The notes under the pieces: model-generated
The model's database searches: none
Seen by the model: only the letters and a program-made list of their open reading frames with translations
Told to the model about the DNA's origin: nothing
Made by a program: the position numbers and the translations under genes
Source: Dysgonamonadaceae bacterium
GTDB taxonomy: Bacteria; Bacteroidota; Bacteroidia; Bacteroidales; Azobacteroidaceae
Assembly (NCBI GenBank): GCA_031263685.1
Contig: JAISFI010000208.1
Coordinates: 1 to 38,371, forward strand
Length of the DNA: 38,371 nucleotides
Direction of reading: 5' to 3'
Shown: in pieces, positions 1 through 38,371 of the stretch
Numbering within the stretch: the stretch's first letter is position 1
Layout: the number at the start of each line of letters is the position of its first letter

Positions 1-158
1 AGCGGTTTCGACGGGTCTTCGTAGATGTCTTTGACGCCGTTTTTGTTGAAGTCGATCCAGGTGTTTTTGTAGATTCCCTGTGTCGATTGGCCGACGGTCA
101 TCGTGGCTGCCAGGCAGCAGGATGAGATGCTTAAAAGGATACGTTTTGTTCGGTTCAT
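1..158 (-). CDS. Partial CDS (N-terminus only), probable GH3 family beta-glucosidase
   Basis: Reverse complement from 158 reads MNRTKRILLSISSCCLAATMTVGQSTQGIYKNTWIDFNKNGVKDIYEDPSKP..., a signal peptide followed by the 'W-D-N-NG--D-YEDPS-P' lead-in typical of Bacteroidetes GH3 enzymes. The rest is outside the window. Confidence 0.65.
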   Translation of the reverse strand, partial: MNRTKRILLSISSCCLAATMTVGQSTQGIYKNTWIDFNKNGVKDIYEDPSKP

Positions 159-464
159 CTATATATTATTAGTTATTGTCAATTTATGCTGTTTCGTGCT
201 CGGTGCGGTTTGCGCTCGGCGCAATGTCCATGCCATGGCCGTCAGGTTAAGGGTTGTGGCGAGGATGCCATACCGGGCAGGGTGGCGTGGGTGTTGATTC
301 CCGATTCTCGATTCAATTGTAGAACTTATCATTTTTTTGACTGTTTTTTATTTTCTATCTGTTTTTGCCCTTCAAAGGAACGGCTATTTTTGCAAATAAA
401 ATAGAAGAATATTACCTTTATATGTAAGGATATTGCAAGATTTGCCGTTTTGGAGGGATTTTTA

Positions 465-722
465 CTATTCGATAGCCCGAAGGGCTTGATTTTCATAACC
501 GCGGGTTATCGACCCGCGGATCAACAGTCTCCCCTGCGATGCTGCCTGAAAGGCAGGATGTCGAGTACAGACAGTAGTCCTGCCTTTCAGGCAGTCGCTC
601 AGAAGAATGCGCGAGATCCTGCCCTCGCCGTAACCTCTTTCCATGTGTAACCGGAGGATTTCCTCCAAATACAACTCCTGTTTTCTTGTCTTTTTTTCAT
701 CTTTGACTCTTTTGTGAGTCAA
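465..722 (-). pseudogene. Probable truncated helix-turn-helix ORF running into the palindromic element
   Basis: N-terminus MTHKRVKDEKKTRKQELYLEEILRLHMERGYGEGRISRIL looks like a transposase-type HTH. The downstream part of the frame is simply the translated palindromes. Confidence 0.35.
474..594. repeat. Hairpin-rich REP/MITE-like intergenic element
   Basis: Three consecutive inverted repeats: AGCCC-GAA-GGGCT (474-486), CCGCGGGT-TATCG-ACCCGCGG (499-519), and a perfect 17-nt inverted repeat CTGCCTGAAAGGCAGGA (542-558) / TCCTGCCTTTCAGGCAG (578-594). Confidence 0.65.
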
Positions 723-743
723 CTTTTTTCAAGGTAAGACATA

Positions 744-2351
744 TTAGTTATTCCTTATTGTTTTATCCATTTTCAATTGATGCTTTACAAATCTGCGTAT
801 CTTTCGGAAAGGAGGATGTATAGCAGACTTTGCATTGATCGAGCTTTCCTTTATCATAAATAGAAGTACACAAAACAATCCAATTAGAGCCAACCAACCA
901 TATATTTCTTTCATAGATACCATTATTGATTGTGTCTGTAAAATTCCATACAAATTATTAGTTGGTATGTTGGATGCTGATGTGTTAACATTATCCCATT
1001 CTAAAGATAGTAATATGCTATTTTTCTTAATCAATACTTTAAGAATACGAGTCAACAAGGCCGTACCTAAAACTCCACTAATGATAACACTAAAAAATGC
1101 TTGTATAGAAAGAGCCTGTGGAAAGTAATGAAAAGGGACACGAGCAAATAGACGAGTAAGTACTGTTAAAAAACAAATCCCAATAATTACATAGCCGAAA
1201 CCACGTAAAAAAATGGGCAGTAACAATGACAATTTACTCTGATCATAATCAATGGTAAAATAAAATATCATCAAGGAAAGAACAATTGTCGAAAAACCAA
1301 TTACAGTCAATCTTTTATAACTCCATTTACGTTTGGCAAAAGTAATGTATGTAAATAAACAGGCTGTAATAATCCCCAACAATACGATCCAATTGAGAGA
1401 GATTGTGTTTAATGAATCGTAGCCAAGTATTGATTCTACATAAATATGCTCTAAAAGATGAGATGGAGCCAAAAGAAAATTTATAACAAGGTATAAGGAT
1501 ATTGTTATATATACTTCCTTAAGTGTCCATATTTTATTGCTGAGATAGGGATGGCGAATAAAACTTGCCCGCCACACATTGAGAATCAACATGACAATAG
1601 TAGCAACAGCAGCCATCCTTATATACACAGACTGGAACCAATCGTAATGATCTCCGTAAAGACAGATAAAGGTTATACACAAAACAATTAAGCCCCAAAG
1701 CAAGCCTCCCAGCCAGTCGATTCCATAAAGAGGGAGCTTTTTCATGGATCGATAGTTGCGAAATAATATATGTGTAAGTAATATAACAAATCCCAATGAT
1801 GCGATAACTAACAAATGCATATATTCCCATTTGGCAAGGAAAGACATATAGATTGTAGCTAATCCTGATAATTGCATACTGCTTTGTACCAATAGATATA
1901 TAAAACAAAAGAACACCGACATATCCCGTTTAGGAGTAAGCCATAATTGTATTGTAGAATTGCATTCGAAGGTTGCCCACATCCGGAAAATACCTGCAAT
2001 AAAAGATACTGTAACCAACATAGGTACACTTGTTGTATACATAGAGATCAGATTGCTTATAATCAGAACAGTAGCGCAAGTTATTAATATTGTCCGGGAA
2101 CAGAAACGGAATTTCAGCCGAAACATAATGGTAAAAGTCAGAGCCATCCCTACCATCGAGGCATAACCCGCCATCATAATATCTTCCTGCATCAATGCCA
2201 AAGAGCCAACCATCTCACTGACAGCCGCCAAATATATTCCTCCGGATGACAATTGGATGATAATAACAAAAAATAAGACAATCCAAGGTTTCAACTTCTC
2301 TGGGACAAAGTCTCGGATAGCAGGGATAGAAAAAGAATTGCTATGATGCAT
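744..2351 (-). CDS. MFS efflux transporter (DHA2/EmrB-like, ~14 TM)
   Basis: 535 aa, highly hydrophobic with many TM segments; directly downstream of HlyD and TolC-family genes on the same strand. Confidence 0.8.
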   Translation of the reverse strand: MHHSNSFSIPAIRDFVPEKLKPWIVLFFVIIIQLSSGGIYLAAVSEMVGSLALMQEDIMMAGYASMVGMALTFTIMFRLKFRFCSRTILITCATVLIISNLISMYTTSVPMLVTVSFIAGIFRMWATFECNSTIQLWLTPKRDMSVFFCFIYLLVQSSMQLSGLATIYMSFLAKWEYMHLLVIASLGFVILLTHILFRNYRSMKKLPLYGIDWLGGLLWGLIVLCITFICLYGDHYDWFQSVYIRMAAVATIVMLILNVWRASFIRHPYLSNKIWTLKEVYITISLYLVINFLLAPSHLLEHIYVESILGYDSLNTISLNWIVLLGIITACLFTYITFAKRKWSYKRLTVIGFSTIVLSLMIFYFTIDYDQSKLSLLLPIFLRGFGYVIIGICFLTVLTRLFARVPFHYFPQALSIQAFFSVIISGVLGTALLTRILKVLIKKNSILLSLEWDNVNTSASNIPTNNLYGILQTQSIMVSMKEIYGWLALIGLFCVLLFMIKESSINAKSAIHPPFRKIRRFVKHQLKMDKTIRNN

Positions 2352-2354
2352 ATA

Positions 2355-3389
2355 TCAATAATTTACAATACATTCTGCATTCATACCTGCACGCAAACGT
2401 TTCGCATCCTCACTACTATTATCTTCAGACAATTCGATGTGTATAGGAATCCGTTGTTCCACCTTCACAAAATTACCCGCAGAATTATCCTGAGAGATAA
2501 GAGAGAAGCTTGAACCTGTTGCTTTGGAAATGGCTCTCACCTTTCCTTTAAATATTACACCGGGGATAGCATCTACTTCTATCTCTACATTTTGTCCTTC
2601 TTTAATGTTTGCAGTCTGTGTTTCTTTATAATTAGCTATTATCCATTTATCATTCTCATCAACTATATCTACGATCGTTTGTCCCGGTTGAATCAGCTGT
2701 CCCTCCTGAATATTTTTTCGTCCGGTTGTTCCATCACAAGGAGCTATAATGACAGTATACGACAGATTTAATTTAGCCAACTTCAATGCAGCTTCAGCCA
2801 ACTTTATTCCAGCATCGGTTTGCCCCAAGCGTTGGGTTTGTTCCTGTTTGGCAAGGCTTGTTGATTGCTTTTGGTGTAGCAATACTTCGTATCGAGCCTT
2901 CGATGCTTCATAATTGGTTTTAATGGCATCATATTGTTGTTTGGTAACAGCATCTTGTACTAACAGATTTTCGTATCGTTTATGCTCACGTTCAGCATTA
3001 TCCATACGCACTCTTGCCTCCTTTATAGCTGCATCAGAGACCATTATATTGTTTTGGATTGTAGAAATACTACTAACCATCGCTTTATTTCCCGACAAGG
3101 CATTTTGATAATCGGCTTCAGCTTGAGCCAAACGAAAACGTAATTCGGTATCTTCGATAATGGCCAAGGTATCCCCTTTTTTTACCGATTGATATTCTTC
3201 AAAATATATTTCCGACACAAATCCTTGTACACGAGAATTGACAGGAACAATCAATTGCTTGACTTGTGCATTATCTGTAAATTCCACTTTGCCTAAATGG
3301 ACGAAATGCGAGCATACCCATGTAATTCCTAATACGATTAATGTTCCTACAACTATATTATAAATCAGTTTTTTAGTTTTATTTTTCAT
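2355..3389 (-). CDS. HlyD/EmrA family efflux periplasmic adaptor (membrane fusion protein)
   Basis: N-terminal TM helix, then 'VEFTDNAQVKQLIVPVNSRVQGFVSEIYFEEYQSVKKGDTLAIIED' biotinyl-lipoyl half motif, coiled coil, and 'SYTVIIAPCDGTTGRKNIQEGQLIQPGQTI' second half. Confidence 0.9.
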   Translation of the reverse strand: MKNKTKKLIYNIVVGTLIVLGITWVCSHFVHLGKVEFTDNAQVKQLIVPVNSRVQGFVSEIYFEEYQSVKKGDTLAIIEDTELRFRLAQAEADYQNALSGNKAMVSSISTIQNNIMVSDAAIKEARVRMDNAEREHKRYENLLVQDAVTKQQYDAIKTNYEASKARYEVLLHQKQSTSLAKQEQTQRLGQTDAGIKLAEAALKLAKLNLSYTVIIAPCDGTTGRKNIQEGQLIQPGQTIVDIVDENDKWIIANYKETQTANIKEGQNVEIEVDAIPGVIFKGKVRAISKATGSSFSLISQDNSAGNFVKVEQRIPIHIELSEDNSSEDAKRLRAGMNAECIVNY

Positions 3390-3411
3390 CTTGTTTTATT
3401 ATTTATTTCTT

Positions 3412-4725
3412 TTATAAATCTCCTGTTGCCTTCTTCAATTTGTAATAATTGAATAATATATTGATTCTCGCATTTGCTAATTGCAGTTCTGCACTCAGTT
3501 TCGAGTTGCTGGCATCCAACATATCTGTTATCAATACTAAATCATTTAAGTAACGATTATTTACAGTACTGTAATTCTGTGTTGCCAACTCAAGGCTTTT
3601 TATTTGAGTGTCATATATGGTAAAAGATTCTACAAAATGCACATGGGCAGCTTTAACCTCTGTTTGTACATTTTCTTTTAGTAATAATTCGTTTTCTATT
3701 GCTCTCTGTGTCGAAAATTTTGCTTGTTTTACTTTTTTACCAGATTTATAAATGGACGCTACATTGAATTTCACGGATACACCTACATACCAATAATTGA
3801 AATTTTTATTAATGGGGGGGACTTCTATTGTTATTGGTCCATCGAAATGATTTGCCGCAAATAGAGCTACGGAGGGCAGACGTTCCGATTTTATCAAAGC
3901 CTCATTTTTTTTCGATTGTTCTATCCCAAGCCGGGCTTGTTGTAGTGAAGGTAGGCTGTTTTGTGCAAGATGTTGCCTTTCTGAACTGTTTTGAATTGAG
4001 GGCAATTGTTCTGTCAGACTTTTGTCTATCTCTATTATTGTTTCTTTTGGCAACTGCAAAATGGTAACAAGTTGGTTATTGATTATTGTGATATGGTTTT
4101 CTGCCTGAAGCAGAGCCAATTCTAATGATTTTAGTTGCAACTCGTAACGGGTAATATCGTTTTTTATAGCTAGTCCTTCATTCTGTTTGGCTTTTATATC
4201 TGACAATAGCTTTTCGGTCTGATCTATGTTTTTAAGATAGACCTCTTTTTGATTGTATAGTTTATATATTTCTAAATAATTGCCAACTAATATGAAGCGT
4301 ATATCTTGCCTTATCTTTTCTTTATCCAATCGGGCTGATTGATGTTGTAATTTTGCAATTTCGATACTGCTCGATATTGCTCCTCCTGCATAAACAACCT
4401 GTGAGGCTTCTAACGCAAAATTATTACCCCAATGCGGCATTGGGGCTTTTTGTCCATTCGAAAAATCACGATCGGCAATCCATCCATTTCCAAGAAAACT
4501 ACCGGATAATGAAGCATCAATAGATGGTAATTTTGCATTTTGTGCCACTTTGACGGCTTGCTCGGCTTCTTTTTCGGCAATATCAAAAATCTGTATGCTA
4601 CGGCTGTTCGATTCTGCCAGTATAAACATATCTTCGATGCTCATTTTCCGAGTTTGTACATCTTGTCCCCAGAGTATAACAGGGCTAATCGCCAAGAAAG
4701 CGACTATAAGAATTTTTTTTATCAT
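3412..4725 (-). CDS. TolC family outer membrane efflux protein
   Basis: 437 aa, signal peptide, two OEP-like repeats ('EAEQAVKVAQNAKLPSIDASLSGSF...', 'NEALIKSERLPSVALFAANHF'). Confidence 0.9.
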   Translation of the reverse strand: MIKKILIVAFLAISPVILWGQDVQTRKMSIEDMFILAESNSRSIQIFDIAEKEAEQAVKVAQNAKLPSIDASLSGSFLGNGWIADRDFSNGQKAPMPHWGNNFALEASQVVYAGGAISSSIEIAKLQHQSARLDKEKIRQDIRFILVGNYLEIYKLYNQKEVYLKNIDQTEKLLSDIKAKQNEGLAIKNDITRYELQLKSLELALLQAENHITIINNQLVTILQLPKETIIEIDKSLTEQLPSIQNSSERQHLAQNSLPSLQQARLGIEQSKKNEALIKSERLPSVALFAANHFDGPITIEVPPINKNFNYWYVGVSVKFNVASIYKSGKKVKQAKFSTQRAIENELLLKENVQTEVKAAHVHFVESFTIYDTQIKSLELATQNYSTVNNRYLNDLVLITDMLDASNSKLSAELQLANARINILFNYYKLKKATGDL

Positions 4726-4841
4726 TTTTACTTGTTAATTAATATATAAACACATTTGAAATGCGGATGCAAAGGTCGTGAAATATGCCTTTTGTGATAG
4801 AATCCCAAAATGCAAAAAATTGGTCTAATTTGAATATTTAG

Positions 4842-4849
4842 TATCTTTG
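4842..4849 (+). promoter_or_regulatory. Bacteroidetes -7 element TATCTTTG for the AraC-type gene
   Basis: Match to TAnnTTTG, 21 nt before ATG 4871. It overlaps the TTG start at 4847 used in the ORF track, so ATG 4871 is preferred. Confidence 0.55.
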
Positions 4850-4870
4850 CACCCTACATTGACAATTGAA

Positions 4871-5770
4871 ATGGAAAATAAAATTTATATAAAAAATCTT
4901 GCTGATTTATTCTCGTGTAATGTAAAAACAGGAGATATAGAAAATAAAATCAAGTGTTTAACTATCGATAGCAAAGTCGTCAATTCGCAGTTTCCGTATC
5001 CAATGTATTTAAATGCTTTTGTTGGTATATTGGTTTTATCGGGAACAGCCAATGCAAATATTAACTATAAAAATTATTTTATTGAAGCTAATATGATTGT
5101 ACTTCTGACAGTATCGCATTTATTTAGTTTCAATAATTGTAGTGCTGATTTTAAATGCAGATGTTTATTTGTAAGTAAAGAGTTTATGGAGGATATGGAT
5201 GCGACAGATATGATTTACAGACGAATAAAGTATGGGGCAAGATTATATAGTCGTCCTGTTTTGAAGATAGAAAGCTCTACCGATGTAGCTTTATTGAACG
5301 AACGAATGATAGCGATTGATAAATCAATAGGGAATACCAATCACCATTTTCATAAAGAGATGATACTAAACAATCTGTTTGCTTTTTATCTTGACCTAAG
5401 TAATGTAATAGAGTCTAAAGCGAACAACAAGGATAATGACACAAACTTGTCTCAATATGAAAATATTATAAAATTATTTATCGAATTATTGGTTGCTAAC
5501 TACCGAAAAGAACATAAGGTTGAGTTTTATGCTTCTAAATTGAATATGACTCCACATTATTTAACATTTATAGTAAAGCGTATAACGGGGCAGACGGTGA
5601 CTGATTTTGTTTTTGAGATGTTATACAGTGAGGCTCGTAATTTGTTGACACATTCTCGATTGTCGATGCAGGAAATCGCTTTGCAACTCAATTTCTCGGA
5701 TCAATCTTCTTTTGGGAAGTTTTTTAAGAGAAAGGCCGGTATTTCTCCATTGGTTTTTAGAGGAAAATGA
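4871..5770 (+). CDS. AraC family transcriptional regulator, divergent from the efflux operon
   Basis: C-terminal double HTH 'VEFYASKLNMTPHYLTFIVKRITGQTVTDFVFEMLYSEARNLLTHSRLSMQEIALQLNFSDQSSFGKFFKRKAGISPLVFR'. Confidence 0.92.
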   Translation: MENKIYIKNLADLFSCNVKTGDIENKIKCLTIDSKVVNSQFPYPMYLNAFVGILVLSGTANANINYKNYFIEANMIVLLTVSHLFSFNNCSADFKCRCLFVSKEFMEDMDATDMIYRRIKYGARLYSRPVLKIESSTDVALLNERMIAIDKSIGNTNHHFHKEMILNNLFAFYLDLSNVIESKANNKDNDTNLSQYENIIKLFIELLVANYRKEHKVEFYASKLNMTPHYLTFIVKRITGQTVTDFVFEMLYSEARNLLTHSRLSMQEIALQLNFSDQSSFGKFFKRKAGISPLVFRGK

Positions 5771-5958
5771 ATTATTTCCATCCAAAGATGGAGTTCCTAA
5801 CTCTACTCGCACAGAGAGTTGAGATAATTTAATAGTTTTAAACTTGATGCAATAAATGCTCTTTCCCAATCTGCAATATATCGCAAAAGATAAGCAGAAA
5901 CAGACTGCAAAATGTTGTCCATTCCTGCTAATTATAACTGTGTTTCAAGGGTATCCTT

Positions 5959-5974
5959 AGATCTGGCGCGGCTC
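5959..5974 (+). repeat. Direct repeat copy 1: AGATCTGGCGCGGCTC followed by a T tract
   Basis: 16 of 16 nt identical to 6041-6056. Confidence 0.8.
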
Positions 5975-6004
5975 GTTTTTTTTTGCAGATATGAAAAATG
6001 TTTG

Positions 6005-6012
6005 TATCTTTG
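6005..6012 (+). promoter_or_regulatory. Bacteroidetes -7 element TATCTTTG upstream of the Abi_2 gene
   Basis: TAnnTTTG match between the two AGATCTGGCGCGGCTC copies, 60 nt before ATG 6072. Confidence 0.55.
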
Positions 6013-6040
6013 CGCCAACAGTAGTCGTTGCCATCCCGTA

Positions 6041-6056
6041 AGATCTGGCGCGGCTC
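6041..6056 (+). repeat. Direct repeat copy 2: AGATCTGGCGCGGCTC followed by a T tract, just before the Abi_2 start
   Basis: Identical 16-mer, 82 bp after copy 1. Confidence 0.8.
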
Positions 6057-6071
6057 ATTTTTTTTATATAC

Positions 6072-6995
6072 ATGAACAAACCTGCATACACGATTGCCGA
6101 CCAGATTGCATTGCTCAAACAGCGCGGCATGATTTTCAGAGATGAAACACAAGCCTGCGACCGTCTGCAAAATATCAGCTACTACCGTCTTAAAGGTTAC
6201 TGGTGGGACATGAAAAGCGACAAGACGCTGCATTTGTTTCATCCGGGCGCCTGTTTCGAGGACGTGCTGGATCGTTACGATTTCGACCGCAAACTTCGTC
6301 AGATTCTTTTCGGCGGCATTGAACAGATAGAAATTGCCGTCCGCACCGGTTTGATTTACCATTTGTCCCTTGCCTATGGCGGGTTGTGGTACCTGGATCC
6401 CGAACTGTTTAACCGGGTAACCGTAAACATCAACGGCACAGACAAAACGGTGCATCTTTGGGTATTGAATGAATTGCAAAAGGAATTTGCCCGCAGTCAG
6501 GAGATTTTCATTAAAGACCATCAGCGCCGCTGTCCGGGACAACCTGCCGATGCATGGAAAATGCTGGAAGTCGCCTCCATGGGAACGCTGTCCAAACTTT
6601 ACAAGAACTTGAATACAAACTTGCCGGAACGAAGCATCATCGCCAACAAAATGGGCATCAACTCGCCGCATGTATTTTCCGGATGGCTGGAATCCATTGC
6701 CTATATCCGCAATATTATTGCCCATCATTCCCGGCTGTGGAGCCGTACGATGGTGAAACGTCCCGGCATGCAGTTGAACAATCCGCAGGGCGCGTGGTTC
6801 AGCCAGCCGCTCAGGCAGGGACAGATAGACAAGCCGTTTTCGACCATCTCCTGCATGGTGTATCTGTGCAGTTTCCTGAATCGGCCGCAGGATATGAAAC
6901 GCGAAATCATCGACCTTGTCAATGCTTATCCCCGCGTGCCTGTTTACAGATACGGCTTCTTCAACGGATGGCAAACTGAACCTCTTTGGAAATAA
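6072..6995 (+). CDS. Abi family protein (Abi_2 / AbiD-AbiF type, HEPN RNase-like)
   Basis: 'YTIADQIALLKQRGMIFRDETQACDRLQNISYYRLKGYWW' N-terminus, 'YDFDRKLRQILFGGIEQIEIAVRTGLIYHLS' core, and 'IRNIIAHHSRLW' carrying an RX4H HEPN motif (R at 6708-6710, H at 6723-6725). Confidence 0.9.
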   Translation: MNKPAYTIADQIALLKQRGMIFRDETQACDRLQNISYYRLKGYWWDMKSDKTLHLFHPGACFEDVLDRYDFDRKLRQILFGGIEQIEIAVRTGLIYHLSLAYGGLWYLDPELFNRVTVNINGTDKTVHLWVLNELQKEFARSQEIFIKDHQRRCPGQPADAWKMLEVASMGTLSKLYKNLNTNLPERSIIANKMGINSPHVFSGWLESIAYIRNIIAHHSRLWSRTMVKRPGMQLNNPQGAWFSQPLRQGQIDKPFSTISCMVYLCSFLNRPQDMKREIIDLVNAYPRVPVYRYGFFNGWQTEPLWK

Positions 6996-7002
6996 CATAT
7001 TT

Positions 7003-7115
7003 GCCCGGCAGGGCATGAATATCAATAGAAAAATGGTTCAAATCACAACGAAAACCTCATAGAGGTTTCATTAATTTGAACCGTTTTTCCATTGATATGT
7101 AAGCCCTGAAAGGCT
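7003..7115. repeat. Long imperfect palindrome (cruciform/MITE-like) downstream of the Abi_2 gene
   Basis: Arm CAGGGCATGAATATCAATAGAAAAATGGTTCAAAT (7009-7043) pairs with ATTTGAACCGTTTTTCCATTGATATGTAAGCCCTG (7074-7108). Nested inner hairpin AAACCTC-ATA-GAGGTTT. Small GC hairpins at both ends (GCCC-GGCA-GGGC and AGCC-CTGAAA-GGCT). Confidence 0.8.
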
Positions 7116-7116
7116 A

Positions 7117-8256
7117 TCACTCCAACCCGTACAACTGCCGCACAGTCTGCTCAAACAGTTTAAACGTTTCGTGCTGCTTCGGGAAATCGCCCTGCACGAT
7201 GTACATTACAATCAGTCCGCTTTTCGGGTATATCTTCGTGTCGGAGCCTAAAGCGCCGCCGTGTCCCATGTAGCTGTCGCCGACGGCCCAGCCCAGACCG
7301 TTGCGGCTGCCGGGGTATATACCGGTCTGCGCTTCTCCCATTTGGCGTACGCTTTCTTCGCTGATGATTCGGCGGTTGCGGCAGATGCCTTTGGCGGCTA
7401 TCATCCGGTAGAATTTCAGTAAGTCGCGGGGCGTGCAGAAAATGCCGCCGCCGGCTTCCGCGTGCCGCCTGTTCCTGTCGTTCAGCGGATACTGCAGGTA
7501 GCCGATGGGGATTTCTTCCATCTTTCCCGCTTTTACCGTACAGGGAAGGATCAGTTTCGACAACTGTTTCCCGTCTGGAAAGAAGGTGGCGCTGCTCATT
7601 TCCAGCGGGTCGAAAATTCGCTTTTGCAGAAATGTTTCGTAGCTCATTCCCGAAACCCGCTCTACGATGGCGGCGGCGATGTTTATTCCCTGATTGGAGT
7701 ATTCATAACGTTCGCCCGGCTCAAAGAGCAGGGGTGTTATCGCGCTAACGTATATGCTGTTGACGAGCGATAGCTGGTCTATTTTGCCCGTCTGCTCCTG
7801 CACGCCGCCCAGAAACGTCATTCCGGAGGTGTGCGAAAGCAGATGGCGCAGGGTGACGGGCTTTACGGCCTTTTCCAGCACCTGAAAGCTTTCTTTTTTC
7901 AAGCTTCGAACCATCAGCCCCTTGAGTTCCGGGAGATAGCTTGTTACGGGTTCGTCCAGACTGAGCTTCCCCTCTTCGACGAGCATCATTACCGCTACGC
8001 CGGCAAAGGGCTTGCTTTGCGAAGCGATCCAGAAGAGTGCGTCGGGCGACATTTCTTTGCTGCCCGTTCCGCCGGCCATGCCCAGGTATTGCTCGTCGAG
8101 GATTTTATCGCCGTCGGCAATGATGTAAATCAGGCCGGGCAGTTCTCCCCGGTCGATCGGTTCCTGCATCGTGGAATGGAGCGTGCTGCCGGGGTCGGCA
8201 AGCGTTGCCTGAACGAAAAAGACGGTCAGGCAGAGTGAAATTACTGTTTTATTCAT
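7117..8256 (-). CDS. Serine hydrolase / class C beta-lactamase-like family (beta-lactamase fold esterase)
   Basis: SxxK in 'WIASQSKPFAGVAVMMLVEEGKLSLDEPVTSYLPEL', YxN in 'YEYSNQGINIAAAIVERVSG', HxG-like 'YMGHGGALGSDT', signal peptide from ATG 8256 (MNKTVISLCLTVFFVQATLA). Confidence 0.85.
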   Translation of the reverse strand: MNKTVISLCLTVFFVQATLADPGSTLHSTMQEPIDRGELPGLIYIIADGDKILDEQYLGMAGGTGSKEMSPDALFWIASQSKPFAGVAVMMLVEEGKLSLDEPVTSYLPELKGLMVRSLKKESFQVLEKAVKPVTLRHLLSHTSGMTFLGGVQEQTGKIDQLSLVNSIYVSAITPLLFEPGERYEYSNQGINIAAAIVERVSGMSYETFLQKRIFDPLEMSSATFFPDGKQLSKLILPCTVKAGKMEEIPIGYLQYPLNDRNRRHAEAGGGIFCTPRDLLKFYRMIAAKGICRNRRIISEESVRQMGEAQTGIYPGSRNGLGWAVGDSYMGHGGALGSDTKIYPKSGLIVMYIVQGDFPKQHETFKLFEQTVRQLYGLE

Positions 8257-8307
8257 GCGAAAATGGATGTTGATATATGGTTGTAAATTAATTGTTTTGG
8301 TTCGGTT

Positions 8308-8343
8308 TTCGCTCGGCGTAGCGTGAACGCCACGCCGAGCGAA
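8308..8343. repeat. Near-perfect intergenic hairpin with CGCTCGGCG...CGCCGAGCG ends
   Basis: TTCGCTCGGCGTAGCG-TGAA-CGCCACGCCGAGCGAA. The 9-mer ends recur at the edges of the 23-nt array at 16531-16761. Confidence 0.75.
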
Positions 8344-8351
8344 GGGATTCA

Positions 8352-11300
8352 TCATTTCACAACCAACTTTTGCGTCGTCGTCACGCCGTTGCGGGATGTT
8401 ATTTGCAGTAAATAACTTCCTTTGGCGTACCGGCTTACATCTACGCTGTGCTGCGTCGCACCCGGACGGGCGTCATAAACAGTTTGCCCAAGCAGATTCA
8501 CAATACGCACCTCTTGCAGGAGTGTTTCCGACTGGACATGCAGCGTTCCGGAAACCGGATTCGGCCAGGCGGAAACCGCAGCGCCGACCGTCAACTCGTC
8601 GATGCCGGTCGACTGGCCGTAATTGCGGATGTATTTCTCCATGATGGCCATCGTCGATTTCTCGGTAGCATAGTTGTCTTTCGGCTGAACGGTGAGGTGG
8701 TAGTTGTCGTAAAATGCGCCGCCGCACCAGTAGGTGGCCGTCATCTGATGTTGCTTCAGGTAGGAGAAGACGCTGTCGATGAGCACCATGTAACGCGGAT
8801 CGCCGCCCTCTGCGCCGTTGTAGGGCACGCCGAACTCGCCGATCATGCCGGTTTTGCCGTTGGCGGCGCACCAGTTGATGAACGGGTCGAGGCGGCCTTT
8901 GGTACGTGCGTCGAAGTTGTTGCCGACTTCGGAGTCGTAACTGCCTTGATACGTTCCCGAAGCATTCCCGTCGAAATAGCAGTGCGCCTGATAAATCAGT
9001 TTGTTTGCCGGGTCGGTCAGGTTTTTAAGCTCGTCGCTCACGCTTGCCCAGCCCGCTGCCGAAGCGTAGCTCCTTCCCTCGATTGAAATATACGCCTGCA
9101 TGTCCTTTTCGCGGATGGCGTTGATAGCCATTTGATAATTATTGAATAAAATATCCATGCTGAGGCTTTTCGGCTCGTTCATCAGGTCGTAGCCCCAGAT
9201 GTTGGAGCAGTCGGCAAAAGCGACCGCGAGCTTTGCCCACACGTCGGCGTAATGGGCGGCGGTGACAACAGGCTCGTCGTCACTGTACCAGCCGCCCCAC
9301 GCGTTTCCGAGCCAGTTGCGGTGGCCGGCCACGCCTATTTCGTAGAGCTTGCCGTCAACAGCCCGTTCGCAGTAGTCGTGCATGTCGAGCATCACCCACA
9401 TGCCGAGGCGTTCGGCTTCCTTGACAACCTTGTGCATCTCGGTGATGTCGTTCGTGGTGAGCGCGCCGTTAAATTCGCTCTGTACACGCGGCCAGCGGAA
9501 AGGCAGGCGAATCAGCTTGATGCCCTTGGCGTTGAAGTAGTACAGGTCTTCGTTTTTCGGATAGCGGTAATCGGTTCCATAACGGCCCGGATTGCTTCCT
9601 CCCGAACCCGAAGCAAGGTTGATGCCCAGCATCACGGTTTCGCGCGGCGGCAGACTTCCCGTACGGCTGTCCTGAATCGACTCGCCGGGCGTCGGCGTGT
9701 CGGAGCAGAGGGTGGCTACTGCCGTTCCGCTAACCGGCTCGCCTTTGTAGGCAAAAATATTGTCGATATACACGTTCATCGAAGAATAACCGACCAGGCG
9801 GGGGCGGAGCACATAAACGTTCGACAGGTCGAGCATGTCCTCGAAGTAGCAGAGCGGAATGGAGATGGACGTCCATTCGCCCGGCTTCATCTCGACGGAG
9901 GCAATCAGCTTGTCACTGTCGAGCTTGCCCTGGGGGTTGTGGTTGTCGTGCATGAAGAAGGTCATCGAGCAGGGCTTGTCGTTCACCAGTCCGCTGGCTA
10001 AGTAAGCGCTGATGTGCAGGTATTTCATATCGCTCAAATCCATAGTCGTGCTCGTTCTGTGTATTTTGAAAGGATAATCGTTCCAGCCGGTGAGCTTGAT
10101 GGTGCTGTTTCCCGAACCGGGAACGATTTCTACAAACTCGCGCTTCTGGTTGGCGTTTTGCCCGTAGTTCATTTTGGCAACGGCATAATCGTCTTCAAGC
10201 GTATAATTGCCAGAAATATCCCAGATGCCTAATTCATCCTGATAACCGGCTTCTTCAAGCTGTTCGCAGAAGATGGAAATCACATCGTCGACGTTGGCCG
10301 TAACGGTCGGAACGGTCGTTGGGGCGGGGAGTTCCGGTGGTATATCGGGATCCGGAGGCTGCACGCCCGGGCCGTCGCCCGTTTTGTAGGCGTAAATGTT
10401 ATCGACATACAGGAGGGTTCCCGGCGCGCCTTTCCCGCCGCGCCTCAGGCGGATGATGTTGATGTTGGATACGTCGAAAGCCGGATTCGTGGCCACGAAG
10501 CGCGTGAGCGCTATGTCGAAGCTGATCCAGCGTCCGTGCAGGTTCGCTTCGGTGATATTGAGCCAGATATTGGCGGATACGTGATTGCCTCCGCTCCAGT
10601 CGAAAATCAGGCCGAAGTCAAACTCGCCGATTCCCTTATCGCTGCCGGGCGAATAGATGTCGATATGCAGGCTGTCCATTCCCGTCAGGTTGCACGTGCC
10701 GAGCGAGATTTGCGCATGATTGTTGCTGTAAAGCGTATCGAGTTTCAGCAGCGATTCGGCAGGCGCACTTTCAAAGGGATAAATGATTTCCCTTGTGGGA
10801 GCCTTTACGGACAGCCAGTCGGCGTAATCCAGGATGAACTGCCCGCAGGGGTAAACATCGCTGAGGATGCCTCTCACGTTAGTTGGGTCGTGCCTTGGCA
10901 GAGGTGCGGGGATGTGTGGACGTTCGGATGTCAAATCTATGGCGTCACCGACTGTCATGGTTACGCGGTCGACGATGGTAACGGTGAGGCTGCCCGACTT
11001 CGTGTTGTCATAATCGGAAGTCGCGGTAACAGTCAGCGTGGCAGCCGTTTCATCGGCAGCCACCGTGAGCAGGCCTGTGCTGGAAAGCGTTGTTGCACTG
11101 CTTTCAGCGCCGCTGAGCGACCAGCTTACTTCCCTCGGCGGATTGTTTGCAACGGAAAATACAGCGCCGTACTGCGCCATCGCGCCGCGCTCTATCTGCG
11201 TCGCGCCGCTGACGCCGACGGATTTCACTACCGGCGAATGGTCGATGTGCTGCGAGGTATAAATGTACACGTTATCGACATACAGCTTTTGTCCGGGCGA

Positions 11301-12677
11301 ACCCTGCCCGCCGCGCCGCAGCCGCAGTATGAGGGCATATTCGCCCTGTACCAGGAATTTCGATATGGGAACTTCAAAGCTGATCCACTGTCCGTGCCGG
11401 TTTTCCTGGGTAATCCGGTACCAGACGTCGGCCTGTATCAACGCAGCGTTGTTCCAGTGGTTGTCTCCCACATAAAGAGCAAACTCAAATTCGCCGATTC
11501 CGTCGTTACCGCCGGGCGAATAGACGTCGATGTGGATGCTGTCCCGGTCGGTCATGGCCACTGCGCCCAGACTAATTTGCGCTACATTGTTGTTGACGAG
11601 CGAGTCGAGAAACAGGACATGATCTTCGGGGGCGTCGTCAAAGGGGGTGATGACTTCCTTGCGCGGCAGGGTGGTACCTGTCGGCAGCCAGTCGCTGTAG
11701 TCGGTGACAAACTGCCCGTTGTTGTTGTAATGATCGCTGAAAATGTTTTTTACATCTTCCTGAGCATGCACGGGCGTTGGCGCAGGCGTTGCCGGCGGGG
11801 TGATGAGGATGATTTTGCGGACGGCCGATTTCGTGTTGTCGTAAACGGACGTAGCCGTAAGTGTCAGGACAGCGGCCGTTTCGTCGGCAGCCACCGTGAG
11901 CAGACCGGCGGATGAAAGCGTGGTGGCGGGTTTGACTGCTCCGGCAAGCGACCATGTTACCGCCTGCGAGGGATAGTGTGCGCCGGTAACGGTTGCGCCG
12001 TACTGCGCCGTCGCGCCACGTTTTACCGCTCCTGTGCCGCCGATTGTTATCGCGTCGATCGTCGGCGTATGGTTGATGTATTCCGACTGATAGGCGTAAA
12101 TATTATCTACAAAGAGCAGGTTGCCCGGCGAACCCGCTCCGCCGCGCCGGATGGCAATTTGCGTAATCTGGTCGATCTGCATGTTGGCGGTGGCAGCAAA
12201 GCGCGTGATGGGCAGTTCGATTGCTATCCACTGTCCATGCTGTCCCAGATTGGTAATATTGAGCCAGATGCCGGCCTGCGCCCTTGTTCCGTTTGCCGAC
12301 AGGAGGGCGAAGTCAAATTCGCCGATTCCCGCGTTATCGGCGGGCGAGAAAATGTCGATATGCAGCGTGTCCATGGTGCGCCAGTCCTGCGCATCGAACG
12401 AAAACCACGCTTCCTTGTTTCCCGTACCGTTGGTGAGGTTTGAAATCTTTATCACTTTGTCGGTTGGGGCAGTCGCAAAGGGCTTTTCGACAGAGATTTG
12501 CGTAACAGAACCCGTGGCGTTGTACTGGATGTTTCCCACAGGGGTGTAAGGGTCGCTGAACAGTGCGGCAACCCGGTTCGCTGCGTGCGGCGGCGTAGGC
12601 GCGGGTGCGGATGGCTGGGCAAGTGCGCTTTGCATTGCCGCAAGCATTAAGAATAGAAAGAAAATCTGCTTTTTCAT
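8352..12677 (-). CDS. Large secreted multi-modular GH5 family glycoside hydrolase with T9SS C-terminal sorting domain
   Basis: Signal peptide. Four ~180 aa beta-sandwich-like modules, each ending in a '(V/I)DN(I/V)(Y/F)(A/I)Y' motif (about 12630-12090, 11785-11254, 10915-10382, 10330-9745). Big_2-type Ig-like linkers ('LSSAGLLTVAADETAAVLTLTATSVYDNTKS'). GH5 catalytic domain (about 9640-8640) with 'LPFRWPRVQ', 'MLDMHDYC', 'DLMNEPKS' and 'GMIGEFGVPYN'. T9SS type A tail '...WPNPVSGTLHVQSETLLQEVRIVNLLGQTVYDA...YAKGSYLLQITSRNGVTTTQKLVVK'. Confidence 0.9.
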   Translation of the reverse strand: MKKQIFFLFLMLAAMQSALAQPSAPAPTPPHAANRVAALFSDPYTPVGNIQYNATGSVTQISVEKPFATAPTDKVIKISNLTNGTGNKEAWFSFDAQDWRTMDTLHIDIFSPADNAGIGEFDFALLSANGTRAQAGIWLNITNLGQHGQWIAIELPITRFAATANMQIDQITQIAIRRGGAGSPGNLLFVDNIYAYQSEYINHTPTIDAITIGGTGAVKRGATAQYGATVTGAHYPSQAVTWSLAGAVKPATTLSSAGLLTVAADETAAVLTLTATSVYDNTKSAVRKIILITPPATPAPTPVHAQEDVKNIFSDHYNNNGQFVTDYSDWLPTGTTLPRKEVITPFDDAPEDHVLFLDSLVNNNVAQISLGAVAMTDRDSIHIDVYSPGGNDGIGEFEFALYVGDNHWNNAALIQADVWYRITQENRHGQWISFEVPISKFLVQGEYALILRLRRGGQGSPGQKLYVDNVYIYTSQHIDHSPVVKSVGVSGATQIERGAMAQYGAVFSVANNPPREVSWSLSGAESSATTLSSTGLLTVAADETAATLTVTATSDYDNTKSGSLTVTIVDRVTMTVGDAIDLTSERPHIPAPLPRHDPTNVRGILSDVYPCGQFILDYADWLSVKAPTREIIYPFESAPAESLLKLDTLYSNNHAQISLGTCNLTGMDSLHIDIYSPGSDKGIGEFDFGLIFDWSGGNHVSANIWLNITEANLHGRWISFDIALTRFVATNPAFDVSNINIIRLRRGGKGAPGTLLYVDNIYAYKTGDGPGVQPPDPDIPPELPAPTTVPTVTANVDDVISIFCEQLEEAGYQDELGIWDISGNYTLEDDYAVAKMNYGQNANQKREFVEIVPGSGNSTIKLTGWNDYPFKIHRTSTTMDLSDMKYLHISAYLASGLVNDKPCSMTFFMHDNHNPQGKLDSDKLIASVEMKPGEWTSISIPLCYFEDMLDLSNVYVLRPRLVGYSSMNVYIDNIFAYKGEPVSGTAVATLCSDTPTPGESIQDSRTGSLPPRETVMLGINLASGSGGSNPGRYGTDYRYPKNEDLYYFNAKGIKLIRLPFRWPRVQSEFNGALTTNDITEMHKVVKEAERLGMWVMLDMHDYCERAVDGKLYEIGVAGHRNWLGNAWGGWYSDDEPVVTAAHYADVWAKLAVAFADCSNIWGYDLMNEPKSLSMDILFNNYQMAINAIREKDMQAYISIEGRSYASAAGWASVSDELKNLTDPANKLIYQAHCYFDGNASGTYQGSYDSEVGNNFDARTKGRLDPFINWCAANGKTGMIGEFGVPYNGAEGGDPRYMVLIDSVFSYLKQHQMTATYWCGGAFYDNYHLTVQPKDNYATEKSTMAIMEKYIRNYGQSTGIDELTVGAAVSAWPNPVSGTLHVQSETLLQEVRIVNLLGQTVYDARPGATQHSVDVSRYAKGSYLLQITSRNGVTTTQKLVVK

Positions 12678-12753
12678 ACGAAATAAATAATAAATGGTTA
12701 TAAATAATTACCTGAGTTCGATATTTGGTGCATGGACGTGCACGTTCTCCTCT

Positions 12754-15700
12754 TCATTTCACAAGCAGTTTTGCACGTTTAACCGTTTCGTTATTGCTGC
12801 GAAAGTCGAGGAGGTAGAGGCCGGGGTTGATGTTCAATGCCAGCCGGGAATGGCGGTCTGCCAGCGGATAGTCGGCGAGGCGGTTTCCCAGACTTGAATA
12901 GAGGGATAGCGACGCGTTTTCTGCCGGATAATCCGTATCAACGTGCAGGGTCTCGCCAGCGGCGATCGGATTGGGATAGAGGTGCATCGGACGGTTGTCC
13001 CTTACCGCTGCCATGCCCGTTTCGCTGCTTTCCCGGACGTCAAAGAGGTAGCTGCCCGACTGGAGTTCGAGGACAAACCGGTCGTCTTCTTCGGTAAACG
13101 AGGCGACGCCGTCGACGTTTTCGGCGGTGATGCCGTTTTGATAAACCCCCGTCCCGTCCCTGTATTTGGGAATGTAGAGCGTAGCCGTCGTATTGGCGGG
13201 AACGGTAAAGGAGTAGGTGAAATCGCCGTCCGGCGTTTCTTCCCACCGGCTTTTGATGGCGCCGCATGGGGAACCGAATACCGCATCTACTTTGGTAATG
13301 CGTTCATTAAACGGGAGGTTTCTGGTATCGGTCAGCGGACGAAGGATGAAATGCTTGAAGCCCGGATAGTTTTCATCGACCTCAATGCCGGCCATGTAGC
13401 GGTACATCCATTCCGAAACGGCGCCATAGGAGTAATGGTTGAAGGAATTCATCTTCGCATCGCCAAATCCGCCGGCGAGGGTGTAGGAGTTCCAGCGTTC
13501 CCAGATGGTAGTCGCACCCTGATCCACGCTGTACAGCCACGAGGGATCGTTGCGCTGCAGAAGGAGCGTGTAGGCCATGTCCGTAGCGCCGTTCTCGCTC
13601 AGTGTCTGGTTCAGGATGCCCGTGCCTACAAATCCGGTGCTCAGGCGGTTGCCGTTGGCTTTTATTTTATCGACGAGGCGGGCGATGATTTCCTGCTTTA
13701 TCGCAGGCGTGGCCGGGAGGTCGTTTTTCAAGGCCAGCAGGAATGCCGTCTGCGAAGTGACCGTTAACATTCCCGTGCCCGGATCGGTGTATCTTGTTTG
13801 AAATTCGGCCTTGATGTTGTCGTAGAGCGTTTGATACTTTGCCGCCTGCTGCGCGTAGGCATCTCCTTCGGAAACGCTCAGGGCTTTGGAGATTTTAGTC
13901 ATCAACTGCGCGACGTTGGCATAGTAGCAAACGCAGATGTAGCGGGTGTCGGTATTCTCGTAGGCCAGCCAGTCGCCGTATTGCGTATTGCCGCCGTTGT
14001 AGAGGTAATCGGCCGATTTCTGCGTCGCCAGCCAGTCCATGAAGCGCTCCATGGAGGCATAATGTTCGTTCAGGATTTCGCGGTCGCCATACATTAAATA
14101 GATGTTCCAGGGGACGATGATTCCGGCATCGGCCCAAGCTGTGGCGCCGTTGCCGTATTTATTGTTGTCGGGCACGACCGAGGGGTAGCTGCCGTTGGAG
14201 AGCTGACTGTCGCGCGCGTCTTTCGCCCACTTGTGGAAAAACGCGGCGACGTTGGCGTTGTAGGCGGCGGCGCGCGAAAAGATCTGCGTATCGCCCATCC
14301 ATCCCAGGCGCTCGTCGCGCTGCGGACAGTCGGTAGGAATGCTCAGGAAATTGCCCCGCTGTCCCCAGACGATATTGCTGTACAGTTTGTTGACCAGTTC
14401 GTTGCTGGTGGAGAGGGAGGCATATTCTTCGTTTACCGTGCCGACGACTTCGCCCTTTATCATTTCTATCTCAATATCGTCCGTAGCCGTCAGTTCGCAG
14501 TAGCGGAAGCCGAAAAAGGTCATCGACGGATGGTAGGTTTCGCCCTGCGCATCACCTTTCAGGATATAGTTCAGGGTAGCCTTCGCCGTGCGGAGGTTTT
14601 GCAGGTAGAGCGTTCCCTTCGCGCCGTCGTTCCGGCGCGAACCGGCGCCCGAATCGTTCAGCATTTCGGCAAAGCGTCCCTTCAGCTTTACACCCTGCGC
14701 GCCGCGTACACGGAATTTAATCCAGCCCACCATGTTTTGTCCGAAATCGTAAATGGCCGTCTCGCCTTTCCGGAGCGTGATGTTTTCATCGCCTTCAATT
14801 GTCCGAACCGTGTTGATTTCGCCATACGTGGCGCCGTTCGATTTGATTCCATTGTAAATGGTGATGCTTTCCGGCGACCGCTCCAGCGCGGGACGCACCT
14901 GCACCGGCGGCCCGATGAGGGCGAGGATGCTGCCCTTGAAATAGTCGTTGACCGTGGCCGCTGTCCATCCGGAGTCGTCGAAATCCGCACTTGTCCAGTT
15001 CGTTTCCTTCCGGGCGTCGTAGTTTTCGCCGTTATATATATCGGCCATGCGGAGGGCCGACCGGGTGGAGGTTTTCCAGTCTGCCGTCGTGGTGACGACC
15101 GTTTCGACGCTTCCATCCGTGTATTCTATCCGTATCTTGGCGATAAAGCCCGGCGACTGATTGCCGTATATGTTGCTGGAGATGGCGCCGGTGAACCATC
15201 CGGACGAGACTTGCGCGCCGACTGCGTTTTCGCCCTGTGTGAGCAAGTCCGTTACATCGGAGGTAGCATAGAAGACGGTTTTGCGGTAATCCGTCCATCC
15301 GGGCTTGAGTTCGTCGTACACCCGCGTTCCGTCGGGCTGGGGATTGCCCACTCGCTGGCCGTTGATAAAGAGGTCGTATATGCCCAGGGCGGACGAGTAG
15401 ATGCGGGCGGAACGGATGGCCTTCGCCGCCGTAAACGTTGTCCGAAACATCGGAATACCGTTGGAACTGTCGTCGAAGATGCAGGTTTCGCCGCTGGACG
15501 AGAAACTGTAGAGTTTGGAGTTTCCATCGACCGTTACCGTTTCGCCTTCACCAAAAAGATTGCTTCCGTTTTCAAAGTCTTCGGAGAGGAGGATTTCCGG
15601 CTCATTGTCCGTGTAATTGGTCAGGACGATGTTGTCCCAATAGGCTTTTTCGTTGACGCCGCCTGCATTATACGCCCTGAAGCCCAGTCCGGACGGTATC

Positions 15701-16476
15701 AGGCGGTTGTAGGTATCGGTATAGGTATCGATCAGAACATCATCGATATAGGTTTTGACGGTGTTTCCGGTGACGTCTATTTTGAGGTGGCGTTCATGGT
15801 CGATCAGGTCGGCCTTTGAATAGAACTGCCCGAACTTTGCATTGGATACCGAGAAGGATCCGTTGTAAAAGTGCCGCCGGAGCAGGGGTTCGCTCGCGTC
15901 GTCGTGCGTATTGATCGACCACATGTAGAAGAGCGACGTGCCGGCGGCGGAGAAGATGATCCCCGCGTTGTCGTTCAGGAGCGTAACATCGGCCTCGACC
16001 GTAAAGTGCGACCCGGCGACTGTCGGTTGCGGGGAGAGTTTCAGCCACTGGGCGCCGCTCCAGCCGGAGTTCAGCAGTCCGGTTTCAAAGAAAGCTTCTT
16101 CGCCGGACGGGATTTCCGTGTCGTTTTTATCCCAGGCCGAGACTTTCCAGTAGTAGCGCGTCGAGGGCGAAAGACCGGCGCCGGTGTATTTTACGCCCAC
16201 TGAAGCATCGGACGGGATTTTTCCCGAAGTCCAGACTTCGGTTGTTTTGTCGTTGGCCAGCAGCGTGATTTGATACGCCGTTTGGCGCTGTCCGGTTTCG
16301 GCATCGTCCATTTCCCAACTGAATTGCGGGTTTGCGGCATCTGTCCCGATGGGGTTTTTCATGTATTCCACACGAAGATTTCTGAGCGATGCGGCAGCCT
16401 GCAAAACAGGCGCTGCGGAAAGCATTATTCCACACAGGCACAGTGTTCGGAGCGATTTTGAATGTTGTAAAGTCAT
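12754..16476 (-). CDS. GH78 family alpha-L-rhamnosidase with LamG/DUF1080-like insert and T9SS C-terminal sorting domain
   Basis: 'LRNLRVEYMKNPIGTDAANPQFSWEM' N-domain, 'RSARIYSSALGIYDLFINGQRVG' and 'SSGWFTGAIS' Bac_rhamnosid motifs, catalytic '(I)PTDCPQRDERLGWMGDTQIFSRAAAYN', and C-terminal 'LYPNPIAAGETLHVDTDYPAENASLSLYSSLGNRLADY...GLYLLDFRSNNETVKRAKLLVK'. Confidence 0.92.
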   Translation of the reverse strand: MTLQHSKSLRTLCLCGIMLSAAPVLQAAASLRNLRVEYMKNPIGTDAANPQFSWEMDDAETGQRQTAYQITLLANDKTTEVWTSGKIPSDASVGVKYTGAGLSPSTRYYWKVSAWDKNDTEIPSGEEAFFETGLLNSGWSGAQWLKLSPQPTVAGSHFTVEADVTLLNDNAGIIFSAAGTSLFYMWSINTHDDASEPLLRRHFYNGSFSVSNAKFGQFYSKADLIDHERHLKIDVTGNTVKTYIDDVLIDTYTDTYNRLIPSGLGFRAYNAGGVNEKAYWDNIVLTNYTDNEPEILLSEDFENGSNLFGEGETVTVDGNSKLYSFSSSGETCIFDDSSNGIPMFRTTFTAAKAIRSARIYSSALGIYDLFINGQRVGNPQPDGTRVYDELKPGWTDYRKTVFYATSDVTDLLTQGENAVGAQVSSGWFTGAISSNIYGNQSPGFIAKIRIEYTDGSVETVVTTTADWKTSTRSALRMADIYNGENYDARKETNWTSADFDDSGWTAATVNDYFKGSILALIGPPVQVRPALERSPESITIYNGIKSNGATYGEINTVRTIEGDENITLRKGETAIYDFGQNMVGWIKFRVRGAQGVKLKGRFAEMLNDSGAGSRRNDGAKGTLYLQNLRTAKATLNYILKGDAQGETYHPSMTFFGFRYCELTATDDIEIEMIKGEVVGTVNEEYASLSTSNELVNKLYSNIVWGQRGNFLSIPTDCPQRDERLGWMGDTQIFSRAAAYNANVAAFFHKWAKDARDSQLSNGSYPSVVPDNNKYGNGATAWADAGIIVPWNIYLMYGDREILNEHYASMERFMDWLATQKSADYLYNGGNTQYGDWLAYENTDTRYICVCYYANVAQLMTKISKALSVSEGDAYAQQAAKYQTLYDNIKAEFQTRYTDPGTGMLTVTSQTAFLLALKNDLPATPAIKQEIIARLVDKIKANGNRLSTGFVGTGILNQTLSENGATDMAYTLLLQRNDPSWLYSVDQGATTIWERWNSYTLAGGFGDAKMNSFNHYSYGAVSEWMYRYMAGIEVDENYPGFKHFILRPLTDTRNLPFNERITKVDAVFGSPCGAIKSRWEETPDGDFTYSFTVPANTTATLYIPKYRDGTGVYQNGITAENVDGVASFTEEDDRFVLELQSGSYLFDVRESSETGMAAVRDNRPMHLYPNPIAAGETLHVDTDYPAENASLSLYSSLGNRLADYPLADRHSRLALNINPGLYLLDFRSNNETVKRAKLLVK

Positions 16477-16530
16477 AATAATTGATTTTGTTTCTGTTTC
16501 TGATAAAGTACAGTATAATGTTTGATTTTA

Positions 16531-16761
16531 CGCTCGGCGCAGTTTCGATTGAACGAGCCTCGACGTCTCGATGAGACGAGCCTCGACGTCTTGATGAGAC
16601 GAGCCTCGACGTCTTGATGAGACGAGCCTCGACGTCTCGATTGAGTGAGCCTCGTTACAACGAAAGCGTGAGCCTCGTTACAACGAAAGCGTGAGCCTCA
16701 TTACAACGAAAGCGTGAGCCTCGTTACAACGACAGCGTGAGCCTCGATGCTACGCCGAGCG
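16531..16761. repeat. 23-nt tandem repeat array (9 units, possibly a degenerate 10th) bounded by CGCTCGGCG / CGCCGAGCG
   Basis: Units start at 16555, 16578, 16601, 16624, 16647, 16670, 16693, 16716 and 16739, all beginning GAGCCTC. Units 1-4 are type A (GAGCCTC-GACGTCTCGATGAGAC and variants); units 5-8 are type B (GAGCCTC-GTTACAACGAAAGCGT and variants); unit 9 is GAGCCTC-GATGCTACGCCGAGCG. Confidence 0.9.
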
Positions 16762-16777
16762 CCGCCTTCCGGCGCCA

Positions 16778-19700
16778 TTATCCGTCCCGGACGCCTTTCT
16801 TCGTCCGGGAAGTTTCGCGGGGAACAACAGGTGCTGCCGGCGGCGGCGTTTTTGTACTGTTCGACAGCATGAAATCTTTCGGCAATATCCCGAAATGTTC
16901 GTAAAAGCATTTCGAAAAATAGGAAGGCGTTTCAAATCCTACCAGATAGCAGACTTCGTTGATCTTGTATTTTGTGGTCGCCAGCATCTGAGCGCCCTGA
17001 TTGAGCCGAATCAGCTTGATATAGTCGTTGGGCGTAATGCCCGTGATGTTTTTGATTTTCTTGTGGAGATTGGAGCGGCTGATGAAAAAGCGTTCGGAAA
17101 GGCTGTCGATGGTGAACTTGTCGTCCGACATGTTTTCGATGATGCAGGCGTTCAGCTTTTCTATAAATTCGCGGTTGTCGGGCTTTTCCATTTTCTGCTT
17201 GAAATAGTTCAGGGGCGACTGGATGAAATTGTTCCGGAGGTTGTTCCGGTTTTCGATGATGCTGTTGACCTGCGCCTTGAGCTGCTCGATGGAAAAAGGC
17301 TTTTCGAGATATACATCCGCGCCCTTTTTCAGTCCCTCGATTTTTGTCTGCGTATCCGTCTTGGCCGAAAGCAGGATGAGGGGGATGTGCGAATAGGCGA
17401 GGTTGGTCTTGATGGCGTTGCAGAGTTCCAGGCCGTCCATTTCCGGCATCAGGATGTCGGAGATAATGACGTCCAGGCTTTCTTTTTCGACGATTTCCAT
17501 GGCTTTCCGTCCGTTTTCGGCCTCCAGGATGATGTGGTTTTCGTTCAGGTTGGATACCAGGAAGGAGCGCAAATCCTTGTTGTCTTCCACGACCAGGATT
17601 TTCAGGCTCGAATCGCCCGCTTTTTCCTCGTCTGGCGGCTGCACCTGTGGAGCGTCGCCTTCCTCGCAGCTTGCGATCGGGAGTTTTAGCGTGAACACCG
17701 ATCCTTTGCCCGGTTCGGATTCGACGGCGATGCTTCCGTTGTGCTTTGCCGCCAGCGACTGCGAAAGCGACAGTCCCAGACCGGAACCGGTTTTCGGCAC
17801 ATTATCCTTGTCCGGTATCCGGAAAAAGGGTTCGAATATTTTGTTCCAGTACTGTTTATCCAGGCCTGCGCCGTCGTCCTTGACCGAGAGGGAGAGGTAC
17901 TTATCGTCGGCGCCGAGCCTGATTTCAATCCTTTCGCTCGCGTATTTGATGGCGTTGGAAACGAGGTTGCTGACAATCTTGTAGATGGCTTCCGAATCGA
18001 CAATGCTTTCTATGCGGTCGCTGCTCATGGAGAGAGACATGTCGATGTTGCTGAGCCGCGCGTTCTGGTGATACTGACTGTACACGTCCTGCACGATTTT
18101 CACGATGTTATGCTTCCTGAAGTTGAACAGGAACATGTTTTCCTCCACCTTCCGGAAGTCGAGCAGTTGGTTAATCAAATCCAGCAGGCGATTCACATTG
18201 ATGTCGATGATTTCCAGGTTGTTTCTCGTCTGCCGGCTGCCGTCGCCGGACAGGAGGATGTTCTCCAGCGGAGCGATGATCAGCGAGAGCGGCGTCCTGA
18301 TTTCGTGCGCGATGTTCGTAAAGAAATTGATTTTGGATTCGTAGGTTTCCTTTTCCTTTTCGGCTTTGTACTTGTAGAGCTTTTCCTGGTTTTTGGCGGC
18401 CAGTCGCCTGTTGTAGGCATATATCAAATAGGCTGCGACGCCGAGTGCGAGCGCGATGTAGAGGCATATCATATAGTTCTCGAACCAGAAAGGCGGCTTT
18501 ATCCGGATGGCGATGCTTGTGCCCGACTCGTTCCATACCCCGTCGTTGTTCGCTCCCTTCACCCGGAAAACGTAGTTTCCGGCGGGGATGTTCATGTAAT
18601 GGGCTTTCGTGTCGTTGCCCACGTCGTTCCAGTCGGCGTCGAAGCCCTCCAGCATGTATGCGTACCGGTTGTGGTCGGGCGACAGGTAGCTGAGCGCCAC
18701 AAAATCGAAGTTGAAAGAAGACTGGTTGTATTTCAGCGTGATTTCCTTCGTGTTGCCGATAGCCGCCTTCAGGGGCGACGACGCAGCGCCGGCAATCATC
18801 TCCCGGTTGGCAATCCGAAAGCCGGTAACGGTGACTGGAGGAACCTGCCGGTTGGTAGAAATCTCCTTGGGATTGAAGGATATAAACCCGTTCGTGCCGC
18901 CGAAGTACAGGTGATTGGCGGAGGTTTTCAGGGCGCTTTTGGGGTTGTAGCGGATTTTCCGCACGTCGCCGATGTATCCGAAGGTTTTGACGGTTTTCTG
19001 TTCCGTGTGGATACGCAGCAGGCCGCTGCTGGTTGTTACCCAGAGATAGCCCTCGTTGTCGTCGAGCATGGAATATATAATGTTGGACGACAGTCCCGAT
19101 TCTTCGCTCAGGAAGCGTTCAAAGCGGTTCTTTTCGGGATTGAACAGCAGCAGACCCTCGCCCTCCGTTCCCGCCCAGATGCGGAACCTGGAATCCTGGA
19201 AGATGCAGTTGATGTTGTTTGTCGGCAGCGATTCGGCGTCTTCGGCTTGATGACCGAAAGCGCTCCACTGGCCGTTTATGTCCAGGCGCAGCACGCCGTT
19301 GGCATGGGTGGCAAACCATACATTGCCCTTGTAGTCTTCTTCAATGTCCTTGATTGGCATACCGGCCAGGTGCGCTATCCGGCTCATTTTTCCGGTGAGC
19401 GGGTCGAAACTCCCGGCGCCTTCTTCCGAGCCTAACAGCAAGTATCCCTTCGAATGTTTGAAAAGGGTGGTGATGAAGTTGAAAGAATGAATGTCCGAAA
19501 CGCCGGCAACCTTTCCCGTCCGGGTGTTCAGGACGCTTAGCCCTCGTCCGTAGAGGCTGATGTACAGCCGGTCGTTGTCCGGCAGGAGATCCTGTATGTC
19601 GTGATAGCCCACGTCGTAGTGCGCCGCTTCAAAGCGTTTCGTGGCGGGATTGAAGAGCGACAGGCCGCCGTTGTAGGTACCCACCCAGATTTTCCCGCTC

Positions 19701-20767
19701 TTGTCTTCCGCGAAGCTGCTGATGATATTCTTTTTCGACGAATGGCCGGGCGTGCTGTAGTAATAAAAGAACTTGTTGATGGCCGGTGAAAAATAATTGA
19801 CGCCTCCGAAGTACGTTCCAATCCAGAAGGCGCCTTCCGTGTCGCGGATGATGGAGAAGATGGATTTGTCCGTCAGGTTGTCGAAATCGTTGTTCAGAAA
19901 CTCGAAGCTGTCCGACGTGCGGTTGAAGACAACAAGCCCCTTGTCGGAACCCATGATGAGTTCGCTGTCGGAATATTCCGTGATGGATTTGATGTTGAAA
20001 GCCTGCTGACTCATATAGCAGTTCAGTTTCCCGGTGCGGTAATTGTACCGGTACAGGCCGCTCGAGGCAGTTCCTATCCAGAGATTGTTTTCGGCGTCGC
20101 AATAAAGGCTGTACACCGTCTGGTCGGTGATGCCCAGCGTTTCCCGGCCATTCATCCGGGTAAAAGTCTCCTTTTTGGAATCGAAAAAGATCAGCCCCTC
20201 ACCGGCAGACGCGAGCCAGAAGTTTCCCGTATAGTCCTGCACAATGTTCCATATATAATTGGAGGGAATATCGCCGGGGTTGCCGCTGTTATAGTAGTGT
20301 TTCCTTACCGACAGATCGGTGTTGAGAACGTACAGCCCCTGCCCGTGACAGGCTATCCGGATACTTCCGTCCGGATCTTCCATGATGGCGTTGATGCTGG
20401 CATCGTCCTCCCGCGTTCTGCCGAGGTCGATGTGGCTGAACCGCTCCACATGCGTGTCGAAAAGGTAAAGCCCGTTTTTTGTGCCGACGAAAAACCGCTC
20501 CCTGGAATCTTCTTTCATGCAGTGAATGAAGTTGTTTCCGATGGAAGACGCGTCGTCTTGCCGTTTTTTGAAAACCTTGAACGACTTGCCGTCAAAGCGG
20601 TTGAGTCCGTCGCTTGTCCCGAACCAGATAAACCCCCTGCGATCCTGCATGACCGACCAGACACTGTTGTGCGACAGGCCGTCTTCGACCTGGTAACTTC
20701 TGAAGTAAAACGCTTCCACCGGAAGAATAAATACCTGCATCAGGATGATGAAAAAATACTGCTTCAT
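16778..20767 (-). CDS. Hybrid two-component system sensor/regulator (HTCS): periplasmic reg_prop repeats, Y_Y_Y, HisKA, HATPase, receiver and AraC HTH
   Basis: Repeated 'FIWFGTSDGLNRFDG', 'GNVWFATHANGVLRL', 'YLWVTTSSGLLRI' propeller motifs; 'FFTNIAHEIRTPLSLIIAPLENIL' H-box; 'GSGLGLSLSQSLAAKHNGSI' ATPase; 'ILVVEDNKDLRSFL...DVIISDILMPEMDGLEL' receiver; C-terminal AraC HTH. Start preferred at ATG 20767 (MKQYFFIILMQVFILPVEAF). Confidence 0.93.
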   Translation of the reverse strand: MKQYFFIILMQVFILPVEAFYFRSYQVEDGLSHNSVWSVMQDRRGFIWFGTSDGLNRFDGKSFKVFKKRQDDASSIGNNFIHCMKEDSRERFFVGTKNGLYLFDTHVERFSHIDLGRTREDDASINAIMEDPDGSIRIACHGQGLYVLNTDLSVRKHYYNSGNPGDIPSNYIWNIVQDYTGNFWLASAGEGLIFFDSKKETFTRMNGRETLGITDQTVYSLYCDAENNLWIGTASSGLYRYNYRTGKLNCYMSQQAFNIKSITEYSDSELIMGSDKGLVVFNRTSDSFEFLNNDFDNLTDKSIFSIIRDTEGAFWIGTYFGGVNYFSPAINKFFYYYSTPGHSSKKNIISSFAEDKSGKIWVGTYNGGLSLFNPATKRFEAAHYDVGYHDIQDLLPDNDRLYISLYGRGLSVLNTRTGKVAGVSDIHSFNFITTLFKHSKGYLLLGSEEGAGSFDPLTGKMSRIAHLAGMPIKDIEEDYKGNVWFATHANGVLRLDINGQWSAFGHQAEDAESLPTNNINCIFQDSRFRIWAGTEGEGLLLFNPEKNRFERFLSEESGLSSNIIYSMLDDNEGYLWVTTSSGLLRIHTEQKTVKTFGYIGDVRKIRYNPKSALKTSANHLYFGGTNGFISFNPKEISTNRQVPPVTVTGFRIANREMIAGAASSPLKAAIGNTKEITLKYNQSSFNFDFVALSYLSPDHNRYAYMLEGFDADWNDVGNDTKAHYMNIPAGNYVFRVKGANNDGVWNESGTSIAIRIKPPFWFENYMICLYIALALGVAAYLIYAYNRRLAAKNQEKLYKYKAEKEKETYESKINFFTNIAHEIRTPLSLIIAPLENILLSGDGSRQTRNNLEIIDINVNRLLDLINQLLDFRKVEENMFLFNFRKHNIVKIVQDVYSQYHQNARLSNIDMSLSMSSDRIESIVDSEAIYKIVSNLVSNAIKYASERIEIRLGADDKYLSLSVKDDGAGLDKQYWNKIFEPFFRIPDKDNVPKTGSGLGLSLSQSLAAKHNGSIAVESEPGKGSVFTLKLPIASCEEGDAPQVQPPDEEKAGDSSLKILVVEDNKDLRSFLVSNLNENHIILEAENGRKAMEIVEKESLDVIISDILMPEMDGLELCNAIKTNLAYSHIPLILLSAKTDTQTKIEGLKKGADVYLEKPFSIEQLKAQVNSIIENRNNLRNNFIQSPLNYFKQKMEKPDNREFIEKLNACIIENMSDDKFTIDSLSERFFISRSNLHKKIKNITGITPNDYIKLIRLNQGAQMLATTKYKINEVCYLVGFETPSYFSKCFYEHFGILPKDFMLSNSTKTPPPAAPVVPRETSRTKKGVRDG

Positions 20768-20839
20768 GGCATTCCATGTTTTAAAGTCCAAAATTATTAC
20801 ATAATGATTTTTTGCACTGCAAATATATTTCCAATATAT

Positions 20840-20880
20840 GCAAGAATATTGTAATGTTGGAAAAAAAAGAATATTCTTGC
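20840..20880. promoter_or_regulatory. Perfect 11-nt inverted repeat in the HTCS / GH88-GH92 divergent intergenic region (candidate regulator site)
   Basis: GCAAGAATATT (20840-20850) - 19 nt - AATATTCTTGC (20870-20880). Confidence 0.5.
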
Positions 20881-20968
20881 CTATTTGTGAAATATATTTG
20901 CATCCCTTTTGCATATATCGGCCTACATTTGCATGGTATATTTTTTCACGGACATTTTCACGGACATT

Positions 20969-23900
20969 ATGAGAAAGACGATAGCTTTTTTACTTACCCT
21001 TCTTTTATGTACGGCAACCGGCATCTGCCGGGCGCAAAGCGATGCAGGCACCGCAGGCATCACAGTCGATGCAGATGCACTGCTGGAATATTGCCGTCTG
21101 CAAACCCGTCAAACACTGCTGAAAACGGCGAACGACAGTTGCGCGCGTCCCCGCTGCATCAATCTGAAAGATACGGACTGGTACATGGTCAATATTTACG
21201 ACTGGACAAGCGGTTTCTGGCCGGGGATTTTGTGGTATAACTACGAAGCTGCGCCCGATGAGGGGATTCGGGAGATGGCCGTCCGCTATACGGAATGTCT
21301 CAGCCCGCTGACCAATCTGCAGCACGACTGCGACCACGACATCGGCTTTCAGGTGATGAGCAGTTTCGGTCATGCCTACCGGCAGACGAAGAACGAAGCA
21401 TACAGGACGAGGATTCTGGAAGGTGCGGAAAAGCTGTCGAGGCTCTACAATCCGACAGTAGGCACGATCCTGTCGTGGCCGGGCATGGTGCAGCGCATGG
21501 GATGGCCGCACAATACGATCCTGGACAATATGATGAACCTTGAAATACTGTTTTTCGCCTCCAAGAACGGCGGGAAACGCGAATGGTACGATATGGCGGT
21601 CAGCCACGCAAGAGTGACCATGGAAAATCAGTTCCGTCCCGACGGGACGAGCTACCATGTGGCCGTATATGATACGGTGACCGGAAAATTCATCAAGGGC
21701 GTGACCAATCAGGGATATGGCGACGAAACATTCTGGGCGCGCGGACAGGCATGGTCTGTCTATGGCTATACGATGGTCTACCGCGAAACCGGCGACGTCG
21801 AGTTTCTGCGCTTTGCCGAAAAGCTGGCCGATACTTACCTGCGCCGCCTGCCGGAAGACGGTGTGCCGTTCTGGGATTTTGACGACCCGGCTATTCCCAA
21901 CGCTCCCAAAGACGCTTCGGCTGCCGCTATCACGGCGTCGGCGCTGCTGGAACTGTCGCAACTGGAAGACGACCGGCAGAAGGCACGGAAATATGAAGCG
22001 GCTGCCGTCCGGATGCTCAACAGCCTGTCATCGGCCAGCTACCGGTGCAGCGACGGCAAGTCGGCTTTCCTCCTCCACAGCACGGGCAACTATCCCGGCG
22101 GATACGAAATAGATGCTTCCCTCATTTATGCGGATTACTATTATATTGAAGCCCTGGTGAGGTATAAGAAAATCAGGGACGGCAGAACGTCTCTGTCCGA
22201 CAAGGTGGATCTGTTTATGGGCGTGCAGGGCGCGAGCAATTGCGTCATCGGCCCTCAGTGGCCGCACGGTTCGGTCAATCCCGCTCCGCATACGCCCCGG
22301 GGACATCACGACGGATACGATCCCGGACAGCCCATTCGCGGATTTGCCCAGCTCCACGTGTCCGGCGCCGGCTGGGGACGCTACGGACAGTTGTTGCTGT
22401 CGCCGCAGACGGGATTCAACAGCAATGAGGACGGGCACGACTCGCCCAAGTCGGAAGAAGTGGCGACTCCTTATTATTATGCCGTCCATCTTGATCGCTA
22501 CGGGATTCGTACGGAGATAACGCCCACGCATCACTGCGCCCTGTACCGGATAACGTTCCCGCAGACCAGCCGTCAATCCAATGACGCAAATATACTGTTA
22601 GACCTCGCACACAATATTCCGCAGCATATTGCGCCGGAAATCAAAGGAAGATTCATCGGCGGAAACATCTCTTACGACAAGCGCGAAAACGCCCTGAGCG
22701 GCTGGGGGGAATATGCCGGCGGATTCGGCAGCGACCGGCCTTATAAAGTCTGGTTTTATATGCAGCCGGACGTTTCTCTCGATAAAGTGCGGATAAGCGA
22801 CCGGAAAAAGGGCGTTCTGTACGCCCGCCTGCAACTGCCCGAAAACGTCGGGACGGTGCGACTGGATGTGGGCGTGTCGTTTCAAAGCGTTGAAAATGCG
22901 CGGCGTTTCCTGGCTATGGAAGTGGCTCAAAAATCTTTCGATGAGGTGAAAAGTCAGGCGAAAGAGGCTTGGGAAAACGTGCTGTCTTCCATCGAAGTCA
23001 GGGGCGGAACGGACGAGGCACAGCGCCTGTTTTATACTACCCTCTATCACAGTTTCCTGATGCCGCGCGACCGTACCGGCGACAAGCCCGGCGAGATGTT
23101 TAACGATGGGAACGACAGCCGTCCTCACCTCGACGACCATTACTGCGTGTGGGATACCTGGCGGACGAAGTATCCGCTGATGACGCTGATTCAGGAGAGT
23201 TTCACGTCGAAGACTATTCAATCGTTCCTGAGCCGCTTTGCCGCCGACAGTATCTGCAATCCCACCTACACCTCGTCTTTGGAATGGGACTGGAAGCAGG
23301 GCGGCGACGATGTTGACAATATCATCGCCGACGCTTTTGCCAAGAAGGTGCCGGGTTTCGACCGTCAGGCGGCATACGAACTGCTTAAATATCATGCTTT
23401 CAATGCCCGCAATCATTCTTATTTACAATACGGATGGCTGCCGGAGACGGGGGAGCGGATGAGTTGCAGTTATACGATGGAGTATGCGTACAATGATTTC
23501 TGCGCCTCGCAGGTAGCCCGGTATATGCAGGATGCGCAAACGGCGGCGTTCCTGGCCGAACGTTCCGGCAAGTGGGAAAAGCTTTTCAATGCTCAGGCGG
23601 AAAGTCACGGGTTCAAAGGGTTTGTCCTGCCTCGAAGTGTGGATAATGAATGGGTGTCCATCGACCCTGCGAAGAAGTACGGCTCCTGGGAGTCTTATTT
23701 CTATGAAGGCAACTCGTGGGTGTACACGCTTTTCACGCCTCACCAATTTGACCGCCTGATTGACCTGTGCGGAGGGAAGAAGGCGATGACAGACCGCCTC
23801 GTCTATGGATTCGACAATGGCCTGATTGACATGGAAAACGAGCCGGGATTTCTGACGCCTTTCATCTTCATGCATTGCGGTCGTCCGGACTTGGCGGCGA

Positions 23901-24253
23901 AGTATGTGCGACGGATACGTGAAAATCATTTCTCGCTGTCTGCCGGATACCCCGACAACGAAGACAGCGGTGCGATGGGCGCCTGGTATGTGTTTACGTC
24001 CATCGGACTGTTCCCCAATGCGGGACAGGATTTTTATTATCTGCTGCCGCCGGCTTTTCCCGAAATAACGCTTACCCGCGAAAACGGCAAGCGCATCCGG
24101 ATAACGACGGAGAAATCATCGCCCGACGCGCAATACGTCGAATCGATCAGTCTCAACGGCCGGATACTGGACACGCCCCGGATACGGCACGAGGATATGG
24201 CCGATGGCGCAAACATTGTTTTCAAATTGACAACAGTAGACAAAAACAGTTGA
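20969..24253 (+). CDS. Bifunctional GH88 (unsaturated glucuronyl hydrolase) - GH92 (alpha-mannosidase) fusion, predicted periplasmic
   Basis: Signal peptide 'MRKTIAFLLTLLLCTATGICRAQ'. GH88 half (to about 22180) with 'HDCDHDIGFQVMSSFG', 'TILDNMMNLEILFFAS', 'GYGDETFWARGQAWSVYGYTMVYRET'. GH92 half (from about 22185) with 'VDLFMGVQGASNCVIGPQWPHGSVNP', 'YCVWDTWRTKYPLMTLIQ', 'YTMEYAYNDFCASQVARY', 'YFYEGNSWVYTLFTPH', 'NEPGFLTPFIF', 'NEDSGAMGAWYVFTSIGLFPNAG'. One uninterrupted frame. Confidence 0.88.
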   Translation: MRKTIAFLLTLLLCTATGICRAQSDAGTAGITVDADALLEYCRLQTRQTLLKTANDSCARPRCINLKDTDWYMVNIYDWTSGFWPGILWYNYEAAPDEGIREMAVRYTECLSPLTNLQHDCDHDIGFQVMSSFGHAYRQTKNEAYRTRILEGAEKLSRLYNPTVGTILSWPGMVQRMGWPHNTILDNMMNLEILFFASKNGGKREWYDMAVSHARVTMENQFRPDGTSYHVAVYDTVTGKFIKGVTNQGYGDETFWARGQAWSVYGYTMVYRETGDVEFLRFAEKLADTYLRRLPEDGVPFWDFDDPAIPNAPKDASAAAITASALLELSQLEDDRQKARKYEAAAVRMLNSLSSASYRCSDGKSAFLLHSTGNYPGGYEIDASLIYADYYYIEALVRYKKIRDGRTSLSDKVDLFMGVQGASNCVIGPQWPHGSVNPAPHTPRGHHDGYDPGQPIRGFAQLHVSGAGWGRYGQLLLSPQTGFNSNEDGHDSPKSEEVATPYYYAVHLDRYGIRTEITPTHHCALYRITFPQTSRQSNDANILLDLAHNIPQHIAPEIKGRFIGGNISYDKRENALSGWGEYAGGFGSDRPYKVWFYMQPDVSLDKVRISDRKKGVLYARLQLPENVGTVRLDVGVSFQSVENARRFLAMEVAQKSFDEVKSQAKEAWENVLSSIEVRGGTDEAQRLFYTTLYHSFLMPRDRTGDKPGEMFNDGNDSRPHLDDHYCVWDTWRTKYPLMTLIQESFTSKTIQSFLSRFAADSICNPTYTSSLEWDWKQGGDDVDNIIADAFAKKVPGFDRQAAYELLKYHAFNARNHSYLQYGWLPETGERMSCSYTMEYAYNDFCASQVARYMQDAQTAAFLAERSGKWEKLFNAQAESHGFKGFVLPRSVDNEWVSIDPAKKYGSWESYFYEGNSWVYTLFTPHQFDRLIDLCGGKKAMTDRLVYGFDNGLIDMENEPGFLTPFIFMHCGRPDLAAKYVRRIRENHFSLSAGYPDNEDSGAMGAWYVFTSIGLFPNAGQDFYYLLPPAFPEITLTRENGKRIRITTEKSSPDAQYVESISLNGRILDTPRIRHEDMADGANIVFKLTTVDKNS

Positions 24254-24303
24254 ACGATGTTCGACTGCATATTTTTTTATTCACTAATTAATGTATTATT
24301 ATC

Positions 24304-25200
24304 ATGAAAAGATTTTTTCAATTTTTAGGTTTAGTGGGATTGTTATTCGCGTTTCAGTTTGCAAATGCTCAGAATCCCACTGTTAAAGCGCCGACGACAC
24401 CGTATCCGGCAGCAGATGTGTTGTCTTTCATTGAAGGCACGTATCCGGAATGGGCGACGTTGTCTAACTCTAACTGGGGGGAAACGGCTACCTGGGATTA
24501 TACTTCGGCAGGCACAGGCGACGATGTAAATTCTTGTCTCGTTATCAATGGTCTGAGCGGAAGCGGAGACCCGAACAAGAGATGGTTAGCCATCCGGTTT
24601 AACGGGAACGGCCCGATAAAGAATTATCAGTATGTGCATGTAGATGTTTATTGCAACGAGCCTACGTCGTTCAGGATCGGTTTTAACAGTTGGGCGCCTG
24701 ACCCCGGTGCCGAAGAGTATTTTCCGACCATCCAGCCGACGGATATGACGCCCGGCAAATGGTATTCCATCGAATATCCTTTGGGCGAGTTTATGGACAG
24801 GCCTACATGGGGAGCTGGACGCGACGCCCATCTGCTGCGTTTCGGAAATGTGCCTTCCGATGAGCCGGACATCGCTTATTCGGACGAGATTTATGTGGCC
24901 AATTTCTTTGTCTTCAACGGTCAGCCGCTACATCTGGATGGAACAGTTTCTTCTTCCCTGAAAGAGGTAACGGTCGATGATTTCACGATTTATCCGACGC
25001 TTGTTTCGGATGCTTTTAACTGGAAATCGTCGAAGGAAATCCGGGAGATAAGTGTCTATAATGTTACAGGACAGTTGCAGAAGCGTGTTGAAAACGTGAA
25101 GGATGCTGTTGATGTTTCCGGGTTGAGTGCCGGGACGTATGTGGTGTCTGTGCGGTTTGCTGATGGGACGAGTGGGGGGAGGAGGATTGTTAAGAATTAA
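24304..25200 (+). CDS. Secreted stand-alone carbohydrate-binding-like module with T9SS C-terminal sorting domain
   Basis: Signal peptide; 'VKAPTTPYPAADVLSFIEGTYPEW...YQYVHVDVYCNEPTSFRIGFNSW...GKWYSIEYPLGEFMDRP...DEIYVANFFVFNG' parallels the GH5-associated modules; tail 'DDFTIYPTLVSDAFNWKSSKEIREISVYNVTGQLQKRVENVKDAVDVSGLSAGTYVVSVRFADGTSGGRRIVKN'. Confidence 0.75.
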   Translation: MKRFFQFLGLVGLLFAFQFANAQNPTVKAPTTPYPAADVLSFIEGTYPEWATLSNSNWGETATWDYTSAGTGDDVNSCLVINGLSGSGDPNKRWLAIRFNGNGPIKNYQYVHVDVYCNEPTSFRIGFNSWAPDPGAEEYFPTIQPTDMTPGKWYSIEYPLGEFMDRPTWGAGRDAHLLRFGNVPSDEPDIAYSDEIYVANFFVFNGQPLHLDGTVSSSLKEVTVDDFTIYPTLVSDAFNWKSSKEIREISVYNVTGQLQKRVENVKDAVDVSGLSAGTYVVSVRFADGTSGGRRIVKN

Positions 25201-25235
25201 ACGCCTAATCCTACTGATTTATTGAAGTCTGAAAA

Positions 25236-25335
25236 ATCAAGCTTGATCTTCTGTAATATCAAGCTTGATCTTCTCCAACATCAAGCTTGATCTTTTCCAA
25301 TATCAAGCTTGATTTCGCACAACTACAAGCTTCAT
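25236..25335. repeat. Five AAGCTT-centred palindromes at exact 22-bp spacing
   Basis: ATCAAGCTTGAT at 25236-25247, 25258-25269, 25280-25291 and 25302-25313 (all perfect), then degenerate TACAAGCTTCAT at 25324-25335. 10-nt spacers, mostly YTTYTxYAAY. Confidence 0.9.
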
Positions 25336-25435
25336 TGCGAAATGTTGGAATAAATAAAATAAGACTAACAGCAACCTAAACGCCTAAGCCTAAATTTTTT
25401 TCAACCTTACATACCCGAATAATCAAATAATATTA

Positions 25436-25443
25436 TACCTTTG
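25436..25443 (+). promoter_or_regulatory. Bacteroidetes -7 element TACCTTTG upstream of the DUF2185 gene
   Basis: TAnnTTTG match 24 nt before ATG 25467. Confidence 0.5.
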
Positions 25444-25466
25444 CGCCGCATCAAGATGCTTTACAC

Positions 25467-25802
25467 ATGGAAACTATAGAATTACAGCCTAAAGAAGACG
25501 TTCCCGAGGAGCGAACGCAGGAAGTTAAAAAGTACGCATTTGTCTCTAAACGTGCATTAGAAGCAGACCATATCGGTTATTGCTACCACGATTATCCCGA
25601 AACAAATATCGACAGTGGGTGGCGTTTCCTGTACGGAGATGAAGACGAAGATTATCTGGATAATCCAACCCACAGCGAAGCCGTCTACCCGGAAGATATG
25701 CTTTCTATCAATCCCGCGTTGGAAGTCATCCTGTCTTCCCCTGTCAACATGGAGTTTGAATGGGATCCCGATCAGGAGATGTATGTGGAAATAAACGCAT
25801 AG
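25467..25802 (+). CDS. DUF2185 domain protein
   Basis: 'AFVSKRALEADHIGYCYHDYPETNIDSGWRFLYGDEDEDYLDNPTHSEAVYPEDMLSINPALEVILSSPVNMEFEWDPD' matches the DUF2185 pattern (VSK, DSGWRF-GDED-EY, LDSP). Confidence 0.8.
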   Translation: METIELQPKEDVPEERTQEVKKYAFVSKRALEADHIGYCYHDYPETNIDSGWRFLYGDEDEDYLDNPTHSEAVYPEDMLSINPALEVILSSPVNMEFEWDPDQEMYVEINA

Positions 25803-26236
25803 TCGGGGATTTCTTTCTCAAACCGGTAGGTGTTGTCTGCATAATTGATCAGACAACAAAAATGCTGTAGCCCGTTACTGACAATTAGCCAGGGCACCTG
25901 CAACACAATGTTGTAGCGGGAAATCTGGTCGAACGTTTGCTGTGTAATGGCAACGGTTGGCGATTTGTATTCGATGATAACCAGCGGTTTCAAATATCTG
26001 TCGTAAACAATCGTGTCACAACGCTTCTTGACGTTGGCGAGAGAGATACCCATCTCATTGGCCAGCAAGCTTTCCGGAAACGACTTGTATTCAATCAGAT
26101 AATTCACAAAATGTTGTCGAACATATTCTTCCGGCGTCAACCGTACATACTGTTTTCGCAGACGATCGAAGATATAATCCTTGCCATTTTGCTTTCTTGT
26201 TTTCGTTTCGAAAGAAGGCAAATTGAGTGCTGACAT
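25772..26236 (-). CDS. HsdR N-terminal-like (HSDR_N_2) nuclease-fold domain protein
   Basis: 'IFDRLRKQYVRLTPEEYVRQHFVNYLIEYKSFPESLLANEMGISLANVKKRCDTIVYDRYLKPLVIIEYKSPTVAITQQTFDQISRYN' with PD-(D/E)xK-like D...EYK. Start preferred at ATG 26236. Confidence 0.8.
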   Translation of the reverse strand: MSALNLPSFETKTRKQNGKDYIFDRLRKQYVRLTPEEYVRQHFVNYLIEYKSFPESLLANEMGISLANVKKRCDTIVYDRYLKPLVIIEYKSPTVAITQQTFDQISRYNIVLQVPWLIVSNGLQHFCCLINYADNTYRFEKEIPDYAFISTYIS

Positions 26237-26330
26237 TTTAAAATGAAACGCTGACATTATTTATCTATTTAAGTTTACAAAAAAATTATCTACCTTTGTC
26301 TACGGTTTTCCGCTTCAAAATTACAGAAAA

Positions 26331-27107
26331 ATGAAGACAAAACAAGAAATTGTGAATAATTGGTTGCCGAGGTACACCCATCGGCCTTTAAAAGATTTTA
26401 CCCAACACATCTTATTAACGAATTTCAATAAGTATGTGCAACTCTTTGCCAATCATTATCAGGTGCCGGTTGAAGGTACTGATTCCAACATGCCGAACGC
26501 CAGCGCCGACGGCATTACCATCATCAACTTCGGAATGGGAAGCGCCAATGCAGCTACTATTATGGATTTGCTGAGCGCCGTAGCGCCCAAAGCCGTCCTG
26601 TTCTTGGGCAAATGCGGCGGTATAAAACATGAGAATGAGTTGGGCGATTACATCTTACCGATAGCTGCTATTCGCGGAGAAGGAACTTCAAACGATTATT
26701 TCCCTCCTGAAGTCCCTTCGCTACCTGCTTTCAATATCTTGCGTGCTGTATCCGGAAGAATCCGGGATGTAGGCCAGGATTACTGGACAGGCACCGTCTA
26801 CACCACCAATCGCCGTGTATGGGAATACGATGCGGATCTCAAAAATTACCTGATTCGTATCCGGGTAATGGGAGTAGATATGGAAACGGCAACCCTGTTT
26901 TCCGTTGGCTTTGCCAACCACATTCCAACGGGCGCTTTACTCCTGGTGAGCGACCAGCCAATGATTTCCGAAGGAATTAAAACAGAACAAAGCGACAAAA
27001 TAGTAACTTCCAAATTTGCAGAACAACACGTCCTCATCGGAATCAATTCCCTGCGGGCAATCATTGAAAACAATCAGACTGTAAAGCATTTACGATTCGA
27101 ATGGTAA
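26331..27107 (+). CDS. amn: AMP nucleosidase
   Basis: 'TIINFGMGSANAATIMDLLSAVAPKAVLFLGKCGGIKHENELGDYILPIAAIRGEGTSNDYFPPEVPSLPAF' and 'GVDMETATLFSVGFANHIPTGALLLVSDQPM'. Confidence 0.9.
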   Translation: MKTKQEIVNNWLPRYTHRPLKDFTQHILLTNFNKYVQLFANHYQVPVEGTDSNMPNASADGITIINFGMGSANAATIMDLLSAVAPKAVLFLGKCGGIKHENELGDYILPIAAIRGEGTSNDYFPPEVPSLPAFNILRAVSGRIRDVGQDYWTGTVYTTNRRVWEYDADLKNYLIRIRVMGVDMETATLFSVGFANHIPTGALLLVSDQPMISEGIKTEQSDKIVTSKFAEQHVLIGINSLRAIIENNQTVKHLRFEW

Positions 27108-27108
27108 T

Positions 27109-28131
27109 ATGGCAACACAAGAATTAACATACGAAGAAATACGCCGGAATATTCAACGCAAACAATTTGCCCCGATCTATTTCCTGCAAGGTGAAGAACC
27201 TTATTTTATTGACCGGTTAACGGACTTGCTCATCGAAAACGTGTTGGACGATTCGGAGCGGGATTTCAATCAAACCATTGTATACGGGTCGGAAACCGAT
27301 ATATATGCGGTAATGAACGCTGCCAAACGTTTTCCCATGATGGCTGCCCGTCAGTTGGTTGTTGTCAAGGAAGCCAAGAACCTGAAAAATATGGAGGAAT
27401 TGATACACTATGTACAGAGTCCGCAACAGGCAACAGTCTTAGTTGTCAATTACAAATATGCCACGTTAGACGGCCGCAAAAAATTATCCGGAGAAATCGC
27501 CCGGAAAGGTATCCTCTTTGAATCGAAAAAAATATACGAAAATAAAATACCGGCCTTCATCATTTCCTACTTACAGGAGCGAGAACTGTCGATTGATGGA
27601 AAATCCGCCCAAATATTGACCGATTTTTTGGGTACAAACCTGAGTAAACTGTCCAATGAATTGGACAAATTGGGCATTGCCTTGTCCGAAAGCGCTTCCA
27701 AACGCATCACCCCCGAATTGATAGAGCAACACATTGGCATCAGTAAAGATTTCAATAATTATGAACTGCAAACAGCTATTGCTTCGCGAGATGTTTTGAA
27801 AGCAAACAGAATCATTGAATATTTCAAACATAACTCCAAGAACAATCCTTTGATTGTTTCCTTGACGGTACTTTTTAATTTCTTTTCCAATCTGATGATT
27901 TGCCATTTTGAAACCAATAAATCCGACGCCAACCTGATGAGTAAATTAGGCTTGCGCTTCGCCTTTCAATTTTCCGATTATCAACGGGCAATGAAGACAT
28001 ACAATGCTTTCAAGACAATGGAAATCATCTCGCAAATCCGGCTATGCGATGCAAAAGCCAAAGGCGTTGACAATCCATCTACGCCGGACGATGAACTGTT
28101 AAAAGAATTGGCCTATAAAATAATGCATTGA
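27109..28131 (+). CDS. holA: DNA polymerase III subunit delta
   Basis: 'FAPIYFLQGEEPYFIDRLTDLLIEN', 'LVVVKEAKNLKNMEELIHYVQSPQQATVLVVNYKYATLDGRKKL', 'LTDFLGTNLSKLSNELDKL'. Confidence 0.9.
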   Translation: MATQELTYEEIRRNIQRKQFAPIYFLQGEEPYFIDRLTDLLIENVLDDSERDFNQTIVYGSETDIYAVMNAAKRFPMMAARQLVVVKEAKNLKNMEELIHYVQSPQQATVLVVNYKYATLDGRKKLSGEIARKGILFESKKIYENKIPAFIISYLQERELSIDGKSAQILTDFLGTNLSKLSNELDKLGIALSESASKRITPELIEQHIGISKDFNNYELQTAIASRDVLKANRIIEYFKHNSKNNPLIVSLTVLFNFFSNLMICHFETNKSDANLMSKLGLRFAFQFSDYQRAMKTYNAFKTMEIISQIRLCDAKAKGVDNPSTPDDELLKELAYKIMH

Positions 28132-28161
28132 AAGAATGAACGAAAATAATACACTAAGAGC

Positions 28162-28365
28162 ATGAACGAAGGAGCAAAAAAAACAAACTACACTAAAGCT
28201 TACAACCGCTTACAGGAAATTTTACAACTGATTGAAAACGACAAACTCGACGTCGACGAACTCAGCGAAAAAATCAAAGAAGCAACATCCCTGCTGAAAA
28301 CCTGCAAAGAAAAACTCTTTATCGCCGACGAGGAAGTAAGAAAAGCATTGGAAGAATTAAAGTAA
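28162..28365 (+). CDS. xseB: Exodeoxyribonuclease VII small subunit
   Basis: 67 aa; 'YTKAYNRLQEILQLIENDKLDVDELSEKIKEATSLLKTCKEKLFIADEEVRKALEELK'. Confidence 0.9.
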   Translation: MNEGAKKTNYTKAYNRLQEILQLIENDKLDVDELSEKIKEATSLLKTCKEKLFIADEEVRKALEELK

Positions 28366-28370
28366 ATGTG

Positions 28371-29066
28371 ATGCCTGCGAAAGAGAAAATCATCATCATC
28401 GTAGCCGGTGGAAAAGGAGAACGAATGGGCGCCAACATGCCCAAACAATTCCTCCCGTTGAACGGAAAACCCATCCTTATGCACACCATTGAAGCCTTCT
28501 ACACAAATAATCCGGCCATTCGAATCATCGTTGTTTTACCGGAAATGCAACAGGCATACTGGGCAGATTTGTGTATTGCGCACGGTTTCAACATCCGGCA
28601 TCGGGTGGTTTCTGGAGGAGAAACCCGTTACCATTCCGTAAAAAACGCCTTAGCGCTGATTTCGCCCGGTAGCATCGTTGGCATACACGATGGCGTCCGG
28701 CCATTGATTGATCAACAGGTTATCCGGCAATGCTTTCAGGCGGCGGAAACACATCCGGCCGTTATTCCCGTCATTCCCTTATCGGACAGCATCCGGGAAA
28801 TAGGCCAGACGGAACAGCAAAGCCGACCGGTCGACCGGCAACGATACCGTCTGGTACAAACTCCGCAAGTCTTTCAATCCGATATATTGCTCCAGGCCTA
28901 CGAAGCGCCCTACAACCCTCAATTTACCGACGACGCCTCCGTTGTAGGACAAATCAGTGACATTCACCTCGTAGCCGGCAACAAAGAAAATATCAAAATA
29001 ACGACCCGAGAAGACTTGATTATAGCAGAAGCCCTGCTTGCTCAACCTGCAAAATGCCGGACATGA
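28371..29066 (+). CDS. ispD: 2-C-methyl-D-erythritol 4-phosphate cytidylyltransferase
   Basis: 'IIIIVAGGKGERMGANMPKQFLPLNGKPILMHTIEAFY', 'VSGGETRYHSVKNAL', 'VGIHDGVRPLI', 'QTPQVFQSDILLQAY', 'TDDASVV'. Confidence 0.95.
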   Translation: MPAKEKIIIIVAGGKGERMGANMPKQFLPLNGKPILMHTIEAFYTNNPAIRIIVVLPEMQQAYWADLCIAHGFNIRHRVVSGGETRYHSVKNALALISPGSIVGIHDGVRPLIDQQVIRQCFQAAETHPAVIPVIPLSDSIREIGQTEQQSRPVDRQRYRLVQTPQVFQSDILLQAYEAPYNPQFTDDASVVGQISDIHLVAGNKENIKITTREDLIIAEALLAQPAKCRT

Positions 29067-31150
29067 ACACCCAAAATATCATGTACTTGCCCGGAGTAGG
29101 TCCCAAAAAAGCAGAAACGCTCAGGACAGAAATACAAGTTTCTTCGTGGGAAGACCTGCTATATTATTTTCCCTTCAAGTATGTAGATCGCAGCCGCATT
29201 TTTACCATCCGGGAAATTGACGGAAACATGCCCTACATCCAACTGAAAGGAAAAATCGAAGGATTTGAAACCATCGGAGCCGGAAGAACACGCCGGATAA
29301 AAGCCTGGTTCAGTGATGGAACGGGACGCATAGAATTGATCTGGTTTCAAAATCTGAAAGCAATCCCCAACCTGTACAAAACAGGTGTCGAATACATCCT
29401 CTTCGGCAAACCGGCACTCTTTGGAAACCATATCAATGTTGCCCATCCGGAACTCGACGCCGCAGAATCTTTCAATCAGAGAGAAGCCGGTCTGCAAGCA
29501 CACTACAATACTACCGAGAAAATGAAAAATAGCTTTTTACATTCCAAAGCTATTCAAAAAATCATCCAGCATATTTTCGGCCAACTCAATGGGAAAATAC
29601 CGGAAACCCTTCCAATAAGTATTCGGGAACGGGCGCGTCTGATAGATTTGGACACTGCCCTCCATAATATCCATTTTCCCCAATCTCCCAACCTGCTCCG
29701 GGAATCGCAATACCGCTTGAAATTTGAAGAACTTTTTTACATTCAACTCAATATACTTCGCGTCACCAGATACCGCCAGCATAAAAACGGTGGATTCATT
29801 TTCCATCAAGTTGGCAATTATTTTAACGACTTTTACAACAAAAATCTCCCTTTCCCTCTCACCAATGCGCAAAAAAAAGTTATCAGGGAAATTCGCCAAG
29901 ATACTGCTAAAGGATTACAAATGAATCGTTTGTTACAGGGAGACGTAGGAAGCGGGAAAACCTTAGTCGCCCTCATGTCCATGTTAATCGCCCTGGACAA
30001 CGGCTACCAGGCTGCCCTTATGGCGCCGACGGAAATCCTGGCGCATCAACATTACGAAACCCTTTCCGGCCTGCTTTTCGGCTTAAATATTGAATTGGTA
30101 TTACTTACCGGATCCACTCGGAAAAAAGATCGGGAAACCCTACTGCCCAAGCTGAAAGAAGGTAACACTCAAATCATCATCGGTACACATGCCTTGTTAG
30201 AACCCGACGTCGCTTTCAAAAACCTGGGACTGGTTGTCATTGATGAGCAACACCGCTTCGGCGTCGCCCAGCGCGCCCGCATGTGGAACAAAAACGCTAC
30301 TCCTCCGCACATATTGGTGATGACGGCCACCCCTATCCCCAGAACGCTGGCCATGACTTTATACGGCGATTTGGAAGTTTCCGTCATCGATGAATTACCG
30401 CCTGGACGGAAACCCGTCAAAACAATCCATCGTTACAGCGGCAAACGAACAAATCTCTACGAATCTGTCCGCAAGCAATTACAGGAAGGTCGACAAGTAT
30501 ACATTGTTTATCCACTGATAGAAGAAAGCGAAAAAGCAGACTTCAAAAACCTGACAGACGGCTTTGAACATACCCGGGAGATTTTCCCCGAATACACTGT
30601 TGGCATGGTACACGGGAAGATGAAACCGGCAGAAAAAGACGCCGAAATGAAACGTTTCATCAACGGAGAATCCCGCATATTAGTGGCAACCACCGTCATC
30701 GAAGTAGGCGTAAACGTTCCGAACGCATCCGTCATGATCATTGAAGACGCACAGCGATTCGGATTGGCTCAACTGCACCAGTTACGCGGAAGGGTAGGAC
30801 GGGGTGCCGATCAGTCTTTTTGCATCCTGCTCACCACTTATGAACTGTCCGAAAATACCCGTCGCCGGATGGAAATCATGACCGAAACAAACGATGGTTT
30901 CGTGATTGCCGAAGAAGACCTGAAACTGAGAGGCCCCGGAGATATTGACGGCACCCAGCAAAGCGGCGTCGCCTTTAACCTTAAAATTGCAGATATTGCC
31001 AAAGACGGACAAATCCTAAGTTTTGCCAGAGAATTGGCATACGAAATTTTGGAAGAAGATCCTTTATTGGAAAAATCCCAACATCAACTATTCGTACAGG
31101 AACTGAAGAAACGGGCGCAAGATCGCAATAGTTGGTTTATGATTAGTTAA
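29054..31150 (+). CDS. recG: ATP-dependent DNA helicase RecG
   Basis: 'LPGVGPKKAETL', 'LLQGDVGSGKTLVALMSMLIALDNGYQAALMAPTEILAHQHYETL', 'VVIDEQHRFGVAQRARMW', 'ILVMTATPIPRTLAMTLYGDLEVSVIDELPPGRKP', 'QLHQLRGRVGRGADQSFCILLT'. Overlaps ispD by 13 bp. Confidence 0.97.
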   Translation: MPDMNTQNIMYLPGVGPKKAETLRTEIQVSSWEDLLYYFPFKYVDRSRIFTIREIDGNMPYIQLKGKIEGFETIGAGRTRRIKAWFSDGTGRIELIWFQNLKAIPNLYKTGVEYILFGKPALFGNHINVAHPELDAAESFNQREAGLQAHYNTTEKMKNSFLHSKAIQKIIQHIFGQLNGKIPETLPISIRERARLIDLDTALHNIHFPQSPNLLRESQYRLKFEELFYIQLNILRVTRYRQHKNGGFIFHQVGNYFNDFYNKNLPFPLTNAQKKVIREIRQDTAKGLQMNRLLQGDVGSGKTLVALMSMLIALDNGYQAALMAPTEILAHQHYETLSGLLFGLNIELVLLTGSTRKKDRETLLPKLKEGNTQIIIGTHALLEPDVAFKNLGLVVIDEQHRFGVAQRARMWNKNATPPHILVMTATPIPRTLAMTLYGDLEVSVIDELPPGRKPVKTIHRYSGKRTNLYESVRKQLQEGRQVYIVYPLIEESEKADFKNLTDGFEHTREIFPEYTVGMVHGKMKPAEKDAEMKRFINGESRILVATTVIEVGVNVPNASVMIIEDAQRFGLAQLHQLRGRVGRGADQSFCILLTTYELSENTRRRMEIMTETNDGFVIAEEDLKLRGPGDIDGTQQSGVAFNLKIADIAKDGQILSFARELAYEILEEDPLLEKSQHQLFVQELKKRAQDRNSWFMIS

Positions 31151-31460
31151 TTCTATAGTAGTTAAATAATGCAAATGCTCTATCGCCCCACATCCTGTAA
31201 ATATTGTTTTATGTTTTATAACATAAAATCAAATAATCGACTAACACACAGTTTTTTAAATGGGAAAAATCACAACATCTCCGGTTGGCCTGTTTTTTTT
31301 AACATTTTATTCTTTGTTTTTTGACGCATAAAAGTTTCCTTTGGTAGTCTTAAAAAAGAAATTACAGATTATTAACATTCCGTCAACTGGTTTTAGCGTG
31401 AGAAAACAAGCGCTCTCCTCGGTGGCTTGTAGAGATAATTTGAAAAAAGAAACTTGAATT

Positions 31461-32444
31461 ATGAAGCAAAAAAAGCAAACGGTTATACACTGTTGTAGGA
31501 TTATCGGAGCAAGCGTGTTCCTGTCATTTTTGTCGGCTAATGGGGCAATGGCGAATCAACCAAAGGAAGATCCCACCGAAAAAAAGACAAATACCCCGGC
31601 AACAGTAGTCGGCAAACATGTAGAAGAAGATCTGAAAATAGAAAAACCGAAACCACTGTTAACTGCCGATATCGCACCCTCCCAAAGAGAACTTAAAATT
31701 ATAGACTCCCTTTCATTCGAGCAGGAATTAGAAGTGGAAGAACTGCTCTTCCCTGCCGATGAAATATATCAGGGATGGAACAATGCAACAGTAAATCCTT
31801 ATAGCTCATTGTCGATGCCCGATTCATTTGTGGTTGATTTGCAGCATGTTACCATGCCAATTGATGCCGAAGCCATTCGAGTTACCTCGCCGTTTGGATT
31901 TCGCGGACGGAGGCCACATAAAGGTATTGATTTAAAGGTACAGGTGGGAGATACGATTAGGGCTGCCTGGGATGGAAAAATCAGAGTAAAACGTTTTGAA
32001 AAAAGAGGGTATGGAAATTTTCTGATACTCAGACATTCCAATGGACTGGAAACGGTGTACGGACATTTATCCAAGTTTTTAGTCGATATTGATCAAGTTG
32101 TTCAAGCCGGAGATCCCATTGCATTAGGAGGAAATACCGGTCGATCTACCGGACCGCATTTGCATTTTGAAACACGTTTCCTCGGAGCGCCAATTAATCC
32201 GGCTGAGATTTTCGACTTTAACAATAAGGTTACCCACGATGATGCCTATGTCTTTTATAAAGCCAAAATACTTAACAACAAATACACCGGCGCCGGTAAA
32301 ATCGCTTATCATCGCGTGAAATCGGGCGAGACGCTCAGCGCTATTGCCCGTAAATATGGCATGACTGTTGGCCAACTGTGCAGATTAAATAAAATCTCGC
32401 CAACGGTTATATTGCGGGAAGGCAAAGCGCTTAGATGCTCTTAA
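31461..32444 (+). CDS. M23 family metallopeptidase with C-terminal LysM domain
   Basis: '[101 protein letters not shown]' and '[31 protein letters not shown]'. Confidence 0.95.
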
Positions 32445-32472
32445 AAATACGCGGGTATTCTTAAAAGTGTGC

Positions 32473-33078
32473 ATGGAAATCAAATCAGCAACATTTGTCA
32501 TCAGTAATTCCGACGTACGAAAATGTCCGGGAGACAGTCGTCCGGAATATGCTTTCATCGGACGTTCCAATGTAGGAAAGTCATCGCTTATCAACATGTT
32601 GACCAACAGAAAAGGCTTGGCTCTGACCTCATCAACGCCCGGAAAGACACAACTAATCAACCATTTTCTGATCAATGACCAATGGTATTTAGTCGATCTT
32701 CCCGGATACGGTCACGCCCAAAGGGGAAAAAAAGGACGGGAAAAAATCCGGGAAATCATCGAAGACTATGTTTTGGAAAGATTACAACTGACCAGCCTTT
32801 TTGTATTGCTCGATTGCAGGCATGAGCCACAAGCAATCGACTTGGAATTTATCTCCTGGCTGGGCGAAAACGAGGTTCCTTTTTCCATTATTTTTACCAA
32901 AACAGATAAAATCTCCGGATCCAAACTAATCGAAAATGTCGATAAATACAAAGCCAAACTGTTGGAAACGTGGGAAGAAATACCTCCGGTATTTTTCAGT
33001 TCTTCGGAACGGAAAAGAGGAAGAGATGAGATTTTGACCTATATTGACAATATCAACACTTCTTTAAAAGAAGGCTAA
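32473..33078 (+). CDS. engB: Ribosome biogenesis GTP-binding protein YihA/YsxC
   Basis: '[69 protein letters not shown]' with G1, G3 and 'IIFTKTDKI' G4. ATG 32473 is preferred over the GTG at 32467 used in the ORF track. Confidence 0.95.
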
Positions 33079-33095
33079 ATTATAAGCATTTTTTT

Positions 33096-33103
33096 TACCT
33101 TTG
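33096..33103 (+). promoter_or_regulatory. Bacteroidetes -7 element TACCTTTG immediately before the agmatine deiminase start codon
   Basis: TACCTTTG-TAGCC-ATG; only 5 nt between the element and ATG 33109. Confidence 0.45.
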
Positions 33104-33108
33104 TAGCC

Positions 33109-34158
33109 ATGAAATCAGTTCAACACCAAATTACACTTCCGGCAGAGTGGACTCCGCAAAGCGGTGTACAACTCACCTGGCCGCACTTGAACACGGATTG
33201 GAGAGACATCCTGGACGAAGTTATCCCTTGTTACTGCTGCATTGCAAAAGAAATCGTCAAACGGGAAAAATTGCTGGTCGTATGTCAAGATATAGCGGCT
33301 GTTAGTCAACAATTATTTGCCGATCCCGAAATAGCATCTTTTACCGACCGGATTATTTTCAGGGAAATACCTTCCAATGATACATGGGCAAGAGATCACG
33401 GGGCAATCGCTATCCGGGTGAATGGAAACCCCTATCTCTACGATTTTACATTCAACGGATGGGGATTGAAATTTGCCGCCAATCATGATAATCAAATCAC
33501 GAAACGATTATACGAACAAAAAACATTCCTTCCGGAAGTCGGTTATCAAGGAATGAAATACTGTGTCTTGGAAGGTGGAAGCATTGAATCTAATGGCGCC
33601 GGTACCATTTTGACGACTTCCCGTTGCCTGCTGTCTCCCAATCGCAATGATTATAAATTGAAGGCAGAAATACATGAACATCTTCAAATGATTTTTGATG
33701 CGGATAAAATTCTTTGGCTGAATCACGGCTATTTAGCTGGCGACGACACGGACAGCCACATAGATACATTAGCCCGCTTTTGTGATGAACAGACAATCGC
33801 TTACGTCCAATGCAATGATTCTCAGGACGAACATGCGGAAGAGTTGCAAAAAATGGAACAGGAATTACAGGCTTTCCGGCAACCGAATGGGCAGCCATAT
33901 ACACTCAAACCTTTGCCGATGGCCGATGTCGTGATGGATAGCGGCAATCGTCTTCCGGCAACTTACGCCAATTTCCTCATCATTAACGAAGCCATTCTCT
34001 TTCCTTGCTACGATTCTCCTAAAGATGAAATTGCCCAAAAAGTATTGCAACAACTCTTCCCCGACCGGGAAATTGTCGGGATAAATTGTTTGCCGTTAAT
34101 TAAACAGCACGGATCTTTACATTGTGTGACGATGCAATTTCCAGAGGGATTTATATAA
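33109..34158 (+). CDS. aguA: Agmatine deiminase
   Basis: 'PAEWTPQSGVQLTWPHLNTDWRD', 'NDTWARDHGAIAI', 'NGWGLKF', 'VLEGGSIESNGAGTILTTSRCLL', 'GYLAGDDTDSHIDTLARFCDEQTIAYVQC', 'LPLIKQHGSLHCVTMQ'. Confidence 0.95.
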   Translation: MKSVQHQITLPAEWTPQSGVQLTWPHLNTDWRDILDEVIPCYCCIAKEIVKREKLLVVCQDIAAVSQQLFADPEIASFTDRIIFREIPSNDTWARDHGAIAIRVNGNPYLYDFTFNGWGLKFAANHDNQITKRLYEQKTFLPEVGYQGMKYCVLEGGSIESNGAGTILTTSRCLLSPNRNDYKLKAEIHEHLQMIFDADKILWLNHGYLAGDDTDSHIDTLARFCDEQTIAYVQCNDSQDEHAEELQKMEQELQAFRQPNGQPYTLKPLPMADVVMDSGNRLPATYANFLIINEAILFPCYDSPKDEIAQKVLQQLFPDREIVGINCLPLIKQHGSLHCVTMQFPEGFI

Positions 34159-34186
34159 AAAATAGCTTACTATAACGCACTGAATA

Positions 34187-35074
34187 ATGAAAAATTCTAT
34201 CCAAGTCGGCCTTGTCCAGCAATCCAATACAGCCGATGCTGCCGCGAATATCAACAAATTGCTTGAAAACATCAGAGATTGCGCCGCTCAGGGTGCACAA
34301 TTGATTGTTTTGCAAGAGCTTCACAATGAATTGTATTTTTGTCAGACAGAAGATGTACGGTTGTTTGATTTGGCGGAAACCATTCCCGGACAGTCAACCA
34401 AACTTTTTGGCTCTTTGGCAAAGGAATTGAAGGTCGTATTAGTCCTTTCCCTGTTTGAAAAACGCGCTCCGGGAATCTACCATAATACAGCCGTAGTAAT
34501 AGATGCCGATGGCAGTATTGCCGGCAAATACCGCAAAATGCACATACCGGATGATCCGGCCTATTACGAAAAATTTTATTTTACGCCGGGCGATTTAGGA
34601 TTTACTCCGATTCAGACTTCCATTGGTAAATTAGGCGTATTGATCTGCTGGGATCAGTGGTATCCGGAGGCAGCGCGCTTAATGTCCTTGGCCGGCGCCG
34701 AATTGCTGGTATATCCGACCGCTATCGGATGGGAATCTACTGACACTCCGGAAGAAAAGGAAAGGCAGAAAAACGCTTGGATCATTTCCCAGCAGGCACA
34801 TGCTATTGCAAATGGATTAAATGTTATCGCCGTCAATCGAGTAGGGTATGAACCCGATCCTTCGGGACAAACCGGAGGTATTCACTTTTGGGGCAACAGT
34901 TTTGTCGCTGGCCCTCAAGGTGAAATATTGGCAGAAATTTCTACCGACAAAGAAGAAAACACAGTCATTTCCATCGACTTGAAACGTTCGGAAGAAGTGC
35001 GCCGTTGGTGGCCGTTTTTCAGGGATCGCCGCATTGATGCATTTGAAGGCTTGGTGCAGAGGTTTAAGAACTAA
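34187..35074 (+). CDS. aguB: N-carbamoylputrescine amidase (carbon-nitrogen hydrolase)
   Basis: 'LIVLQELHNELYFCQTEDVRLFDLAETIPGQST', 'GKYRKMHIPDDPAYYEKFYFTPGDLGF', 'LGVLICWDQWYPEAARLMSLAGAELLVYPTAIG', 'RWWPFFRDRRIDAF'. Confidence 0.95.
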   Translation: MKNSIQVGLVQQSNTADAAANINKLLENIRDCAAQGAQLIVLQELHNELYFCQTEDVRLFDLAETIPGQSTKLFGSLAKELKVVLVLSLFEKRAPGIYHNTAVVIDADGSIAGKYRKMHIPDDPAYYEKFYFTPGDLGFTPIQTSIGKLGVLICWDQWYPEAARLMSLAGAELLVYPTAIGWESTDTPEEKERQKNAWIISQQAHAIANGLNVIAVNRVGYEPDPSGQTGGIHFWGNSFVAGPQGEILAEISTDKEENTVISIDLKRSEEVRRWWPFFRDRRIDAFEGLVQRFKN

Positions 35075-35214
35075 AAGTTAAAAACTAAAAACTAAAAATT
35101 GTGCAAAGCGCGGTAAACAGGCGCCAGCCAATTTTTAGTTCTCAACATATCTGCGCCCGGAAAAAAAGCGCCTGCGATCCGATGAGATTTTTGGGCGTTT
35201 TTTATGCCTTTTTA
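35064..35214 (+). repeat. Long direct repeat copy 1 (about 151 bp), downstream of aguB and overlapping its stop codon
   Basis: Near-identical to 38227-38371 by manual alignment: one 7-nt ACTAAAA-type unit difference, one T insertion and a handful of substitutions. Confidence 0.95.
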
Positions 35215-35358
35215 TGTGTAGAAAAAAATGCAAAATAGAGTAAAGAAATGACGAAATACAGTAAAAAATACTTGTGTAAAAGACATACATTTGTTCCTGA
35301 TTTATAAATGATTATATTGTATCGCTTTATTGTTAAATTTCTTAATTACTCAAGTTTT

Positions 35359-38220
35359 ATGAAGAAAAAAACTTTACTTTTCTTTTGCATGATGGCATGT
35401 CTAACTGCAATTAGTGCTGTGACGCCAATAGAAGCTGGAAGTATTAAAAACAATACACTCCAGGCAGCCGCGTCGACAACCGAATCTATCGCTGATGGAC
35501 TTATTACCGTAAGCGACGACAACACGGATATCTGGTACTACATCGAGGTACCATATTCAAGCCAAGTAACTCCTATAGGGAGCATCATCAATGACCATTC
35601 CGGACGAGGTTTTACGGTGCTGACTTCGAAAGGTGCTTCAACCAACGCCCAGTTTAATCCACTACTCCCCAATAGTTTGCGCAAGGTACAGCAGTGGAAA
35701 GTTGTTGCCAACGGTAGCGACAAATATTCCCTCGTGAACGGAGAAGGGAAATATTTTGGTAATTTGAGGGAAGTAAGCACTCTCGAAGAGGCTCTTCAAT
35801 TCACTGTAACCAAGATGAATAATTACTTTGTTAAACTTCTAAATAGTAGCAACATTGCTTTAGGAGCACATCCCAACTATACCGAAGCGCGATTTGACGG
35901 AAATCCTACAAATACGAACCTGAATCAAAACACCGGTCTTCCCGCCGACGGTAATCCTGGTTTGCGTACCCTGCGCTTTGTTCCGATAGCGGAGATTGAC
36001 GATAACTATCCTGTTATTGAAGCGCAAAACAGCGTTCCTGTAGATTGGTTTTTCATTACAAGTACTGATCCCGACAAAACTGCAACTCCCTGTCTGACAC
36101 TAAAGGCCGACGGGACTACTTTTGAATTGGCAGCGCAAGCAACCGGATCGGATGACTTAAAAAGGCAACTCTTTGGCTTTGTGAGTAACGATAATGGCGA
36201 AAAGACCAATATCATCTGCTTGGCTGATCCCACTAAAAGTATGGACGTATCCAGCAATAGCCTCACTTTGAGTGCAATGGGAACCAAATCGTGGATTTTG
36301 AGGCACGTGATTGCTCCTGCTAATAGCAACAAAATACAGGGGGTGATTCGCGATTCAAGAGGCACTGCTTCTGGTACTACTTCCGGAGGAGTCATTATAA
36401 CCAACGAACTAAAAACAGAGAATTGGAATTATAATTTTACCACTTATGATAACAAGTACACATGGTTTTACGAGCCAGCTCCGACTTACGACGTAACGCT
36501 TACCGAGTCGGACGAAAACATTAGCATTGTCAATCCTTCTGTGAATGCCGGCGAGACTGCTACCTGTCCGGTAAAATATGGCCATTCACTTACTTTCTCA
36601 TATGCGGTAAATGATTCTTATGCTCCCGAAGTAACCGTAAATGGCACTCTATACCTCACAGGTGTCGCTGAAGCCGGTAGCGGCTTTACAAAATACACGC
36701 TTACCGTGTCCAATATTACGGAAAATACGGCAATTGTATTATCGGCTGTTCCTGCGATTGCTGTTACTGTAACTGCAGATGAACACATAAGCATCATTTC
36801 GCCTACATTAGACATCAATGATCAATATCTTTCCATTTCCAGTTCTTTCATACAGTTAGAGATGGATGAAGGTTACACACCCCGTATAACGTCTGTAGTT
36901 AACGCCGATACTGTCGCTCCTGCGATTACATCGCTTGGCAGCAACCTTTACAATATATTGCTTACTCAGATAACGGATGATGCAATTATAGCAATAGCTG
37001 CCGATCCCATCGTGCTGGATGTTGAAGTAACCGCAGGAATCGGTATCAGTCTGCAGGAAGCTCCCATAAACGCAAAATATTTCACAGACTACAGTTTGTC
37101 TTTTGTGTTTACCGAAGGCTATCACCATCCCTATGTAAAAGTCAATGGAACGCTTTGGCCTGTTGTGGAAAACGATGGCGTTTGCACGATAACGCTCCCG
37201 GATGTAAGAGAAAACAAAAGTATCCGGGTGGAAGCATTTGCACCGTCTCTCCTGCCGGTAACGGAAGATACATACGTGCGTGGAGGTAATACTATCACCA
37301 TTTATGGAACTGAGAATCAACATACAAATTATAGTCAGGAAGGAGTATTGATGGTTAGACACAGTTCTGCCGATATATATGAATTGAGATCTTATCTTCG
37401 TTTTGATCCCACAGCCGAAATACGCGCTACACCGTACAATCAGGTACTATTGAGATTGGTTATGGCAGCTAATCCGGATAGAACGTCCGGTAATCAATAC
37501 TACCAGATAAAAACAGCGCCGGCAACTTTAGACGCTATCAATACCATGACTTGGGTAAGTAATGGAGAAACACGTGCGGAACTCAAAGGAGATTCCATCT
37601 CGGAATATATTCGGGCTGGCTTCGTTTCGGAAGGTTTTGTGCCGGGAAAAGTAATGGAAACGGATGTTACCGAATATATTTTGGAAAATCTCGCCGAAGA
37701 TTCCATCCGCATCCAATTGGCCGGAGTCCTTACAAGTAGTGATATGCTTATACAGTTTTATGCAAGAGAAAGTGGAAATATCGACTATGTTCCCGTATTG
37801 GTTTTCAATGCGCTTCCTTCATCAGTAGATTTGACCGCAGACAATAACATCATACTTGTACTTCCGACCGAATCCGGCTCAACTCAGGTAGATTGTGGCG
37901 CTTCTTATACTGTTCAATTTAAAGTACTCGCAGGATATTCTGCACAAGTAACCGTAGATGAACAAATTGTTGATGCAGGTAACCCTGATGAGAATGGTAT
38001 TTATACTGTGACAATAAACAATATTAAAGCAAACATCGCTGTCGAAATAGCAGCTATACCGGGTACCAGTACTGACTGGATCATCAGCAACGATCCCGTA
38101 ATAGAAGTACACTATTATAATTTACTGGGTCAAGAAATATATGAACCCAATACTACAGATATTTATATCACCAAAAAGATTTATGCTTCAAAACGTGTTG
38201 AAATATCTAAAAACAGATAA
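35359..38220 (+). CDS. Large secreted modular surface protein (ricin/beta-trefoil-like N-terminal region, ~80 aa repeats, DNRLRE/CBM96-like domain, T9SS-like tail)
   Basis: Signal peptide 'MKKKTLLFFCMMACLTAISAVTPIEA'; repeats such as 'YDVTLTESDENISIVNPSVNAGETATCPVKYGHSLTFSYAVNDSYAPEVTVNGT...YTLTVSNITENTAIVLSAVP'; 'TEDTYVRGGNTITIYGTENQHTNYSQEGVLMVRHSSADIYELRSYLRFD'; tail 'EVHYYNLLGQEIYEPNTTDIYITKKIYASKRVEISKNR'. Confidence 0.8.
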   Translation: MKKKTLLFFCMMACLTAISAVTPIEAGSIKNNTLQAAASTTESIADGLITVSDDNTDIWYYIEVPYSSQVTPIGSIINDHSGRGFTVLTSKGASTNAQFNPLLPNSLRKVQQWKVVANGSDKYSLVNGEGKYFGNLREVSTLEEALQFTVTKMNNYFVKLLNSSNIALGAHPNYTEARFDGNPTNTNLNQNTGLPADGNPGLRTLRFVPIAEIDDNYPVIEAQNSVPVDWFFITSTDPDKTATPCLTLKADGTTFELAAQATGSDDLKRQLFGFVSNDNGEKTNIICLADPTKSMDVSSNSLTLSAMGTKSWILRHVIAPANSNKIQGVIRDSRGTASGTTSGGVIITNELKTENWNYNFTTYDNKYTWFYEPAPTYDVTLTESDENISIVNPSVNAGETATCPVKYGHSLTFSYAVNDSYAPEVTVNGTLYLTGVAEAGSGFTKYTLTVSNITENTAIVLSAVPAIAVTVTADEHISIISPTLDINDQYLSISSSFIQLEMDEGYTPRITSVVNADTVAPAITSLGSNLYNILLTQITDDAIIAIAADPIVLDVEVTAGIGISLQEAPINAKYFTDYSLSFVFTEGYHHPYVKVNGTLWPVVENDGVCTITLPDVRENKSIRVEAFAPSLLPVTEDTYVRGGNTITIYGTENQHTNYSQEGVLMVRHSSADIYELRSYLRFDPTAEIRATPYNQVLLRLVMAANPDRTSGNQYYQIKTAPATLDAINTMTWVSNGETRAELKGDSISEYIRAGFVSEGFVPGKVMETDVTEYILENLAEDSIRIQLAGVLTSSDMLIQFYARESGNIDYVPVLVFNALPSSVDLTADNNIILVLPTESGSTQVDCGASYTVQFKVLAGYSAQVTVDEQIVDAGNPDENGIYTVTINNIKANIAVEIAAIPGTSTDWIISNDPVIEVHYYNLLGQEIYEPNTTDIYITKKIYASKRVEISKNR

Positions 38221-38226
38221 ATTAAG

Positions 38227-38371
38227 TTAAGAACTAAAAGTTAAAAACTAAAAGTTGTGCAAAGCGCGGTAAACAGGCGACAGCCAATTATTAGTTCTCA
38301 ACATACCTGCGCCCGGAAAAAAAGCGCCTGCGATCCTATGAGATTTTGGGGCGTTTTTTTATGCCTTTTTA
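38227..38371 (+). repeat. Long direct repeat copy 2 (at least 145 bp; reaches the window end)
   Basis: Same order and orientation as 35064-35214, starting TTAAGAACTAAAAGTTAAAAACTAAAA and ending GCGTTTTTTTATGCCTTTTTA. Confidence 0.95.

Follow-up and report, generated by a model that had tools for sequence, protein, structure and literature searches.

A rare fusion of GH88 and GH92 enzymes in a single open reading frame of a gut-type Bacteroidales bacterium

The window analysed here, a stretch of 38,371 nucleotides, belongs to a gut-type Bacteroidales bacterium that carries two sugar-cutting enzymes in one protein, where its relatives have separate neighbouring genes. A single stop-free frame (20969–24253, forward strand) was translated into 1094 residues, beginning with a signal peptide, and Pfam, applied to the whole chain, gave the order GH88, GH92N and GH92 catalytic domain. 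These coordinates are exactly those of an earlier reading of the same DNA (the sequence-only reading), which had proposed one frame comprising a signal peptide, a complete-looking GH88 and a full-length GH92-type domain; Pfam, NCBIfam, the PDB search, the catalytic residues and a structural model all bore this out. The fusion is a rare, genuine-looking joining of two known enzymes, in which the combination of domains is new and the kind of system is not. On balance we favour the reading that neighbouring genes have fused and that the chain strips first DeltaGlcA and afterwards alpha-Man, the latter probably 1,3-linked, from lyase-cut fragments of the xanthan or acetan type. The features concerned are listed in Table 1.

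Table 1. Positions of the fusion gene, its domains and key residues, and neighbouring genes in the window
Feature	Position	Strand	Basis
GH88-GH92 fusion ORF, 1094 aa	20969..24253	+	ORF translation, Pfam, NCBIfam, PDB sequence search
Signal peptide, residues 1-23, MRKTIAFLLTLLLCTATGICRAQ	20969..21037	+	cleavage site placed by eye
GH88 domain, about residues 34-404	21068..22180	+	Pfam, PDB search, alignment, model
GH88 Asp124 (HDIGF), equivalent of UGL Asp88	21338..21340	+	alignment
GH88 Asp186 (LDNMMNL), equivalent of UGL Asp149	21524..21526	+	alignment
Fusion joint, residues 402-412 (IRDGRTSLSDK)	22172..22204	+	comparison with L072
GH92 N-terminal domain (PF17678), residues 413-614	22205..22810	+	Pfam
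GH92 catalytic domain (PF07971), residues 643-1088	22895..24232	+	Pfam
GH92 catalytic acid Glu913 (YFYEGNSW)	23705..23707	+	alignment: BT3990 Glu533 / BT3130 Glu535 position
NEP of NEPGFLTPFIF, residues 957-959; subfamily signature, not catalytic acid	23837..23845	+	alignment
GH92 catalytic base Asp999 (NED)	23963..23965	+	alignment
298-aa secreted protein with T9SS sorting tail	24304..25200	+	relatives follow GH92 in other loci
Hybrid two-component regulator (HTCS), divergent	16778..20914	-	Pfam; 68% identical neighbour in L072; also beside genes in L081, L124
GH78 alpha-L-rhamnosidase with T9SS sorting tail	12754..16476	-	Pfam, NCBIfam, PDB
1441-aa protein, C-terminal GH5 (endo-beta-1,4-glucanase-like), T9SS sorting tail	8352..12677	-	Pfam, homology
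Beta-lactamase-fold hydrolase, possible esterase	7117..8355	-	Pfam, NCBIfam

Profiles of both families matched within the one chain, as the sequence-only reading had suggested should be checked. PF07470 (GH88) was found at residues 70–364 (45.5 bits against a cut-off of 26.6), and a PDB sequence search matched residues 60–403 to the GH88 structure 3wiw (1e-80); in Foldseek the GH88 half of the AlphaFold2 model resembled 3wiw with a TM score of 0.80, and the (alpha/alpha)6 fold of the family was present. The catalytic aspartates of Bacillus GL1 UGL (Asp88 and Asp149) aligned with Asp124 and Asp186, the first position being anchored by 2ahf, a D88N mutant chain; these lie in the two regions where aspartates had been expected from the sequence. 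The nearest PDB relative of this half is a heparin-specific UGL. Both the Pedobacter-type heparin UGL 3wiw and the Bacillus GL1 UGL 1vd5 have the fold and the two catalytic aspartates in common with the window GH88, but they are single-domain enzymes, whereas the latter is part of a two-enzyme chain. For the other half, NCBIfam assigned residues 398–1089 to TIGR01180 (GH92 family), and residues 425–1087 matched 6f8z (BT3130, GH92; 7e-64). Here the model gave TM scores of 0.90 on the target against BT3130 and 0.88 against the alpha-1,3-mannosidase 7zgm. Pfam and the model agree on the GH92 architecture of an N-terminal beta-sandwich and a catalytic (alpha/alpha)6 domain, and the catalytic pair of the family, an acid glutamate and a base aspartate, is represented by Glu913 and Asp999. 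The whole chain was modelled with a mean pLDDT of 83.7 and a pTM of 0.71, from a block-wise alignment in which GH88 and GH92 relatives formed separate blocks.

The origin of the joint was apparent from locus L072, a single genome that provides the closest relative of both halves (71% identity for GH88, 69% for GH92). There GH88 and GH92 are two adjacent genes in the same order as in the window. In L072 the part common to both GH88 sequences and the part common to both GH92 sequences are 140 bp apart; this interval holds the final GH88 codons, a stop, 20 bp of spacer and a signal peptide of the lipoprotein type. The corresponding interval of the window measures 33 bp, so that 107 bp net are missing while the frame is kept. 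The first stop codon, the 20-bp spacer and the lipoprotein signal peptide of the second gene are absent from the window, which resumes with SLSDKVDLFMG, the mature GH92 start in relatives (e.g., SLADKVDMWMG in L081). Since the joint falls in frame at this mature start, a random assembly join is unlikely. The joint carries no direct repeat of at least 8 bases, and the two halves are similar in GC, GC3 and codon usage, with even composition across it. In the model, the final helix of GH88 extends to residue 405, and from about residue 409 the chain belongs to GH92; the two domains are therefore complete with almost no linker, and the gap of about 12 residues between GH88 and GH92 agrees with what had been read from the sequence. 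An in-frame TTG lies 60 bp upstream of position 20969.

We infer that the two-gene state of L072 is ancestral. Adjacent GH88 and GH92 genes of one polysaccharide-utilisation operon would have merged when the stop codon of the first, the short spacer and the signal peptide of the second were lost. Phylogenies of the separate halves lacked the resolution needed to date this event. L072 and L073 belong to one contig of a Dysgonomonadaceae MAG (Pq454_bin51), and this locus resembles the window in its orthologous GH88 and GH92, their order, the similar HTCS and a related T9SS-tail protein downstream. It differs in that the two enzymes are encoded separately and both carry a signal peptide, that SusC/SusD lie beside the HTCS, and that neither GH78 nor GH5 adjoins on the contig.

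The enzymes had been described as normally separate, and they are encoded by separate genes in L072 and other relatives. When the whole fusion protein was compared with 48 genomes of the family, only the window spanned the joint among the matches listed; the same applied when queries spanning the joint were run on genomes from the class (395) and the phylum (396), while the GH92 half, compared with 393 genomes of the order, revealed no second fusion among the matches listed. These family, order, class and phylum samples overlap partly, and distant GH88 or GH92 types and reverse-order fusions would escape them, but within the matches listed they answer the call of the sequence-only reading for other such chains with no second example. 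GH88 fused ahead of GH92 was likewise not seen in the best 80 GH92-subfamily loci from about 85,000 species genomes, where L103 and L146 yielded no readable GH92 frame, and the literature searched contained no single-chain GH88-GH92 enzyme. Several long frames were considered as candidates and proved to be something else: GH28-GH88 (L173), GH29 with a GH88-like tail (L174), GH88-PL8 (L167 and, by homology, L168), GH92-PL5-like (L172 and L175) and GH92-GH16-like (L177).

Among the 80 best loci of the window's GH92 subfamily, GH88 is an accompanying gene in eight (L073, L074, L075, L081, L083, L085, L086 and L124), which come from several families, Chitinophagaceae included; in many related GH92 loci, GH88 is absent from the neighbourhood. 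The most constant partner is GH5, either as a separate gene directly after GH92 (L075–L078, L080, L124) or fused to the GH92 C-terminus (L074 of Bacteroides salyersiae, L083, L085, L086). Other members are GH3 (L074, L086), an AXE1-type esterase (L074), SusC/SusD (L072, L124) and a PL8 that is nearer to chondroitinase AC (L083). Proteins of about 700 residues beside GH88 in L074 and L075 were considered as possible lyases and matched no Pfam family; the L075 protein also had no PDB sequence match. In the GH92-GH5 proteins, the partner fused to this GH92 subfamily likewise comes from the recurring set of genes, and GH88 is present in the locus as a gene of its own; these proteins carry GH5 at the C-terminus, whereas the window protein carries GH88 at the N-terminus. 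Joining is frequent around GH88 and GH92 genes (GH92-GH5, GH88-PL8, GH92-PL5-like), and so the window fusion is only moderately surprising. Multicatalytic CAZymes of Bacteroidetes, such as the CE15-GH8 of Bacteroides eggerthii (PMC8417218), similarly link two catalytic domains and are encoded in a PUL, but they involve other enzyme families.

The window cluster combines GH88, an alpha-mannosidase and an endo-beta-1,4-glucanase, as expected of a xanthan-type locus, through the fusion and the GH5 protein, whose GH5 domain has endo-beta-1,4-glucanases as its nearest matches; the GH78 is nearest to rhamnosidase 3w5m. The lyase that would make the DeltaGlcA end, also expected of such a locus, was not found among the window genes. 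PL8 genes of the host genome, which is one metagenome bin of 446 contigs with 6.3% contamination, occur on other contigs, and the one that was tested is chondroitinase-AC-like.

The linkage preference of the GH92 half required a different argument from that of the sequence-only reading, which had taken NEPGFLTPFIF, in place of an NEPSHH motif thought typical of alpha-1,2-mannosidases, as a hint of another linkage. In the alignment, NEPSHH occurs in BT3130 (likely alpha-1,3) and 7zgm (alpha-1,3) and is absent from the alpha-1,2 enzyme BT3990, and so the argument fails; nor is the glutamate of NEP the catalytic acid. NEPGFL is common to the close GH92 subfamily and unrelated to the fusion. The conclusion that the enzyme is not alpha-1,2-specific may nevertheless hold for other reasons visible in the alignment. 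In BT3990, alpha-1,2 specificity is determined by His584-Glu585 in the 580-loop, together with Trp88 (PMC5930347); the 580-loop pair has no counterpart in the window protein, in which the corresponding stretch has 17 residues between aligned blocks against 41 in BT3990 (about 24 shorter). Additionally, the NED form of the base motif has been reported for alpha-1,3 enzymes (PMC12858847). Together, the shortened stretch and the NED motif incline the linkage away from alpha-1,2; the shorter loop argues against alpha-1,2 specificity, not against membership of GH92. The two features lean towards alpha-1,3 as the probable linkage. BT3130 (6f8z/6f90) and 7zgm share with the window GH92 the fold, the catalytic acid in its EGN motif and the position of the base, but identity is 23–27% by structure alignment, and the window has NEPGF for NEPSHH, a shorter stretch before NEP and NED for NDD.

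The order of action, substrate, linkage and cellular location of the fused chain are what we infer from these comparisons. The product would be exported, probably to the periplasm, as a single soluble chain with both enzymes. A lyase encoded elsewhere would leave mannose capped by a Delta-4,5-unsaturated glucuronic acid; DeltaGlcA would be hydrated and released from the lyase-cut fragments by the GH88 half, and the GH92 half, as a Ca2+-dependent inverting alpha-mannosidase, would then cut off the exposed alpha-Man. In lyase-treated exopolysaccharide of the xanthan or acetan type, DeltaGlcA-Man side chains are borne on a beta-1,4-glucan backbone, and such a structure would be the likely target. 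In Bacteroides intestinalis, separate GH88, GH92 and GH3 enzymes degrade xanthan oligosaccharides or tetramers in that order (PMC10881899); in Paenibacillus taichungensis GH88, GH92 and PL8 xanthan lyases are clustered (PMC12827396). The stepwise removal of DeltaGlcA and then alpha-Man, as first suggested from the sequence, would fit this published order and the relatives' loci with GH88, GH92, GH5, GH3, PL8, esterase and SusCD. The B. intestinalis locus (GH88, GH92, GH3, GH5, PL-CE) is likened to the window by gene content, not sequence: it too has GH88 and GH92 in one locus, and its GH5 and GH3 also occur among the window's relatives, but its proteins are separate, and the window has no GH3, SusCD or lyase and an extra GH78. 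Acetan contains rhamnose, mannose and glucuronic acid (PMC5050591), and the GH78 would suit a rhamnose-bearing xanthan relative of this kind. Against a xanthan-type reading are the window's want of a lyase, the chondroitinase-AC-like PL8 of the host and of L083, the nearness of the GH88 to a heparin-specific UGL, and the many related loci with GH92 but no neighbouring GH88.

Other explanations concern either the reality of the fusion or its purpose. Two adjacent genes might have been merged by an assembly or strain-mixing artefact, about 107 bp being lost as reads or contigs were joined. This is improbable: the genome is indeed a single, somewhat contaminated and fragmented bin, the nearest relative has two genes, and no second fusion appeared among the matches listed for the four taxonomic samples or in the 80 best GH92 loci, but an artefact would have had to remove exactly the stop, spacer and signal peptide, in frame, and resume at the mature GH92 start, with no direct repeat of at least 8 bases and no change of composition at the joint. 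Similar joinings (GH92-GH5, GH88-PL8) are, moreover, independently present in other assemblies.

If the fusion is real, its substrate could be a different uronate-mannose glycan, such as glucuronomannan or a plant gum, in place of a side-chained beta-glucan. GH92 proteins of the same family are fused to PL5-like lyase domains (L172; L175), one of them with an adjoining GH88 and with no GH5 seen there, diatom glucuronomannan has been suggested as a target of GH92 sets (PMC9723552), and the window has a GH78 that xanthan would not need. However, the GH92 of L172 is only 27% identical to that of the window, close GH92 relatives keep a GH5 endoglucanase adjoining or fused and GH3 nearby, and the window GH5 is also nearest to endo-beta-1,4-glucanases; such a substrate is considered rather unlikely. 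There is less reason still to suppose that the halves act on different substrates and were joined merely for co-export or equal dosage. The heparin-specific neighbour of the GH88 half in the PDB and the many GH92 loci of the wider set without adjoining GH88 would accord with this, but the same GH88 type recurs with the GH92 subfamily in the eight loci noted above, across several families including Chitinophagaceae, and a published pathway uses the two activities in succession (PMC10881899). This explanation is therefore very unlikely.

Under the favoured reading of a fused, stepwise enzyme, fusion of the genes links both enzymes to a single task more tightly than their adjacency would, and it supports the pairing of a little-studied GH92 subfamily (with NEPGFL and NED signatures) with DeltaGlcA-Man substrates. 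For xanthan-like polymers treated with a lyase, the chain would provide a ready-made enzyme for two steps, and recurring fusions (GH88-GH92, GH92-GH5, GH88-PL8, GH92-PL5-like) constitute a testable signal for substrate prediction. The fusion represents no new class of system; it is an uncommon, readily explained variant of a pathway already known. A bolder proposal, which we think has only a slim chance of being correct, is that of a single-chain side-chain stripper, in which DeltaGlcA and alpha-Man would be removed by direct hand-over in one binding event from an acetan-type, rhamnose-bearing substrate, in a locus with GH78 and GH5. We know of no described bacterial system for degrading such a polysaccharide.

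Base composition differed between the cluster and its surroundings: GC was 0.51–0.56 at about 6–24 kb, compared with 0.34–0.46 in the flanks. Given this elevation, acquisition of the cluster as an island is possible, and it may have entered the genome in this way.

In four loci from relatives (L074, L083, L085 and L086), a mannosidase and an endoglucanase, both drawn from the same recurring gene set, were combined in one chain of approximately 1025-1074 aa. Other fusions came from loci opened in the search for a second GH88-GH92 fusion. In L167 and L168, one chain held both a lyase and the enzyme that removes the unsaturated product formed by this lyase. The very large GH92 fusions of L172 and L175 may be markers of a distinct uronate-mannose polysaccharide pathway; in L172, a GH88 gene directly adjoined the fusion.

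The secreted proteins adjoining GH88 in L074 and L075, the latter also a relative's locus, both lacked any Pfam match. Because their sequences were only 25% alike, they are perhaps without kinship to one another; possibly, they represent new lyase or glycan-binding proteins.

Features of the window and comparison loci
Feature	Location	Strand	Source	Length or basis
GH92-GH5 fusion	L074:7785-11009		Bacteroides salyersiae	
GH92-GH5 fusion	L083:6915-9995		rumen/gut MAG	
GH92-GH5 fusion	L085:7932-11009		rumen/gut MAG	
GH92-GH5 fusion	L086:7935-11024		rumen/gut MAG	
GH88-PL8 fusion	L167:850-4071			~1075 aa
GH88-PL8 fusion	L168:1962-5192			~1075 aa; GH88 part by sequence match to window protein only
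GH43-GH92-PL5-like-beta-helix-esterase fusion	L175:4945-10836			1964 aa
GH92-PL5-like-beta-helix fusion	L172:3631-7836			1402 aa
Secreted protein next to GH88	L074:3587-5758			723 aa
Secreted protein next to GH88	L075:3031-5265			744 aa
Abi_2-family abortive-infection-like protein	window 6072-6995	+		
Imm33-family immunity-like protein	window 25467-25802	+		

Across the carbohydrate cluster of the window (6000-24250), GC was 0.51-0.56, against 0.34-0.38 in the left flank and 0.42-0.46 in the right; the cluster is perhaps an island gained horizontally. None of the genes examined was an obvious toxin to pair with the Imm33-family protein, and the Abi_2-family gene was situated at the border of the GC-rich stretch.
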